Assembly: GCF_001500045.1 (NCBI RefSeq)
Contig: NZ_LQIX01000011.1
Location: forward strand, 1 to 64,000
Length of the DNA: 64,000 bases
Origin: Mycobacterium sp. GA-1199
Lineage (GTDB): Bacteria > Actinomycetota > Actinomycetes > Mycobacteriales > Mycobacteriaceae
Direction of reading: 5' to 3'
The notes beneath the pieces were generated by a model. The model saw only the letters and a list, made by a program, of their open reading frames with translations. It was not told where the DNA came from and searched no databases. How positions within the stretch are numbered: position 1 is the stretch's first letter; each line of letters begins with the position of its first letter. This document shows, in pieces, positions 1 through 64,000 of the stretch. The position numbers and the translations under genes were made by a program.

Positions 1-22
1 AAGGCAAGAGGTGGAAGCGGCA

Positions 23-56
23 CAACAACACTCCTCAATCAAAACGAGTGCTGTTG
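23..56 (-). terminator. Hairpin downstream of mbtA, terminator-like
   Basis: An 11-nt inverted repeat (positions 23-33 against 46-56) is separated by a 12-nt loop. Read on the minus strand, the mbtA direction, all 11 positions pair if one G-U wobble is allowed; on the plus strand the same position is a mismatch. It begins about 60 nt beyond the mbtA stop codon. There is no clear U-tract, which is common for mycobacterial terminators, so a terminator role is inferred from position and stem only. Confidence 0.4.
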
Positions 57-116
57 CATCGACCCCCTGAACCGAAGGCCGACGTTTGCCGCAGAGGTTC
101 AGTTTCGGCGGTGAGT

Positions 117-1799
117 TCAGGACGTCAACTGCGTGACGACCTTCTTCTTGTCGACCTTGCCGACCGCGGTCTTGGGCAGCATGGGCAGCGGCGCCAGCAC
201 GTCGGGCCTGCAGTGCGCCGACACACCACGTTCGTCGAGGAACTGGTTGAGCTCGGCCAGGGTGATCGGCGCGCCCTTGAACACAACGGCGGCACAGATC
301 TTTTCGCCGAGGAACTCATCGGGCAGCGCCACCGCCGCCGCGGTGTAGACCGCCGGGTGGGCGAACAGATGCTCTTCGAGGTCCGACGCCGACACCGTCT
401 CACCCCCGCGGTGGATGACGTCCTTGATGCGGCCGGTCACCTCGACGTAGCCGGCGCGCGGACCGTCGGCGAAGATGCGTACACGGTCACCGCTGCGGTA
501 GAAGCCGTCCGGGGTGAACGAACGGGCGTTGGCCTCCTCGGCGCGGTAGTAGCCGTTGAGTGTGTAGGGGCCCCGTACCAGCAGCTCGCCCTCCTCGCCG
601 GGCGCCACCTCCGCGCCGGACTCGTCGACGACGCGCATCTCGTCGTGCGCCGACATCGGCCTGCCCTGGGTGTTGACCACGACGTCGACGGGATCGCCGG
701 GCCGGGTGAAGTTCAGCATGCCCTCGGCCATGCCGAAGATCTGCTGCAGCCCCGGCGTGAGGCCGGACAGGATGTACTCGGCCTCCTGCGGTGTCATCCG
801 GGAACCGCCGACCTGCACGAGCCGCAGCCCCGTCGGCAACACGGGCTCCCACTCGCAGGCCTGGGTCCACACCTTGGCCAGCGCGTTGACCAGCGCGGTG
901 ACCGTGACATTGTGCCGGTCGATCAGCGCGAACGCGGCCTCCGGGCTCGCGTCGGTGGTGAATACCGATGTCGCGCCGACGGTCATCGACCCGAGCAGTC
1001 CCGGGCACGCCAGCGGGAAATTGTGTCCGGCGGGCAACACCACGAGATAGACGTCGTCGCCGGTGAGGTGGCACTCCTGGGCGCTCGCCCTCGCGGTGTA
1101 GAGGTAGTCGTTGTGGGTCCGGGCGATGAGCTTCGGCAGACCCGTGGTACCCCCCGACACCAGAAGAAGGGCGGGCGCATCGGGATCGAACGGCGCCCGC
1201 TCTGCCGGTGGACCATCGAAATCGGCCAGCACGGACCAGGATTGGAACCGTCCCGCGTCTCCGTGGACGAACACGTGCTGCAGCGCCGGATTGTTGCCGG
1301 CGAGTTCGTCGGCGAGTTCGCGGTAGTCGAAGCCGCCGACCGAATCGGGCACGATCAGGCCCACCGCGCCGCTGACCGCGGCGAAATGATTCAGCTCCGC
1401 CGACCTGTGTCCCGGCAGGCACATCACGGGGACGACGCCCGCCCGCAGCACACCGAACAGGGCCACGGCGAATTCGCAGGTGTTCGGGAGCTGTAGAAGC
1501 ATGCGGTCGCCGGGAGCGATGCCGCGATCGGCCAGCGCCGCCGCGATCCGCTCGGCGCGGGCATCGAGTTCGGCGAACGTGTAGCTGACCTGGTTGTCGA
1601 TCACCGCGGTCCGGTCGGGCCACGCAGCGGCCGCACCGGTCAGGATCGACTCGAGTGGTTCGTCGGTCCAGTAACCCGCGCGGCGGTACTTGTCGGCGCG
1701 GTCTGCGGGGAAGGGTACGAAACCCGTTCCGAGGTCGCCGAGCCCGCCGCCCCCAAGGGGCTGTCCTGCTGTTGGGCGCTGCTCGAAACCGGTGCTCAT
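117..1799 (-). CDS. mbtA: Salicylyl-AMP ligase MbtA (mycobactin synthesis)
   Basis: This protein activates salicylate with ATP and loads it on the aryl carrier domain of MbtB, the first step of mycobactin assembly in the cytosol. The 560-residue product is a complete stand-alone adenylation enzyme. The phosphate-binding motif SGGTTGLPK lies near residues 213-221, YRSGD and GRIKDVIHRGGE follow in the C-terminal half, and a C-terminal GKVDKKK carries the expected catalytic lysine near residue 543. The frame stays open much further upstream. The ATG at 1799 was chosen because it starts at the usual MbtA N-terminus and leaves a 102-bp divergent promoter region with mbtB. Length is close to the M. 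tuberculosis protein (about 565). It is probably iron-repressed through the IdeR-like box at 1868-1886. Confidence 0.93.
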   Translation of the reverse strand: MSTGFEQRPTAGQPLGGGGLGDLGTGFVPFPADRADKYRRAGYWTDEPLESILTGAAAAWPDRTAVIDNQVSYTFAELDARAERIAAALADRGIAPGDRMLLQLPNTCEFAVALFGVLRAGVVPVMCLPGHRSAELNHFAAVSGAVGLIVPDSVGGFDYRELADELAGNNPALQHVFVHGDAGRFQSWSVLADFDGPPAERAPFDPDAPALLLVSGGTTGLPKLIARTHNDYLYTARASAQECHLTGDDVYLVVLPAGHNFPLACPGLLGSMTVGATSVFTTDASPEAAFALIDRHNVTVTALVNALAKVWTQACEWEPVLPTGLRLVQVGGSRMTPQEAEYILSGLTPGLQQIFGMAEGMLNFTRPGDPVDVVVNTQGRPMSAHDEMRVVDESGAEVAPGEEGELLVRGPYTLNGYYRAEEANARSFTPDGFYRSGDRVRIFADGPRAGYVEVTGRIKDVIHRGGETVSASDLEEHLFAHPAVYTAAAVALPDEFLGEKICAAVVFKGAPITLAELNQFLDERGVSAHCRPDVLAPLPMLPKTAVGKVDKKKVVTQLTS

Positions 1800-1842
1800 A
1801 AAGGATGCGACCCCTTGGGGTAGGTGTGTTCGGTGCGTCGAA

Positions 1843-1848
1843 TATAAG
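1843..1848 (+). promoter_or_regulatory. Candidate -10 element for mbtB
   Basis: TATAAG matches the TATAAT consensus at five of six positions. It is followed about 20 nt later by the IdeR-like box, so a repressor bound there would cover the start of transcription. No convincing -35 hexamer is seen 16-18 nt upstream. The assignment rests on sequence match and position only. Confidence 0.4.
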
Positions 1849-1867
1849 GTAGCGTGCCCCGCGTTAG

Positions 1868-1886
1868 TTAGGGCAGCCTGTACTAA
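1868..1886. promoter_or_regulatory. IdeR-like iron box between mbtA and mbtB
   Basis: TTAGGGCAGCCTGTACTAA matches the 19-bp IdeR consensus TWAGGTWAGSCTWACCTWA at 14 of 19 positions, including both outer arms. IdeR with Fe(II) represses mycobactin genes in mycobacteria (established). The box sits in the short divergent region, so it could control mbtA and mbtB together. A second, tandem box was looked for here and none better than 10/19 was found. Confidence 0.75.
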
Positions 1887-1901
1887 TCCGGAGGACGCGT
1901 C

Positions 1902-4900
1902 GTGGGTGTGGGTGAGACTGGTTCGCTGACCGGGCAGGGGACCGAGCGAACGACCGATCGCACCGTCCGCGAGGAGGTCGCCGAGCTCCTCGGGGTGAGT
2001 CCCGACGAGGTCGACCCGAACGCCGACCTGATCGCCTCCGGACTCGACTCGATCCGCATGATGTCGCTGTCGGGCCGGTGGCGCAAGCAGGGCATGGACA
2101 TCAACTTCGCCGCCCTCGCGGAGAACCCGACCGTGGCGGCGTGGTCGGCGCTGGTCGCCCAGCGGTCCGGTGGCGGCGAAGCCGAGCAGGCGACGCACAC
2201 CGCGCCGGCCGGCGACGAGAACGACCCCTTCCCGTTGGCGCCGATGCAGCACGCGATGTGGTTGGGCCGCAACGACGATCAGCAACTCGGCGGGGTCGCC
2301 GCACACCTGTACGTCGAGTTCGACGGCGCCGGCGTAGACCCGCAGCGGTTGCAGAGCGCGGCAACCAAACTCATTGCGCGCCACCCGATGTTGCGGGTCG
2401 AGATCCTTCCCGACGGCACCCAGCGGATCGGGGAGCGCGGCCTGCCCGTAACGGTCTACGACCTGCGCGACCTGGACGCCGCGGCCGCCGAGCAGCGCCT
2501 CGAGTCCATCCGGCACGAGAAATCGCACCAGATCCTCGACGGCGACGTACTCGAGTTGAGCTTGTCGCTGCGTCCCGACGGGCGCACCCGGCTGCACGTC
2601 GATATGGACATGAATGCCGCCGACGCGGTGAGCTACCGCAAGTTCATGGCCGACCTCGCGGTGTTCTACCGCGGCGGCGATCTACCCGAGCTGGGATACA
2701 CCTATCGGGAATACCGCGCCGCGCTGGCCGCGTCCGATCCCGGCCCGTCCGACGAGGATGTGCGGTGGTGGGCCGAACGCATCCCCGAACTTCCCGAATC
2801 GCCGGCGCTGCCGCTGATTCCGCCGGCCGAACAGAACGACCCCCGGCGCAGCGTCCGGCTCTGGCACATCTTCGACGTCCCGACCCGCGACGCCTTGTTC
2901 GCCGCCGCGCACCGCCGTGGCATCACGCCGGCAATGGCCGTCGCTGCGTCGTATTCCCATGCGCTGGCACGCTGGTCGAGCGGTTCGCGGTTCCTGCTGA
3001 ACCTGCCGATGTTCGGACGTGAGCCGTTCCATCCCGACGTCGAGAAGCTCGTGGGCTGCTTCACGTCGTCGTTGATGCTCGACATCGACCTCACCGAAAC
3101 CCGCACGCCCGCGCAGCGGGCCCGCGCCGTGCAGCAGACCCTGCACAACACCGCGCGGCATTCGAGATACTCGGGCCTGTCGGTGTTGCGCGACCTCGGG
3201 CGTCACCGGGGCAGCCAGGTGCTGGCGCCGATCGTCTACACCAGCGCACTGGGGCTCGGCGACCTGTTCGCCGGCGAGGTCACCGACCAGTTCGGGGCCC
3301 CGGTGTGGACGATCTCGCAGGGCCCGCAGGTGCTCATCGACGCGCAGGCGACCCCGCTCGCCGACGGTCTGATGATCAACTGGGATGTGCGCGTCGACGC
3401 GTTCCGGCCCGGTGTCGCCGACGCGATGTTCGCCTACCACCTCGCCGAGCTGACCCGGCTCGCGACCGACGACGCCGCGTGGGACGCTCCCGATCCGCCC
3501 GCGGTGCCCGAGACGCAGCGAGCCGTGCGGCGGGCGGTCAACAGCATCACGGCGCCGCCGAGCGGCGAGGCGATCCACGACGGGTTCTTCAACCGAGCGC
3601 TCGCCGACCCCGACGCCCCGGCGGTGTTGAGCCGCGACGGCGACCTGACCTACACCGAACTTCGTGACCGGGCCTTGGGTGTGTCGGCGACGTTGCGCGA
3701 CAACGGCGTTCGCCCCGGTGACCTCGTCGCGCTGATCGGGCCCAAGTGCGCCGAACAGATCCCCGCCGTGCTCGGCATCCTCGCGGCGGGCGCCGCCTAC
3801 CTCCCGATCGGCGCGGGCCAGCCCGCCGAGCGCACCGCGCGGATACTCGAGTCGAGTGCGGTGGCCGCGGTCCTCGTGTGCGGTGGCACCGGGGCGAACC
3901 ACACGGGGACGAACCACACCGGCGTGCCGGTCATCACCGTCGCCGACGCGATCACCCGCGACACGTCCGACGTGCAGCCCGCCCCGACCGACCCGAATTC
4001 GCTTGCCTACGTGCTGTTCACCTCGGGTTCGACCGGTGAACCCAAGGGGGTGGAGCTCACTCACGACGCGGTGATGAACACCGTCGAATTCGTCTCCTAC
4101 CATTTCGGCCTGCACCGGGGTGATCGCAGCCTGGCGCTGGCCTCGCTGGAAGCCGACATGTCGGTGCTCGAGATATTCGCGCTGCTGCGCGCGGGCGGCG
4201 CGGTCGTGGTGGTCGACGAGGATCAGCGCCGCGATCCGGACACCTGGGCGCGATTGATCCAGCAGCACGGCGTGACGTTCCTGAACTGGATGCCCGGATG
4301 GCTCGACATGCTGCTCGAGGTCGGCGGCGACCGGCTGACCAGCCTGCGGGTGGTGCTGCTCGGTGGCGACTGGGTGCGCCCGGATCTGATTCGGACCCTG
4401 CGTAACTCGGCCCCGGACGTCCGCGCCGCCGGTCTGGGCGGCGCGACCGAGACCGCGGTGCACGGAACGATCTGCGAGGTCGGTGATCTGCCCGCGCACT
4501 GGACATCGGTGCCCTACGGCACCCCCTTCCCGAACAACGCCTGCCGCGTGGTGGCCGCCGACGGGTCGGATTGCCCCGACTGGGTCCCCGGCGAACTGTG
4601 GTTCACCGGCCGCGGCATAGCGCGCGGTTACCGCCGGCACCCCGACCTGACGGCCGAGAAGTTCGTCGAGCACGAGGGCCGAACCTGGTACCGCACCGGC
4701 GATCTCGTTCGCTACCTTCCCGACGGGACACTGGAATTCGTCGGCCGTGTCGACCATCGGGTCAAGATCAGTGGATACCGCATCGAGCTCGGCGAGGTCG
4801 AGGCCGCCCTCAAGCGGGTCGCCGGAATCGACGCCGCGGTGGCGGCCGTCATTCCCGGTGAACGCGATGTGCTGGCGGCTCTGGTGCGCACCGACGATCC

Positions 4901-5417
4901 CGCGGTCGATGCGCGGGCGGTCACCGCGGCCATGACCGATCTCGTTCCCGCCCACATGATCCCGAAGATCGTCGCGGTCGCCGACCGTATCCCGTTCACC
5001 GTCAACGGCAAGATCGACCGCAAGGCCGTGGCGCGCCTGCTGGCCGACGTGGAACCGCCCGCCGCACAGGGGTATCGGGCACCGGCCACCCCGTTGGAGT
5101 CCGCGTTGGTGGCGATCGTCGAAGATGTGCTCGACGTCGACGACGACGTCCGCGTGGGTGTGGACGACGACTTCTTCTCCCTCGGTGGGGATTCCGTGCT
5201 GGCCACGCAGATGATCGCCCGGGTGCGCGACTGGCTGGACACCCCGACGGTGTTGGTCACCGACATGTTCGCCGCCCGGTGCGTCGCCAGGCTCGCCGAG
5301 CGACTCCTCGGTCGCGAACCCGACGGCGACCGGCTCAACGCCGTCGCCGAGGTTTATCTGGAGGTCGCGCAGATGGACAGCGTCGAAGTGCTGTCCGAAC
5401 TCGAATCGTCAGCCTAG
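1902..5417 (+). CDS. mbtB: Mycobactin NRPS MbtB (ArCP-Cy-A-PCP)
   Basis: This phenyloxazoline synthase receives salicylate from MbtA, activates threonine or serine and cyclises it to the hydroxyphenyl-oxazoline. The 1171 residues read in order: an aryl carrier domain with GLDS (Ser50 for phosphopantetheine); a condensation/cyclisation domain whose motif DxxxxDxxS falls at 236-244, the signature of Cy rather than ordinary C domains; an adenylation domain with FTSGSTGEPKG near 706-716; and a peptidyl carrier with LGGDS (Ser1098). The protein stops about 70 residues after this serine, so there is no thioesterase domain, unlike the longer (about 1414 residue) M. tuberculosis MbtB as I recall it. 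The GTG start has GGAGG seven bases upstream. The last 9 nt overlap the convergent oxidoreductase gene. Confidence 0.95.
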   Translation: MGVGETGSLTGQGTERTTDRTVREEVAELLGVSPDEVDPNADLIASGLDSIRMMSLSGRWRKQGMDINFAALAENPTVAAWSALVAQRSGGGEAEQATHTAPAGDENDPFPLAPMQHAMWLGRNDDQQLGGVAAHLYVEFDGAGVDPQRLQSAATKLIARHPMLRVEILPDGTQRIGERGLPVTVYDLRDLDAAAAEQRLESIRHEKSHQILDGDVLELSLSLRPDGRTRLHVDMDMNAADAVSYRKFMADLAVFYRGGDLPELGYTYREYRAALAASDPGPSDEDVRWWAERIPELPESPALPLIPPAEQNDPRRSVRLWHIFDVPTRDALFAAAHRRGITPAMAVAASYSHALARWSSGSRFLLNLPMFGREPFHPDVEKLVGCFTSSLMLDIDLTETRTPAQRARAVQQTLHNTARHSRYSGLSVLRDLGRHRGSQVLAPIVYTSALGLGDLFAGEVTDQFGAPVWTISQGPQVLIDAQATPLADGLMINWDVRVDAFRPGVADAMFAYHLAELTRLATDDAAWDAPDPPAVPETQRAVRRAVNSITAPPSGEAIHDGFFNRALADPDAPAVLSRDGDLTYTELRDRALGVSATLRDNGVRPGDLVALIGPKCAEQIPAVLGILAAGAAYLPIGAGQPAERTARILESSAVAAVLVCGGTGANHTGTNHTGVPVITVADAITRDTSDVQPAPTDPNSLAYVLFTSGSTGEPKGVELTHDAVMNTVEFVSYHFGLHRGDRSLALASLEADMSVLEIFALLRAGGAVVVVDEDQRRDPDTWARLIQQHGVTFLNWMPGWLDMLLEVGGDRLTSLRVVLLGGDWVRPDLIRTLRNSAPDVRAAGLGGATETAVHGTICEVGDLPAHWTSVPYGTPFPNNACRVVAADGSDCPDWVPGELWFTGRGIARGYRRHPDLTAEKFVEHEGRTWYRTGDLVRYLPDGTLEFVGRVDHRVKISGYRIELGEVEAALKRVAGIDAAVAAVIPGERDVLAALVRTDDPAVDARAVTAAMTDLVPAHMIPKIVAVADRIPFTVNGKIDRKAVARLLADVEPPAAQGYRAPATPLESALVAIVEDVLDVDDDVRVGVDDDFFSLGGDSVLATQMIARVRDWLDTPTVLVTDMFAARCVARLAERLLGREPDGDRLNAVAEVYLEVAQMDSVEVLSELESSA

Positions 5418-6269
5418 GGCACCAGACAACCGACGCCACTGATCGCGCGGGAACGCCCGCGGGTCGGCGGTCAGCACCTGCACGCACACGTGGTCGGCAC
5501 CGGCATCGAGGTGTTGCTGGACCCGGCTCAGCACGGTCTGTTCGTCGCCCGAGGCGATGATCGCGTCGAACAACCGGTCGCTGACCGTCTCGACATCCTC
5601 CTCGGTGAACCCCGTCCGCAACAGGTTGTTGCGGTAGTTGGGCAGCGCCAGATACGAACGCAGCCAATCGGTTCCGACCGAACGCGCCTCGTCGCGGTCG
5701 GTGGTGAGCAGGACGGTCTGCTCGGGCAGCAGCAGCGGGCCCTCGCCCAGCTGCTCGCGGGCGTAGCGCGTGTGGTCGGGGGTGACGAGGTAGGGGTGCG
5801 CTCCGCGCGCGCGGGTCGCGGCCAGTTCGAGCATCTTCGGGCCCAGGGCCGCGAGCACCCGGTTGGCGACCGGAACCGGTTGCGGGGTCGCATCGATCGC
5901 GTCCAGGTACTTGCGGGTTGCGGCCAGCGGCTTGCGGTAGAGGCCCGGTTCCTTCGAATCGATCAGCGGCGCATGGCTCACTCCGATCCCCAGCAGGAAG
6001 CGCTCGCCGTGGCTCTCGGTCAGTGCCGCGTAGCGGGCGGCCACCTCGGCGGGCTCGTGCATCCAGAGGTTGAGGATCCCGGTGGCGATCACCACTCGCT
6101 TGGTCGCCGAGAGCAGGTGTTCGACCGAATCGAGGACCGGCCCGCCGACGTCGGGAATCCACAGGGCGGTGAACCCGAGGTCCTCCAACTCCGCGGCGGC
6201 CTCGGCCGCTTCACCCTGATCGCCGTATCGCAACTGCGAACTCCAGATACCGACCCCTGCCAGATCCAT
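5409..6269 (-). CDS. F420-dependent LLM-class oxidoreductase
   Basis: The 286-residue product belongs to the luciferase-like (LLM) flavin/F420 family, in the TIGR03620-like probable F420 group typical of mycobacteria. Such enzymes are TIM barrels using reduced F420 or FMN; the substrate is unknown. Visible family features are the N-terminal beta strand GVGIW, the AAELEDLGFTALWIPD helix-strand, the central TGILNLW segment and the RFLLGIGVSHAPLI loop. The ATG at 6269 is preferred over a start 45 nt upstream because AAGGGA lies six bases before it. The gene is convergent with and overlaps mbtB, and diverges from the siderophore-type ABC genes across an IdeR-like box. An iron-linked role, such as handling a siderophore or its ferric form, is inference from context. 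Confidence 0.82.
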   Translation of the reverse strand: MDLAGVGIWSSQLRYGDQGEAAEAAAELEDLGFTALWIPDVGGPVLDSVEHLLSATKRVVIATGILNLWMHEPAEVAARYAALTESHGERFLLGIGVSHAPLIDSKEPGLYRKPLAATRKYLDAIDATPQPVPVANRVLAALGPKMLELAATRARGAHPYLVTPDHTRYAREQLGEGPLLLPEQTVLLTTDRDEARSVGTDWLRSYLALPNYRNNLLRTGFTEEDVETVSDRLFDAIIASGDEQTVLSRVQQHLDAGADHVCVQVLTADPRAFPRDQWRRLSGALG

Positions 6270-6348
6270 GAACGGTCCCTTCGAAAGGTGCGAGCTCGTA
6301 ACCGACGTCTTCACGTTACGTAGCCACCGCCGACTCGTATGCGCCCGG

Positions 6349-6367
6349 TAGGGTTAGGCGATCCTTA
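6349..6367. promoter_or_regulatory. Strong IdeR-like iron box before the ABC transporter pair
   Basis: TAGGGTTAGGCGATCCTTA matches the 19-bp IdeR consensus at 16 of 19 positions, the best of the four boxes seen. It ends 24 nt before the ABC transporter start and lies 80 nt from the start of the divergent oxidoreductase, so it may control both. The half-sites are nearly palindromic. Confidence 0.8.
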
Positions 6368-6391
6368 CCCACCGCTAGATCTGGAGGGTGC

Positions 6392-8218
6392 ATGACCGCT
6401 GTGCAACCCGCGCCCGCCATCGAGACGGGTCCCCCCGAAACCGCGGCCGACGCGGCCAAGCGGGCGGCCACCTACGACAAGCTCGCGCTGCAGCAGCTGC
6501 TCGCCCCCACTCGCGCCCGCTCGTCGCGGGCGCAGCGCTACCAGCTGCTGGCCTCGGCGGCCACGATCGTGCCGTTCATCGGCATCGTGGAGATCGGCCG
6601 TGAACTGCTCGCCGGCGGACCGCCGGATACCACCAGGCTCTGGACCGTCGTCGCCATCGTGATCGTCGCGCTGCTGGTGCGCACGCTGGCCAGCGGTGCC
6701 GCGCTCACGATCACCCATTTCGCGGACGTGGATCTGCAGCGGTCGTTGCGGCTGCGGATCGTCGACAAGCTGGGCCGGTTGCCGCTGGGCTGGTTCGGCG
6801 GCAAGTCGTCGGGCGAGGTGAACAAGGCGGTCCAGAACGACGTCGGCGAACTGCATTTCCTGGTCGCTCATTCGGCCGTGGAGAACACCGGTGCGTTGGC
6901 CACCCCGCTGTTCGGCCTGATCTATTGCTTCTACCTCGACTGGCGGCTGGGCCTGCTGGCGATGGCCACCGTGCCGTTCTACATCGGCATCTACCTCGCG
7001 CTGGGGCGCGACTCCCGAACGCAGATGGAACGGCTCGACCGGGGGGTCGAACGGATCAGCGCCACCATCGTCGAGTTCATCGCCGGAGTGTCGGTGGTCA
7101 AGACATTCGGCCAGGCCGGCAAGGCGCACAAGCGTTTCGCCGACGCCGCCGACGAATTCAACGAGAGCTTCGCCGGGTGGATCGGACCGCTGGTCCGGGT
7201 CAAGGCGGTGTCGTCGGTCTTCATCGACACCCCGGTTCTGCTGCTGGCCAACCTGGCCGGCGGATACTGGTTCGTCCGCAGCGGCTGGGTCACCCCGATC
7301 GAGGTGCTGGGCTCGACGCTGGTCGCGGTGACCATCCCGGCGGCCGTCCTGACCGTCGGCTACTCCACCCACATCAAACGCCAGGCCGCGGCCGCCGCCG
7401 GGCGCCTGCAGCGCCTCCTGGACACACCCGTCCTGCCCGTCGCGCGCGAACCTGCGGTACCGCAGGACAATTCGATCCGATTCGAGGACGTCCGATTCTC
7501 CTACGACGGCGAGAACACCGTGCTGCACGACGTCTCGCTCACACTTCCGGCGGGGACCATCACCGCGCTCGTCGGACCGTCGGGCAGCGGCAAGTCGACG
7601 CTGGCCACCCTCGTGCCGCGCTTCCATGACGTCACCGCGGGCGCGGTGCGCGTCGGCGGTGTCGACGTCCGCGACATCGCGCCCGCCGAGCTGTACCGGC
7701 ACGTCGGGTTCGTTCTGCAGGACGTGCAACTGCTGGGCATCAGCGTCGCCGACAACATCCGCCTCGGCCGCGCCGACGCCACCGACGACGACGTCGTCGC
7801 GGCGGCCAAGGCCGCCCGTATCCACGACCGGATCCTGCAGCTGCCAAGGGGGTACGACTCCGTCATCGACGAGGACGCCCACTTCTCCGGCGGCGAGGCT
7901 CAGCGCGTCAGCATCGCGCGCGCGGTACTGGCCGACACCCCGATCCTGGTGCTCGACGAGGCGACCGCGTTCGCCGACCCCGATTCGGAAGCCCAGATCC
8001 AAGAGGCGTTGTCGCGGCTCATCGCGGGGCGCACCGTGCTGGTCATCGCGCACCGGTTGGGCTCGATCGTCTCGGCCGACAACGTGGTCGTGCTGGATCA
8101 AGGACGCGTCGTCGAACAGGGCAAGCATGACGAACTGCTCGCCGCGGGCGGGCAGTACGCGCGCATGTGGCAGTCCTACACGGCAGGCCACGCACGGGAA
8201 TGGGAGGTGGCCCGATGA
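6392..8218 (+). CDS. ABC transporter, exporter fold (IrtA/YbtP-like), subunit 1
   Basis: The 608-residue product fuses six membrane helices (about 70-380) to an ATPase domain. Walker A GPSGSGKS is at 395-402, the signature SGGEA at 499-503, Walker B Asp522-Glu523 and the H-loop His554. It pairs with the next gene as a heterodimeric transporter. Type IV exporter-fold pairs such as mycobacterial IrtAB and Yersinia YbtPQ import ferric siderophores despite their fold (established). IrtA carries an N-terminal FAD/siderophore-reductase domain; here only about 55 residues precede the first helix, so that domain is missing and the arrangement is more like YbtP. It starts with ATG behind a GGAGGG site, 24 nt after a strong IdeR-like box. 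The direction of transport is inferred. Confidence 0.88.
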   Translation: MTAVQPAPAIETGPPETAADAAKRAATYDKLALQQLLAPTRARSSRAQRYQLLASAATIVPFIGIVEIGRELLAGGPPDTTRLWTVVAIVIVALLVRTLASGAALTITHFADVDLQRSLRLRIVDKLGRLPLGWFGGKSSGEVNKAVQNDVGELHFLVAHSAVENTGALATPLFGLIYCFYLDWRLGLLAMATVPFYIGIYLALGRDSRTQMERLDRGVERISATIVEFIAGVSVVKTFGQAGKAHKRFADAADEFNESFAGWIGPLVRVKAVSSVFIDTPVLLLANLAGGYWFVRSGWVTPIEVLGSTLVAVTIPAAVLTVGYSTHIKRQAAAAAGRLQRLLDTPVLPVAREPAVPQDNSIRFEDVRFSYDGENTVLHDVSLTLPAGTITALVGPSGSGKSTLATLVPRFHDVTAGAVRVGGVDVRDIAPAELYRHVGFVLQDVQLLGISVADNIRLGRADATDDDVVAAAKAARIHDRILQLPRGYDSVIDEDAHFSGGEAQRVSIARAVLADTPILVLDEATAFADPDSEAQIQEALSRLIAGRTVLVIAHRLGSIVSADNVVVLDQGRVVEQGKHDELLAAGGQYARMWQSYTAGHAREWEVAR

Positions 8219-9951
8219 TCCGGGGCTTTCTGCAGATCCTCGGCCCGCAGCGGGGCCGGATGTTCAGCTTCCTGTCGGTGGTGACCGTTTACGGCATCGT
8301 GCACGGCCTGGTGATGCTGCTCCTGGTGCCGGTGACCGTGTCGCTGTTCGACGGCGACTACGCTGCCACCGGCCGCTGGCTGGGCTTGATGGCGATCACC
8401 GTGCTGGTCGCGTCGGTGCTCAGCTACGTTCAAGCCAAACTGGCGATCCGCATGGCGCTGACCACGATGCGGCTGCTGCACCACCGGCTTGGCGACCACA
8501 TGGTGACCCTGCCGCTGGGGTGGTTCAGCCGCGAGACGGTCGGCAAGGTGTCCCAAATCGCGGTCAAGGGAACGGTTTTCGTCGGCACCAGCGGCGGCAA
8601 CCTGGTCACGCCGCTGGTGGTCAACACCGTCAGCGCGCTCACCGTGGTGGTCGGTCTGTTCTACTTCGACTGGCGGATCGGGGTCGTCGCGCTGGTCGGC
8701 GGTGTGCTGCTGGTGGTGTGCGGGCGATTCGCCTCCCGACTGATCGCGGGCGCCGAGGTGCGCACCCACGACGCGGCGATCGAAGTCAACAACCGGGTGA
8801 TCGAGTTCGCGCGCTACCAGCCCGTGCTGCGGGCCTTCGGGCGCACCGGGGCCGACTACACGCCCCTTCGCGACGCGTTGCAGACCCAGCATCGCGCCGG
8901 ACGCGCCGCGTTGTGGCAGTCGGTCACCGGACTGCTGCTGAACGGCGTTGCCGTGCAGGCGGTCTTCTCGGCACTGATCGCAGCGGGTGTGTGGATCGCG
9001 GTACAAGGCGACATCAACCCCGTCACGCTCGTCGCGATCCTCGGGCTCGCCGCCCGCTTCGCCTCGCCGCTGTCGCAGCTGGCTGAACTCGGGTCCGCGG
9101 TCAGGCTGGCCACCGCGGAGCTTGGGCGCATCACCTCAATCCTGGACACCCCGTCCTTGGCGGAGCCGGCCGCCGCGAGTGCGCTTCCGGCGCCCGGACG
9201 AGTCGAGCTCGACCGCGTCGCGTTCGGCTATTCGGACCGAAAGGTGCTCACGGACGTGAGTTTCGTCGCCGAGCCGGGCACCATGACCGCGCTGGTCGGC
9301 CCGTCCGGCTCGGGTAAGTCGACGATCACCCGGTTGATCGCGCGCTTCTACGATGTCGACGGCGGCGTGGTCCGGGTGGGCGGCGTGGACGTGCGCGACC
9401 AGCTGACCGCGGACTTGATGGCGCAATTGTCGCTGGTCTTCCAGGACGTGTACCTGTTCGACGACACGCTGTGGGAGAACATCCGCATCGGTCGGCCCGA
9501 CGCCGACGATGCCGCCGTCGTCGAGGCGGCTCGCACGGCGGGCCTGTTGTCGGTCGTGGAGCGATTGCCCGATGGCTGGCAGACCCGGGTGGGTGAAGGC
9601 GGTTCGGCGCTCTCGGGCGGCGAACGGCAGCGGGTGTCGATCGCACGGGCGCTGGTCAAGAACGCGCCCATCGTGCTGTTCGACGAGGCGACCAGCGCGC
9701 TGGACCCCGAAAACGAACATCACGTCGCCGAGTCCATCCGGACGCTGGCGCAACACAGCACCGTCATCGTGATCGCACACAAGCTGTCCACGGTCACTGC
9801 CGCCGACAACATCGTGGTGCTCTGCGCCGACGGCGCGGTCGAGGACCAGGGCAGCCATGCCGAGCTGATGGCGCGCGGCGGCCAGTACGCGCAGTTCTGG
9901 AACCAACGTGTGGCCGCGAGCGGTTGGGTGATGGCGGCGGCGGAAGGATAG
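8215..9951 (+). CDS. ABC transporter, exporter fold (IrtB/YbtQ-like), subunit 2
   Basis: The 578-residue partner of the preceding gene has six predicted membrane helices in the first 310 residues and an ATPase domain with Walker A GPSGSGKS at 362-369, signature LSGGE at 466-470, Walker B Asp490-Glu491 and H-loop His522. Both catalytic glutamates are present in the pair, so both ATP sites look active. Its ATG overlaps the TGA of subunit 1 (ATGA), so translation is coupled. The family includes IrtB and YbtQ; simple lipid or drug exporters are the alternative. Placement inside the mbt locus and behind an iron box favours ferric siderophore import or carboxymycobactin traffic. M. smegmatis irtAB lies elsewhere as I recall, so this may be an additional pair. 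Confidence 0.88.
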   Translation: MIRGFLQILGPQRGRMFSFLSVVTVYGIVHGLVMLLLVPVTVSLFDGDYAATGRWLGLMAITVLVASVLSYVQAKLAIRMALTTMRLLHHRLGDHMVTLPLGWFSRETVGKVSQIAVKGTVFVGTSGGNLVTPLVVNTVSALTVVVGLFYFDWRIGVVALVGGVLLVVCGRFASRLIAGAEVRTHDAAIEVNNRVIEFARYQPVLRAFGRTGADYTPLRDALQTQHRAGRAALWQSVTGLLLNGVAVQAVFSALIAAGVWIAVQGDINPVTLVAILGLAARFASPLSQLAELGSAVRLATAELGRITSILDTPSLAEPAAASALPAPGRVELDRVAFGYSDRKVLTDVSFVAEPGTMTALVGPSGSGKSTITRLIARFYDVDGGVVRVGGVDVRDQLTADLMAQLSLVFQDVYLFDDTLWENIRIGRPDADDAAVVEAARTAGLLSVVERLPDGWQTRVGEGGSALSGGERQRVSIARALVKNAPIVLFDEATSALDPENEHHVAESIRTLAQHSTVIVIAHKLSTVTAADNIVVLCADGAVEDQGSHAELMARGGQYAQFWNQRVAASGWVMAAAEG

Positions 9952-10054
9952 CCGCGTTCGCGCACGTCAGGCGGGTACGGCTACGCGAAGCAGCGAACAC
10001 GACAGGACCGGGATGGCCCTTGGTGGAGGGGCGACGTAGGCGTGTCCGGGTCGC

Positions 10055-10073
10055 GAAGGATAGGGTAACCTCA
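10055..10073. promoter_or_regulatory. IdeR-like iron box 1 before mbtT operon
   Basis: GAAGGATAGGGTAACCTCA matches the IdeR consensus at 15 of 19 positions. It is the upstream member of a tandem pair spaced 27 bp start to start. Paired boxes are known before M. tuberculosis mbtB (established for that species). Confidence 0.65.
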
Positions 10074-10081
10074 CTTCCGAT

Positions 10082-10100
10082 TTAGGACAGCCTGCGCTAA
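10082..10100. promoter_or_regulatory. IdeR-like iron box 2 before mbtT operon
   Basis: TTAGGACAGCCTGCGCTAA matches the IdeR consensus at 14 of 19 positions and closely resembles the mbtA/mbtB box (15 of 19 bases shared). It ends 16 nt before the 28-codon leader reading frame and would control the whole mbtT-C-D-E-F-G run. Confidence 0.72.
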
Positions 10101-10116
10101 TCACACGGAGGAATTC

Positions 10117-10203
10117 ATGAGTGTTTTCGCCGCGGAATCGCAGGCCCGCTCACCCTATCTTCTGAGTCTTCGCCGCCGCCCCGACGCGACTGAAACGCGA
10201 TGA
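10117..10203 (+). CDS. 28-residue leader reading frame coupled to mbtT
   Basis: An ATG at 10117 is preceded by a near-perfect ribosome site, GGAGGA, at 10107-10112. The frame runs 28 codons and ends in a TGA at 10201-10203 that overlaps the mbtT ATG at 10200 (ATGA). The peptide starts MSVFAAESQARS, has a short hydrophobic YLLSL stretch and then RRRPD, and ends ETR; it is not a signal peptide or a simple amino-acid attenuator. mbtT itself has no Shine-Dalgarno sequence, and an in-frame TGA at 10191-10193 blocks any upstream mbtT start. Ribosomes finishing this frame are therefore the likely source of mbtT translation. I recognise no family; an independent function of the peptide is unproven. 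Confidence 0.6.
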   Translation: MSVFAAESQARSPYLLSLRRRPDATETR

Positions 10204-10946
10204 TCGACGAACGGAGCCAGCTGACCTTCGCGCCCTGGATCAAACGTTCGGCGGGGCAGTCCTCAGACGGCGCGACTGTCGTCTTCCCGCACGCCGGCGG
10301 TGCGGCGGCGGCCTACCGGGCATTCGCCTCGGCGTTGGCCCGCGCCGGCGACGACGCGTACGTGGTCCAGTACCCGCAGCGCGCGGACCGGTTGCGCCAT
10401 CCCGCCCCGGAGACGGTGCAGGACCTGGCCGCCGATCTGTTCGCCGCCGGCGACTGGTCTGAGCTGGGACCGCTACGGTTGTTCGGCCACTGCATGGGTG
10501 CCGTCATCGCGTTCGAGTTCGGCCGCGTGGCCGAGCGCAACGGCATTCCCGTTCGCCAGCTGTGGGTCTCGGCGAGCCAGGCACCGTCGACCATCGCGAC
10601 CTCGCCGCGCCTGCCGACGGCTGAGGCGGAAGTCGTCGCCAACATGGTCGACCTCGGCGGGACCGACCCCCGCCTGCTGGCCGACGAGGACTTCATCGAA
10701 CTGCTCGTTCGCGCGGTGCGTGCCGACTACACGGCGTTCAACCGCTACGCGTGCGAAGCCGACGTCCGCCTCGCCGCCGACATCCACACCGTCGGTGGCC
10801 GCGACGATCACCGGATAAGCCCAGACATGTTGCGCGGATGGGAGACTCACACCCACGGCGCCTTCACGCTCTCGTTGTTCGACGGCGGCCACTTCTACAT
10901 CAACGACCATCTCGACGCCGTCGCGGAGTTGGTCAATGCCGGCTAG
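10200..10946 (+). CDS. mbtT: Type II thioesterase MbtT
   Basis: This is an alpha/beta-hydrolase thioesterase of the GrsT/YbtT editing type, 248 residues, acting on acyl or aminoacyl groups stuck on NRPS/PKS carrier domains; it could also release product. FPHAGGAAAAY at the N-terminus is typical. The nucleophile elbow reads GHCMG, with Cys98 where most relatives have serine. Candidate partners are Asp202 or Asp203 and His231 in GGHF. The ATG overlaps the stop of a 28-codon leader frame, and the 3' end overlaps mbtC by 11 nt. A separate mbtT is known from M. smegmatis. Because MbtB here lacks a thioesterase domain, this gene may carry more of the proofreading load. Confidence 0.9.
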   Translation: MIDERSQLTFAPWIKRSAGQSSDGATVVFPHAGGAAAAYRAFASALARAGDDAYVVQYPQRADRLRHPAPETVQDLAADLFAAGDWSELGPLRLFGHCMGAVIAFEFGRVAERNGIPVRQLWVSASQAPSTIATSPRLPTAEAEVVANMVDLGGTDPRLLADEDFIELLVRAVRADYTAFNRYACEADVRLAADIHTVGGRDDHRISPDMLRGWETHTHGAFTLSLFDGGHFYINDHLDAVAELVNAG

Positions 10947-12267
10947 CGCGCCCGACGGCGTCAGCGACGATCCGATCGTCATCGTGGGGATGGCGATCGA
11001 GGCGCCGGGAGGAATCGGCACCGCCGACGACTACTGGGATCTGTTGGTCAACCGCCGCGAGGGCCTGTGCCCGTTCCCCCGTGACCGCGGCTGGTCGGTC
11101 CGCGACATCCTCGACGGCTCGGCGCGTGACGGGTTCAAGCGCATCCACGATCTCGGTGGGTTTCTGTCCGGGGCAGCCGAATTCGATCCGGAGTTCTTCG
11201 GGATCTCGCCACGGGAGGCGGTCGCGATGGACCCGCAGCAGCGGGTCGCGCTTCGCGTGGCATGGCGGGCGCTGGAGAACAGCGGCATCAACCCCGACGA
11301 CCTCGCGGGCCACGACGCCGGCTGCTACGTGGGCGCTTCGGTGATGGGCTACGGCCCCGATCTGGCCGAATACTCCAACCTCACAGGTCATTTGATGTCC
11401 GGCACCGCGCTCGGCGTGATCTCGGGGCGCATCGCCTACACTCTTGGCCTCGCCGGACCCGCGGTGACCGTCGACACCTCATGCTCGTCGACGCTGACCG
11501 CGATCCACACCGCTTCACAGTCGCTGCGGTCGGGAGACTGCGACCTCGCGCTGGCCGGAGGTGTCTGCGTCATGGGCTCAGCCGGCTTCTTCGTCGAATT
11601 CTCCAAACAACATGCGCTGTCCGACGACGGACACTGCCGCCCCTACAGCGCGCAGGCCAGCGGCACCGTCTGGGCCGAGGGTGCGGCCATGTTCGTCCTG
11701 CAGCACCGGTCGCGCGCGCTGCGCGACGGACGCCAAGTCCTCGCCGAGTTGCGGGCCACCTGCCTCAACCAGGACGGCCGCTCCGTCGGCCTGACCGCAC
11801 CGAGCGGCGCGGCGCAGGCGTGGCTGTTCGCACGAGCCCTCAAACGGAGCGGACTGAGTCCGCAGGACATCGGGATGGTCGAGGGGCACGGCACCGGCAC
11901 CCGACTCGGGGACCGCACCGAACTGATCTCGCTCGCCGGGACCTACGGCGCCACCGAACCCGGCCAAGGCCCACTACTCGGCTCGGTGAAGTCCAACCTC
12001 GGACACACGCAGGCCGCCGCCGGGGGACTCGGGCTGGCCAAAGCCCTGGTCGCCGCCGAACACGGCGCCATCCCCGCCACCTTGCACACCGACGAGGCCA
12101 GCCGCGAAATCGACTGGGACAGCCAAGGGTTGCGGCTCGCATCGGAGCTGACGCCCTGGCCCGCAACCAACGGGGAACGGTTCGCGGCGGTCACCGCGTT
12201 CGGCATGAGCGGCACGAACGCCCATGTGATCGTGTCGATTCCGTCGGCCCGGCCCGAGGCGGCGTGA
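10936..12267 (+). CDS. mbtC: Mycobactin ketosynthase MbtC
   Basis: This 443-residue stand-alone beta-ketoacyl synthase condenses a malonyl-derived unit onto the growing chain, working with the MbtD acyltransferase, ketoreductase and carrier domains to make the beta-hydroxy acid linker. The catalytic triad is intact: Cys183 in DTSCSS, His318 in EGHGTGT and His357 in KSNLGHT. Length matches the family (about 444). It starts at ATG inside the end of mbtT, and its TGA overlaps the mbtD ATG, so it is translationally coupled on both sides. Most of its reverse strand is also open, but that is a GC-codon shadow. Confidence 0.95.
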   Translation: MPASAPDGVSDDPIVIVGMAIEAPGGIGTADDYWDLLVNRREGLCPFPRDRGWSVRDILDGSARDGFKRIHDLGGFLSGAAEFDPEFFGISPREAVAMDPQQRVALRVAWRALENSGINPDDLAGHDAGCYVGASVMGYGPDLAEYSNLTGHLMSGTALGVISGRIAYTLGLAGPAVTVDTSCSSTLTAIHTASQSLRSGDCDLALAGGVCVMGSAGFFVEFSKQHALSDDGHCRPYSAQASGTVWAEGAAMFVLQHRSRALRDGRQVLAELRATCLNQDGRSVGLTAPSGAAQAWLFARALKRSGLSPQDIGMVEGHGTGTRLGDRTELISLAGTYGATEPGQGPLLGSVKSNLGHTQAAAGGLGLAKALVAAEHGAIPATLHTDEASREIDWDSQGLRLASELTPWPATNGERFAAVTAFGMSGTNAHVIVSIPSARPEAA

Positions 12268-15206
12268 TGGCCACCGGCTTGCCCGACGGTCGGCTGCCCG
12301 TCGTGTTGAGCGCGCACGCCGAGGAGCTGCTGGCCGCCGACGCCGAGGCGATACTGCGCTATCTCGATCGCGAGCCCGAGGTGGGGGCGGTGGCCGCCAC
12401 ACTGTTGCGCACCCGGCGCATGCGCAGGCACCGCGCGGTGGTGCGCGCCGCCGACACCGCCGAACTGGCCGAAGGGCTCCGCGCGATCACCGACGGCGGT
12501 ACGCATCCGCTGGTGGCCCGCTCGTCGCAATCAACCGCGCCGCGAACGGCTTTCGTTTTCCCCGGACAGGGCAACCAGTGGCCGTCCATGGGAGCGGACG
12601 CCTACCGGCGGTCCCCGGTGTACCGCATGCAGGTCGACCGGTGCGCCGAGGCGTTCGTCGCCGCCGGGCAGCCGTCACCGCTGCCGTATTTGACCGCCGA
12701 GACCACCGGCGGGGCGTGGTCGCAGACGCAGATCCAGTCGGCGCAGTTCACCCATGCCGTCGCGCTGGCCCAGATGTGGCGCACATGTGGAATCACCCCG
12801 GACGTGGTGGTCGGACACAGCCTCGGTGAGGTCGCCGCCGCCTACATCGCCGGAAGCATCGCGCTGCCCGACGCGGCCGCTGTGGTCATCGCCCGCGCCA
12901 CGGCAGTCGAGCGCCTCGCCGGCGACTACGGCATGGCCGCCCTGGGGGTCTCACTCGCCGACGCCGAGCGCTTGATCGAGTCGACGCCGGGGTGGCTCGA
13001 GGTGTCGGCGGTCAACGCCGGTGCGTCGGTGGCGGTGTCGGGGGAGCGCGCCGCGATCAGCGCGCTGGTCGCAGCCGCGACCGAACAGGGTTTGTTCGCC
13101 CGCGAACTCGATGTGAACTACGCCGGACACACCAGTGCGCTGGAGCGGGTCCGTGAGGACCTGCTGGCAATGCTCCCCGACACCGAGTTCGCCGACGCCC
13201 CAATCGAATTCATAGGATCGACCACCGCCGACGTGGTATCCGCAGGCACCGGGTTCACCTCCTACTGGTACCAGAACCTGCGCAACACCGTGCGGTTCGA
13301 CCGGGCCGTCACGGCCGCCGGCCGCCGCGATGTCACGGAATACATCGAGATGTCGGCGCATCCGGCCCTGCTGTTCGCGCTGGGGGACCTGCTGGTCGAC
13401 GAGGACGCGCTGGTCGTCGGATCGGGGCATCGTGGCCTTGCGCTCATAGACTCGGTGTCGGCCAACATCGCCACCGCCGCGGTGGCCAACCCCGAATTCC
13501 GCTGGACCGACCTGGTCGACGTCGCTGCGCAACCCCAGTTGCGCGGCTTCCCGAACGCGCCGATGCGGGCGGTGCGGCTGTGGGCACAGCCGCAGCCGTT
13601 GGCCCCGGTCGACGGCCTGAGCGTCGCCCGCGAGAAATGGGACGTCACCGCCGCACGTCCGGCGGGATCCGCACAGCGCGTGGCTGTCGTCGAGCTTGCC
13701 GGCCCGCGTGGGCCGCTCGGTGCGCGACTGCGGTCGGCCTTGCGGGACAATGGGTCCGACGTGGTCGAGCCGTCCGAGGCCGAACTCGTCGTCGCGGTCG
13801 CGCCCCTGCTGGACCATCCCGACGCCGAACGTGCGGCCCACGACGTCTCCCAGCTCGTCGGCGCGGGCCTGCTCGATTATGTCGATGCACCGGGAAAGCA
13901 TTGCCGCGCGGTGTGTCTGGTCACCGTCGGCGGTGAGCACGTCCAGGCGCGGGAGCCGGTCGCGTTGCCGGCGCAGACCGCGCTGGCAGCGATGCACCGC
14001 AGTCTCGGCTTCGAGCGACCCGAGCAGGCGTTCAGACACCTCGACCTGCCGTCCTGGGAACCCGACGACGCTCTTACCGCGGCGGCGGTGGGCGCGCTTC
14101 TGTCCGGCGGCGACGAACTGGCCGTACGTGACGATGGTTTGGGGCCAACGGTTTTCGCCCGCTCCGTCAGCGAGGCGACGGAGCCCGCGCCGTCGTGGCT
14201 CTCGGCGCCCGGTGTGTTCGACGACGTCGTGATCACCGGCGGCAACGGCGCGGTGGGCATGCATTTCGCGCGGTACCTGGCCGCCCACGGGGCGCGCCGC
14301 ATCGTGCTGCTCAGCCGTCGCGGCGTCGACGACGCCGTCAAGGCCCAAATCGCCGCGATCGCACCGGGTATCGACGTGTTGGCGCCACGCTGTGACATCA
14401 CCTCCACCGAGGACGTGGCCGCCGCGGCCGAGGAGTTCGGCGGTGACGGTGCGTCCCTGCTCATCCACGGCGCAGGCGCGGCGGCCTTCGCCGACCGCGA
14501 CGCGCTCACACCGGAGACGTTCGTCGATGCGGGAGCCGCGAAGATCGGCGGGCTGGCCAGGGTGACCGAGCTTTGGCCGATGCGCGCAGACGCCCGGATC
14601 CTGGTGTGCTCCTCGGTGTCCGGAGTGTGGGGCGGGCGCGGGCACGCGGCATACTCGGCCGCCAACCGGATGCTCGACGTGATGGCGGGCCAACTGCGGG
14701 CCAAGGGCCAGCACTGCGTGGCCGCCAGGTACGGACTGTGGCGCGGTAGCGGCATCGCCGACGCATCCGAGGTGACCAAGATCGAGCGGTCCGGTCTGCT
14801 GGCGATGTCCCCGGACGCCGCCGTCGAGGCCAGTCTGCGCGATCACGGCGAGGATCCGTTGCTGTTCAGCGCCGACCAAGCCCGGCTGCGGGTGTTCCTG
14901 GAGAGCCGGACCGCCGAGCGCGCCGAGACAGCCGCGGCCACAACCCAACCCGATGCCGACACGACGACGCTGGTCACCGCGGAGCTCGGCGCGGTGCTCA
15001 ACATCGACGCGGGCTCGATCGACCTGGAGACCTCGTTGCTGGACCTGGGGGTCGACTCGCTGCTGGCTCTGGATCTACGTAAGCGCCTGCAACGGACGAC
15101 TGGACACAAGGTGTCGCTGGCAGTCCTGCTCGGCGGCATCACCGGCGGCGAACTCATCGCCGACCTCGACAGCAAAGAACGATCAGAGAAGGTGGACAAC
15201 GCGTGA
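12267..15206 (+). CDS. mbtD: Mycobactin polyketide synthase MbtD (AT-KR-ACP)
   Basis: This 979-residue PKS supplies the other polyketide domains of mycobactin assembly. Order: short linker; acyltransferase with FPGQGNQWPSMG and the GHSLGE elbow (Ser185); a ketoreductase with the nucleotide-binding GGNGAVG near residues 656-662 and a downstream SAAN segment; and an acyl carrier with GVDS (Ser931). No ketosynthase is present because that is MbtC. Length is near the M. tuberculosis protein (about 1004). ATG 12267 overlaps the mbtC TGA and its own TGA overlaps the mbtE GTG, so the start is fixed by coupling. The frame is open upstream of the start inside mbtC, which is not coding in that frame. 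Confidence 0.94.
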   Translation: MATGLPDGRLPVVLSAHAEELLAADAEAILRYLDREPEVGAVAATLLRTRRMRRHRAVVRAADTAELAEGLRAITDGGTHPLVARSSQSTAPRTAFVFPGQGNQWPSMGADAYRRSPVYRMQVDRCAEAFVAAGQPSPLPYLTAETTGGAWSQTQIQSAQFTHAVALAQMWRTCGITPDVVVGHSLGEVAAAYIAGSIALPDAAAVVIARATAVERLAGDYGMAALGVSLADAERLIESTPGWLEVSAVNAGASVAVSGERAAISALVAAATEQGLFARELDVNYAGHTSALERVREDLLAMLPDTEFADAPIEFIGSTTADVVSAGTGFTSYWYQNLRNTVRFDRAVTAAGRRDVTEYIEMSAHPALLFALGDLLVDEDALVVGSGHRGLALIDSVSANIATAAVANPEFRWTDLVDVAAQPQLRGFPNAPMRAVRLWAQPQPLAPVDGLSVAREKWDVTAARPAGSAQRVAVVELAGPRGPLGARLRSALRDNGSDVVEPSEAELVVAVAPLLDHPDAERAAHDVSQLVGAGLLDYVDAPGKHCRAVCLVTVGGEHVQAREPVALPAQTALAAMHRSLGFERPEQAFRHLDLPSWEPDDALTAAAVGALLSGGDELAVRDDGLGPTVFARSVSEATEPAPSWLSAPGVFDDVVITGGNGAVGMHFARYLAAHGARRIVLLSRRGVDDAVKAQIAAIAPGIDVLAPRCDITSTEDVAAAAEEFGGDGASLLIHGAGAAAFADRDALTPETFVDAGAAKIGGLARVTELWPMRADARILVCSSVSGVWGGRGHAAYSAANRMLDVMAGQLRAKGQHCVAARYGLWRGSGIADASEVTKIERSGLLAMSPDAAVEASLRDHGEDPLLFSADQARLRVFLESRTAERAETAAATTQPDADTTTLVTAELGAVLNIDAGSIDLETSLLDLGVDSLLALDLRKRLQRTTGHKVSLAVLLGGITGGELIADLDSKERSEKVDNA

Positions 15207-18200
15207 CTGACACGGTCGATATCCGCGAGCAGGTTAAGGACCGCCGGCTGGAGCTGTTGCGTCGCAAGCTCGCCGAGCGGGGTCTGCGCGCGGAGAACAC
15301 CGCGACCGGCGAACAAAGCGGACTGTCCGACGGGCAGCGGCGCATGTGGTTCGTCCAAGCGGCCGACCCCACCGGGGCCATCCTCAACATCTGCCTGTCC
15401 TACCGGCTCACCGGTGACCTGGACGTCGCCAGGCTGCACGACGCCGTCAACGCGGTCGCCGCACGTCACGCCGCGCTGCGCACCACCTACGGCGTCGACG
15501 AAGACGGCGAACCACAACCGACCGTCCACGACGACCTGGCCCCCGGCTGGACCGTGCACGACCTGACCGAGTTGACCGAGCATGCGCGCCGGCTCCGCCT
15601 GGAGGTGCTGGCCCAGCGTGAGTTCTGCGCTCCTTTCGACCTGAGCACCGACTCGCCGCTGCGGCTCACCGTCGTGCGCACCGCCCCCGACGAACACGTC
15701 ATGCTGCTCGTCGCGCACCATATCGCCTGGGACGACGGCTGCTGGCAGGTCTTCTTCGGCGATCTCACCCGCGCGTACGCCGGTGAGGCGCTGGCCCCCG
15801 CGGTCACACCTCCGTCGCATGCGCTCGGCCCGGTCGACGAGGACCTGGACTACTGGCGCGACACACTCGCCGACCCACCGGAGCCGCTGGAGCTGCCCGG
15901 TCCCAACGGGTCTGCGGTGCCGACGAACTGGCGCTCACAGCGGCTGACGCTGCAGCTGCCGGACGTGACGGTCGAGCGGGTCGCCGCGCTGGCCAAGGAG
16001 GCCGGCGCGACGCCGTACATGGTACTACTGGCCGCCTTCGGGGTGCTGCTGCAGCGCTACACCCACGCCGACGACTTCTTGGTCGCCACACCGGTTCTCA
16101 ACCGCACGGCCGACGTCGAGGACGTGATCGGCTACTACGGCAACACGGTGGCACTGCGCCTGCGTCCGGGCGCCCATCAGAGCTTCCGCGACGTCCTGGC
16201 GCACGCCCGTGACACCGCGGTCGGCGCGTTCGCACATCAGCGCGTCAACCTGGACAGAGTGGTGCGCGAACTGAACCCCGACCGCCGCCACGGCGTGGAG
16301 CGGATGACGCGGGTGACCTTCGGCGCGCGCGGCGCCGACGGGCAGGGCTTCAACCCGCCCGGGATCGCCTGCCGCCGAGCCGAATTACGCGGTCACCACA
16401 CTCAGCTGCCGTTGGGCTTCATGGTGGAATTCGACGCGCCCGGGATCGTGGTGGAAGCCGAGTACCTCGTCGAGATCCTCGACGCGCCGCTGGTGCGCCA
16501 GCTGCTCGAGCACTACGCGGTGCTGCTCGACGATGCGCTGCAACGACCCGACGTTCCCGTCAACGAGCTCGACCTGATGGCGCCCGAGGACGTCGAGTGG
16601 TTGCGCAAGGTCTCGGCGGGTGAGGAATTCGACACCGCTCCCTCGACGATGACGGCGCTGGTGGAAGCGCAGGCGGCACGCACCCCCGACGCCGTCGCCG
16701 TGGTCTATGAGGGACGCAACTACACGTACCGGGAACTCAACGAGTCGGCGAACCGGTTGGCGCACTGGCTGATCGAGCGCGGCATCGGCACCGAGGACCG
16801 GGTGGCGGTGCTGCTGGACCGTTCACCGGAGCTGGTCATCACGGCGCTGGGGGTGATCAAGGCGGGTGCGGTGTACCAACCCGTCGACCCGACCTACCCC
16901 GAGGACCGGCTGACATTCATCCTGTCGGACTCCGATCCGAAACTGGCCATCTACGAACCGGTCACCGATCTCGACCGGTTCCCGAACACCAACCCCACCG
17001 ATGCCGAGCGCGTCCGCCCGCTGTACCCGCAAAGCACCGCCTACCTGATCTACACCTCGGGTTCGACCGGTCTGCCCAAGGGCGTCCCGGTGGCCCACAA
17101 GCCCGTCGCCGAATATTTCGTCTGGTTCAAGGGCGACTACGGGATCGACGAGAACGAGCGGCTGCTGCAGGTCGCCTCACCGAGCTTCGACGTCTCGATC
17201 GCCGAGATCTTCGGCATGCTCGCGTGCGGCGGCCGGCTGGTCATTCCGCGCCCGGACGGACTTCGCGACGTCGGCTACCTCACCGACCTGCTGCACGACG
17301 AGGGCATCACCTCCATGCATTTCGTGCCCTCGCTGCTGGGCCTGTTCCTGTCGCTTCCCGGCGTCAACCAGTGGCGGACACTGCAACGGGTGCCCATCGG
17401 CGGCGAGGCGCTGCCCGGCGAGCTGGCCGACAAGTTCCACGCCACATTCGACGCGCTGCTGCACAACTTCTACGGACCGACCGAGACCGTCATCAACGCG
17501 AGCCGGTACAAGGTCGAGGGCAAGCAGGGCACCCGCATCGTGCCCATCGGCAAGCCCAAGATCAACACCCAGATCCACCTGCTCGACGACGCCCTGCGGC
17601 CGGTTCCCGTCGGGGTGATCGGCGAGATCTACATCGGCGGAACACATGTCGCGCACGGCTATCACGATCGCCCCAGGCTGACGGCGGAGCGGTTCGTCGC
17701 CGATCCGTTCAATCCCGGCGGTCGGCTCTACCGATCGGGTGACCTGGCCCGTCGTAACGCCGACGGCGACATCGAGTTCGTCGGTCGCGCCGACGAGCAG
17801 GTCAAGATCCGCGGATTCCGCATCGAACTCGGCGAAGTGGCGGCGGCGATCTCCGTCGACCCGAGCGTCGGGCAGGCGGTCGTGGTGGTGAGCGATCTGC
17901 CCGGTGTCGGCAAGAGCCTCGTCGGCTACGTCACGCCGGCCGAGGACATCGAATCGGTGGATGTCGAGCGGATCCGCAACCGGGTCGCCGCCGCCCTGCC
18001 GGAGTACATGACCCCGGCGGCCTACGTCGTGATCGATGAGATCCCGATCACCGCGCACGGCAAGATCGACCGGGCGGCGCTGCCCGAACCCGACATCGAT
18101 TCCGGCGCGGTGTTCCGCGAGCCGGCCGACGGCACCGAACGCCGGATCGCCGACCTGTTCGCCGAACTCCTGGAACGCGACCGCATCGGTGCCGACGACT

Positions 18201-20287
18201 CGTTCTTCGACCTCGGCGGCCATTCGCTACTAGCCACCAAACTGGTTGCCGGAGTGCGCAGTGCGTTCAACGTCGACATCGGCGTGCGGGAGGTCTTCGA
18301 GCTGGGCACCGTGGCCGCCCTGGCCCACCGGATCGACTCGGCATCGGTCGACGGCGGCCCCGCCCGTCCCAAGCTGGTCCCCGTCCCGCATGACGGGCCG
18401 CTGCTCATGTCGGCCTCGCAGCTGCGGATGTGGTTTCAGTACCGCATCGACGGTCCGAGCCCGGTCAACAACATCCCGTTCGCGGCCCGCATCAGCGGGC
18501 CCTGCGACACCGACGCGTTCGTGGCCGCGGTGCGCGACGTGGTGGCCCGGCACGAGGTGCTGCGCACGACCTACCGCGAAATCGACGGTGCGCCATACCA
18601 GATCGTCAACGACGATCTGGAGGTCGCGGTGCGCCGCGACCACGGCGCCGATGACGACTGGCTGGACGCCGAGCTCGCCAAGGAACGCAGGCACGTGTTC
18701 GACCTGGAAGCCGACCCGCCCGTACGCGCCGCCGTGCTCGCGACACCGGACGCACACGTGGTGTCGCTGGTGGTGCATCACATCGCCGCCGACCACTGGT
18801 CGGCGATGGTGTTGTTCACCGACCTGCTGACGGCCTATCGGGCCAGGCGCGCCGGTGAGACACCGGGATTCGCGCCCCTGCCGATCCAGTACGCGGACTA
18901 TGCGGCGTGGCAGGCGGCCCTGCTCGGCGAAACCGACGGGCCCGTCGCGGCGCAGCGCGACTACTGGCGCGAGCAGTTGGCCGGTCTGCACGAGGATCCG
19001 GGTCTGACACCGGATTTCGCGCGTCCACCGGTGCTCAGCGGGGAAGGGGACGCCGTCGAGTTCGCCATCGACGCCACCACCCGCGCCAAGCTCGCCGAAC
19101 TGAGTCAGGAGCTCGGTGTCACCGAGTTCATGCTGCTGCAGGCCGCCGTGGCGGTCGCGCTGCACAAAGCCGGTGAGCGTCCGGACATCCCGCTCGGCAC
19201 CCCGGTCGCCGGCCGCACCGAGGCCGAACTCGACCAACTCGTCGGCTTCTTCATCAACATCGTGGTGCTGCGCAACGATCTGACCGACAACCCGACGCTG
19301 CGAGAGGTGCTGCGCCGGGCCCGCGACACCGCACTGGGGGCCTACGCCCACCAGGACCTGCCGTTCGACCAGGTGGTCGACGCGGTCAGCCCGGCGCGGT
19401 CCTTGTCGCGCAACCCGTTGTTCGGTGTCGTCGTGCACGTGCGCGAGGCGCTGCCCGCCGACCAGGTGATCGAATCGCGCCCGGACGGAGACACCACGTT
19501 CACCGCGCTCGAGCCGCCGTTCGACGTCGCGCACGCCGACCTGTCGGTCAACTTCTTCGGTGCCGAGGACGGCTACCGCGGCCACGTCATCTACCGCACC
19601 GACCTGTACCGGCGCAGCACCGCCGAACGGTTCGTCCGGTGGCTGAACCGCGTGCTGGCCGCCTTCTCCGACGATCCCGGTCAACGGGTGCGCGACGTGC
19701 AGATCGCCGACGGCGAGGAGCGCCGGCGCATAGCGCGGTTCAGCGCGGCGGCATCGGCCAGCGTGCTCGACCTCTGGCGCGATCCGGTGGCGATCGGCGT
19801 GGTCGGCGACGTCTACGAGCATGTCGTCGACGAGACCGGCGCCGACCTGCGTGCCACGGGTAGACGTGGGCGCTGGACCGCCGACGGTGAACTGGAGTAC
19901 ATCGAGGCCGTCGAGCAGCGCCGCCCGTCGGCGGCGGGACCGGCCGAACCCGTGCGCACCGAAACCGAACGCGTGCTGGCTACGCTGCTCGCCGACATCG
20001 TGAACGTGCCCGAGGTGAACCGCACCGACGACTTCTTCGAGCTCGGTGGCGATTCCATCCTCGCGGTTCAGCTCGCCGCCCGCGCCCGCGACGCCGGGCT
20101 GGCGGTCACTGCGCGAATGGTGTTCGAGCACCCCACGATTCACGAACTGGCGACCAAGGTCGACACCGGCGCGGAGACGGAGACACCCGACGTCCATCAC
20201 GAGCCGATGGCGGCCTCCGGGCTGTCGGCCGACGAGCTGGCAGCGGTCACGTCGATGTGGTCGGAGTCGCAAGAGGGCGCACCATGA
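15203..20287 (+). CDS. mbtE: Mycobactin NRPS MbtE (C-A-T-C-T)
   Basis: This 1694-residue NRPS adds the first (acylated, N6-hydroxylated) lysine. Domains: condensation (about 40-450) with HHIAWDD in place of the usual HHxxxDG; adenylation with YTSGSTGLPKG near 616-626; carrier LGGHS (Ser1008); second condensation with HHIAADH; a short stretch at about 1529-1565 that looks like the end of a deleted adenylation domain (GRRGRWTADGELEY); and a second carrier LGGDS (Ser1618). Length matches M. tuberculosis MbtE (about 1682). GTG start overlaps the mbtD stop; TGA overlaps the mbtF ATG. Lysine specificity is taken from the pathway, not read from the pocket residues. Confidence 0.95.
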   Translation: MTDTVDIREQVKDRRLELLRRKLAERGLRAENTATGEQSGLSDGQRRMWFVQAADPTGAILNICLSYRLTGDLDVARLHDAVNAVAARHAALRTTYGVDEDGEPQPTVHDDLAPGWTVHDLTELTEHARRLRLEVLAQREFCAPFDLSTDSPLRLTVVRTAPDEHVMLLVAHHIAWDDGCWQVFFGDLTRAYAGEALAPAVTPPSHALGPVDEDLDYWRDTLADPPEPLELPGPNGSAVPTNWRSQRLTLQLPDVTVERVAALAKEAGATPYMVLLAAFGVLLQRYTHADDFLVATPVLNRTADVEDVIGYYGNTVALRLRPGAHQSFRDVLAHARDTAVGAFAHQRVNLDRVVRELNPDRRHGVERMTRVTFGARGADGQGFNPPGIACRRAELRGHHTQLPLGFMVEFDAPGIVVEAEYLVEILDAPLVRQLLEHYAVLLDDALQRPDVPVNELDLMAPEDVEWLRKVSAGEEFDTAPSTMTALVEAQAARTPDAVAVVYEGRNYTYRELNESANRLAHWLIERGIGTEDRVAVLLDRSPELVITALGVIKAGAVYQPVDPTYPEDRLTFILSDSDPKLAIYEPVTDLDRFPNTNPTDAERVRPLYPQSTAYLIYTSGSTGLPKGVPVAHKPVAEYFVWFKGDYGIDENERLLQVASPSFDVSIAEIFGMLACGGRLVIPRPDGLRDVGYLTDLLHDEGITSMHFVPSLLGLFLSLPGVNQWRTLQRVPIGGEALPGELADKFHATFDALLHNFYGPTETVINASRYKVEGKQGTRIVPIGKPKINTQIHLLDDALRPVPVGVIGEIYIGGTHVAHGYHDRPRLTAERFVADPFNPGGRLYRSGDLARRNADGDIEFVGRADEQVKIRGFRIELGEVAAAISVDPSVGQAVVVVSDLPGVGKSLVGYVTPAEDIESVDVERIRNRVAAALPEYMTPAAYVVIDEIPITAHGKIDRAALPEPDIDSGAVFREPADGTERRIADLFAELLERDRIGADDSFFDLGGHSLLATKLVAGVRSAFNVDIGVREVFELGTVAALAHRIDSASVDGGPARPKLVPVPHDGPLLMSASQLRMWFQYRIDGPSPVNNIPFAARISGPCDTDAFVAAVRDVVARHEVLRTTYREIDGAPYQIVNDDLEVAVRRDHGADDDWLDAELAKERRHVFDLEADPPVRAAVLATPDAHVVSLVVHHIAADHWSAMVLFTDLLTAYRARRAGETPGFAPLPIQYADYAAWQAALLGETDGPVAAQRDYWREQLAGLHEDPGLTPDFARPPVLSGEGDAVEFAIDATTRAKLAELSQELGVTEFMLLQAAVAVALHKAGERPDIPLGTPVAGRTEAELDQLVGFFINIVVLRNDLTDNPTLREVLRRARDTALGAYAHQDLPFDQVVDAVSPARSLSRNPLFGVVVHVREALPADQVIESRPDGDTTFTALEPPFDVAHADLSVNFFGAEDGYRGHVIYRTDLYRRSTAERFVRWLNRVLAAFSDDPGQRVRDVQIADGEERRRIARFSAAASASVLDLWRDPVAIGVVGDVYEHVVDETGADLRATGRRGRWTADGELEYIEAVEQRRPSAAGPAEPVRTETERVLATLLADIVNVPEVNRTDDFFELGGDSILAVQLAARARDAGLAVTARMVFEHPTIHELATKVDTGAETETPDVHHEPMAASGLSADELAAVTSMWSESQEGAP

Positions 20288-23200
20288 CCTCGACGCAGGC
20301 CGAACCGAAGGTCGCCATCGAGGACGTGATGGCGCTCAGCCCGCTGCAGCAGGGGCTGTTCTCGCTGGCCCAGCTGAGCACCGCCGAGGACGGCGGCGAG
20401 GACCCCTACGTCATCACCATGGCCGCCGATGTCACCGGATCACTGGACGCGGTGCTGCTGCGCGAGTGCGCGGCGACGATGCTCGCCCGCCACCCCAACC
20501 TGAGGGCCAGTTTCGTTCGGGCGCAGAGCAAACCCGTTCAGGTGGTGCCGAACCGCGTCGACGTGCCGTGGCGGCACGTCACCGCGACGGCCGACGAGGT
20601 CGAGGCGATCGAGGCCGAGGAATGTCGCAGGCCGTTCAACCTCGCACGCGGACCGGCGATCCGGTTCCTGTTGATCGAGGTTCGGCAATCGCACTGGCGA
20701 TTTGTCGTGGTCGCCCATCACATCATCATCGACGGTTGGTCTCTGCCGCTGTTCGTGGGCGAGCTGATCTCGCTGTACAGCTCGGGCGGCGACCCGGCGG
20801 TGCTTCCCCCGCCGCCGCGCCCGTACCGCGACTACATCGGCTGGCTGGCCGGCCGCGATCAGGAGACCAGCCGCGCCCTGTGGCGTGAGCACCTCGCCGA
20901 CCTCGATGGCCCCACGCTTGTCACACCCGCCCTCACCTCCGGTGAACCGCCCACCGGCGAACCGCACCGCACGGAGCTGAGCCTGGATCGGGACGCGACC
21001 CGGCAACTGGCGGAGGCCGCGCGGTCCCGCGGCGTCACGGTCAACACCTTGGTCCAGATGGCTTGGGCCGCCGTGCTCTCGGCGTTCACCGACCGCTCCG
21101 ATGTGGTGTTCGGCGTGACGGTGTCCGGACGCCCCGGCGAGCTGGCAGGCGTGGAGACCATGGTCGGGCTCTTCATCAACACGGTGCCGCTGCGGGTCCG
21201 GCTGGACCCGGCGGCCCGGGTGGGTGCGCAATGCGTTGCGCTGCAACGCGAAGCGGCCAAACTGCGCGATCACGGATACCTGCCCCACAACGAACTGCGG
21301 GCCCTGGGCGGTATCGGCGAGATGTACGACACCCTGCTGGTCTACGAGAACTTCCCGCCCGGCGGCCTGGTCGGCGGCGGCGATTTCGTCGCCAACGGTG
21401 CGACATTCCGGCCGGCGGCACTGGAGAGCGTGTCGCACTTCCCCGTCACCATCGCCGCGCACATGATCGACGACGAGCTCACCGTCCTGGTCGAGGTCGT
21501 CGAGGGGGCGCTCGGCCAAATGAGCCCCGAGTCGCTAGGGCACCGGTTGCTCACCACCACCCAGCGACTGATCACCGGCTGGGATCGCCCGCTGCGCGAC
21601 GTCAGTGTCCTGCTCGACGGTGAGGCCCCGATCGCTACAGCCGAGCCCGCCCCGGCCGGCGAACATCTCGGTGTGCACACCGCGTTCGCCGAAGCCGCCA
21701 GCGCACGGCTGGGCTCACCGGCACTGAGTTGGCCCGGCGGCGAACTCACCTACCGACAACTCGACGAGGCGGCCGACCAGCTCGCCGCCGCGCTGGCGGC
21801 CAAGGGTGTACACACCGAAACGCCTGTCGCGATCCACCTTTCGCGAGGACCGCAGTATGTCGTGGCGATGCTGGCGGTGCTCAAGGCCGGCGGCGTCATT
21901 GTGCCGCTGGATCCCGGAATGCCCGCCGAGCGGATCGCCGACATCCTCGACCAGTGCGGCGCGACGGTCGTCGTCGACGACGAACTGCTCGCCGAGGTTC
22001 CGGCCGAGCCCGCCGAGGACTTCCGACCGGCGACCGCGTCGCCGGGCCAGGCCGCATACATGGTGTTCACCTCCGGCACCACGGGTAGGCCCAAGGGCGT
22101 CATCGGAACCCACCAGGCGCTGCTGGCCTATGCCGAGGACCACGCCCGAAACGTGCTGCGCCCGGCGGCGGGTCGACTGCGCCACCCGCTGCGGGTGGCG
22201 CACGCCTGGTCGTTCACCTTCGACGCCGCATGGCAGCCGCTGGCCGCGCTGCTCGACGGCCACGCGGTGCATATCGTCGACGACCACATTCAGCGCGACG
22301 CCGAGGCCCTTGTCGAAACGATCGGCCGGTACGGAATCGACCTGATCGACACCACCCCGTCGATGTTCGCCCAGCTGCACGCGGTCGGACTGCTCACCAC
22401 GGTGCCGCTCGGCGTGCTGGCCCTCGGCGGCGAGGCCGTCGGGATCCCGGCGTGGAACCTGATCCGCGACGAATGCGCGCGCACCGGCATGGCGGCCTAC
22501 AACTGTTACGGCCCAACCGAAACCACGGTCGAAGCCGTCGTCGCCACGATCGCCGAACACGACCAGCCGACCATCGGGCGCCCCACGTCGCCCAGCAGGG
22601 CCTACGTGTTGGACTCGTGGCTGCGACCGGTTCCCGACGGGGTACCGGGCGAGTTGTACCTGTCGGGCGGTCAACTGACCCGTGGCTATCTGGGCCGGTT
22701 CGGCGAGACCGCCTCCCGGTTCGTCGCCGACCCGTTCGGGAACGGCGAGCGCATGTACCGCACCGGTGACGTAGTGCGGCGCCGGCCCGACGGGGCGCTG
22801 GAATTCCTCGGACGCTCCGACGCGCAGGTGAAGATCCGCGGCTTCCGGGTGGAGCCGAGCGAGATCTCGGCCGTTCTGCACACCCATCCCGCGGTGCGCC
22901 ACGCCCACGTGGCGGTGCGCCGGCAACGGTGGGGCGCGCAACTGGTCGCGTTCGTCGCCGCCGAACCCGCACCCGCGGTCTCCGAGCTACGCGCGCTGGT
23001 GTCAAAACGTCTGCCGCGCTACATGGTTCCGCATTCGATCGTGGTCATCGAGCAGATGCCGCTGACCACGCATGGCAAGGTCGACGAGGCCGCGCTGAAC
23101 GCGATCGCGGTCGCCGAAGGTCCCTCGACCACCCCGGAGACCGAGACCGAGAAGGCGCTGGCGGCCGTGCTCGGCGAACTACTCGACGGCCCCGACGCCG

Positions 23201-24657
23201 GTCGCACCATCGACGTCAACGCCGACCTTCTGGCCCTGGGCCTGGACAGCATCGTGGCGCTGTCGGTGGTGCAGGCGGCCCGCAGGCGCGGAATCCCGTT
23301 GCGCGCCAGGCTGATGCTGGAGTGCGCGACACTGCGGGAACTCGCCGAGGCCGTCGATAACGAGTCGGCGGCCGCCGAACACGACGACGACCCTGACGGC
23401 CCGACGCCCGTGCTGCCCAGCGCGCACTGGCTCTACGAACACGGCGAACCGCGACGGCTGGCGCAGACCGAGGCCATCCGCCTGCCCGACGGCATCACCG
23501 CAGAGCGACTCGAGCAGATCCTGCGCGCGGTGATCGGCGGTCATCCGGTGCTGCGAAGCCGCATCGACCGGCAGACGATGACGCTCGTCGAGAGCCAGGC
23601 ACGAAATCTGCTGACCGAGGTCCTTGTGGATGACGACACGGACGAAGCGCTCGTCGCGGCCGTGGCCGAACACGCCCACCGGTCGGTGGAACGCCTCGAC
23701 CCGGAACAGGGTTCGATGCTCGGCGCGGTATGGCTGCACCCGCCCGCCGGTCCCGGCGTCCTGCTGCTGACCGCGCACGTGCTGGCGGCGGACCCGGCGT
23801 CGTGGCGGATCCTGCTGGCCGAACTGGACGCGGCGTGGCACACTATCGCGTCGGGCCGCGAGCCGTCGCCCACCCGGGAGCACACCAGCTACCGGCGCTG
23901 GTCGAGGCTGCTCAGTGAGCGGGCGTACACGCTTGACACGGCCGACTTCTGGGCGGCCCAACTCGAGGGCGAGGACCCGCCGCTCGGCGCCCGCAGGCTG
24001 CGGCCGCAGACCGATCGGGCCGGTGATGTCGTCGTCTCCATGGCGGTGACCGACAGCGACGTCACCGTGCGCTTGCTCAACGCGCCGGAGCCCGCGCCGC
24101 ATCTGTTGGCTGCGGCCGCCGCGCGCACCGTCACCCGATGGCGGCTGCACCGCGGCCAGGACACACCGACGCCGCTGTTGGCCCTGGAGACCCACGGCCG
24201 CGCCGACGCCCTCATCGACACCGTCGACACCTCCGACACCGTGGGCCTGCTCACCGCGATCTATCCGCTGCGTGTGCAGGCCGCCCGCAGTGTCGACGAG
24301 ATCCCCGGCGACGGAATCGATTACGGGCTGCTGCGTTATCTGCGGCCCGATACCGCCGAGCGTCTGGCGGCGCTGCCCGAACCGCAGCTGCTGCTCAACT
24401 TCCTGGGCCGGGTGCACGCGGGCTTCGACGGCGGTGCGCTGCGCCCCGACCGGGCACTGTTGGCGGGGGTGTCGCCGCTGCCCGAGCCGCGGCTGGCGGT
24501 ACGGCACGAACTGACGGTGCTGGCCGCGGTGCTCGGTGACAGCGACGCACCGCTGCTCGGCACGCAATGGCGCACGCTCCCCGAAATCCTGTCCGCCGAC
24601 GACGTCGCCACACTGCAGGCGATGTGGCAGGAATCGCTACGAGAGGTCGTTTCATGA
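20284..24657 (+). CDS. mbtF: Mycobactin NRPS MbtF (C-A-T plus terminal E/C-like domain)
   Basis: This 1457-residue NRPS adds the second lysine, which ends as the caprolactam ring of mycobactin. Order: condensation domain starting with ALSPLQQGLF and with HHIIIDGWS; adenylation with FTSGTTGRPKG near 597-607; carrier LGLDS (Ser989); then about 400 residues of an epimerase/condensation-type domain. In that last domain the HHxxxDG motif is degenerate (AHVLAADPASW), so ordinary condensation or epimerisation chemistry is doubtful and a release or cyclisation role is possible. Length is near the M. tuberculosis protein (about 1461). Its ATG overlaps the mbtE TGA and its TGA overlaps the mbtG ATG. 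Confidence 0.94.
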   Translation: MTSTQAEPKVAIEDVMALSPLQQGLFSLAQLSTAEDGGEDPYVITMAADVTGSLDAVLLRECAATMLARHPNLRASFVRAQSKPVQVVPNRVDVPWRHVTATADEVEAIEAEECRRPFNLARGPAIRFLLIEVRQSHWRFVVVAHHIIIDGWSLPLFVGELISLYSSGGDPAVLPPPPRPYRDYIGWLAGRDQETSRALWREHLADLDGPTLVTPALTSGEPPTGEPHRTELSLDRDATRQLAEAARSRGVTVNTLVQMAWAAVLSAFTDRSDVVFGVTVSGRPGELAGVETMVGLFINTVPLRVRLDPAARVGAQCVALQREAAKLRDHGYLPHNELRALGGIGEMYDTLLVYENFPPGGLVGGGDFVANGATFRPAALESVSHFPVTIAAHMIDDELTVLVEVVEGALGQMSPESLGHRLLTTTQRLITGWDRPLRDVSVLLDGEAPIATAEPAPAGEHLGVHTAFAEAASARLGSPALSWPGGELTYRQLDEAADQLAAALAAKGVHTETPVAIHLSRGPQYVVAMLAVLKAGGVIVPLDPGMPAERIADILDQCGATVVVDDELLAEVPAEPAEDFRPATASPGQAAYMVFTSGTTGRPKGVIGTHQALLAYAEDHARNVLRPAAGRLRHPLRVAHAWSFTFDAAWQPLAALLDGHAVHIVDDHIQRDAEALVETIGRYGIDLIDTTPSMFAQLHAVGLLTTVPLGVLALGGEAVGIPAWNLIRDECARTGMAAYNCYGPTETTVEAVVATIAEHDQPTIGRPTSPSRAYVLDSWLRPVPDGVPGELYLSGGQLTRGYLGRFGETASRFVADPFGNGERMYRTGDVVRRRPDGALEFLGRSDAQVKIRGFRVEPSEISAVLHTHPAVRHAHVAVRRQRWGAQLVAFVAAEPAPAVSELRALVSKRLPRYMVPHSIVVIEQMPLTTHGKVDEAALNAIAVAEGPSTTPETETEKALAAVLGELLDGPDAGRTIDVNADLLALGLDSIVALSVVQAARRRGIPLRARLMLECATLRELAEAVDNESAAAEHDDDPDGPTPVLPSAHWLYEHGEPRRLAQTEAIRLPDGITAERLEQILRAVIGGHPVLRSRIDRQTMTLVESQARNLLTEVLVDDDTDEALVAAVAEHAHRSVERLDPEQGSMLGAVWLHPPAGPGVLLLTAHVLAADPASWRILLAELDAAWHTIASGREPSPTREHTSYRRWSRLLSERAYTLDTADFWAAQLEGEDPPLGARRLRPQTDRAGDVVVSMAVTDSDVTVRLLNAPEPAPHLLAAAAARTVTRWRLHRGQDTPTPLLALETHGRADALIDTVDTSDTVGLLTAIYPLRVQAARSVDEIPGDGIDYGLLRYLRPDTAERLAALPEPQLLLNFLGRVHAGFDGGALRPDRALLAGVSPLPEPRLAVRHELTVLAAVLGDSDAPLLGTQWRTLPEILSADDVATLQAMWQESLREVVS

Positions 24658-25967
24658 GCCGGACACTTGCGGTCGTGGGCGCGGGCGCGAAGGCCGTCGC
24701 CGTCGCCGCCAAGGCCGCCGAACTTCGCGACATGGGCATCGACGTGCCCGAGGTCGTGGCCGTCGAGAAGACCGGCGTGGCCGCCAACTGGCAGGCCGAC
24801 GGTGGGTGGACCGACGGGCAACACCGGTTGGGCACGAGCCCGGAGAAGGACGTCGGGTTCCCGTACCGATCGGCTCTCGTCCCGCGGCGCAACGCCGAAC
24901 TCGACGAACGCATGACCCGGCACAGCTGGCAGCAGTACCTGATCTCGACCGGCCAGTTCGCCGAGTGGGTCGACCGCGGAAGGCCCGCCCCCACCCACCG
25001 CCGGTGGAGCCAGTACCTGCGCTGGGTCGCCGGCAATGTCGAGATGAACGTGGTCCGGGGCGAGGTGCGCAACATCTCGATCGACACAGCCGACACCGGA
25101 TCCGGTGAGCCGCGGTGGGCGCTGCACACACCCGACCGCACCGTGACGGCCGAGGGTCTGATGATCACCGGGCCCGGTCAGCCGGAGCGCTCGATCCTGC
25201 CCGGCAACCCGCGGGTGCTGTCGATCGCGCAGTTCTGGCATCGCGCGGCGCAACACGAGCTGATCCGCGCCGAACGCGTGGCCGTCATCGGCGGGGGAGA
25301 GACCGCGGCGTCGATGCTCAATGAGCTGTTCCGGCATCGGGTTTCGACGATCACGGTGATCTCGCCGCAGGTGACCCTGTTCACCCGAGGGGAGGGCTTC
25401 TTCGAGAACACGCTGTTCTCCGATCCGACCGGCTGGACCAGCCTGACCATGGCGGAGCGACGCGACGCGCTGTTGCGGACCGACCGCGGGGTGTTCTCCG
25501 CGCGCGTGCAGGAGGCGCTGCTCGCCGACGACCGGATCCGCCACCTGCGGGGCAGGGTCGCGCACGCGGTCGCCCGCGAGGGCCGGATCCGGTTGACGCT
25601 GAGCACAACTGCGGGTGGTGAGTCTCTCGAGACGGTGCACGGATTCGATCTGGTCATCGACGGCTCAGGCGCCGACGCGATGTGGTTCGTGCCGCTGCTC
25701 GGTCAGGACGCGTTGGATCTGCTGGAGCTCGGCCTGGGTGCGCCGCTGACCCCGGACGTGCTGCAGGAGGCCATCGGCGACGACCTCGCCGTCGGCGGGT
25801 TGCGGCCCAAGCTCTTCCTGCCGGGTCTGTCAGGGCTCACACAGGGACCGGGCTTCCCCAACCTGTCATGCCTGGGGCTGTTGTCGGACCGCATCCTGGG
25901 TGCCGACCTGGGCGAGTCCGCGGGCGCGCAGTCACTGAAAGGACATGAGCATCAATCGGTTCGGTGA
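24654..25967 (+). CDS. mbtG: Lysine N6-hydroxylase MbtG
   Basis: This flavin monooxygenase of the IucD/PvdA type hydroxylates the side-chain nitrogen of lysine (free or mycobactin-bound) using FAD, NADPH and O2, giving the hydroxamate iron ligands. The 437-residue product has an N-terminal dinucleotide-binding VGAGAKAVAVAAKAAEL, a second Rossmann motif VIGGGETAASM near residue 210, and a C-terminal FPNLSCLGLL typical of the family. ATG 24654 overlaps the mbtF stop, so the start is secure. It is the last gene of the mbtT-G run. In M. tuberculosis mbtH follows; here the next gene is an unrelated convergent one. Confidence 0.94.
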   Translation: MSRTLAVVGAGAKAVAVAAKAAELRDMGIDVPEVVAVEKTGVAANWQADGGWTDGQHRLGTSPEKDVGFPYRSALVPRRNAELDERMTRHSWQQYLISTGQFAEWVDRGRPAPTHRRWSQYLRWVAGNVEMNVVRGEVRNISIDTADTGSGEPRWALHTPDRTVTAEGLMITGPGQPERSILPGNPRVLSIAQFWHRAAQHELIRAERVAVIGGGETAASMLNELFRHRVSTITVISPQVTLFTRGEGFFENTLFSDPTGWTSLTMAERRDALLRTDRGVFSARVQEALLADDRIRHLRGRVAHAVAREGRIRLTLSTTAGGESLETVHGFDLVIDGSGADAMWFVPLLGQDALDLLELGLGAPLTPDVLQEAIGDDLAVGGLRPKLFLPGLSGLTQGPGFPNLSCLGLLSDRILGADLGESAGAQSLKGHEHQSVR

Positions 25968-25996
25968 CGGGCGGCGCTAATCTGTTGTGCCTGAAC

Positions 25997-26326
25997 CTAT
26001 TGTGCTCGGGCCCACCCGTCAGCCGGGGAGGGCACGTCCATGTCGAACACCCGTGCGTGCAGCACCGTGCGGTTGCGCAGGGCGGCCCGCACCGCGCGGT
26101 GCAGCCCGTCTTCGAGGTAGACGATGCCCTTCCAGCGCACCGCGTGCGGGAACAGGTCGCCGTAGAACGTCGAATCCTCGGAGAGCAGTCGATCGAGCGC
26201 GAGCACCGTGGTGGTGGTGACCAACTCGTCGAGCCGTATCTGGCGTGGGGGGATCTGCGCCCATTGCCGGTGTGACAACCCGTGGTCGGGGTAGGGCCTA
26301 CCCTCCCTGACTCCCTTGAAGATCAT
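25997..26326 (-). CDS. Conserved mycobacterial protein, Rv2375-like
   Basis: A 109-residue protein in the same place as Rv2375 of M. tuberculosis, between the mbt cluster and hrcA. Its core LEDGLHRAVRAAL is similar to the DG(H/R)HR motif of ParB/Srx-fold proteins, so a small ParB-like fold is possible, but I would not assign a function. The ATG at 26326 was preferred over a start 105 nt further upstream because an AAGGAC site lies upstream of it and the upstream extension (Cys/His-rich, unlike neighbours) is poor coding sequence. It is convergent with mbtG (29-nt gap) and divergent from hrcA across 191 bp. Confidence 0.75.
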   Translation of the reverse strand: MIFKGVREGRPYPDHGLSHRQWAQIPPRQIRLDELVTTTTVLALDRLLSEDSTFYGDLFPHAVRWKGIVYLEDGLHRAVRAALRNRTVLHARVFDMDVPSPADGWARAQ

Positions 26327-26475
26327 CGGGCCAGCGTCCTTCGAGTCGTCCCCCGGTGTCCTCCCCGGACTGTGATTTTCACAATGACAACAAGGAGCAA
26401 GGTTAGTGCACCGCAGTCGCGCGCGTTGCACGTGTCGAACGACCGCTCGGGCGCTATCGGCGCTGTTGGTGCCCC

Positions 26476-26481
26476 TAAAAT
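26476..26481 (+). promoter_or_regulatory. Candidate -10 element for hrcA
   Basis: TAAAAT matches TATAAT at five of six positions, 36 nt before the hrcA ATG. No clear -35 is seen at the right distance. No CIRCE element (TTAGCACTC-N9-GAGTGCTAA) is visible in the 191-bp upstream region, so autoregulation by HrcA is not supported from sequence here. Confidence 0.35.
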
Positions 26482-26517
26482 GGGTGACAACACGATTCGA
26501 GGGGTAGGTGAGCAGAC

Positions 26518-27549
26518 ATGGGTAGCGCCGACGACCGCCGGTTCGAGGTGCTGCGCGCGATCGTCGCCGACTTCGTGGCCACCAAGGAGCCGATCGGGTC
26601 GAAGACGCTCGTCGAGCGGCACAACCTCGGTGTCTCCAGTGCGACCGTGCGCAATGACATGGCGGTGCTGGAGGCGGAGGGCTACATCGCCCAGCCCCAC
26701 ACCAGCTCCGGGCGGGTGCCCACCGAGAAGGGGTATCGCGAGTTCGTCGACCGGATCGACGACATCAAACCCCTGTCGTCATCGGAACGCCGCGCGATCC
26801 TGTCGTTCCTCGAATCCGGTGTCGACCTGGACGACGTACTGCGCCGCGCCGTGCGGCTGCTCGCACAGCTCACGCGGCAGGTCGCGATCGTGCAGTACCC
26901 GACGCTGTCGACCTCCACGGTTCGTCATCTCGAGGTGGTCGCGCTCACCCCGGCCAAGCTGCTGCTGGTGGTGATCACCGACACCGGCCGCGTCGACCAG
27001 CGCATGGTCGAGTTGGGCGACACGCTCGACGAGCACGATGTGAGCAAGCTGCGCGACCTGCTTGGCCAGGCACTCGAGGGCAAACCGCTGGCGGCGGCAT
27101 CGGTCGCCGTCGCGGACCTGGCCTTGCACCTCGACGGGCACGGCGGGCTCGCCGACGCGGTCGGGCGGTCGGCGACGGTACTGGTCGAAACGCTGGTCGA
27201 GCACCGCGAGGAGCGCCTGCTGCTGGGCGGCACCGCCAACCTCACCCGCAACACCGCCGACTTCGGCGGCTCGCTGCGGTCGGTGCTCGAGGCGCTCGAG
27301 GAGCAGGTGGTGGTGCTGCGGCTGCTGGCGGCACAGCAGGAGGCCGGCAAGGTGACCGTGCGCATCGGCCACGAAACCGAGGCCGAGGAGATGGCCGGCA
27401 CCTCCGTGGTGACCACCGCGTACGGCAGTTCGGGCAAGGTGTACGGCGGCATGGGTGTGTTGGGCCCCACCCGAATGGACTATCCGGGAACTATCGCTAA
27501 TGTCGCTGCGGTTGCTCTCTATATCGGGGAAGTCTTAGGCAGCCGGTAG
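26518..27549 (+). CDS. hrcA: Heat-shock repressor HrcA
   Basis: HrcA represses groE-type heat-shock genes by binding CIRCE operators and is kept folded by GroEL (established in other bacteria and M. tuberculosis). The 343 residues match the M. tuberculosis length exactly. The N-terminal winged-helix DNA-binding domain (about 1-75) includes [13 protein letters not shown] and [18 protein letters not shown], the recognition-helix region; the C-terminal dimerisation domain ends with [14 protein letters not shown], the conserved tail. The ATG has AGGTGA upstream. dnaJ2 follows after 34 nt, the usual mycobacterial order. Confidence 0.95.
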
Positions 27550-27583
27550 ACACCGGCACAGGCGGAAGGTCAGGCAAGTCAGC

Positions 27584-28729
27584 GTGGCACGCGACTATTA
27601 CGGGCTGCTCGGCGTGAGCAAGGGCGCGTCGGATGCGGAGATCAAGCGCGCCTATCGCAGGTTGGCGCGCGAACTGCATCCCGACGTCAACCCTGATGAA
27701 GAGGCCCAGGCCCGGTTCAAGGACATCAGCGCCGCCTATGAGGTGCTCAGCGATCCGGAGAAGCGCCGCATCGTCGATCTCGGCGGCGACCCGCTGGAAT
27801 CGGCGTCGAACGGAGCCGGGTTCTCCGCTGGCTTCGGGGGCCTGGGCGACGTGTTCGAGGCGTTCTTCGGCGGCGGCGGCGCCACCCGGGGGCCGGTCGG
27901 CCGGGTGCGGCCGGGGTCGGATTCGCTGCTGCGAATGCGCCTGGACCTATCGGAGTGCGCGACCGGCGTGACCAAGCAGGTCACCGTCGACACCGCGGTG
28001 CTGTGCGACCTGTGCCACGGCAAGGGCACACACGGAAACTCCAGCCCGGTGGCTTGTGACACCTGCGGCGGCCGCGGCGAGATCCAGACGGTGCAGCGCT
28101 CGCTGCTGGGCCAGGTCATGACGTCGCGGCCCTGCCCGGTGTGCGGTGGGGTCGGCGAGGTCATCCCCGATCCGTGCCACCGCTGCGGCGGCGACGGCCG
28201 CGTGCGCGCCCGCCGGGAGATCAGCGTGAAGATCCCGGCCGGCGTCGGTGACGGAATGCGGGTGCGGTTGGCGGCCCAAGGCGAGGTCGGACCGGGCGGG
28301 GGACCGGCGGGCGACCTGTACGTCGAGGTGCACGAGCAGCCGCACGCCACATTCCTGCGTGACGGCGACGATCTGCACTGCACGGTTTCGGTGCCGATGG
28401 TGGACGCGGCGCTGGGTACCAGCGTCACCGTCGACGCGATCCTCGATGGGCCGACCGAGATCGCGATCCCGTCCGGGACGCAGCCCGGCGCCGTCGTCAC
28501 GCTGCGCGGTCACGGCATGCCGCACCTCCGCTCCGGGGTGCGGGGCGACCTGCACGCACACATCGATGTCGTGGTGCCGTCGCGGCTGGACAACGAGGAC
28601 GCCGAATTGCTGCGCAAGCTCAAGGCGAAGCGCGCCCGCGACGTCGCCGAGGTGCGCTCCGCGCAGCCGACGGCCGCGGGCGGCGGCGGGCTGTTCAGCC
28701 GGCTGCGTGAGACGTTCAGCGGCCGCTGA
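27584..28729 (+). CDS. dnaJ2: Chaperone DnaJ2 (type I J-protein)
   Basis: DnaJ2 stimulates DnaK ATPase activity and hands over unfolded proteins. The 381-residue product has a J domain with the essential HPD (in RELHPDVNP, about residues 31-33), a short Gly/Phe region, four CxxCxGxG zinc repeats ([32 protein letters not shown]) and the two C-terminal beta domains. GTG start at 27584 gives the normal [12 protein letters not shown]-terminus. It lies 34 nt after hrcA and is probably co-transcribed with it, then is followed by a hairpin before rsmE. Confidence 0.95.
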
Positions 28730-28758
28730 TCGGGCAGTGGTATGCCGACGCCTATGCG

Positions 28759-28815
28759 CGAGACTGCGCTGAGGGCTGTGCCGAACCGTGATCGGCAACC
28801 ATCAGTGCAGTCTCG
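28759..28815. repeat. Inverted repeat between dnaJ2 and rsmE
   Basis: CGAGACTGCGCTGA (28759-28772) and TCAGTGCAGTCTCG (28802-28815) pair at 13 of 14 positions around a 29-nt loop. It fills most of the 98-nt gap between dnaJ2 and rsmE. No U-tract follows, so it could be a processing site, a weak attenuator or a copy of a dispersed mycobacterial intergenic repeat. No other copy with the same arms was found in this window. Confidence 0.55.
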
Positions 28816-28827
28816 GGTCTACAAGCC

Positions 28828-29568
28828 GTGACGCAGGGCCTGTTCTACGTCGACTCCCTGCCTGCGGTCGGTGAGTTGGCGGTCGTCGAGGGCGACGAGG
28901 GCTTTCACGCCGCCAATGTGCGCCGCATCCGGCCGGGTGAGCCGCTGCAGCTCAGCGACGGCGCCGGAGAGTTGGCGAACTGCGAGGTCAGCGAGGTCAC
29001 AAAGGGCAGGTTGACCGCGCGCGTGCTGGACCGGCGCTTCGTACCGCCCCCGTCGCCGACCGTGACCGTCGTGCAGGCGCTGCCCAAGTCGGACCGCTCG
29101 GAACTGGCGATCGAATTGGCGACCGAGGCGGGCGCCGATGCGTTCGTGGCCTGGCAGGCCGCGCGCTGCGTGGCCCGGTGGGACTCGGCGGCCAAGGCCG
29201 AAAAGGGTTTGCGCCGGTGGGGTGCGGTGGCCCGCTCGGCGGCCCGGCAGTCGCGGCGGGCACGCATCCCCGAGGTCAGCGGACCCGTTTCGACGGCCCA
29301 GTTGGTCGCCGGGCTCGGCGACCGGGACGCCGTCGTAGTCGTGCTGCACGAATCGGCGACGCAGCGGCTCGCCGATGTGCCGGTGGCCGCGGCGGATTCG
29401 GTGGTCCTGGTGGTGGGGCCCGAAGGTGGCATCGCCGACGACGAGATCGCAGCGCTGACAGACGCGGGCGCGACGGTCGTGCGGTTGGGGCCCACGGTGC
29501 TGCGGACCTCGAGTGCCGCGGCCGTCGCGCTGGGGGCGTTGGGCGTGCTGACCGACCGGTGGTCGTGA
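28828..29568 (+). CDS. rsmE: 16S rRNA m3U1498 methyltransferase RsmE
   Basis: RsmE methylates N3 of U1498 of 16S rRNA in the 30S subunit using SAM. The 246-residue protein has the N-terminal PUA-like domain ([17 protein letters not shown]) and the C-terminal SPOUT knot with [13 protein letters not shown] and [12 protein letters not shown], the SAM-binding signature of the family. GTG start; no clear ribosome site is visible. Position after dnaJ2 matches M. tuberculosis Rv2372c. Confidence 0.93.
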
Positions 29569-29674
29569 TACACGGCCGCCTCGAGCATTGGGTCGTGTCG
29601 CTGACCAGCGGTAAACTGTGAACAGACCATCTGCAACGGCCAGGTCAGAACCAGAAAGCAGGCACTGAACCCTC

Positions 29675-30718
29675 TTGACGCCCCGCGAGACGACCGCTGA
29701 CTCTGATCAGTCTTCTGAGTCGGTACGCAGCAGCATCAACATTCCGCCCGACCTCGTCGTGGGCCTATTGGGTTCCGCCGACGAGAATCTGCGCGCGCTC
29801 GAACGCGTCCTGGCGGCCGACATCCATGTGCGCGGCAACGCGCTGACCCTGTCCGGCGAACCCGCCGACGTCGCGCTGGCCGAACGGGTGATTTCCGAGC
29901 TGATCGCGATCGTGAGCAACGGGCAGGCCCTGAACCCCGACGTCGTGCGGCACAGCGTCGGGATGCTCACCGGAACCGGCAACGAGTCGCCCGCCGAGGT
30001 GCTCACCCTCGACATCCTGTCGCGGCGCGGCAAGACCATCCGGCCCAAGACGCTGAACCAGAAGCGCTACGTCGACGCCATCGACGCGCACACCATCGTG
30101 TTCGGCGTCGGCCCGGCGGGCACCGGCAAGACGTATCTGGCGATGGCCAAGGCGGTCAACGCTTTACAGTCCAAGCAGGTGTCGCGGATCATCCTCACCC
30201 GGCCTGCCGTGGAGGCCGGTGAGCGACTCGGCTTCCTGCCCGGCACGCTGAGCGAGAAGATCGACCCGTATCTGCGCCCGCTCTACGACGCATTGCACGA
30301 CATGATGGACCCCGAGTTGATCCCGAAGCTGATGAGCGCCGGGGTGATCGAGGTGGCGCCGCTGGGGTACATGCGTGGCCGCACCTTGAATGATGCGTTC
30401 ATCATCCTCGACGAGGCGCAGAACACCACCGCCGAGCAGATGAAGATGTTTTTGACCCGGCTCGGCTTCAACTCCAAAATCGTTGTGACAGGCGATATCA
30501 CGCAGGTCGACCTGCCCGGCGGCGCCGCTTCGGGCCTGCACGCGGCGATGCGGATTCTCGACGGCATCGACGACATCCACTTCGCCGAGCTCACCAGCGC
30601 CGACGTCGTGCGGCACCGGCTGGTCTCGGAGATCGTCGATGCGTACGCGCGACACGACGAACCCACGCAGCTGAACCGGGCACAGCGCCGCGCCTCCGGC
30701 TCCCGGTCCCGACGGTAG
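29675..30718 (+). CDS. phoH: PhoH-like ATPase (PhoH1)
   Basis: A 347-residue P-loop ATPase of the PhoH family, thought to act in RNA metabolism with the neighbouring rRNA-processing protein YbeY. Walker A GPAGTGKT falls at 146-153, and Walker [10 protein letters not shown] has Asp246-Glu247. The N-terminal region ([17 protein letters not shown]) is the KH-like/PhoH leader. The annotated TTG start is uncertain: AAAGCAGG lies some 15 nt upstream, and a GTG start further in is possible; M. tuberculosis PhoH1 has about 352 residues, which supports the longer form. ybeY follows after 8 nt. Confidence 0.92.
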
Positions 30719-30726
30719 CGGTCGAT

Positions 30727-31263
30727 ATGAGCATCGAGGTGTCCAACGAGTCGGGCATCGACGTCTCCGAAGAGGAACTGATCAGCGTCGCCCGCTTCGT
30801 CATCCGCAAGATGAAGGTCAACCCCGCGGCCGAATTGTCGATGGTGCTGCTCGACACCGCGGCGATGGCCGATCTGCACATGCGGTGGATGGACCTGCCC
30901 GGTCCCACCGACGTCATGAGCTTCCCCATGGACGAGCTGGAGCCCGGCGGCCGGCCCGACGCCCCCGAACCCGGTCCGGCGATGTTGGGCGACATCGCGC
31001 TGTGCCCGCAGTTCGCCGCCGATCAGGCCGCCGCGGCCGGGCATTCGCTGGGCCAGGAGCTGGCGCTGCTCACCGTGCACGGGGTGTTGCACCTGCTGGG
31101 CTACGACCACGCCGAGCCCGCCGAGGAAAAAGAGATGTTCACCCTGCAGCGTCAACTGCTCGAGGAGTGGGTCGCCGACCAGGTCGAGGCCTACCACCAG
31201 GACCGCCAGTCCGAGAAGGAACGCCGGCTTCTCGACAACTCCCGATACTTCGACGAGCTGTGA
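30727..31263 (+). CDS. ybeY: Endoribonuclease / rRNA maturation factor YbeY
   Basis: YbeY is a zinc metalloprotein needed for 16S rRNA 3'-end maturation and ribosome quality control. The 178-residue product contains the H3 metal motif [11 protein letters not shown] with His118, His122 and His128. The SFPMDE and GDIALCP segments are also typical. It starts at ATG eight bases after phoH and its TGA overlaps the GTG of the next gene, so phoH-ybeY-CNNM behave as one operon, as in most actinobacteria. Confidence 0.95.
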
Positions 31264-32579
31264 CCGGCGCCGGACAGCTGATCTTCGCGATCGTCCTCGT
31301 CTTCTTCGGCGGGCTTTTCGCGGCGATCGACGCGGCGCTGAGCACGGTGTCGATGGCCCGCGTCGAGGAACTCGTCCGCGAGGAACGACCGGGAGCGGTG
31401 CGGTTGGCCAGGGTGATGGCCGAGCGCCCGCGCTACATCAACCTGATCGTGCTGCTGCGCATCGCTTGTGAGGTCGGGCCGACGGTGTTGCTGGCCGCCT
31501 ACCTCGACGGGCATCTCGGCGTCACATGGGGGTTGTTCGTCGCCGCCGCGATCATGGTGGTGGTGAGCTTCGTCGTGATCGGCGTCGGCCCCCGCACAAT
31601 CGGCAGACAACACGCCTACACGATCGCCCTGCTCGCCGCCCTTCCGCTGCAAGCGCTTTCGGTGTTGCTGACACCGATCAGCCGGCTGCTGGTGCTGATC
31701 GGGAACGCGCTGACACCGGGTCGCGGATTCCGCAACGGCCCGTTCGCCTCCGAGATCGAACTGCGCGAGGTGGTTGACCTGGCGCAGCAGCGCGGTGTGG
31801 TGGCCGACGACGAGCGGCGAATGATCCAGTCGGTGTTCGAACTTGGTGACACCCCGGCACGCGAGGTCATGGTGCCGCGCACCGAGATGGTGTGGATCGA
31901 AAGCGACAAGACGGCGGGGCAGGCGACCTCGCTCGCCGTGCGCAGCGGCCACTCCCGTATCCCCGTGATCGGGGAGAACGTCGACGACATCGTCGGCGTC
32001 GTCTACCTCAAAGACCTTGTACAGCGGACGTACTACTCGACCGACGGCGGTCGCGGCACCAAGGTTTCCGATGTCATGCGGCGCACGGTGTTCGTACCCG
32101 ATTCCAAGCCGCTCGACGAGCTGCTGCGCGAGATGCAACGCGACCGCGTCCACATGGTGCTGCTGGTCGACGAGTACGGTGCGATCGCCGGCCTGGTCAC
32201 CATCGAGGATGTGCTCGAGGAGATCGTCGGTGAGATCGTCGACGAGTACGATGCCGGCGAAGTGGTCCCCGTAGAAGACCTGGGCGACAACCGCTATCGC
32301 GTCTCGGCCCGGTTGCCGATCGAGGACCTCGGCGAGCTCTACGACATCGAGTTCGACGACGATCTCGACGTGGACACTGTCGGCGGTCTGGTCGCGCTGG
32401 AACTCGGTCGCGTCCCGCTCCCGGGCGCGGAGGTGACGTGGGACGGGCTGCGGCTGCAGGCCGAAGGCGGACCGGACCACCGCGGGCGGGTGCGCATCGG
32501 CACGGTGCTGGTCAGTCGCACCGAGTCTGACCAAGGAGACGGCGAGGACAACAATGAGCGCTTGGGCGAAGAGCGGTGA
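31260..32579 (+). CDS. CNNM/CorC-type membrane protein with CBS domains (Rv2366c-like)
   Basis: A 439-residue integral membrane protein of the 'hemolysin-like' CNNM/CorC (UPF0053) family, linked to Mg2+ or Co2+ transport. The N-terminal half has about four membrane segments (starting with [21 protein letters not shown]), then a pair of CBS domains (from [13 protein letters not shown] to [17 protein letters not shown]) that bind adenine nucleotides, and a C-terminal CorC_HlyC domain. The GTG at 31260 overlaps the ybeY stop (GTGA); the frame is open upstream but only as a shadow inside ybeY. Substrate not determined from sequence. Confidence 0.9.
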
Positions 32580-32585
32580 GGCACG

Positions 32586-32912
32586 ATGACTGACCTCGAC
32601 AGTGAGGACGCCAAGCTCGTGACGCTGGCGCGCGGGGCGATGGCGAGGGCCGAGGCGGGCAGCGGCGCCGCCGTGCGTGACCGCGACGGGCGCACCTACG
32701 CGGCGGCTCCGGTGGCGCTGACGGCGTTGGAACTGACCGCCTTACAGGCCGCGGTGGCCGCAGCGGTGTCGAGCGGTGCCACCGGTCTGGAGGCCGCGGT
32801 GGTGCTCGGCGGATCCTCCGACGACGCGGGCGTGGCGGCGGTGCGCGAGCTGTCGGCGGACGCGGTGGTGATCGTCGCCGATCGGTCCGGGCGTCCGGTG
32901 TCAAACCCGTGA
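32586..32912 (+). CDS. Degenerate cytidine deaminase-like protein (Rv2365c-like)
   Basis: The 108-residue product aligns by eye to small cytidine deaminases: the ALELTALQAAVAAAV helix matches the deaminase CAExxALxxA helix, but the zinc-binding cysteine is replaced (ALE instead of CAE). The second zinc motif PCxxC is absent; the C-terminus is only VIVADRSGRPVSNP. It is therefore unlikely to deaminate cytidine. It occupies the conserved slot between the CNNM gene (6-nt gap) and era (GTGA overlap), as Rv2365c does. A structural or regulatory role with Era is possible but not shown. Confidence 0.8.
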   Translation: MTDLDSEDAKLVTLARGAMARAEAGSGAAVRDRDGRTYAAAPVALTALELTALQAAVAAAVSSGATGLEAAVVLGGSSDDAGVAAVRELSADAVVIVADRSGRPVSNP

Positions 32913-33823
32913 GCGACGAATTCCGTTCGGGCTTCGTCTGTTTCGTCGGCCGGCCCAACACCGGTAAGTCGACGTTGACCAACGCGCTGGTCGGCACCAA
33001 GGTCGCGATCACGTCGAACCGCCCGCAGACCACCCGGCACACCATCCGCGGAATCGTGCACCGGGAGAAATTCCAGATCGTGCTCGTCGATACCCCGGGG
33101 CTGCACCGTCCGCGCACGCTGCTCGGCCAGCGGCTCAACGACCTGGTCAAGGACACCTACTCCGAGGTCGACGTCATCGGATGGTGCATCCCCGCCGACG
33201 AGAAGATCGGCCCCGGCGACCGCTGGATCCACGACCAGATCCGCGCGGTCGCCCCCAAGACCACGCTGGTCGCGATTGTCACCAAGATCGACAAGGTGTC
33301 CAGGGACCGCGTCGCGGCGCAACTGGTCGACGTGAGCGAACTGGTCGGCCCCGACACCGAGATCGTTCCGGTGTCGGCGACCGCGGCGGACAACCTCGAT
33401 GTGCTCGTCGACGTGCTGGCTTCCGAACTGCCGCCGGGGCCCGCGTTCTACCCCGACGGGGAGCTCACCGACGAGCCCGAGGAGACCCTGATGGCCGAGC
33501 TGATCCGTGAGGCCGCGCTCGAAGGTGTGCGCGACGAACTCCCTCACTCGCTGGCCGTCGTCATCGAGGAGGTCACCCCGCGGGAAGGCCGCACACCGGA
33601 GCAGGGTGAGCTGATAGACGTGCACGCCATCCTGTTCGTCGAACGCGAAAGCCAGAAGGGCATTGTCATCGGCAAGGGCGGGGCCAGGTTGCGCGAGGTC
33701 GGCACCGCCGCGCGAAAGCAGATCGAAAAGCTGCTGGGCACCAAGGTCTATCTCGACCTGAGGGTCAAGATCGCCAAGAACTGGCAACGCGACCCGAAAC
33801 AGCTGGGCCGCCTGGGTTTCTAG
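32909..33823 (+). CDS. era: GTPase Era
   Basis: Era is an essential GTPase that binds the 3' end of 16S rRNA and helps 30S assembly. The 304 residues hold the GTPase motifs G1 GRPNTGKS (14-21), G3 DTPG (61-64) and G4 TKID (125-128), and a C-terminal KH domain with VIGKGGARLREVGTAAR. The GTG start overlaps the stop of the deaminase-like gene. The stop lies one base from the stop of the convergent exported-protein gene, leaving no room for a separate terminator. Confidence 0.95.
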   Translation: MSDEFRSGFVCFVGRPNTGKSTLTNALVGTKVAITSNRPQTTRHTIRGIVHREKFQIVLVDTPGLHRPRTLLGQRLNDLVKDTYSEVDVIGWCIPADEKIGPGDRWIHDQIRAVAPKTTLVAIVTKIDKVSRDRVAAQLVDVSELVGPDTEIVPVSATAADNLDVLVDVLASELPPGPAFYPDGELTDEPEETLMAELIREAALEGVRDELPHSLAVVIEEVTPREGRTPEQGELIDVHAILFVERESQKGIVIGKGGARLREVGTAARKQIEKLLGTKVYLDLRVKIAKNWQRDPKQLGRLGF

Positions 33824-33824
33824 C

Positions 33825-34373
33825 TCAGCTCTGGGCGCCCGAGCCGGGCTCCCCGAAGGGCCGTCCAGGGCCGTGTGCCGGTGGGGCGCCGTCCCCCTTG
33901 CCGTAGACCGCCACCACCACCGTGCGGTCGAGCGCGTTCGCCGACCACACGCCGATGTCGACGTTAGAACAGTCGGCCATGATCGCCTTGTAGTCGGGCC
34001 GGTGGTACCACTGGTTGATCAACTCGATGCCGCTCATCGCCAGCGCGGGGTTGATGGCCACCGTCTCCGTGACGGCGCCCGCGTAGCCGGCATTGCGCGC
34101 CCGGTCGGCCACCGTGCTTCCGTCCGACCCGATGTCGCCGCCCAGCGCTCGGTTGTTGAGCACGTCGTTGGTGTGCCATTCGGCGGCCAGGCGCAGCTTC
34201 GGGTTGATCTTGATGTCGGTGTCGCAGCCGGCCTGTCGCTGCACGGTGTAGACGTTGGCCACCACACCGTCGTTGAACCGCTTGTTGTCAGCGGCCGCGG
34301 TCGGAACTCCAGTCACCAAGCCGCCCACCAGCCCCAGAACCGGCAATGCGCACGCGTAACGCAGCGCTCTCAT
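33825..34373 (-). CDS. Exported CAP/SCP-like domain protein
   Basis: A 182-residue protein with a classic Sec signal peptide (MRALRYACALPVLGLVGGL then AAADN, cleavage near residue 28). The mature part resembles the CAP (SCP/PR-1-like) fold of mycobacterial exported proteins: PKLRLAAEWHTNDVLNN matches the first CAP helix, and IMADCSNVDIGVW the later strand. CAP active-site histidines are only partly recognisable. It begins 11 nt after the amiA2 stop on the same strand, so it may be read with amiA2. It is an addition relative to the M. tuberculosis order era-amiA2 as I recall it. Substrate unknown. Confidence 0.75.
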   Translation of the reverse strand: MRALRYACALPVLGLVGGLVTGVPTAAADNKRFNDGVVANVYTVQRQAGCDTDIKINPKLRLAAEWHTNDVLNNRALGGDIGSDGSTVADRARNAGYAGAVTETVAINPALAMSGIELINQWYHRPDYKAIMADCSNVDIGVWSANALDRTVVVAVYGKGDGAPPAHGPGRPFGEPGSGAQS

Positions 34374-34384
34374 GTCGGCAGACT

Positions 34385-35902
34385 CTACGCGACCTCGTCG
34401 GAGACGTCCTCGTCTTCGCGCCGGTCGTGGGCCGCCGCGGGCTCCTCGGACGCCGCGGTTTCGGGGTCGGGGGCGGGTGCGGGGAGCCACCACGGGTCGG
34501 GCTGGCGCACCGTCCAGCCGTTGATCGCCTCCAGTTCCGCGGCCAGCGAGACCAGCAACGGTTCGCTGTTGGCCGGGCCCATCAGCTGAACGCCGATCGG
34601 CAGACCTTCGGAGGTGAATCCGGCCGGCACGTTGATCGACGGCCAGCCCAGCAGATTCCACGGCCAGGTCACCGGGCACGCCTTGATCATCGTGCGGTCG
34701 GTGGCCAGCCCGCCGAGCTCGTCGAACTCGTGCACCTTCGGCGGCGGCTGCGCGGTCGTCGGCGCCAGCACCACATCGGCGATGTTGAAGATGTATCCGA
34801 TGCGACGGTGCGCGCGAGCCTCGCGGGCGCGGGCCTTGCGCAGCACGTGCTCCGAGAGCAGCCGGCCGGTGCGCAGGTTCGCCTTGGTCCGTTTGTCCAG
34901 GGTGACGCCATGACCGAGCCGGTCCGCCCAGTCCAGCAGCCCCGACGTGGACCGGGACAGGAAGTTCCACGACATCTCGAGGCTGTAGTCGGGATCGGCG
35001 GCGAACAGGCTGTGCCCGAGGTCCTCGAGCTGAGCGGCGACGACAGACATCGCTGCCTGGATCTCCGGGTGCAACTTGGCCCGGAACACCGTGAACGGAA
35101 ACTTCGTCGACATCGCGATCCGCAGGGGGCCGGGCGCCTGAGCCACGTACTCCGAAACCTTGACCGGCGGCGGCTGGTGGCGATCGTCCGCGACGTTGCC
35201 GGACGCGGCGTCGAGCACCAGCGCGGCATCGGCGACGGTGCGCGCCAGCACACCGTTGACCGTGATCCCGTTGAACGCCTCGGGCAGCGGCCATGTCGAG
35301 ATGCGGCCGCGCTGCGGTTTGATGCCGACGAGATGTGTCCACGCGGCGGGGATGCGCACGCTGCCCGCCCCGTCGGATCCGATCGCGGCGGTCACCAGCC
35401 CGGCCGCCACCGCCGCGGCGCTGCCGCCGGACGAACCGCCGGGCGTGTGGTCGCGCGACCACGGGTTGCGGGTGTGGCCGAATGCGGGCCCGCTGGTGAA
35501 CGGCCACTGACCCAGTTCGCAGGTGTTGGTCTTGCCGACGATGACCGCGCCCGCGGCCTTCAACCGCCGCACCACCTCGGCGTCCCGGGTCGCGGGGCGG
35601 ACGTCTCCGTCGGCGCCGAACCTGGTCGGGTGGCCCGCGACGTCGACGTCGTCCTTGACCGCGATGGGTATGCCGCAGAGCGGATACTTCGAAAGATCAT
35701 GGCCCGCGGCGCGTTTGCGGTCCGCGCGGGCGGCGTCGGCCAGGGCCTGCTCGGTGAACACGACGCGGAACGCGTTGAGCGTCGGCTGGCTGGCCGCGAT
35801 GGCGTCGAGCGAGCGCGTAACCAGTTCCACCGACGTGACAGAGCCGCTCGCCAGCTGGAAGAGCTGTTGAGTGAGTGTGGGGAAGCGCGCGTTTTTGACC
35901 AT
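34385..35902 (-). CDS. amiA2: Amidase AmiA2 (amidase signature family)
   Basis: A 505-residue amidase-signature enzyme hydrolysing amides through a Ser-Ser-Lys triad. Lys83 (AVKDDVD), the cis-Ser158 (GGSSGGS) and nucleophile Ser181 (GAGSVRIP) are all present, so it should be active. Substrate is unknown; members range from aryl amidases to nylon-oligomer type enzymes. The start at 35902 was chosen because it lies just outside the divergent recO gene (63-bp gap) and gives the usual N-terminal helix. The frame is open much further upstream but only as a shadow of recO. It matches Rv2363. Confidence 0.9.
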   Translation of the reverse strand: MVKNARFPTLTQQLFQLASGSVTSVELVTRSLDAIAASQPTLNAFRVVFTEQALADAARADRKRAAGHDLSKYPLCGIPIAVKDDVDVAGHPTRFGADGDVRPATRDAEVVRRLKAAGAVIVGKTNTCELGQWPFTSGPAFGHTRNPWSRDHTPGGSSGGSAAAVAAGLVTAAIGSDGAGSVRIPAAWTHLVGIKPQRGRISTWPLPEAFNGITVNGVLARTVADAALVLDAASGNVADDRHQPPPVKVSEYVAQAPGPLRIAMSTKFPFTVFRAKLHPEIQAAMSVVAAQLEDLGHSLFAADPDYSLEMSWNFLSRSTSGLLDWADRLGHGVTLDKRTKANLRTGRLLSEHVLRKARAREARAHRRIGYIFNIADVVLAPTTAQPPPKVHEFDELGGLATDRTMIKACPVTWPWNLLGWPSINVPAGFTSEGLPIGVQLMGPANSEPLLVSLAAELEAINGWTVRQPDPWWLPAPAPDPETAASEEPAAAHDRREDEDVSDEVA

Positions 35903-35965
35903 CGAGTGAAAGCTTATCGGCGGTGCGGATCGGAATCTGACGGACCGCAGTGGGAGACTGAACCG

Positions 35966-36826
35966 ATGCGGCTGTATCGGGACCGGGCGGTGGTGCTGCG
36001 CCAGCACAAGCTCGGCGAGGCCGACCGCATCGTGACACTTCTCACCCGCGATCACGGGTTGGTGCGGGCGGTGGCCAAGGGGGTGCGGCGCACCCGCAGC
36101 AAGTTCGGCGCCAGGCTGGAGCCGTTCGCGCACATCGACGTTCAGCTGCATCCGGGCCGCAACCTCGACATCGTCACCCAGGTACAGGCCATCGACGCGT
36201 TCGCCTCCGACATCGTCAGCGACTACGGCCGCTACACCTGTGCCTGCGCGGTGTTGGAGACCGCCGAACGCCTGGCCGGTGAGGAACGCGCCCCGATGCC
36301 CGCGCTGCACCGGTTGACGGTGGCCGCGTTGCGGGCAGTGGCCGACGGCGGCCGACCCCGTGAGCTCGTGTTGGATGCGTACCTGTTGCGCGCCATGGGC
36401 ATCGCGGGCTGGGCCCCGGCGTTGACCGAGTGTGCCCGCTGCGCTGCGCCGGGTCCCCACCGGGCGTTCCACGTGGCGGCCGGGGGCAGCGTGTGCGTGC
36501 ACTGCCGGCCCTCCGGGTCGGTGACCCCGCCGCAGGCTGTGCTGGACCTGATGGCCGCGCTGCATGACGGGGATTGGGAGCACGCCGAGACGTCGACGGC
36601 GTCGCACCGCAGCCAGGCCAGCGGGCTGGTGGCCGCACATCTGCAGTGGCACCTGGAGCGCCAATTGCGGACGTTGCCGCTGGTGGAACGGGTGTACCGG
36701 GTGGATAAGAGTGTCGGCGACGAGCATGTGTCGGTGGTCGGGCAGGATGTGCCACATGGCAAGCGAACGGGATGGGCGGAGGAAGAAGGCTCCGCCGACC
36801 TACCCACAGCTGCCCCCGGCGCCTGA
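35966..36826 (+). CDS. recO: DNA repair protein RecO
   Basis: RecO mediates RecF-pathway recombination, loading RecA and annealing strands. The 286-residue product has an N-terminal OB fold ([20 protein letters not shown]) and a central zinc-finger region with CARCAAPG and later CVHC, the four cysteines expected. ATG 35966 is the first sensible start after the amiA2 divergent region. The 3' end overlaps uppS by 71 nt, a long but known overlap in this gene pair. Confidence 0.93.
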
Positions 36827-37655
36827 CGACTATCCCACGTTCCCGGACAAGTCGACGTGGCCCGTCGTCTTCCCCGAGATCCCCGCGGGCACCAACGGCC
36901 GGTTCGCGCGTCCGCCCCAGCACACGTCGAAGGAGGCCGCGCCGCGGATCCCGGCCGACCAGGTGCCCCGCCACGTCGCGGTCGTCATGGACGGCAACGG
37001 GCGCTGGGCCACTCAGCGTGGCCTGCACCGCACCGAGGGGCACAAGATGGGTGAGGCCGTCCTCATCGACATCACCTGTGGCGCAATCGAAATCGGCATC
37101 AAACACCTGACGGTGTATGCGTTTTCCACCGAGAACTGGAAACGCAGCACCGAAGAGGTGCGCTTCCTGATGGGTTTCAACCGGGAGGTGGTGCGTCGCC
37201 GCCGGGAGAATCTCAACGACATGGGCGTGCGGATGCGCTGGGTGGGCTCGCGGCCGCGCATGTGGCGCAGCGTGATCAAGGAGTTCGACATCGCCGAGCA
37301 GATGACCGTCGGCAACGACGTCATCACCATCAACTACTGCGTCAACTACGGCGGCCGCACCGAGATCGTCGAGGCGACCCGTGAGCTCGCGCGGTTGGCC
37401 GCCGACGGCAAGATCAAGCCGGACCGCATCAGCGAGGCGACGTTCGCCAAGCACCTGCACCGCTCCGACATCCCCGACGTCGACCTGTTCATCCGGACCT
37501 CGGGGGAGCAGCGCGCCAGCAACTTCCTGCTCTGGCAGGCCGCCTACGCGGAGTTCGTCTTCCAGGACAAGTTGTGGCCGGACTACGACCGGCGTGATCT
37601 GTGGGCCGCCTGCGAGGAGTACGTCAACCGCAACCGGCGCTTCGGGAGAGCCTGA
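36756..37655 (+). CDS. uppS: Decaprenyl diphosphate synthase (Rv2361c type)
   Basis: This cis-prenyltransferase makes the long-chain polyprenyl diphosphate carrier used for peptidoglycan, arabinogalactan and mannan synthesis. The 299-residue enzyme has the catalytic [10 protein letters not shown] motif (Asp79) and the late [18 protein letters not shown] segment of the family. An N-terminal extension of about 70 Pro-rich residues precedes the core, as in the M. tuberculosis protein (296). The ATG lies inside the end of recO. The next gene begins 25 nt after its stop. Confidence 0.93.
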
Positions 37656-37680
37656 TGATGTACCTGAGCGGCAGAGCCTG

Positions 37681-38106
37681 ATGGCACTGCAGGAGCGCCT
37701 CGGCGAGATCCTCGAAGGCGTGCTGCCCGTGACGCGCGAGGACGACGGGGCGGTCACCGTTCACCACGACGAGACCTTCGCCTCCCTGCGCACGGTTCCG
37801 GTCGCCGAGGGTCTGGAGTTGGTGTCGCTCACCCAGATTCTGGCCTGGGATCTACCGCTGGACGCCAAGCTGCGCGCCGCGGTCGCCGAACACGCCCACA
37901 ACACGCTGCTGGGTACGGTGTCGCTGGCCTCCAAGAGCGCACCGAAGGAGGTTGCCGCCGGAGCCAAGCGCAACTCGAAGAAGGCCGCGGATGTGCTGTT
38001 GCGCTACAACTTTCCCGCCGCCGGGCTCACCGACGACGCACTGCGCACGCTGATCCTGATGGTGCTCGCCACCGGCGCCGAGGTACGCCGCGCGTTAGTC
38101 GGCTGA
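37681..38106 (+). CDS. Conserved hypothetical protein, Rv2360c-like
   Basis: A 141-residue protein in the position of Rv2360c (142 residues), 25 nt after uppS and probably in the same operon. No catalytic motif is visible. The alternating beta pattern in the first half (VTREDDGAVTVHHDETFASLRTV split across strands) followed by helices is reminiscent of YbjN/type III chaperone-like folds, but this is a weak structural guess. The C-terminus overlaps the end of the convergent zur gene by 12 nt. Confidence 0.75.
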   Translation: MALQERLGEILEGVLPVTREDDGAVTVHHDETFASLRTVPVAEGLELVSLTQILAWDLPLDAKLRAAVAEHAHNTLLGTVSLASKSAPKEVAAGAKRNSKKAADVLLRYNFPAAGLTDDALRTLILMVLATGAEVRRALVG

Positions 38107-38505
38107 ACCGTTCGTCGCCGCGCACTGGCCGCAGACGCCGAAGATCTCGATCGTGTGGCTGACATCGGAGAAGCCGTGCTGCCGGGCGATGTCGGCCGTC
38201 CAGGTCTCGACGTCGCCGCCCTGGATCTCCACCGTCGAACCGCACGCGCGGCAGACCAGGTGGTGATGGTGGTCTTCCGAACAGCGGCGGTACACCGACT
38301 CGCCGGTGTCGGTGCGCAACGTGTCGACGACGCCTGAGGCCGCCATCTGTTGCAGGGTGCGGTACACGGTCGTCAGCCCGATGCCCTCGCCGCGCCGGCG
38401 GAGCTCGTCGTGGAGTTCCTGGGCCGAACGAAACTCGTGGACGTTCTCCAGCAGGGCTGCAATGGCCGCACGTTGTCGGGTGGCGCGCACTCCGGTCGTG
38501 TTCAC
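38095..38505 (-). CDS. zur: Zinc uptake regulator Zur (FurB)
   Basis: This Fur-family repressor senses zinc and shuts off zinc uptake genes. The 136-residue product has an N-terminal winged helix (TTVYRTLQQMAASGVVD) and metal ligands EDHHHHLVCRACG and CGQC, the structural Cys4 site. GTG start overlaps the smtB stop (GTGA), so it is translated with smtB as in M. tuberculosis Rv2358-Rv2359. It is convergent with the Rv2360c-like gene (12-nt overlap). Confidence 0.93.
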   Translation of the reverse strand: MNTTGVRATRQRAAIAALLENVHEFRSAQELHDELRRRGEGIGLTTVYRTLQQMAASGVVDTLRTDTGESVYRRCSEDHHHHLVCRACGSTVEIQGGDVETWTADIARQHGFSDVSHTIEIFGVCGQCAATNGSAD

Positions 38506-38876
38506 TCGTGGCCCTCGGCCGCGTGCGTCACCGCAGCGACGACGATGTCGGCGAGGTGATGATCGACGAGGCGGTACATCACCTCGCGCCCGGACCGTTC
38601 ACCGGCAACGACGCCCGCGGCCTTCAGGATGCGCAGGTGCTGGCTGACCAACGGCTGGGGCACGGCCAGCGCGTCGACGAGCTCGTGCACGCAGCGCGCC
38701 GACTCCCGCAACTGCAGCACGATCGCGATGCGGACGGGGGCGGCCAACGCCCTCAGCAGGTCGCCGGAGGTGTCGAGCACGTCGCGCGGCGGCAGCTCGG
38801 GAAGCGGTGCGCCGCCGTGGTCGTGGGCGTCCCCGGTGGCGTCGCGCCCGTCAGCCAAAGTGGAAACGATTTTCAT
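38502..38876 (-). CDS. smtB: ArsR/SmtB-family zinc-responsive repressor SmtB
   Basis: SmtB binds DNA when zinc is low and releases it when zinc rises, controlling the smtB-zur operon in M. tuberculosis. The 124-residue product has the ArsR core ([25 protein letters not shown]), the recognition helix [14 protein letters not shown], and a C-terminal helix [20 protein letters not shown] whose Asp, His and Glu fit the alpha-5 metal site. An upstream start would add 19 residues but would run through the candidate operator, so ATG 38876 was chosen. Confidence 0.9.
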
Positions 38877-38889
38877 TACGGCCAACAAT

Positions 38890-38909
38890 ACATGCGCTTC
38901 CATGCATGT
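38890..38909. promoter_or_regulatory. Candidate SmtB operator
   Basis: ACATGC and GCATGT form an inverted repeat around an 8-bp spacer, 14 nt upstream of the smtB start, in a locally AT-richer stretch. ArsR/SmtB proteins bind such imperfect 12-2-12-type palindromes. Autoregulation is known in M. tuberculosis; the exact site here is inferred. Confidence 0.5.
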
Positions 38910-38940
38910 CAACGCCGGACCGCAGCCCCCCAACCCTTGG

Positions 38941-39003
38941 CGCGAGCGACCGTGTCTGTCCCCGAAATCGCGGCGTGTCGCCGTCCAAATGCGGTCGCTC
39001 GGC
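38941..39003. repeat. Hairpin repeat upstream of glyS (copy 1)
   Basis: CGAGCGACCG (38943-38952) pairs perfectly with CGGTCGCTCG (38992-39001). The first 21 bases match copy 2 after glyS (from 40439) at 19 positions. It lies in the 158-bp smtB-glyS divergent gap, 32 nt before the glyS start. The pattern is that of a short dispersed intergenic repeat. Confidence 0.6.
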
Positions 39004-39034
39004 GGCGGTGAGGGTGTGGCTAGGCTATGCAGTC

Positions 39035-40429
39035 GTGGCTCATTCTTCCTCGATCATCGACACCGTTGCGAACCTGGCCAAGCGGCGCGGTTTGGTCTAT
39101 CAGGCGGGGGAGATCTACGGCGGCACCAAGTCGGCGTGGGACTACGGCCCGCTCGGCGTGGAACTCAAGGAGAACATCAAGCGCCAGTGGTGGCGGGCGG
39201 TGGTCACCAGCCGCGAAGACGTCGTGGGCCTGGACTCGTCGATCATCCTGCCCCGCGAGGTGTGGGTGGCGTCCGGACACGTCGACGTGTTCAACGACCC
39301 GCTCGTCGAGTGCCTCAACTGCCACAAGCGGCATCGACAGGATCACCTGCAGGAGAACTACGCCGAGAAAAAGGGGATCGAGGATCCCGAATCCGTCGCG
39401 ATGACCGAGATCGCCTGCCCGGACTGCGGGACGAAAGGCCAGTGGACCGAACCGCGTGACTTCAACATGATGCTCAAGACCTACCTCGGTCCGATCGAAA
39501 CCGAGGAAGGCCTGCACTATCTGCGGCCGGAGACCGCGCAGGGCATCTTCGTCAACTTCACCAATGTGGTGACCACGCAACGCAAGAAGCCCCCGTTCGG
39601 CATCGCGCAGACTGGCAAGAGCTTCCGCAACGAGATCACCCCGGGCAACTTCATCTTCCGGACCCGCGAGTTCGAGCAGATGGAGATGGAGTTCTTCGTC
39701 GAGCCGTCGACCGCCCGCGAATGGCACCAGTACTGGATCGACGAGCGGCTGCAGTGGTACGTCGACCTGGGCATCGACCGCGACAACCTCCGGCTCTACG
39801 AGCATCCGAAGGAGAAGTTGTCGCATTACTCCGACCGCACCGTCGACATCGAGTACAAGTTCGGGTTCCAGGGCAACCCGTGGGGTGAGCTCGAGGGTGT
39901 GGCCAACCGCACCGACTTCGACTTGTCAACGCACTCAAAGCATTCCGGTGCCGATCTGTCGTACTACGACCAGGCCAACGACACCCGCTACGTTCCCTAC
40001 GTGATCGAGCCGGCGGCCGGGCTGACGAGGTCGTTCATGGCGTTCCTGGTCGACGCCTACGCCGAGGACGAGGCGCCCAACGCCAAGGGCGGCGTCGACA
40101 AGCGCACCGTGTTGCGGCTGGATCCGCGGCTCGCGCCGGTGAAGGCCGCGGTGCTGCCCCTGTCGCGCAACGAGGCGCTCTCGCCGAAGGCGCGGGACCT
40201 GGCCGCGGAACTGCGCAAGTGCTGGAACGTGGAGTTCGACGACGCGGGCGCGATCGGGCGCCGCTACCGTCGCCAGGACGAGATCGGCACCCCGTTCTGC
40301 GTGACGGTCGACTTCGACACGCTCGAGGATCAGGCCGTCACCGTCCGCGAGCGCGACGCGATGACGCAGGACCGGGTGTCACTGGACAACGTCAGCGACT
40401 ACCTCGCCGCCCGGCTCAAGGGCTGCTAG
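39035..40429 (+). CDS. glyS: Glycyl-tRNA synthetase (homodimeric)
   Basis: This class II synthetase charges tRNA-Gly. The 464-residue product (M. tuberculosis 463) has [23 protein letters not shown] at its start, motif 2 around [23 protein letters not shown] (shown in parts) and the C-terminal anticodon-binding domain from about 350. GTG 39035 gives the standard [19 protein letters not shown] start; upstream frame is open but lies in the repeat. No T-box leader is visible in the gap. Confidence 0.95.
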
Positions 40430-40438
40430 CCCCACTAC

Positions 40439-40472
40439 CGCGAGCGCCCGTGTTTGTCCGCAACACGCCGCG
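40439..40472. repeat. Left arm of an interrupted hairpin repeat (copy 2)
   Basis: The 21 bases from 40439 match copy 1 (38941) at 19 positions. Its expected right arm is missing at the usual distance. A 9-of-11 match to it, GGTCGCTAGCG, lies at 41803-41813, beyond the transposase gene. The simplest reading is that the IS110 element split this repeat. Confidence 0.45.
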
Positions 40473-40746
40473 AAACTGTGACACTTCGCTCAGTGTCAGA
40501 GTGATGGTACTGCGCTGCGGTGTGTCGGCGTGACATCGCCCGTTGCGTAGTGGTTGGTTCCGGACCACCCGATGTCTGACCCTGCATTTCGCTGTCACCT
40601 TCGGTTGATGTTCGACCGTTTTGTCGGCATCGGGTGTGAAGGACCGGCCGGCGTGACCTGATAGGAGCGTGGCATCGCCCCCACTGAGCTTTGTCCGCCG
40701 ACCGGCCCAACCTCGTGTCACCTGATATGTGAAGGAGACATTCACC
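40473..40746 (+). ncRNA. Candidate bridge RNA region of the IS110 element
   Basis: IS110 recombinases use a structured non-coding RNA from the long non-coding end (established 2024 for IS621 and relatives). This 274-bp stretch has no reading frame of note. It has several short stems, for example TGACAC (40479-40484) with GTGTCA (40493-40498), and complementary GC-rich arms around 40650 and 40697. The two guide loops could not be assigned by eye, so this is a positional inference. Confidence 0.4.
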
Positions 40747-41790
40747 ATGGTTGTCGTTGGAGTCGATGTACACAAGCGCACCCATACCTTTGTGGCGGTC
40801 AACGAGGTCGGCCGCAAACTCGAGGCCAAGACCGCCAAGGCCACCAGCGCCGGACATACCGAGGCCATCAGGTGGGCGCGGGAGCGTTTCGGCACTGACC
40901 TCATCTGGGGTATCGAGGACTGCCGCAACATGTCGGCACGCCTGGAACGTGACCTGCTTTCGCACGGGCAGAAAGTGGTGCGGGTGCCGACGAAGTTGAT
41001 GGCCCAAACCCGGGCCTCGGCGCGCAGCCAGGGCAAGTCTGATCCGATCGACGCCGAGGCGGTGGCGCGGGCAGTATTGCGCGAACCCGATCTGCCGATC
41101 GCCTCCCATGATGAGATCTCTCGTGAACTCAAGTTGCTGGTGGACCGGCGTGAAACCCTTGTGGGGCAACGCACCGCAACGATCAACTCGCTGCGCTGGC
41201 GGATCCATGAACTCGACCCTGAGTTCGTTCTGGGCGCACTGGACCGCGATAAACATCAGCAGGCATTGTGGGCCGTTTTGGATGCTCACTCAGGCTTGGT
41301 GGCCGAACTCGCCGGCGAGGAGCTGCTCGAGATCATCGAGCTCACCGACAAGATCAACGCGTTGGAAAAGCGCATCGGCGCGCGGGTGCGCGAGGTCGTC
41401 CCGACCCTGCTGGAGTTGCCTGGCTGTGGCGAGCTCACCGCCGCCAAGATCGTTGGCGAAACCGCCGGAATCACCCGTTTCAGCAGCGAAGCCGCCTTCG
41501 CCCGCCACGCCGGAGTGGCACCGATCCCAGTGTGGTCTGGCGATAACACCGGCCGGGTGCGGTTGAGCCGCGCCGGTAACCGCCAACTCAACGCCGCACT
41601 ACACCGCATCGCCATCACCCAGATCCGCTGTCCGGGCCCCGGCCAGAGCTACTACCGAAAGAAACTCGAGCGGAAAACCAAAAAGGCTGCACTGCGCTGC
41701 CTCAAGCGCTATATCGCCCGCGACGTCGTCCACCGCCTGCGCACCGACCATCAAACCCACGATCAATCACCGCAACACGCCGCCGCTTGA
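40747..41790 (+). CDS. IS110-family DEDD transposase
   Basis: A 347-residue serine recombinase-like transposase of the IS110 group. The N-terminal RuvC-like DEDD domain shows Asp7 (VGVDVHK), Glu57 (GIEDC), Asp99 and Asp102 (SDPIDAEAVARA). The C-terminal Tnp20 domain has LPGCGELTAAKIVGETAG and LSRAGNRQLNAAL, with Ser274 as the likely catalytic serine. All key residues are intact, so it may be active. The ATG at 40747 is preferred over one 18 nt upstream because GAAGGAG precedes it by nine bases. The last residues (QHAAA) fall on the 14-bp direct repeat. Confidence 0.93.
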   Translation: MVVVGVDVHKRTHTFVAVNEVGRKLEAKTAKATSAGHTEAIRWARERFGTDLIWGIEDCRNMSARLERDLLSHGQKVVRVPTKLMAQTRASARSQGKSDPIDAEAVARAVLREPDLPIASHDEISRELKLLVDRRETLVGQRTATINSLRWRIHELDPEFVLGALDRDKHQQALWAVLDAHSGLVAELAGEELLEIIELTDKINALEKRIGARVREVVPTLLELPGCGELTAAKIVGETAGITRFSSEAAFARHAGVAPIPVWSGDNTGRVRLSRAGNRQLNAALHRIAITQIRCPGPGQSYYRKKLERKTKKAALRCLKRYIARDVVHRLRTDHQTHDQSPQHAAA

Positions 41791-41826
41791 CATAGGAGCT
41801 ATGGTCGCTAGCGCGCCCCGGGCGAC

Positions 41827-43830
41827 CTAGAAGCGGCCGCCGCCGCCGAACATCCCGCCGCCGCCACCGGAGCCGCCGAACGAACCGGGGCTGAATCCGC
41901 CCCCGCCGAATCCGCCGAACCCGCCGCGCATTCCTCCGCTGAGGATGTTGCCGATGAGGATGCCGCCGATGATCGCGCCCATGTTGCCGCCACCACCGCG
42001 GCCACCCCCGAACGGTCCCATGTACGAACTCTGCGCGTTCTGGACGTCGGCGTTGGCCAGGTTCTGCGCCTGTGAGGCGAGCATCGCCGCGCCGTTGGCG
42101 TGCTTGATGGCCTCGGCCGGATCGGTGGACCGCCTCTCTTCGGCCGCGCCGATCTGACGGACGGCCTCGGCCAGCCGGGTCCGGGCCTCGGGACCGACGA
42201 TGCCGCGACGGGTGTCGATGAAGTCCGACACCGACCGCACCCGCGACCGCGCCGTGAACAGCGCCTCGTCCAGCGCCCGGTTGAGTCGTTCGGCGGCCTC
42301 CCGCTCCTGCTCGACGGCGGCCAGCAGCCGATCGAGATCCGCGTCAGCTTTCGTCAGTTCGGTGAAAGTCCCCAGCGGGTCAGTGGCTTTCGAGCGCTGC
42401 GCGGCGGCGACGGCGGCCGCTGCCGCGTCACGCGCCTTGGCCAACTGCGCCGCCTGCGGCACGCTTCCCTGCTGCAGCAGGGCGCCGGCCTGCTTGATGC
42501 CGTTCTGGATGTCCTCGATAGCTGCGGGCAACGTGGCAGCGGCGCGGCGGATGTCACTGGCGGCGCTGTCCACCGCGTCGAGCAGTCCGCGCGCCTGCAC
42601 CAGCGCCGACTCCGCCGCACGGACGCATTCGACGAGCTCACTCTGGCGGCCCGGCACCGGGCGTGCGGCGAGGTCGCGCCCGCGGCTGATGCTCTCATCG
42701 GCGAAGTCGAGGAGCTCTTTGGCCGCGTCGACGTTGCCGGCCACCGAGCTCAGCGCCGTCGCATCGAACTCGCTGTGCAGTTCGGCGAGTTTCTGACGCG
42801 ACGGCTCGAGCCGGGCGGTGATGTCGACGACGCGCTGCGTCATCGAGTCCAGTTTGGACGGGGCGTTGATCACCAGGTTCCGCAGTTCGGTGAACGCGTC
42901 GCGCTGCGCGTCCAGCTCCCGGTCGGCCTTGGCCGCCGCCACGACCACGCGGGTCAGCAGGTCGCGCCGCTGCGCCGGGGTTTCGGGGATGGCGTCGTCG
43001 AGGATCTGCCGGACGTTGAATGCTTGAGCGAGCGTGGTTTTCGCGTTGGTGACCGCCCGCGTGAACGGCTCGGTCCGTGCGGTGCCGAACTCCTCGACCG
43101 CCAACTCGAGTTCGTGGTCGCTGGTCCGCACCGCGTTGTCGACCTCGACCACCATCGCTCGCGAGAGGTCGTCGAGCGCGTCCAGCGACACCGCCGCCAG
43201 GGCCTGCGGGTCACTCGGGTCGACTCTGCGCGCAGCGGCGAATTCGGCCTCCCGGCGCTTGCGCCTGCGCCGACGCCGCCAGATCATCAGCACCACCACC
43301 GCGAGCGCGATCACTCCCAGGGCGATGAGCAATCCGGTCCAGCTGAGCGTCGAACCCGAGCTGCCCGAGCGGGCGAGCCCTTCGGCGGCCGCGACCGCCG
43401 CCCCGGCCCAGTCGCTGTTGCGCAGTGCGGGCTCGATGTCGTTGCGCCGCACGCTTTCCACCCGGCCCGAGCTCAACTCCGTCGCGCTGTCGGGCACCAG
43501 GAAGGCGTACGAACGGTCGACCGTGGCCACCGCCAACAGGGCGTCATAGGAACCCAGGTCGCTCGTGCGCATGGTGTTGCGCGCCCACGTCTCGGCCGGC
43601 TGACCGGAGAACGTGTCGACGTAGACGACCCACAACCGGGTCCTGCTGCTGTTGTAGAGCGAGTCGACCGCCGAGGTCACGTCCGCCTGGCCGGCGCTGT
43701 CGAGGGCGCCCGCGTTGTCGGTGACGTAACCCGGCAGTCGAAACGGCGGCTCGGCTGCCACCGTCGGCGCGATGAGCGTGCCGGCGGTGAGCATGGCGAG
43801 CACGAGGGTCAGCAAGCGGACGAGGCGCAT
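41827..43830 (-). CDS. TPM-domain membrane protein with long coiled region (Rv2345-like)
   Basis: A 667-residue exported or anchored protein. Order: signal peptide ([19 protein letters not shown], cleavage near AAE); a TPM_phosphatase-type domain ([17 protein letters not shown] onward to about 150); one membrane helix ([20 protein letters not shown]) followed by a stop-transfer RRRRRRKRR; about 400 residues of Ala/Arg/Asp-rich helical, probably coiled-coil sequence inside the cell; and a Gly/Phe-rich tail of about 60 residues. Matches Rv2345 (about 660). Function unknown; TPM domains are linked to photosystem repair in plants and to membrane protein quality control. ATG 43830 was chosen to give the signal peptide. 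Confidence 0.82.
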
Positions 43831-43891
43831 GCCCGCCAATCTAGTGCGCGCCACGGTCGGGCCGGTTTTGGTGCTGGCAGACTATCCGTCG

Positions 43892-45160
43892 GTGACAGGC
43901 AAGCTGACAGGGCACGGAGATCCCTACGACGAGGTCGACCGCCAGAGATGGGTGGTCGAGCCGCCGAAGGGCGCCGCGCTGCCCGGTACCGACACCGAGC
44001 ACCGCACCGATTTCGCGCGTGACCGGGCGCGGGTGCTGCACTGTGCGGCCCTTCGCCGGTTGGCCGACAAGACGCAGGTGGTCGGGCCGCGCCAGGGTGA
44101 AACGCCACGCACCCGGCTGACCCATTCGCTGGAGGTCGCCCAGATCGGCCGCGGTATGGCGATCGGCCTGGGCTGCGACCCGGACCTCGTCGACCTCGCC
44201 GGCCTGGCTCACGACATCGGTCACCCGCCGTACGGCCACAACGGCGAGCGTGCCCTCAACGAGATCGCCGCCGACTGCGGCGGCTTCGAGGGCAACGCCC
44301 AGAATTTCCGAATCCTGACCCGCCTCGAGCCGAAAACCCTTGACGCAGAAGGCGGTAGCGCGGGGCTGAACCTCACCCGGGCCGCGCTGGACGCCGTCAC
44401 CAAGTATCCGTGGCGACGCGGAAGCCGACCCACCAAGTTCGGTTTCTACGAGGACGACGTGCCGGTGGCCGACTGGGTGCGCGCCGATGCGCCCGCGGAG
44501 AAACCCTGCCTGGAGGCCCAGGTCATGGACTGGGCCGACGACGTCGCCTATTCGGTGCACGACGTCGAGGACGGGGTGGTCTCCGGTCGCATCGACATGC
44601 GGGTGCTGGCCGACACGGACGCCGCGGCGGTACTGGGTCGGTTGGGGGAGTCGAGCGGGATGGGTGCCGGGCTGCGGTCCGACGACCTGGTGGCCGCCGC
44701 ATCGCGGCTGTCCAGTCTGCCGGTCGTGGCCGCTGTGGGTAAGTACGACGGCACGCTGGCCGCATCCGTCGCGCTCAAGAAGCTGACCAGCGAGCTCGTC
44801 GGCCGGTTCGCGTCCGCGGCCATCGCGGCGACCCGCGAGCAATCCGGCCGGGGGCCCTTGGTTCGCTACCAGGCCGACGTGCACGTCCCGGAGCTGGTGC
44901 GGGCCGAGGTGGCCGTGCTCAAGATCCTGGCCCTGCAGTTCATCATGTCGGATCCCCGGCATCTGGAACTGCAGGCCCGGCAGCGCGAACGCGTGCACCG
45001 CGTGGTGGGGTGGGTCGCCGCCGGCGCACCGGCGACGCTCGACCCCATCTTCGTACCGGCTTTCAATTCCGCCGGCGACGACGGCGCCCGCCTGCGGGTG
45101 ATCATCGACCAGGTCGCGTCCTTCACCGAGGGTCGCCTCGAGCGGTTGGAACCCGCCTAG
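43892..45160 (+). CDS. dgt: dGTP triphosphohydrolase (HD family)
   Basis: Hydrolyses dGTP (and likely other dNTPs) to the nucleoside and triphosphate, helping control dNTP pools. The 422-residue protein has the HD-domain metal ligands: His in [11 protein letters not shown], His107-Asp108 in [11 protein letters not shown], and the [23 protein letters not shown] lead-in typical of deoxyguanosinetriphosphatase-like proteins. The GTG at 43892 gives [13 protein letters not shown]. It is divergent from the TPM gene and 31 nt upstream of dnaG, the normal mycobacterial dgt-dnaG pair. Confidence 0.93.
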
Positions 45161-45191
45161 GCCTTCGCGCGGGGCGCTCTAGACTGGCCCG

Positions 45192-47123
45192 GTGGCCGGC
45201 CGCATTCCTGATCGCGATATCGCGGCCATTCGCGACCAAGTCCGCATCGAGGACGTCGTCGGCGACTACGTGCAGTTGCGGCGCGCGGGCGCGGACTCGC
45301 TGAAGGGGCTGTGCCCGTTCCATGACGAGAAGTCGCCGTCGTTCCACGTGCGGCCCAATCACGGCCACTTCCACTGCTTCGGCTGCGGCGAGGGTGGCGA
45401 CGTCTACGCCTTCGTCCAGAAGATCGAGCACGTCAGCTTCGTCGAGTCGGTCGAACTGCTCGCCGACCGTGTCGGCTACACGATCACCTACACCGGCACC
45501 TCGACCACCAATGTGCAGCGCGACCGTGGCAGCCGCAGCAGGTTGCTGGCGGCCAACGCGGCAGCACAGGAGTTTTACGCGGCGGCGCTGGAGTCCGAGG
45601 AGGCCGCACCGGCGCGGCAGTACTTGATCGAGCGCAACTTCGACGGCCATGCGGCCAACCGGTTCGGCTGCGGCTTCGCGCCGTCGGGCTGGGACACGTT
45701 GACAAAGCATCTGCTGCGCAAGGGTTTTGAGTTCAAGGAACTCGAGTCGGCAGGCCTGTCCCGGGAAGGCAAACGCGGCCCGATGGACCGCTTCCACCGC
45801 CGGCTGCTGTGGCCTATCAGGGCAAGCGGCGGCGAGGTGATCGGTTTCGGCGCGCGCCGGATCTTCGACGACGACCCGATGGAAGCCAAGTACGTCAACA
45901 CGCCCGAAACCGTTCTCTACAAGAAATCGTCGGTGCTGTTCGGGTTGGACCTGGCCAAACGCGACATCGCCAAGGGGCATCAGGCCGTTGTGGTCGAGGG
46001 CTACACCGACGTGATGGCGATGCACCTGGCCGGCGTGACAACCGCGGTCGCGTCCTGCGGGACCGCATTCGGCGACGAGCACTTGTCGATGTTGCGTCGA
46101 CTCATGATGGACGACAACTTCTTTCGCGGCGAGCTGATCTACGTCTTCGACGGCGACGCGGCGGGCCGTGCCGCGGCGATCAAGGCGTTCGAGGGTGAAC
46201 AGAACCTGGCGGGCCAGTCGTTCGTCGCGGTGGCCTCAGAAGACAAATTGGCCGGGATGGATCCGTGTGACATCCGGCTTCATTTCGGCGACGGTGCGCT
46301 GCGCGACCTGGTGGCACGTCGAACACCGTTGTTCGAGTTCGCGATTCGCACCGCGCTGGCCGAACACGACCTCGACAGCGCCGAGGGTCGGGTCGCCGCG
46401 TTGCGCAGGTGCGTGCCGATGGTGGCTCGCATCAAGGAGCCGATGCTGCGCGACGAGTACGCGCGCCGCCTGTCGGGATGGGTCGGTTGGGCCGACGAGG
46501 GGCAGGTGCTCACGCGGGTGCGCGAGGAAGCCCAGAAGCGGGGGATGCCCGAACGCGCCGGTCGCAGGCGCACCGCAAGCGAGCAGGCGCAGCCACGCAG
46601 GTCACGCACTCCTGACCCGGGTTCGCGGCCCGACCCTGCGGATCCGACGCTGTGGCCGCAACGCGAGGCGCTCAAGGCCGCCTTGCAGTATCCCGCGCTC
46701 GCGGGGCCGGTGTTCGACTCCCTGACGGTCGAGAGCTTCACGCATCCGGGTTACGCCGCGGTGCGCGCGGCCGTCGACGCCGCCGGTGGCACGTCCACCG
46801 GCCAGTCCGGCGCGGAGTGGATCGAGACGGTTCGCACGCACACCGAGACGCCCGCCGCCGCGAGCCTGGTCAACGAGCTCGGGGTGGAAGCCATCAACGT
46901 CGACGACGACGAGCGCTTGCCGCGCTACATCGGCGGGGTGTTGGCCCGGTTGCAGGAAGTCTGGGTGGGGCGACAGATCGCCGAGGTCAAGTCCAAACTT
47001 CAGCGCATGTCACCGGTCGAGCAGGGCGACGAGTACCACGCATTGTTCGGGGACCTGGTCGCGATGGAGGCGTATCGGCGCAGCCTGCTCGAGCAGGCCA
47101 GCGGAGACGACATCTCTGCGTAG
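45192..47123 (+). CDS. dnaG: DNA primase DnaG
   Basis: DnaG makes RNA primers at the replication fork. The 643 residues comprise an N-terminal zinc-binding domain (Cys41, His44, Cys62, Cys65 in CPFH...CFGC), the RNA polymerase/TOPRIM core with VVVEGYTDVMA (Glu269) and the acidic VFDGDAAGRAA, and a C-terminal helicase-interaction domain. GTG start gives MAGRIPDRDIAAIRDQVRIED. Length and order match M. tuberculosis Rv2343c. Confidence 0.95.
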   Translation: MAGRIPDRDIAAIRDQVRIEDVVGDYVQLRRAGADSLKGLCPFHDEKSPSFHVRPNHGHFHCFGCGEGGDVYAFVQKIEHVSFVESVELLADRVGYTITYTGTSTTNVQRDRGSRSRLLAANAAAQEFYAAALESEEAAPARQYLIERNFDGHAANRFGCGFAPSGWDTLTKHLLRKGFEFKELESAGLSREGKRGPMDRFHRRLLWPIRASGGEVIGFGARRIFDDDPMEAKYVNTPETVLYKKSSVLFGLDLAKRDIAKGHQAVVVEGYTDVMAMHLAGVTTAVASCGTAFGDEHLSMLRRLMMDDNFFRGELIYVFDGDAAGRAAAIKAFEGEQNLAGQSFVAVASEDKLAGMDPCDIRLHFGDGALRDLVARRTPLFEFAIRTALAEHDLDSAEGRVAALRRCVPMVARIKEPMLRDEYARRLSGWVGWADEGQVLTRVREEAQKRGMPERAGRRRTASEQAQPRRSRTPDPGSRPDPADPTLWPQREALKAALQYPALAGPVFDSLTVESFTHPGYAAVRAAVDAAGGTSTGQSGAEWIETVRTHTETPAAASLVNELGVEAINVDDDERLPRYIGGVLARLQEVWVGRQIAEVKSKLQRMSPVEQGDEYHALFGDLVAMEAYRRSLLEQASGDDISA

Positions 47124-47194
47124 CCCTCGGTAACGCGATATGGTGGGCGCGCTATACAACCGTGGGAACGGTCAGCGGTCAGGAAGGCGTGGAC

Positions 47195-47485
47195 GTGACA
47201 TCGACCAACAACCGGACGCGACGCTTCGTCGCCGCAGGTGCGTTCGCGGTGGCCGCCGTCGCGGCGCCGCTCGCCGCCTCCGTGCTGTCCGAATCCGATG
47301 CAGCCCCGCCGCTCAGCCAGTGCCTGGCGTGGTTCGGGAACAAGGAGGACGGCCGCTGCCTCGGCGTCTCCAATGGCAACGGCATCAACGTCGGCACGCC
47401 CGATATCGGCCTCAATCAGGGGCAGACCGGCATCAACACGGGCCCGTTGGTCCCGGGCCAGACGATCACCGACCCGTACCGCTAG
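47195..47485 (+). CDS. Small exported protein (DUF7155-like)
   Basis: A 96-residue protein with a signal peptide (TRRFVAAGAFAVAAVAAPLAA) and a short mature part with two cysteines (CLAWFGNKEDGRC) and a Gly/Asn-rich tail (GLNQGQTGINTGPLVPG). Similar small proteins are common in mycobacteria; function unknown. GTG 47195 is preferred because AGGAAGG sits 7 nt upstream; a GTG two codons earlier is too close to that site. Its stop overlaps the convergent next gene by 4 nt. Confidence 0.72.
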   Translation: MTSTNNRTRRFVAAGAFAVAAVAAPLAASVLSESDAAPPLSQCLAWFGNKEDGRCLGVSNGNGINVGTPDIGLNQGQTGINTGPLVPGQTITDPYR

Positions 47486-47736
47486 CGGACCTTTCTCACC
47501 TGCGCGGTCTCGGGCCCGATGATCTCGGTTCCGTTGTCGATCTCGGTCAACGTGATCATCGGTGGGTCCGGTGACACCCGGTCGGCGATCTTGCGTCGTC
47601 CGGCGTCGAGCACGGCTTTCGCCGCAGGGCTCTCGGTGACCGCCTTGTAGGTGCCGGCGATCTGCTCATATCGGCGGCGGCCGGCCTTCGAGCCGAGTAC
47701 ATAGCCGACACCCAATACGACGAAATACCCGATCAC
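47482..47736 (-). CDS. Small membrane-anchored protein (GRRRYEQ motif)
   Basis: An 84-residue protein beginning with one hydrophobic helix (MIGYFVVLGVGYVLGSKAG) followed by RRRYEQIAGTYK, then a soluble C-terminus. This pattern resembles small mycobacterial YtxH-like or 'GRRRY' membrane proteins of unknown function. GTG start with GGAAGGGA six bases upstream. It lies next to dnaG and tRNA-Asn, the Rv2342 neighbourhood. Confidence 0.75.
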   Translation of the reverse strand: MIGYFVVLGVGYVLGSKAGRRRYEQIAGTYKAVTESPAAKAVLDAGRRKIADRVSPDPPMITLTEIDNGTEIIGPETAQVRKVR

Positions 47737-47882
47737 AAGGTCCCTTCCAAAAACGGTGTGTTGCGTTCCATCCTGCCTGACGTACCTGAGAGCGCGAGCG
47801 GTGGCGGCGTATTGGCGGCGCCGCCGACACGTACGCTAGAGTCAACCCCCGTCCCGCACACAGCGTGCCGGCGGGAGAGCAG

Positions 47883-47955
<73 letters not shown>

Positions 47956-48028
47956 CAGCATTACCACTTTCGGGTTCTCCACCGTGTCGGGCCAACCCAT
48001 CTCAGCACGCACAGCGCATGATGGGCGG

Positions 48029-48400
48029 ATGGCTGATGCAGGCATCTGGATCGCGTGGGGCATCCCTACCCGCGGACGTGAAGTGCAAGCACTCGAATTC
48101 TTCCGGGAGTCCCTCGAGGGCTACGGTGCCCAGCTTCTGCGCGATGGGGCGATCGAGCGCTACGACGTCGCCGTACTGCGCCCTCAGAACATGGAACTCG
48201 GCGGGTTCGTCTTGATCCAAGGATCGCAGGAGCAGATAGACGCGCTGCGTCGGGACGGGGACTTCCAGCAATTCGTGACGCAGGTCCAACTGGTGGCCGA
48301 CAGCGTCGGAATGGTCGACGCATGGGTCAACGACGGCCTCGGCGATGCCTTCGATCTGTATGAGAAGGCACTACGCAAGGCAGGCCTGCTTTCCTCTTAG
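48029..48400 (+). CDS. Conserved hypothetical protein (ferredoxin-like fold possible)
   Basis: A 123-residue soluble protein. The pattern WIAWGIPTRGREVQALEFF ... GGFVLIQGSQEQIDALRRDGDF resembles small YciI- or dimeric alpha/beta-barrel-like proteins, as often annotated in actinobacteria. No catalytic residues are recognised. ATG 48029 was chosen from hydrophobic pattern and family look; an earlier ATG at 47984 would start just 28 nt after the tRNA. It stands alone, 73 nt after tRNA-Asn. Confidence 0.65.
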   Translation: MADAGIWIAWGIPTRGREVQALEFFRESLEGYGAQLLRDGAIERYDVAVLRPQNMELGGFVLIQGSQEQIDALRRDGDFQQFVTQVQLVADSVGMVDAWVNDGLGDAFDLYEKALRKAGLLSS

Positions 48401-48489
48401 GTGATAGCTCCTCTGTGAACCAGTAACGCAAAACCCCAGCACGGCGATGACTGCCCTGACAGTTGTTGCGAGTGGGACATCTGCCGGTT

Positions 48490-48518
48490 TTGCTGACACC
48501 CCCCATAACTGCTATTAC
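48490..48518 (+). promoter_or_regulatory. Weak sigma-A-type promoter before the DUF4185 gene
   Basis: TTGCTG (48490-48495) and TATTAC (48513-48518) are 17 bp apart, 40 nt before the ATG. Matches are three and four of six. The only other feature in this 158-bp gap is a C-run/G-run pair flanking the -10. Confidence 0.3.
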
Positions 48519-48558
48519 ATTGCTTCGACGGGCGGGGGATCTTTTTCGGAGGGCAAGC

Positions 48559-50865
48559 ATGGGCGCAGCAAGGTATGTCGGTCGTGTCGGGGGGCTGGCC
48601 ATCGCGTTGGGGGTGGGTACCGCGGTTGCCGTGGGACACGGCTTCGCAGTGGCAGACACCACCGACTCGCAATGGGACAAGTCCGCTAATTCGGAGTCCG
48701 CGACCGGCGGGCCGGGGGCCGCGACAGGGTCCGTGACGTCGGGTAGCGGTGCCACGACGTCCACGACGGGGTCGGCCTCGACGTCCACCTCGACCTCGGC
48801 GGGGAACGACAAGGACGATGACGACGAGGACGACGACAAAGAGCCGTCCGACTCGAGGACCCGGACCCGCACCGTGACCGGCGGTGTGACGGTCAGCGCC
48901 CAAACCAATACGGGGTCGTCGCGCGGTACCGCCGCCGAAGACGAAACCGGTGACGAGGAGGGCTCCACTCCGACAGCGGAATCACCGAAGTCCACGTCGA
49001 CACCGACAGCCGAGCCCACCGCGACACCGAGCCCCGAGCCCACTGCGACGCCGACCGTGGAGCCCACCGCTACGCCGACGGCAACACCGACAGCGACGCC
49101 GACGGCCGTGCCGTCACCGACACCCTCCGCCGAGCGGAAGGCGAGCACCGAGTCCGCCAAGAATTTCGATACCGGTGAAGCGGGCCCGTCATCGCAATCG
49201 AAACCCGACGCAACCGCTGACGCCTCCACGCAAGAAGCGGGCACCACGACCGACACGGCTGCAACGCAGTCGCTTTCCGACCCCGCCTCGACGCTCCAGG
49301 AACCGGCCAAGTACGTGGTGTTCGCCGACGCACGGTCATTGGCGACGACGGCGATGAACAACGCGTCGCCGTTGATGCTCGCCTACCAGCCGACGACCGT
49401 GACGCCGGCGGCTCCTGCCAACCTGTTCACCGCGGTCACGAATCTGGTCACCAACACGATCAACTGGATACTGAACCCGCTGGCGGGAACGGTGCCGTCG
49501 TCACCCGCGCAGCCGCCGCTGATCTGGGGCTTGCTGGCGTTCGCGCGTCGGGAGTTCGAGAACTTCTTCGCGGCGCTGGCGGGGCGGCCCACCACCACGC
49601 CGATGGTGACCACCCCGACGATGATGCTGACGGACCCGATGGCCAGGATGGCGCTGACGGCCGCCGAACCCTTCACTCCGCTGTACTCGCCGTTCCCCAA
49701 CCCGCAGGTGAGCCCGTCGACGCAGTTCGTCTCCTGGGTGACCGGCCCCCACGCCTACCCCGGTAATCCGCTGCTGGCCAACACCGTCGACCGCTTCTCC
49801 GTCGGCGGCACTGACCTCGGGATCATGTGGGACAACGGCATTCTGGAGGACGATCCGAACACTCCGGAGATCGAACGCAGGCAGATCCTGATCGCCTTCG
49901 GGGACACATTCTTCGACGGCAATATGTCGCAAGACTGGCGGTCCAACATCATCATGCGAAGCGAGGACTGGTACCTCGCCAACGGCATGGAGATCCCCGA
50001 CGGCGAGTGGTACAACGGCAACATGTTCGGCGGCGCGCCGTTGGGCCCCGACGGCTACCCGACCCGCGCCAGGCAGGTCATCTTCCCCGAGGGCTTGCCC
50101 GCCGGAATCACGCTGATTCCGACAGCGGGGATCTCGGTGCCCGTGGAAGGCTCCAGGTACGGCACCATCCAATACGTGAGTTTCATGTCGGTGACCCAGT
50201 GGGGCGCACCGGGTAGCTGGACGACGAACTACTCGGCGATCGCCTGGTCCGACGATAACGGTGAAACCTTCCATGTCGCACCGGAAACCGTTCGCTACAA
50301 CCAACCGTGGAGCGGCAACCAGAACTTCCAGCAGATGGCGTTCGTGCGGCCCGGCGACGGATATGTCTACGTGTACGGCACCCCCAACGGCCGTCAGGGC
50401 GCGGCATACCTGGCGCGGGTACCCGAGCAGGACATCTTGGATTTGAGTAAGTACGAGTACTGGAACGGCAGCAGCGCCTGGGGTGGGGCTCCGGCCGGTT
50501 GGGTGAAGAACAACCCATCCGCGGCCACGGTCGTGTTTGGGGTCGAGCAGGGTGCTTGCGGTGCCGCCGCTGAAGGCAACCAGGTCAGCGAAATGTCCGT
50601 GCAGTACAACAAACAGCTGAACAAGTACGTCGTGCTGCACGGCGACCAGTTCAACAACATCGTGCTGCGGACATCCGACACCCCACAGGGCACCTGGTCG
50701 AAACCGAAGGTGTTGATGAAGCAACAACCGGGCGGGATCTACGCCCCGATGATGCATCCGTGGTCGCCGTCGACTCAGGGCACCGGTACGGATCTGTACT
50801 GGAACCTCTCGGTGTGGGACTCCTACAACGTGGTGATGATGAAGACGGACCTGAGCAAGGTGTGA
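48559..50865 (+). CDS. Exported Thr/Pro-rich protein with DUF4185-like domain
   Basis: A 768-residue protein. A signal-like N-terminus (RYVGRVGGLAIALGVGTAV, cleavage near AVAD) is followed by about 220 residues of low-complexity Ser/Thr/Asp sequence. This includes an acidic DDDDEDDDKE run and a TPTAEPTATPSPEPTATPT-type repeat near residues 150-195. A C-terminal half (about 400-768) with TDLGIMWDNG, GDTFFDGNMSQDW and WSDDNGETF resembles the five-bladed propeller-like DUF4185 fold seen in mycobacterial and actinobacterial exported proteins, possibly glycosidase-like. Enzyme activity is unproven. GGAGGG precedes the ATG. The next small exported gene starts one base after the stop. Confidence 0.82.
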   Translation: MGAARYVGRVGGLAIALGVGTAVAVGHGFAVADTTDSQWDKSANSESATGGPGAATGSVTSGSGATTSTTGSASTSTSTSAGNDKDDDDEDDDKEPSDSRTRTRTVTGGVTVSAQTNTGSSRGTAAEDETGDEEGSTPTAESPKSTSTPTAEPTATPSPEPTATPTVEPTATPTATPTATPTAVPSPTPSAERKASTESAKNFDTGEAGPSSQSKPDATADASTQEAGTTTDTAATQSLSDPASTLQEPAKYVVFADARSLATTAMNNASPLMLAYQPTTVTPAAPANLFTAVTNLVTNTINWILNPLAGTVPSSPAQPPLIWGLLAFARREFENFFAALAGRPTTTPMVTTPTMMLTDPMARMALTAAEPFTPLYSPFPNPQVSPSTQFVSWVTGPHAYPGNPLLANTVDRFSVGGTDLGIMWDNGILEDDPNTPEIERRQILIAFGDTFFDGNMSQDWRSNIIMRSEDWYLANGMEIPDGEWYNGNMFGGAPLGPDGYPTRARQVIFPEGLPAGITLIPTAGISVPVEGSRYGTIQYVSFMSVTQWGAPGSWTTNYSAIAWSDDNGETFHVAPETVRYNQPWSGNQNFQQMAFVRPGDGYVYVYGTPNGRQGAAYLARVPEQDILDLSKYEYWNGSSAWGGAPAGWVKNNPSAATVVFGVEQGACGAAAEGNQVSEMSVQYNKQLNKYVVLHGDQFNNIVLRTSDTPQGTWSKPKVLMKQQPGGIYAPMMHPWSPSTQGTGTDLYWNLSVWDSYNVVMMKTDLSKV

Positions 50866-50866
50866 T

Positions 50867-51331
50867 GTGTTGAGAGTCGTGCTCGCCGCCATGCTGATCG
50901 CGTTGATCAGCGCACCGGTCGCGTGCGCGGATCCTGGACCGCCGCCGCCAACCGGTCAGTGCACCGCCGACCTCGAGGGCGCCAGGACGCAGTCGCCGGG
51001 CGCGGATACCGTTTCGGTGTGCCGAGGCGGCGCGTGGCAGGATGTGACCGGTCCGCAGCCGCCCGCCGACCGCTGGTTGAGCCAGGCGTCTGGGTTGAGA
51101 CTGCACGGACAGGGCATGCGTAATCCGGACGTGGCAGCGGGCAAATGGGTTGGGACACCGCGGGACTCGAGCACGACGTGCCGCGCCCAACAGCAGGTGG
51201 TCGTCAGCCCCGGTGAGCTCAGCACACCGTCGACCGTCGAAGGGAATCCTGGCCAGCCGCTGCAGTTCGACGTACCGCCGAGGATGTTTCTCATCGAATT
51301 GAGCGGCGACTGCCTATGGACGCGGAGCTGA
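50867..51331 (+). CDS. Small secreted protein, function unknown
   Basis: A 154-residue protein with a short signal peptide (LRVVLAAMLIALISAPVACAD) and a mature part with four cysteines and several Trp residues. No family recognised. The GTG start lies one base after the stop of the DUF4185 gene, so the two are probably translated together and may work together outside the membrane. Confidence 0.72.
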   Translation: MLRVVLAAMLIALISAPVACADPGPPPPTGQCTADLEGARTQSPGADTVSVCRGGAWQDVTGPQPPADRWLSQASGLRLHGQGMRNPDVAAGKWVGTPRDSSTTCRAQQQVVVSPGELSTPSTVEGNPGQPLQFDVPPRMFLIELSGDCLWTRS

Positions 51332-51561
51332 ACCAAAATCTCGCTTCCCGCGATCGTTCTCCCTGGTGACAGCAATCGGAAGTTGCCACATGCAACAACG
51401 GCGAACCGACGTTGTGGAACCAGCTCCAACGGATCCGACCAGGCGGACAATCTGTTGCGGCGGCGAACGGTCTGACTGATCCGGGAGCTGCACACATGCG
51501 GCTCCCTAGACCGGCCACGCTCTCGCGGCCGAAGTATCGGATGCGCACAAAGGGGATCGAA

Positions 51562-51951
51562 ATGTCCGAGCAGGAAAACAAGGAACTCATCCGACGCGGG
51601 TACGAGGCTTTCGCAACCGGAGACATGGAGTCGCTGATGAGTCTGTTCGACGACGACATCGAATGGGTTCAGCCCGGCGAGAGCGTTGTCAGCGGCACTT
51701 ACCACGGCAAGACGGAATTGATGGAGTACCTCGGCCGACTTGCGCAGCGGCCGATCACCATCAGGGTCGACCAGATGATCGCCGAGGGGGACACCGTCGT
51801 CGCACTCACGGAGATCAGCGTCGACGGCCAAATCGGCCGGGACGCAGACGTATTCACGGTTCGTGGCGGGAAGACAACCGCGGTGAGGATCCACGGCGAC
51901 ACCGCTCTGATGGAGCGCGTGTACGGGAAGAAGGAGCTGGCCGCGGGCTGA
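51562..51951 (+). CDS. SnoaL/NTF2-like protein
   Basis: A 129-residue protein with the NTF2 fold pattern: helix NKELIRRGYEAFATGDMESLM, then LFDDDIEWVQPGE and later strands (VVALTEISVDGQIG, DVFTVRGGKTTAVRIHGD). Such proteins act as ketosteroid isomerases, epoxide hydrolases, dehydratases or have no known activity; the pocket cannot be read here. ATG 51562 has AAAGGGG upstream; an ATG 21 nt earlier is less well placed. It is separated from the preceding gene by 230 bp without other features. Confidence 0.8.
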   Translation: MSEQENKELIRRGYEAFATGDMESLMSLFDDDIEWVQPGESVVSGTYHGKTELMEYLGRLAQRPITIRVDQMIAEGDTVVALTEISVDGQIGRDADVFTVRGGKTTAVRIHGDTALMERVYGKKELAAG

Positions 51952-52007
51952 ACGCCCCTTGCAGGATGGCTCGTCGTCACGTGGCGGCGGGCCGTCCCGC
52001 CGCGGCG

Positions 52008-52316
52008 TCAGGCGCCGCAGTAGATGGGCGTCCCGGTGAACAGGTCTCTACCGCAGATGGCGCCGGGCGCCGGCGGCGGCGCGGGATAGAGGCGACCGCT
52101 CTCGTCGATGAGGTCGTTGCCCTGATACCGGTACCGGTGGCAGACGTTCCAATCCCAGTCCAGGTTGCGGTCCGACGCTGCCGAGGGCGGCGTCTGGCCG
52201 GGGCACCAGCTGAACCAGTAGTAGTCGGCACCGGCGCCGCTCGCCAATCCCAATCCGGCCAGCGCGAGACCGCCGGATACCGTCGCTGCTGCGGCGAATC
52301 GCGAAATTTGTTTCAT
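52008..52316 (-). CDS. Small secreted Cys-rich protein
   Basis: A 102-residue protein with a Sec signal peptide (FAAAATVSGGLALAGLGLA, then GAD). The mature part contains the pattern FSWCPGQ ... DWDWNVCH ... ICGRDLF, with four cysteines, seen in many small mycobacterial secreted proteins of unknown function. It is 66 nt downstream of the acyl-CoA oxidase gene on the same strand. Confidence 0.78.
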   Translation of the reverse strand: MKQISRFAAAATVSGGLALAGLGLASGAGADYYWFSWCPGQTPPSAASDRNLDWDWNVCHRYRYQGNDLIDESGRLYPAPPPAPGAICGRDLFTGTPIYCGA

Positions 52317-52382
52317 GATCGCTTCCTTTGTCGTGAGGTGCGATCAAGTACAGGCCTACTGAGCGGCTACCGATCCCAAGAA

Positions 52383-54356
52383 TTACTTCGGTTCGATCGT
52401 TCCCGAGCTGATCGCGTTCTGCTCGGTGTGCTCGTCGGCGTCGGGGATGCGCTCGGGATGCAGCATCTCCGCGTAACGCAACTGTTCGGGGATGCCGAAG
52501 CCGTCGACGAGAAGCTCGGCGTTCGGGCGCAGCGTCCGGCAGCGTTCGTTGATGCCACGGGTGACGGCCTTCGCGCGTTCGGTCGAGATGAACCTGTGCT
52601 CGATGAACCACGCTCGGTCCTTTTCGATCACCGACAGCGCGTACAGATCGCACACCATGTTCAGGATTTTGCGCGCCTCTTCGTCCTCGCACGCATCGAT
52701 GCCGGCGACGAAGGCTTCCAGGATCACCCGGTCGATGTGGGCCTGGGCGCAGTGCAGCACGTGGTCCTGCACCGCGTTGAACGCGTCGAACTCGCTCATC
52801 TCCTTCGACTTGCCCTGTAGCCGGCGCGCCACCGTGGAGAGCATGTATTCCTCGCGGTCCTCGAACATCTTGACCTGGGTGCCGCGGTTGAACAGGCTGC
52901 CTTCCTCCTCGTTGTCCTGCCGGGTGTCGAGGATCGTCTGCATGATCGTCTCGGCCGCAGTGCGTTTGAGCACCCGTTCACCGGCGAAGTTCGCGGCGAA
53001 CCGCACCCATTCGACCGGGCTCATGCTCTTGACGTCGTCGGCGTACGCGGTGAGCAGTTGCTTGGCCACCAATTGCGTCAGGACGTGGTTGTCGCCCTCG
53101 AAGGTGGTGAACACGTCGGTGTCGGCTTTCAACGCGATCAGGCGGTTCTCGGCCATGTAGCCCGCGCCGCCGCAGGCCTCGCGAGCCTCCTGGATCGCGC
53201 GGGTGGCGTGCCACGTGTTGGCGGCCTTCAGCCCGGCCGCGCGGCCCTCGAGCTCACGCTGCTCCTCCGGGTCGGGATCCTCGGCGCTCTGCAGGTCATG
53301 GCATTTGGCGACGAGTTCGTTCTGCGCGAACTGCAGCGCATACGATTCGGCGATCAGCGGCAGCAGCCGGCGCTGATGCACCAGGTAGTCCATGATGACC
53401 ACCTCGTGGTCCTCGCCCGGTGCCTCGAACTGCCTGCGCTGCAAGCCGTATCGCGTGGCGATGTCGAGTGCGACGCGGGCCGCGGCCGCCGCGCTGCCGC
53501 CCACCGTGACCCGGCCCCGAACCAGGGTGCCGAGCATGGTGAAGAATCGGCGGCCGGGGCTCTCGATCGGTGAGCTGTAGGTGCCGTCGGGCGCGACGTC
53601 GCCGTATCTGTTGAGCAGGTTCTCCCGCGGGACGCGGACCTTGTCGAACTGGATCCGGCCGTTGTCGACGCCGGGCAGACCACCCTTGTAGTGGCAGTCC
53701 GACGTCGTCACCCCGGGCAGGTCGTTGCCGTCGTCGTCGCGAATCGGCACCAGCACGCAGTGCACACCGTGGCCCTGCCCGTCGGGAGTGATCAGCTGGG
53801 CGAAAACGGCGGCGATGCGGGCGGTCTCGGCGGCCCCGCCGATGTAGTCCTTGCGCGCGGTCGGTGTCGGGGAGTCGACGACGAACTCCTCGGTGGCCGG
53901 ATCGTAGGTGGCGGTGGTCTCCAACGCCTGCACATTGCTGCCGTGACCGGTCTCGGTCATCGCGTAGCAGCCCAGGAGCTCACAGTCGATGATCGGCTTG
54001 ACGTACTTCTCATGGTGTCGCTCGGTGCCGAGGTTCTCGATGGCCCCGCCGAACAGCCCCCACTGCACACCGGCTTTCACCATCAGCGACAAATCGCTCA
54101 TCGCCAGCATCTCGATCTGGGTGACGGCCGCACCGACGTCGCCGTTGCCGCCGTGCTCCTTCTTGAAGCCGTCCTCGGCGGCCCCCATGGCCGCCATGAT
54201 CTTGAGCTGTTCCGCCACCTTCGTACGGGCGATGACGGTGTTGGGGGTGTAGTGCGGTCGGAAGATCTCGTTGGAGAGCTCCTCGCGCATCCGGTTCTTC
54301 ACATCGCGCCAACGGCCGTCGAGCGCGTTGCGCAGATGTTCCGCAGTGGTGGTCAT
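52383..54356 (-). CDS. Acyl-CoA oxidase/dehydrogenase family protein
   Basis: A 657-residue FAD enzyme of the acyl-CoA oxidase (ACOX) type, longer than ordinary acyl-CoA dehydrogenases. Visible: FKKEHGGNGDVGAAVTQ, the flavin-binding CYAMTETGHGSNVQALETTATYD split segment, FDKVRVPRENLLNRYGDV, and the C-terminal acyl-CoA oxidase region with CGGAGYMAENRL. It should oxidise acyl-CoA to enoyl-CoA with O2 or an electron acceptor; chain length unknown. ATG 54356 gives MTTTAEHLRNALDGRWRDVK; 11 extra upstream residues are possible but less likely. It is divergent from the VIT1/CCC1 gene. Confidence 0.88.
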   Translation of the reverse strand: MTTTAEHLRNALDGRWRDVKNRMREELSNEIFRPHYTPNTVIARTKVAEQLKIMAAMGAAEDGFKKEHGGNGDVGAAVTQIEMLAMSDLSLMVKAGVQWGLFGGAIENLGTERHHEKYVKPIIDCELLGCYAMTETGHGSNVQALETTATYDPATEEFVVDSPTPTARKDYIGGAAETARIAAVFAQLITPDGQGHGVHCVLVPIRDDDGNDLPGVTTSDCHYKGGLPGVDNGRIQFDKVRVPRENLLNRYGDVAPDGTYSSPIESPGRRFFTMLGTLVRGRVTVGGSAAAAARVALDIATRYGLQRRQFEAPGEDHEVVIMDYLVHQRRLLPLIAESYALQFAQNELVAKCHDLQSAEDPDPEEQRELEGRAAGLKAANTWHATRAIQEAREACGGAGYMAENRLIALKADTDVFTTFEGDNHVLTQLVAKQLLTAYADDVKSMSPVEWVRFAANFAGERVLKRTAAETIMQTILDTRQDNEEEGSLFNRGTQVKMFEDREEYMLSTVARRLQGKSKEMSEFDAFNAVQDHVLHCAQAHIDRVILEAFVAGIDACEDEEARKILNMVCDLYALSVIEKDRAWFIEHRFISTERAKAVTRGINERCRTLRPNAELLVDGFGIPEQLRYAEMLHPERIPDADEHTEQNAISSGTIEPK

Positions 54357-54457
54357 GACTCGACCGTAGCCGTCCGCGCGCTCCCGCAAACTGTGATGTG
54401 GTAAACCCAGGCAATCCTCACTGGACCAGGCGAAATCCGTGGCGTTGAATCATCCTC

Positions 54458-55171
54458 ATGTCCGCCCCGACCGGAGTGCCGCACACCTCGACACATCGCC
54501 ACGCCGATGTGACCGGCGGCTGGTTGCGCGCTGCGACCTTCGGCGCCATGGACGGTCTGGTCAGCAATACCGCCCTCATCGCGGGGGTCGCCGCAGCGGC
54601 CGACCCCAACACCGTCGTCATCAGCGGCGTCGCGGGGCTGTTGGCAGGCGCGTTCTCGATGGCGCTGGGGGAGTACACCTCGGTGACCACCGCCAACGAA
54701 CAGATCGAATCCGAGGTACTGGTCGAGCGACGAGCCTTTCGCAAGCACCCGCAGGCCGAGAGGGCGGAACTGGTGGCGATGCTGATGGACATGGGCATGA
54801 CCCGCGATACCGCGCTCAAGGCCACCGACGAGGTCCATCGCGATGAGAACCGAGCCCTGAACTTCCACCTCGTCCAAGAGCTCGGCGTCGACCCCAGGGA
54901 GAAGCCTTCGCCGTGGGTCGCGGGTGGGTCGTCGTTCCTGATGTTCACGCTCGGCGCGATCATCCCGCTGATCCCGTACCTGCTCGGCTTCCACTCGCTG
55001 TGGGCAGGGCTGGCGTGTGGTGGCGTGGGCCTGCTCGTCGCGGGGGGTGTGGCCGCGCGTTTCACCGGGCGACCGATATGGTTCGCCTCCCTACGTCAGC
55101 TGGCATTCGGGACCCTGGCGATCGCCGCGACCTATGTCGTCGGACTGCTAGTGGGTACGTCCGTCACGTGA
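54458..55171 (+). CDS. VIT1/CCC1-family Fe/Mn transporter
   Basis: A 237-residue membrane protein of the VIT1/CCC1 group, which moves Fe2+ or Mn2+ out of the cytosol (into vacuoles in eukaryotes). Helix 1 contains ATFGAMDGLVSNTALIAGV, helix 2 AGLLAGAFSMALGEYTSV, and a cytosolic helical loop with acidic residues (EQIESEVLVERR, VHRDENRALNF) matches the family metal-binding domain. Three further helices close the protein. No IdeR-like box is seen upstream. The ATG lacks a clear ribosome site. Confidence 0.88.
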   Translation: MSAPTGVPHTSTHRHADVTGGWLRAATFGAMDGLVSNTALIAGVAAAADPNTVVISGVAGLLAGAFSMALGEYTSVTTANEQIESEVLVERRAFRKHPQAERAELVAMLMDMGMTRDTALKATDEVHRDENRALNFHLVQELGVDPREKPSPWVAGGSSFLMFTLGAIIPLIPYLLGFHSLWAGLACGGVGLLVAGGVAARFTGRPIWFASLRQLAFGTLAIAATYVVGLLVGTSVT

Positions 55172-55517
55172 GTTCGGCGGTCCCCGTCGTGACCTTGTCT
55201 GCTGAATCTCTGAAGGCGCCTCGCCGCCGCACGACTGTTCCCTCCGGGAGAAGCCAGGGAACTGCGAACGACGACGGCCGGCGGAGGACGTTTCCGACTA
55301 GCGGGTGCGCCGTCTGACCGCAGTCCCGTCCTAGCGTCATCGCATGTGGCGAAATCGCCTGGTAGACAAGGAGACAAGGTACGCCTGACGAGAGGTTGAC
55401 GATGTGACGTTGACAGGCTTCGCGAACATCGATCCCGCTGCCCACGACATTGGCGCACCCGGGGCAGGTGTTCGGGCTGGACTCGCTGCAGCTGAGTTGG
55501 GAGAACTGAGGAAGCCG
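55172..55517. other. Gene-free stretch between VIT1 and fadE genes
   Basis: 346 bp without a supported gene. It holds a tandem GACAAGG repeat (55365-55371 and 55373-55379), a small GGCGAAATCGCC hairpin, and short open frames on both strands, none of which has a good start or a recognisable product. It separates two convergent genes, so a terminator is expected but not clearly seen. Confidence 0.5.
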
Positions 55518-56642
55518 TCAGGCGGAGGCGCGGACCTGCGCCCGGAACAGCTGCTCGCGGTGATGGTCGGCGTCGCCGTAGAGTGCGGCGCCCACCCGGG
55601 CCCGGCGCAGGTACAGGTGTAGGTCGTGCTCCCAGGTGAAACCGATACCGCCGTGCAGTTGTAACGCCTCGCCGGCGAGCCTGTTGACCGCATCGGAGAC
55701 GTACGCCTTGGCCACGCTGGCGGCGTGGGCGCTGTCGTGGTGTTCACTGTCGAGGGCCATGGCGGCGAAGTACGTTGCGGCGGCACAGGATTGACTCCAG
55801 ATTCGCATGTCCGCGCACTTGTGTTTGACGGCCTGGAAGCTGCCGACCGCCCGGCCGAACTGAACCCTTTCCTTGACATAGGCCACCGTGACCTCGAGCA
55901 GCCGCTCGCCGATTCCGACCAGTTCGGCGCAGGTCAGCACCGCTGCAAGCTGGCCGGAGCGGGCGATGGACTCCTCGGCGGCCGCACCCTCGGCAAGCAC
56001 GGCCGTGCCCTCCAGCGTCACCCCGTCAAGCACGACGTCACAGAACCGGCGGGTCACGTCGAGCGTGTGCTGGCGCTCGATCTTCACACCGGTTGTCTCG
56101 GCGGGTACCAGAAAGCGCGCCGGGCGTCCGTCGAGGACCGAGTCGACCAGAAACGTCGCCGCCGAATCGGCGTCCTGCACCGATGCCTTCGCGCCGTTGA
56201 GCACATACCCGGAACCGTCCCGTGTGGCGGTGGTCTGGATTCCCGCCACCGACCAGGGCCGTCCAACCTCGGCGAACGCCCAGGTCGCCGTCTGCGCACC
56301 GGAGGCCAGCGCGGACAGCAGCTCCGCTCGACCCGCCACGGTCGAACGGGTGACCGCGTCTGCGACCACGGCGGTCGGCAGGAAGGGCGTACTCGCCAGT
56401 CCGCGACCCATTTCAACTGCGACCAAAGCCCATTCGATGACCTGCTGACCCAGCCCCCCGTCGGCCTCGGGAATGGCCAAGGCGGGCCAGCCCAGCTCGG
56501 CTCCCTTATGCCACAACTGCTGGTCGTAACCCGCCGGCCCATCGATCAACGCCCGGGCTGCCTCCACCGAGGACTGCCGCTCCAACAACTCCCGGGTGAC
56601 CTCGATCAGCCCCCGTTGCTCGTCGGTGAGGTCGAAATCCAC
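55518..56642 (-). CDS. Acyl-CoA dehydrogenase (FadE type, small subunit-like)
   Basis: A 374-residue acyl-CoA dehydrogenase. The N-terminus VDFDLTDEQRGLIEVTRELLER is typical. The C-terminal half carries ALQLHGGIGFTWEHDLHLYLRRA, where the family base or flavin contact lies. Mid-region flavin motifs are weak. In mycobacteria such divergent FadE pairs often form heterotetramers acting on sterol side chains (ChsE type, established for several), so it may pair with the neighbouring FadE. GTG 56642 has GGAGA just upstream. It shares a 118-bp divergent promoter region with that gene. Confidence 0.87.
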   Translation of the reverse strand: MDFDLTDEQRGLIEVTRELLERQSSVEAARALIDGPAGYDQQLWHKGAELGWPALAIPEADGGLGQQVIEWALVAVEMGRGLASTPFLPTAVVADAVTRSTVAGRAELLSALASGAQTATWAFAEVGRPWSVAGIQTTATRDGSGYVLNGAKASVQDADSAATFLVDSVLDGRPARFLVPAETTGVKIERQHTLDVTRRFCDVVLDGVTLEGTAVLAEGAAAEESIARSGQLAAVLTCAELVGIGERLLEVTVAYVKERVQFGRAVGSFQAVKHKCADMRIWSQSCAAATYFAAMALDSEHHDSAHAASVAKAYVSDAVNRLAGEALQLHGGIGFTWEHDLHLYLRRARVGAALYGDADHHREQLFRAQVRASA

Positions 56643-56760
56643 GGTGTCTCCTTGGCTCTGATCGGTGACGGAAGGACCGGATCCGGAAAAGCCTTCACAA
56701 GATACAGGATACTGATTAAGCTCGATTGCTGGTTCGGCCATTCGATGGAGAGGGGTTGAA

Positions 56761-57963
56761 TTGCACCTCGAACAGGACACGCACCTCGACTTGTTGCGCG
56801 AGCGGGTGCGTGCCTTGGCCGCCAGCTGTCAACCGCCTCGACATGGTCGAACCGGCGTTCGGGCTCCGGAAGCGCACGACATCCCGAAACTCCGGGAATG
56901 GACCGCGCGGCTGTTCTCCGAGCAAATGCTCGGCGTGAATTGGCCGGTCGAATACGGTGGACTGCCCGACGCGCATCCGCTGCACGAGTCGGTCGTGATC
57001 GACGAGCTGATCCGTGTGAACGCGCCTGGCCCGGTGGGTGGCGGGATGTTGGCTGCCGCGGCGATCATCGCTTCAGGGTCCGCCGAGCAAAAGGACTACT
57101 TCCTGCCCCGCATCCGGTCCGGGGAGCACATCTGGTGCCAGCTGTTCAGCGAGCCGGATGCCGGCAGCGACCTCGCGGGCCTGCGCACCCGCGCACGTCG
57201 CGACGGCGACGTGTTCGTCATCGACGGCCAGAAGGTGTGGACCACCAATGGCCAGCACGCCGACTGGGGCTATTTGCTGGCCCGCACCAATCCCGAGGTC
57301 CCCAAACACGCGGGCATCACGGCCTTCGCTCTGGACATGTCGCTGCCGGGGGTCACGGTGCGGCCGCTGCGCGAGATCACCGGGACGGCGGACTTCAACG
57401 AGGTCTTCCTGGACGGGGTGCGCGTTCCGGCCGAGCACGTGATCGGCGAAGTCGATCAGGGCTGGGCCGTGACCACGGCCAGCTTGGTGCACGAGCGTGC
57501 GGGTGCGGGCAGCGGTGCTTCGCTGTTCGGTGCGCTGCAGCGGCTCGTGCGGTTGGCGGGCGCGCTGCCCGACGGCTCCGGCTCCGAGGACGGTGCCACA
57601 ACCGGCTCGGCGCTCGACCGCCGGGACGTGCGTCAGGCGATCGGAGGCTTCGTCGCCGACGTCCACGTCAACTCGTTGGTCGCGGCATACAACGAGAGCA
57701 GGGCGCTGCACGGCGGCGCCGACCTCGCTGACGCGCCGGTGTCGAAGATCCTGTTCAGTCAGATCAATCTTGCGCTGCACGAATACGGTCTGCAGCTTCA
57801 AGGCCACGACGGCGTTCGCATCGAGGCGGATTCACATGTGCACGACGGTGGTTGGTGGCAGGATGCGTTTCTTTACGGACGGGCTTTCACCATCGCCGGA
57901 GGGACCAACGAGGTTTTGCGTAACGTCATTGCAGAGCGTGCGCTTGGGCTTCCACGTGGCTGA
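56761..57963 (+). CDS. Acyl-CoA dehydrogenase (FadE type) heading the mce operon
   Basis: A 400-residue acyl-CoA dehydrogenase with the flavin motif WCQLFSEPDAGSDLAGLRTRA, QKVWTTNGQHADW, and a C-terminal AGGTNEVLRNVIAERALGLPRG, all intact. It starts with TTG behind GAGAGGGG; TTG is unusual but no better start exists nearby. The yrbEA gene begins 17 nt after its stop, so it is probably the first gene of the mce operon. This suggests that imported lipid enters beta-oxidation at once. Sterol specificity is inferred, not shown. Confidence 0.88.
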   Translation: MHLEQDTHLDLLRERVRALAASCQPPRHGRTGVRAPEAHDIPKLREWTARLFSEQMLGVNWPVEYGGLPDAHPLHESVVIDELIRVNAPGPVGGGMLAAAAIIASGSAEQKDYFLPRIRSGEHIWCQLFSEPDAGSDLAGLRTRARRDGDVFVIDGQKVWTTNGQHADWGYLLARTNPEVPKHAGITAFALDMSLPGVTVRPLREITGTADFNEVFLDGVRVPAEHVIGEVDQGWAVTTASLVHERAGAGSGASLFGALQRLVRLAGALPDGSGSEDGATTGSALDRRDVRQAIGGFVADVHVNSLVAAYNESRALHGGADLADAPVSKILFSQINLALHEYGLQLQGHDGVRIEADSHVHDGGWWQDAFLYGRAFTIAGGTNEVLRNVIAERALGLPRG

Positions 57964-57980
57964 CGGCCGGTGAGTGCGGG

Positions 57981-58832
57981 ATGACCGCACCGCGACAGGT
58001 GTACCCGAGCCCGCTGGGCGAGGTGGGCGACTGGGGGCGCGGCTACGTCCAGCGCCACCCCGTCGCGGCGCTGAATACCGTTGGTAGTCAGTGCATCCTT
58101 GGCCTGCAGGCAATCCGGTACCTGATCGTCGACATCGTCAGGTGGCGGTTCCCGTTCTGGGAGTTCGTCGAGCAGGCCGCGTTCATGGCGTCGACGGCGA
58201 TGTTGCCCACCATGTGCGTGGCGATCCCGATCGGGGTGACGCTGCAAATCCAGTTCGCCCTGTTGGCCGGCCAGGTCGGCGCCACCTCGCTGGCCGGTGC
58301 CGCCAGCGGGCTCGCGGTGATCCGTCAGGGCGCGCCGCTGGTGGCCGCCCTGCTGATGGCGTCCGCGGTGGGCTCGGCGATCTGCGCGGACCTCGGGTCG
58401 CGCACCATCCGGGAAGAGGTGGACGCCCTTGAGGTGCTCGGTATCTCGGCGGTACGCAGGCTCGTCGTCCCCCGGCTGGCGGCGGCCATCGTCGTCGGTG
58501 TCGCACTGACCGGACTGGTGTGTTTCATCGGGTTCCTGGCCGGCTATCTGTTCAACACCTTCGCCCAGAACGGTGCTCCGGGTAGCTTCGTGATGACCTT
58601 CGCCTCGTTCGCGACGGTCGGCGACCTCATCCTCACCCTGATCAAGGCGGTCGTGTTCGCCGCCATCGTGGCAATCGTCGCGTGCGACAAGGGACTTACC
58701 ACCAAGGGTGGGCCGGCGGGCGTGGCGAACTCGGTCAACGCGACCGTGGTGGCGTCTATCCTCCTGCTGATGATCACCAACGTGGTGTTCACCCAGATGT
58801 ACGTGCTGCTCTTCCCCAAGGCAGCGCTCTGA
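57981..58832 (+). CDS. yrbEA: Mce permease YrbEA (MlaE family)
   Basis: A 283-residue inner-membrane permease subunit of the Mce lipid-import transporter, homologous to MlaE. Five or so membrane helices, the central one followed by SRTIREEVDALEVLGIS, the conserved cytoplasmic EExDAL motif that contacts the MceG ATPase. ATG starts 17 nt after the fadE gene and the TGA overlaps the yrbEB ATG. The ATPase mceG is not in this window. Confidence 0.93.
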   Translation: MTAPRQVYPSPLGEVGDWGRGYVQRHPVAALNTVGSQCILGLQAIRYLIVDIVRWRFPFWEFVEQAAFMASTAMLPTMCVAIPIGVTLQIQFALLAGQVGATSLAGAASGLAVIRQGAPLVAALLMASAVGSAICADLGSRTIREEVDALEVLGISAVRRLVVPRLAAAIVVGVALTGLVCFIGFLAGYLFNTFAQNGAPGSFVMTFASFATVGDLILTLIKAVVFAAIVAIVACDKGLTTKGGPAGVANSVNATVVASILLLMITNVVFTQMYVLLFPKAAL

Positions 58833-59686
58833 TGGCGGCGCCCTACTACCCCAAGGGTGTCCGCCCGATCCTCACCGCGTCGACGTCGGTGGCCGGCCTC
58901 GGTGTCCGACTGGGCCACATGTTGACCTTCTTCAGCCGCGCGGTCGCCGGTTTCCCGCTGGCGGTCACCCGATACCGCAAGGCGTTCCTGACCATTCTGT
59001 CCGACGTCACGTGGGGAAACGGATCGATCGTCGTCGGCGGCGGCACCGCATGGGTGATCATCCTTCTCGGGGCAACGGCGGGCGCGATCGTGGGTATCGA
59101 GGGGTACCAGGCTCTGCACCTGCTGGGCATGGAACCCGCTGCGGGACTGCTGTCTTCGACGGTGTCCACCCGGGAGCTCGCGCCGGTGATGGCCGCGTTG
59201 GCGTTCGCCGCGCAGGCCGGCTGCCGGTTCACCGCGCAGTTGGGCTCGATGCGGATCTCCGAGGAGATCGACGCCATCGAGTCGCTGGCGATCCGTCCGC
59301 TGCCGTACCTGGTCAGCACCCGGCTTCTTGCTTCGGTGGTGGCGATCATCCCGCTCTACATCCTGTGCCTGGTCGTGAACTACGCGGCGGTGCAGAGCAT
59401 CGTCACTTTCGCGGGCGGATTGTCGGCGGGGTCCTTCGAGCACTACTTCCGGCTGGTACTCACCGGCCAGGACATCGTGTACTCGGTCATCAAGGCGATC
59501 GTCTTCGTGATCATCACATCCACAATCCAGTGCTACTACGGCTATTTCGCCGCCGGTGGGCCACAAGGGGTCGGCATCGCCGCCGGCCGCGCGATGCGGG
59601 CGAGCATCTCGGTCATGATCATCGCCAATCTCCTTCTCACCATCGGGTTGTGGGGAATCGGCTCCGGCGCAAGGCTCGGTGGCTGA
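58832..59686 (+). CDS. yrbEB: Mce permease YrbEB (MlaE family)
   Basis: A 284-residue partner of YrbEA. It carries the same MlaE-type motif, SMRISEEIDAIESLAIRPL, and membrane helices such as WVIILLGATAGAIVGIEGYQ. With YrbEA it forms the transmembrane channel of the Mce importer. ATG overlaps the yrbEA stop; mceA follows after 2 nt. Confidence 0.93.
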   Translation: MAAPYYPKGVRPILTASTSVAGLGVRLGHMLTFFSRAVAGFPLAVTRYRKAFLTILSDVTWGNGSIVVGGGTAWVIILLGATAGAIVGIEGYQALHLLGMEPAAGLLSSTVSTRELAPVMAALAFAAQAGCRFTAQLGSMRISEEIDAIESLAIRPLPYLVSTRLLASVVAIIPLYILCLVVNYAAVQSIVTFAGGLSAGSFEHYFRLVLTGQDIVYSVIKAIVFVIITSTIQCYYGYFAAGGPQGVGIAAGRAMRASISVMIIANLLLTIGLWGIGSGARLGG

Positions 59687-59688
59687 CG

Positions 59689-61065
59689 ATGGCGCAGAGC
59701 TTCGAATCGGCGGCCAAACCCGTATCCGACGCCCGGCTGCTGCTGCGTGGGGTCGCGCTGCTGCTCGGCACGGTCCTGTTGGCGGCCGCGGCGATCGCCA
59801 AGTCCGAAGGGATGTTCTCGAACCGCGTCGAAGTGGTCGCCTTGCTGGCCAACGTCGGAGACGGGCTGCCGAAGGGCTCCGACGTCAAGTTCCGCGGTGC
59901 CCTGGTCGGCACCGTCGAAGGCGTCACACCGAGCATCGACGGTGGCGACAACGAGGTCGACCTGAGCCTGGACCCCCACTTCGCGCACGCGATTCCCGCC
60001 ACGGTCACCGCGCGTGTCGTTCCCGGCAACGTGTTCGCGGTGTCGTCGATCCAGCTGGTGGACAACGGATCCGGTCCTGCATTGCGATCTGGAGCGCAGA
60101 TCCACCAGGACGACAGCCTGGCCACCGTCCAGTTCCAGACCGCGCTGTCGAAGCTGCGTGAGGTGCTCGCCGCCGCGGGCCGGCCGGGGTCCAGCGACAC
60201 CGTCGGCGTGCTGGCCGCCGTCGCCGAGGCCACCAGCGGTCGGGGTGACGAACTCGAACGGGCGGGCAGCGGGGCCAACCGCATCGTCGACGAACTCAAC
60301 CGCGTGATGGCCGACGACGGCACCGAAGCCACGCTCTCGGTGTTGTCCGAGGCGCTGCAGGGCCTTCAGAGGAGCTCACCGGACCTGCTGGACGCCGTGC
60401 ACAGTGCGGTAGTGCCCATGCGCACCTTCGCCGAGAAGCGTCAGGACCTTGCCCACTTCTTGTCGGCCGGACACACGACATTCGGTGAAGTGGGCACCGC
60501 CTTCGAGAACAACACCGACCGGATGATCGTGATCACCACCCAGCTGTCCCCGGTGATGGGCGTAATGGCCGACGGCGCGGGCGCCTTCGCACCGATCGTC
60601 ACTCGGATCAACGACGTCACCAACCGCTTCTTCGACCACGTGTGGCATGAGGACAAGAACATGGCGGTCGGAAAGTTCATGCTGGTTCTCACGCCGAACC
60701 GGATGTACACCCGTCAGGACTGCCCCCGCTACGGCGCACTCGAGGGACCGAGCTGTCGCACCGCTCCACTGACCGCCGACCCGCCGGTGCTGCCCCGGCA
60801 ACTCGACCCGCGCAACTACCAACCGCCCGGGGGCAATGTGGGTTCGGTTGGCAGCCCCGAAGAGCGCGCGCAGCTGAGCGAACTGCTCGGGCCGGAGCCG
60901 AATGCCGCCGCGGAGTTGCTGTTCGGCCCTGTTGCTCGGGGCAACACCGTGCAGATCGTCCCGGATCCGTCGGCGCACGCTGCGGCACCGCCACCGGGAC
61001 CGCCTCTGGCCGCGGAGGCCGCGCTTCCCGGGCCCACCGCTGCAGAAGGGAGCAACGGCCCGTGA
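59689..61065 (+). CDS. mceA: Mce protein A (lipid/sterol importer subunit)
   Basis: A 458-residue cell-envelope protein: one N-terminal membrane anchor (LLLRGVALLLGTVLLAAAAIA), a Mce/MlaD domain (VVALLANVGDGLPKGSDVKFRG to about 135), a long helical region that builds the periplasmic tunnel, and a Pro/Ala-rich tail. ATG 59689; its TGA overlaps the mceB GTG. The frame is open upstream within yrbEB but not as coding sequence. Confidence 0.9.
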   Translation: MAQSFESAAKPVSDARLLLRGVALLLGTVLLAAAAIAKSEGMFSNRVEVVALLANVGDGLPKGSDVKFRGALVGTVEGVTPSIDGGDNEVDLSLDPHFAHAIPATVTARVVPGNVFAVSSIQLVDNGSGPALRSGAQIHQDDSLATVQFQTALSKLREVLAAAGRPGSSDTVGVLAAVAEATSGRGDELERAGSGANRIVDELNRVMADDGTEATLSVLSEALQGLQRSSPDLLDAVHSAVVPMRTFAEKRQDLAHFLSAGHTTFGEVGTAFENNTDRMIVITTQLSPVMGVMADGAGAFAPIVTRINDVTNRFFDHVWHEDKNMAVGKFMLVLTPNRMYTRQDCPRYGALEGPSCRTAPLTADPPVLPRQLDPRNYQPPGGNVGSVGSPEERAQLSELLGPEPNAAAELLFGPVARGNTVQIVPDPSAHAAAPPPGPPLAAEAALPGPTAAEGSNGP

Positions 61066-62135
61066 CATCGACCGGCCCACCCGTCAGGACCCCGTTGAGG
61101 AGGCACATCCGCCCGCTGACCGGGCTGTGCATCTTCCTCGTCGTCTGCCTGGCCCTGATCTGGACGGTGTTCGTCACGTTGAAGCGTGAGGTGGACGGCC
61201 AAACCCATTCGTACAGCGCGATCTTCACCGACGTGTCCGGGCTCAAGGTGGGTGACGAGGTGCGGATGGCGGGGGTCAAGGTGGGCCGGGTCGACGACAT
61301 TGCGCTCGACGGAACCGATGCGCGGGTGCAGTTCCAGGTGCAGTCCGAGCAGGTGCTCTACGGAGACACCAAGGCCGCGATCGTCTACCAGAACATCATC
61401 GGCCAGCGCTATCTCGGCCTGTCGTTGGCCGACTACGGTGATCCGCGGGTGCTGCCCGCCGGTGCGGTGATCCCCGTCGAGCGCACGGAGCCCTCGTTCG
61501 ACATCTCGCGGCTGCTCAACGGGTTCGAGCCGCTGTTCGCGCTGCTCAACCCCGACCAGGTCGACAATCTCACGACCGCCATCGTCCGGTCGCTGCAGGG
61601 CGACACCGGCGCGATCGCGACCATGATCTCCGAGACGACCCGTCTCGCGGAGTCGTACTCGGGCACCGACGCGATCCTCGACGGCGTGCTGGTCCATTTG
61701 AACAAGGTCGTGGCCTCGCTGGCCGACCACGGTGGCGCATTGAACGACACCATCGATTCGGCGGAGACGACATTCAACGGATTCGCCGCGCGCCGTGCCG
61801 AATTCGTCAACTCGATGGACCAGGTGTCGATCGTGGGCGAACGGTTGGCCAACGTCATCACCGACGTGCAACCGGACATGCGGGAATGGCTGGCCCGCGA
61901 GCCGGGTTTCGCCAAACACTTCATGGAGGACAAACAGGGATTCGCCTATATGGCCTTCAACACGCCCTTGATGCTCAAGGGTCTGGCCAGGTTCAGTCAG
62001 GGTGGGGCGTACCTCGACGTGTACGCGTGCAACCTGACAGTCAGCCAGTTCCCGCGCATCGACAGCCTGATCAACGCGATCGTGCGGGAGGGTACGCCCG
62101 AAGACCGTTTGACCTACAGCCAGAAGTGTCGGTGA
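61062..62135 (+). CDS. mceB: Mce protein B
   Basis: A 357-residue Mce protein with a membrane anchor (LTGLCIFLVVCLALIWTVF) and an MlaD domain (AIFTDVSGLKVGDEVRMAGVK), then the helical tunnel domain, ending in two cysteines (NLTVSQFP region and QKCR). GTG start overlaps mceA (GTGA). The next gene begins 4 nt after its stop. Confidence 0.92.
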   Translation: MTSTGPPVRTPLRRHIRPLTGLCIFLVVCLALIWTVFVTLKREVDGQTHSYSAIFTDVSGLKVGDEVRMAGVKVGRVDDIALDGTDARVQFQVQSEQVLYGDTKAAIVYQNIIGQRYLGLSLADYGDPRVLPAGAVIPVERTEPSFDISRLLNGFEPLFALLNPDQVDNLTTAIVRSLQGDTGAIATMISETTRLAESYSGTDAILDGVLVHLNKVVASLADHGGALNDTIDSAETTFNGFAARRAEFVNSMDQVSIVGERLANVITDVQPDMREWLAREPGFAKHFMEDKQGFAYMAFNTPLMLKGLARFSQGGAYLDVYACNLTVSQFPRIDSLINAIVREGTPEDRLTYSQKCR

Positions 62136-62139
62136 CACC

Positions 62140-63195
62140 ATGACGGAGCTCCAGGAGAAGCCGACCGGAAAACGGTTGTGGCTTCGGTCCGTTCGGTCCT
62201 ACAGCAAGTTGCAGCTCGGCCTGATCTCGGTTCTGGTCATCGCGCTGGCCCTGGGCGGGGCGCTCGGCCTCGGCAGGCTCGGGTTGGGCAAGGACGTCTA
62301 CACCGCCGAATTCGCCCAGGCGGCGGGTTTGAGTGTGGGCGACCAGGTGACCGTGGCCGGTGTGCGCGTCGGTCGGGTGACGAGCATGCGGCTCTCGCGT
62401 GACCATGTGTCCGTCGGCCTCGAGATCGACGACGACATACCGGTCGGCTCGGCCACCCGCGCCTCGATCAAGCTCACCACGCTGCTCGGTGCGCGATACG
62501 TCGACGTGCAGCCGGCGGGTTCGAAGCCACTGTCGGACAGGCGCATTCCGATGGCCAACACCGAGGTTCCCTACGACCTCCAGTCCGCCCTGCAGGACGC
62601 TACCACGACCTTCGAGGCCGTCGACGCCGAGAAGATCGCGCAGTCGATGACGACGCTGTCGACGCAGTTGGAGGGTGCGCCCGAGGTGCTTCCGCAGGCC
62701 CTGCACAACATCGAGCACCTCTCATCGGTGATCGCGTCGCGCCGTGACCAGATCTACGACCTGCTGCGCAGCACCGAGCAGGTGGCCGAGTTGCTCGGCA
62801 ACCAGCAGCGCAGCCTGGGTCTGCTGATGACCCAGGGCCGCGAGGTGCTCGGCGATCTGGCGGCGCGCAAGGAACTCGTGGTCCGGTTGATCGATGCCAC
62901 CACAAAGTTGGTGAACCAGCTGCGGCCGGTGCTGATCGGTGACCGGCAGCGCATCGACGAACTGTTGCACAACCTCGAGGGCATGCTCGGCGCGGTGGGG
63001 CGCAACGAGGCGCTGCTGCGCAGCACCCTGCAGCTGATGCCCGTCACGGTCCGCAACTTCGCCAACGCCACCGGCAACGGCAACGAGTTCGACTTCACCT
63101 CGACCGGCGGCACCATGATCGACACATTCGTGTGCGCGATCAGCGGGCGCGCCAAGCAGTTCAACCTGCCGCCCTACTTCGGGGACTGCAAATGA
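62140..63195 (+). CDS. mceC: Mce protein C
   Basis: A 351-residue Mce protein: anchor LGLISVLVIALALGGALG, MlaD domain with GLSVGDQVTVAGVRVGRV, helical region with repeated heptads (LLRSTEQVAELLGNQQRSL), C-terminus PPYFGDCK. ATG is 4 nt after mceB, and its stop overlaps the mceD ATG. Confidence 0.92.
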   Translation: MTELQEKPTGKRLWLRSVRSYSKLQLGLISVLVIALALGGALGLGRLGLGKDVYTAEFAQAAGLSVGDQVTVAGVRVGRVTSMRLSRDHVSVGLEIDDDIPVGSATRASIKLTTLLGARYVDVQPAGSKPLSDRRIPMANTEVPYDLQSALQDATTTFEAVDAEKIAQSMTTLSTQLEGAPEVLPQALHNIEHLSSVIASRRDQIYDLLRSTEQVAELLGNQQRSLGLLMTQGREVLGDLAARKELVVRLIDATTKLVNQLRPVLIGDRQRIDELLHNLEGMLGAVGRNEALLRSTLQLMPVTVRNFANATGNGNEFDFTSTGGTMIDTFVCAISGRAKQFNLPPYFGDCK

Positions 63196-64000
63196 CCTCC
63201 CGGGCACTGGTGAAACTGATCGCGATTGTGGCGATGGTGTGCGGCGCCTGCGGGTGTTCGAGCAATCCGTTCGGTGAGCGGGACATGACGGTCATCGGCC
63301 TGTTCGACAGTGCGAGTGGGCTTTACGAGGGCAACGCGGTGTCGATTCTCGGTATGCCGGTCGGCACCGTCGTGAAGATCGAGGCGAAAGGCGCCTACGT
63401 CGAGGTGACGATGCGCATCGAGCCCGGCGTCAAGATCCCGGCCGACGCGCAGGCGGTGACCGTCTCCACCTCCATCCTCACCGACAGGCACGTCGAGTTC
63501 ACGCCCGTTTACGAGGAGGGCCCGACACTCACCGACGGCCAGACCCTCGGGCTGGATCGCACCCGTACGCCGGTCGAATTCGACCGTGTGCTGGCGATGA
63601 TCGACAAGCTCGCGGTGCAGCTGCAGGGCGACGGTCACGGCTCCGGACCGGTCGCCGACCTGCTCTCGGTGAGCGCCGCGATGACCGAGGGCAACGGCAC
63701 CAAGATCCGGTCGGCGCTGGGGGAGCTGTCAACGGCGCTGAAGATGAGCAAGGAGCGCGGGGCGCCGACCGGTGACGCGATCTCCAAGATCGTCACCAAC
63801 CTGGAGAGCCTGACCACGGCGGCCGCCGAGAACGACCAGACCATCCGCGACTTCGGCTCTTCGATGCGTCAACTCAGCGATGTGCTGGCGGCTCAACAGC
63901 TCGGGAGTGGATCGACCGGCGCGCAGATCAACCAGATCCTCACCGAGACAGCCGATCTGATCGAGGACAACCGGGACGCCCTGAAGACGACAGCCGCCGG
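63192..64000 (+). CDS. mceD: Mce protein D, N-terminal part (runs off window)
   Basis: The gene is open from ATG 63192 to the window end (269 codons seen) with no stop, so it is partial. A hydrophobic N-terminus (ALVKLIAIVAMVCGACGCSS) resembles a lipoprotein signal, but the lipobox is imperfect. The MlaD domain follows (GLYEGNAVSILGMPVGTVVKI), then VEFDRVLAMIDKLAVQLQ and helical tunnel sequence. By order it is mceD; MceE is usually the lipoprotein. ATG overlaps the mceC TGA (ATGA). Confidence 0.88.
   Translation, partial: MTSRALVKLIAIVAMVCGACGCSSNPFGERDMTVIGLFDSASGLYEGNAVSILGMPVGTVVKIEAKGAYVEVTMRIEPGVKIPADAQAVTVSTSILTDRHVEFTPVYEEGPTLTDGQTLGLDRTRTPVEFDRVLAMIDKLAVQLQGDGHGSGPVADLLSVSAAMTEGNGTKIRSALGELSTALKMSKERGAPTGDAISKIVTNLESLTTAAAENDQTIRDFGSSMRQLSDVLAAQQLGSGSTGAQINQILTETADLIEDNRDALKTTAA

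Follow-up and report, generated by a model that had tools for sequence, protein, structure and literature searches.

A short upstream reading frame of probable mbtB origin as a predicted ribosome-delivery device for mbtT in Mycobacterium sp. GA-1199

The 28-codon reading frame (mini-ORF) that precedes mbtT in the mycobactin cluster of Mycobacterium sp. GA-1199 is best read as a ribosome-delivery upstream ORF, carrying the ribosome site that mbtT lacks and ending in a TGA that overlaps the mbtT ATG, with a promoter and first codons that likely come from mbtB; we give this reading a probability of roughly 0.68. A coupling device, and not a micropeptide, is the most likely function, because the architecture is kept among relatives, mbtT has no ribosome site, and the encoded peptide is unconstrained. 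As judged from sequence comparison, the mini-ORF is probably an mbtB relic in which the former link to mbtT survived when mbtB moved away.

Results

The window (the whole stretch of DNA analysed, 64,000 nt) opens on a mycobactin cluster whose gene names we presume from the initial annotation and from general knowledge of mbt clusters, the analysis itself having provided the domains and the gene order. mbtA (about 120-1847) lies on the reverse strand and is followed on the forward strand by the mbtB promoter (1820..1901), a relative of the mbtT promoter with a box at 1868-1886 and a GGAGGA, and by mbtB (1902..5417), a nonribosomal peptide synthetase (NRPS) gene in which a domain scan detected condensation, AMP-binding and PCP domains and no thioesterase domain. 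Between mbtB and mbtT stand a luciferase-like monooxygenase gene on the reverse strand (PF00296, 5409-6314) and, on the forward strand, irtA-like and irtB-like ABC transporter genes (6392-8218 and 8167-9951, together irtAB). The irtA-like protein has 608 residues, gives only Pfam hits of the ABC-transporter type, and lacks the N-terminal siderophore-interacting domain of IrtA of other mycobacteria. Directly 5' of irtA, at 6349-6367 of the window, there is another IdeR-like site (14/19), suggesting that irtAB may have an iron-regulated promoter of its own.

The forward-strand promoter of the mini-ORF and mbtT (10034..10101), likely a paralogous copy of the mbtB promoter, holds two IdeR-like boxes, GAAGGATAGGGTAACCTCA at 10055-10073 and TTAGGACAGCCTGCGCTAA at 10082-10100. 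Counted by hand against the consensus TWAGGTWAGSCTWACCTWA, quoted in an excerpt of PMC9505556, they match at 15/19 and 14/19 positions, which reproduces the scores given in the initial annotation. The pair marks a promoter predicted to be regulated by IdeR, and the end of box 2 would, we infer, also belong to the -10 element. The plain iron-box palindrome is TTAGGTTAGGCTAACCTAA; against it the boxes score 14 (of 19) and 13, and on the opposite strand 13 and 14. By the same palindrome score, 20 Markov-1 sequences of 64 kb, searched on one strand, contained a mean of 0.2 sites at 13 or above and none at 14 or above.

Direct reading confirmed the arrangement that had been described downstream of the boxes, all of it on the forward strand: a Shine-Dalgarno-like GGAGGA at 10107-10112, the mini-ORF at 10117-10203 with its ATG (10117) 4 nt further on, and a TGA (10201-10203) that overlaps the mbtT ATG (10200) in an ATGA at 10200-10203. 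The mini-ORF belongs to no known protein family in NCBIfam or Pfam at E <= 0.001. mbtT (10200-10946) encodes a stand-alone thioesterase (PF00975), and the earlier statement that it has no ribosome site of its own stands: of the seven start codons in the run that begins with the mini-ORF and ends with mbtG, its own is the only one without a Shine-Dalgarno-like match of at least 3 nt, the mini-ORF having GGAGG and mbtC to mbtG weak matches of 3-4 nt. On the same strand follow mbtC (10936-12267), mbtE (15203-20287), mbtF (20284-24657) and mbtG (24654-25967), whose domains were scanned, and mbtD (12264-15206), which was placed by position and junctions. mbtT overlaps mbtC by 11 nt; mbtC/mbtD and mbtD/mbtE are joined by GTGA overlaps and mbtE/mbtF and mbtF/mbtG by ATGA overlaps, and the junction between the mini-ORF and mbtT is one more link of the operon's usual overlap type. 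The weak matches that mbtC to mbtG have of their own are evidence against a strict dependence of these genes on the mini-ORF, and the earlier proposal that translation of the whole mbtT-G run hangs on it loses ground.

A genus-wide search found an MbtT relative in 305 of 396 genomes at E <= 1e-30, and we compared 26 loci, namely the 25 genomes with an MbtT at least 76% identical (our own included) and the M. tusciae locus L043 from a second collection. In 24 of the 26, a frame begins at a start codon preceded by a 5-base ribosome-site match and terminates at the mbtT start, with a 4-nt ATGA overlap in 19 loci (18 starting with ATG, L017 with TTG) and an 8-nt overlap, permitted by ATGATTGA, in five. 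The length of the mini-ORF varies from 18 to 28 codons across relatives. Among the 18 ATG-led loci with the 4-nt overlap, to which the count was confined, the mbtT tree requires at least five length changes, and all spacings are 2 mod 3; if length changes were blind to the frame, all of them would keep it, by a rough estimate, about once in 240 cases. The reading of the mini-ORF as a coupling device, one of the functions put forward in the initial annotation, is supported by this persistence of overlap and frame. In L018, L019, L021, L022 and L043 the mini-ORF is read in a shifted frame, which nevertheless terminates 8 nt into mbtT. No Shine-Dalgarno match of at least 4 nt was found at any of the 25 separate mbtT starts (L020 being fused), four of which have a 3-nt GAG. 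The observation that had been named as one that would speak against coupling, namely frameshifts in relatives whose mbtT keeps a ribosome site, was not made, as mbtT in the five shifted loci has a 3-nt GAG at most.

An excerpt of PMC4633059 gives a chance control in which 32 of 1000 random ORFs were coupled, and compared with this the 24 of 26 loci with the architecture, 19 of them with ATGA, favour coupling. Open frames are not rare in such DNA, however, which counts against the mini-ORF reading; the mbtT frame itself is open for at least 28 codons upstream in 23 of the 26 loci. An in-frame TGA at 10191-10193 (forward strand, read directly) had been taken to rule out an upstream mbtT start. 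It is present here, but among the 26 loci it is shared by L002 only and is therefore not a general bar; what would generally prevent an upstream start is that no ribosome site is followed by a start codon in the mbtT frame, L017 and L018 being exceptions. In these two loci a GTG in the mbtT frame lies 3' of the ribosome site, so that a longer MbtT is possible there.

Box 2 is found as TTAGGRCAGCCTGCRCTAA in 25 of the 26 loci, the remaining one (L002) having a 2-base insertion, and the box-1 motif likewise in 25, L025 not having it in the form searched. As the insertion of L002 falls inside box 2 of the mbtT promoter, iron control may be altered in that strain. Two further genomes, L173 and L171, also have the tandem-box promoter together with mbtB and the luciferase-like gene, and where mbtT would stand they have an mbtE-like NRPS gene. 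In L173 (3290-3700) a 28-codon GTG frame shares a GTGA overlap with this gene and in L171 the frame runs into it, the ribosome site being weak in both. In genome G230 (contig 1, 1931922-1935272) two mbtT-like matches lie about 2.6 kb apart, as if mbtT or its neighbourhood had been duplicated.

Outside the clade, 71 mbtT loci served as outgroup (L044 repeating L027). In 47 of them the mbtT start coincides with the end of a long frame, in 19 the thioesterase lies within a long frame of MbtB size, and five show neither. By tblastn, the long frame contains the end of mbtB in 33 of the 47, with an RTGA overlap (ATGA or GTGA) in 32; in the other, L046, mbtB ends in TAG just 5' of mbtT and there is no overlap. 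The remaining 14 of the 47 (L048, L055, L062, L063, L066, L069, L070, L071, L073, L079, L081, L084, L089 and L094) have a different gene of 240-259 codons before mbtT, with the RTGA overlap in all 14. This gene occurs in the M. peregrinum/septicum group and in M. manitobense, and the mbtB end lies about 840-880 nt 5' of mbtT in 13 of these loci, the only mbtB match of L066 being 3' of mbtT. In the four loci tested (L048, L073, L084 and L062), its best match among five Mbt proteins was MbtB (32-35% identity, E 2e-29 to 1e-24) over a span from residue 541 or 557 to about 780, and the two copies scanned contain only the first quarter of the AMP-binding domain. It has a 5-6 base ribosome site behind an iron-box-like box of the GTTAGGGCAG type (the preceding stretch is partly N in L066). 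With a pN/pS of 0.15-0.41 in five pairs made from 10 of the 14 genes, the shortened mbtB-like gene is a working gene and not a decaying one. From the mbtB, shortened mbtB-like and fused arrangements together, we conclude that mbtT is usually coupled to mbtB, whole or in part.

The promoter and the first codons point to the same partner. Local alignment of the mini-ORF promoter with the strain's own mbtB promoter, from GTAGGYGTGTYCGG to GGAGGA, scores 55, with 28/36 identities outside the boxes and 28/37 inside; across 13 other IdeR-like loci in the genome, each taken as 3 kb and on both strands, the top score was 37, and the upstream region of irtA scored 19. The tree of promoters comprised mbtB and leader promoters only, so that nesting there is no test against other promoters. 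Codons 1-10 of the mini-ORF (10117..10146, forward strand), MSVFAAESQA, are likely a relic of the mbtB start. When codons 2-10 of 20 leaders were aligned from the start codon with codons 2-10 of outgroup mbtB (32 of 43 starts, those in ten-residue form, 28 distinct), 578 (DNA) and 1503 (BLOSUM62) of 362880 column permutations reached the observed match. Three outgroup mbtB starts (MRVAAADSQT of L178, MGDVTANSQT of L190 and MGVAAANSQT of L180) resembled the leaders, such as MSVFAAESQA (own) and MGVFAADSQA (L010), more closely than did any of 9090 control windows taken in frame from 13 genes of the window. By DNA identity, 11 of 34 distinct outgroup mbtB starts, a set without the fused-type loci L216-L218, fall in the top 1% of the control windows and 11 outside the top 20%. 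The match thus spans nine codons after the start codon, is absent for 11 of the 34 outgroup starts, and is weaker in the own clade, where 4568 of 362880 permutations reach it. The promoters behave in the same way: those of the leaders score a mean of 49.4 with outgroup mbtB promoters and 44.2 with own-clade ones, which in the alignment have extra bases between the boxes. The better match to outgroup than to own-clade mbtB suggests an old copy that keeps features which present mbtB has changed.

All 23 clade loci whose contig extends far enough have mbtB 5' of the luciferase-like gene, and 14 of them have irtAB between mbtB and mbtT as well. In loci without irtAB, the luciferase-like gene and the mini-ORF promoter point away from each other, an arrangement also seen for mbtA and mbtB. 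In L164 (about 6196-6199), irtA is matched by two overlapping segments, residues 1-142 and 142-603, which looks like a frameshift in that genome. In our strain mbtB ends about 4.8 kb 5' of mbtT and has a related promoter of its own. The suggestion that the mini-ORF is a remnant of a lost gene is therefore half right, in that it resembles the start of mbtB but mbtB itself is not lost.

The mini-ORF might also be a second mbtB copy collapsed to both its ends, with the last mbtB codons and the stop included, and not a captured promoter and start only. This version is compatible with coupling, and we regard it as a serious candidate whose chance lies somewhat below even. The last ten codons of 19 leaders (L018 excluded), anchored at the stop, were compared with 32 distinct verified outgroup mbtB ends, and 395 (DNA) and 679 (BLOSUM62) of 100000 permutations reached the match; in an eight-codon comparison three outgroup mbtB ends came within the top 0.03% of control windows. 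The 240-259 codon gene of the 14 outgroup loci also shows that a second, shortened copy does occur at that place. However, the case for the 3' part is weaker than that for the start: most single tails are at chance level, with three of 19 at no more than 3 of 100 shuffles, and L015 alone among those three has a true mbtB end as best match (SGLESTVTSR against SALETTRTS of L026). At 0.311, the strain's own mbtB end does not stand out from other gene ends (0.134-0.384), and the 255-codon copies, being constrained and working, need not be an intermediate. We give an even chance to a history in which a duplicated mbtB before mbtT was reduced stepwise without ever losing the stop/start link, being a 255-codon working protein in the M. 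peregrinum group and a 20-30 codon ribosome-loading stub in the present clade, the stub since then having been deleted once, fused to mbtT once, and now standing before an mbtE-like gene in another lineage (L171 and L173).

If mbtT were translated independently without a Shine-Dalgarno sequence, the mini-ORF would be a bystander of the promoter copy, and we consider this unlikely. Leaderless initiation is common in mycobacteria according to an excerpt of PMC4633059, and L014 has an mbtT start 23 nt 3' of box 2 with neither mini-ORF nor ribosome site, so that mbtT can apparently start otherwise in one relative. Nevertheless, in the other 24 loci with a separate start the mbtT ATG is about 70-100 nt away from box 2, a distance too great for that promoter to yield a leaderless mbtT transcript, and the frame relation has survived the length changes described above. 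L014 suggests that the mini-ORF may become dispensable when mbtT comes to lie near the promoter. In L020 the start of the mini-ORF is fused in frame to mbtT and reads MGVSAADVTPSRPMAPWIK. An RNA structure hiding the mbtT start was considered and rejected, as the folding of 10107-10260 is slightly poorer than that of its shuffled versions (z 1.35), 192 of 200 of which do equally well or better.

A micropeptide that functions in iron starvation, also proposed in the initial annotation, is very improbable. Many of the 20 leaders (a set that excludes L014, L020 and the shifted L019, L021, L022 and L043) open alike, with SQA or a close variant, and pN/pS is 0.60 for codons 2-10 and 1.0 for the remainder; but a low ratio of first codons can also reflect the ribosome-loading region. 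In 14 of the 20 leaders taken as 7 disjoint pairs, which differ at 24 synonymous and 50 non-synonymous positions in total, pN/pS over the whole frame was 0.83 (0.52-1.40 when codons were bootstrapped), and was 0.83 in frame +1, 1.23 in frame +2, and 0.15 for mbtT in the same pairs. The synonymous-biased conservation of the 28-residue frame that had been proposed as a check did not appear, and without a frame effect selection on amino acids is not seen; on this ratio a conserved micropeptide was rejected. The varying length, the shifted frame in five loci and the missing separate peptide in L014 and L020 also contradict it. A start and stop kept in place around unconstrained amino acids are what a ribosome-delivery ORF predicts.

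An attenuator or ribosome-arrest leader sensing an amino acid or a drug is scarcely credible, as the Arg-rich tail of our own copy is accompanied among relatives by no conserved codon run or peptide, and the poor folding of 10107-10260 also speaks against it. Even less so is a mobile coupled element inserted at the mbtT start, such as a MIRU: MIRUs do contain an ORF with -4 nt coupling to the gene that follows (PMC12548453, in excerpt), but promoter and start here match mbtB instead. A search for a MIRU or other repeat found no second copy in the own genome, the next best match having E = 0.43 over 21 bases.

Discussion

We propose that, at low iron, IdeR would leave both boxes and a transcript would begin just before or within the GGAGGA. 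Ribosomes would then load at the mini-ORF, translate it as far as its TGA and reinitiate on the mbtT ATG that this stop overlaps, and mbtC-G would follow via the further overlaps. Historically, an RTGA overlap like that seen in other species of the genus would once have joined mbtT either to mbtB itself or to a second copy resembling it, until the luciferase-like gene (in some strains also irtAB) came to separate the two; the promoter, ribosome site and first codons of mbtB would have stayed, or been copied, 5' of mbtT, with the stop/start overlap retained.

Small coupled ORFs are common in mycobacteria and their origin is seldom visible, and here a likely parent gene can be named. Because relatives display shortened, lost and fused states, selection on coupling and not on the peptide becomes testable. 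Annotation of mbtT without the stub would misjudge translation of the mycobactin operon in about 25 species.

Researchers have already described RTGA-coupled small ORFs in mycobacteria (Shell et al. 2015, PMC4633059; PMC11260477, both in excerpt). In the excerpt of PMC4633059 they have 5-50 codons and a TGA overlapping the next RTG, a range that includes the mini-ORF and its relatives, and one example keeps its coupling and not its peptide sequence, the same pattern as here. The 23 counted there start leaderless, whereas the mini-ORF has a strong ribosome site, IdeR-like boxes and an apparent descent from mbtB. In size, overlap and unconserved peptide it fits this class, its translation and the dependence of mbtT on it being predictions. 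Closest in layout is uPPE2-ppe2 of M. tuberculosis, in which, according to an excerpt of PMC11260477, a uORF with a Shine-Dalgarno sequence overlaps by AUGA a downstream gene that lacks one, and uORF translation was essential in reporters; that uORF lies in a B12 riboswitch leader and was reporter-tested, whereas the mini-ORF is a predicted uORF behind an iron-box promoter. The MIRU (PMC12548453, in excerpt) likewise has a short ORF coupled at -4 nt, but is repetitive and mobile where the mini-ORF is single-copy. Within the genus, the mbtB-mbtT RTGA junction of other species has the same overlap type at the mbtT start and a related promoter before the partner, which is a full mbtB or the 240-259 codon mbtB-like gene and not an 18-28 codon stub. 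Among the matches listed in our search of the open-access literature, made partly by title and abstract, no published description of the mbtT stub was found. The class of device is known; as far as our searches show, what is new is its setting in a mycobactin operon and its likely origin from a partner gene that was displaced, with versions in relatives that are shortened, lost or fused.
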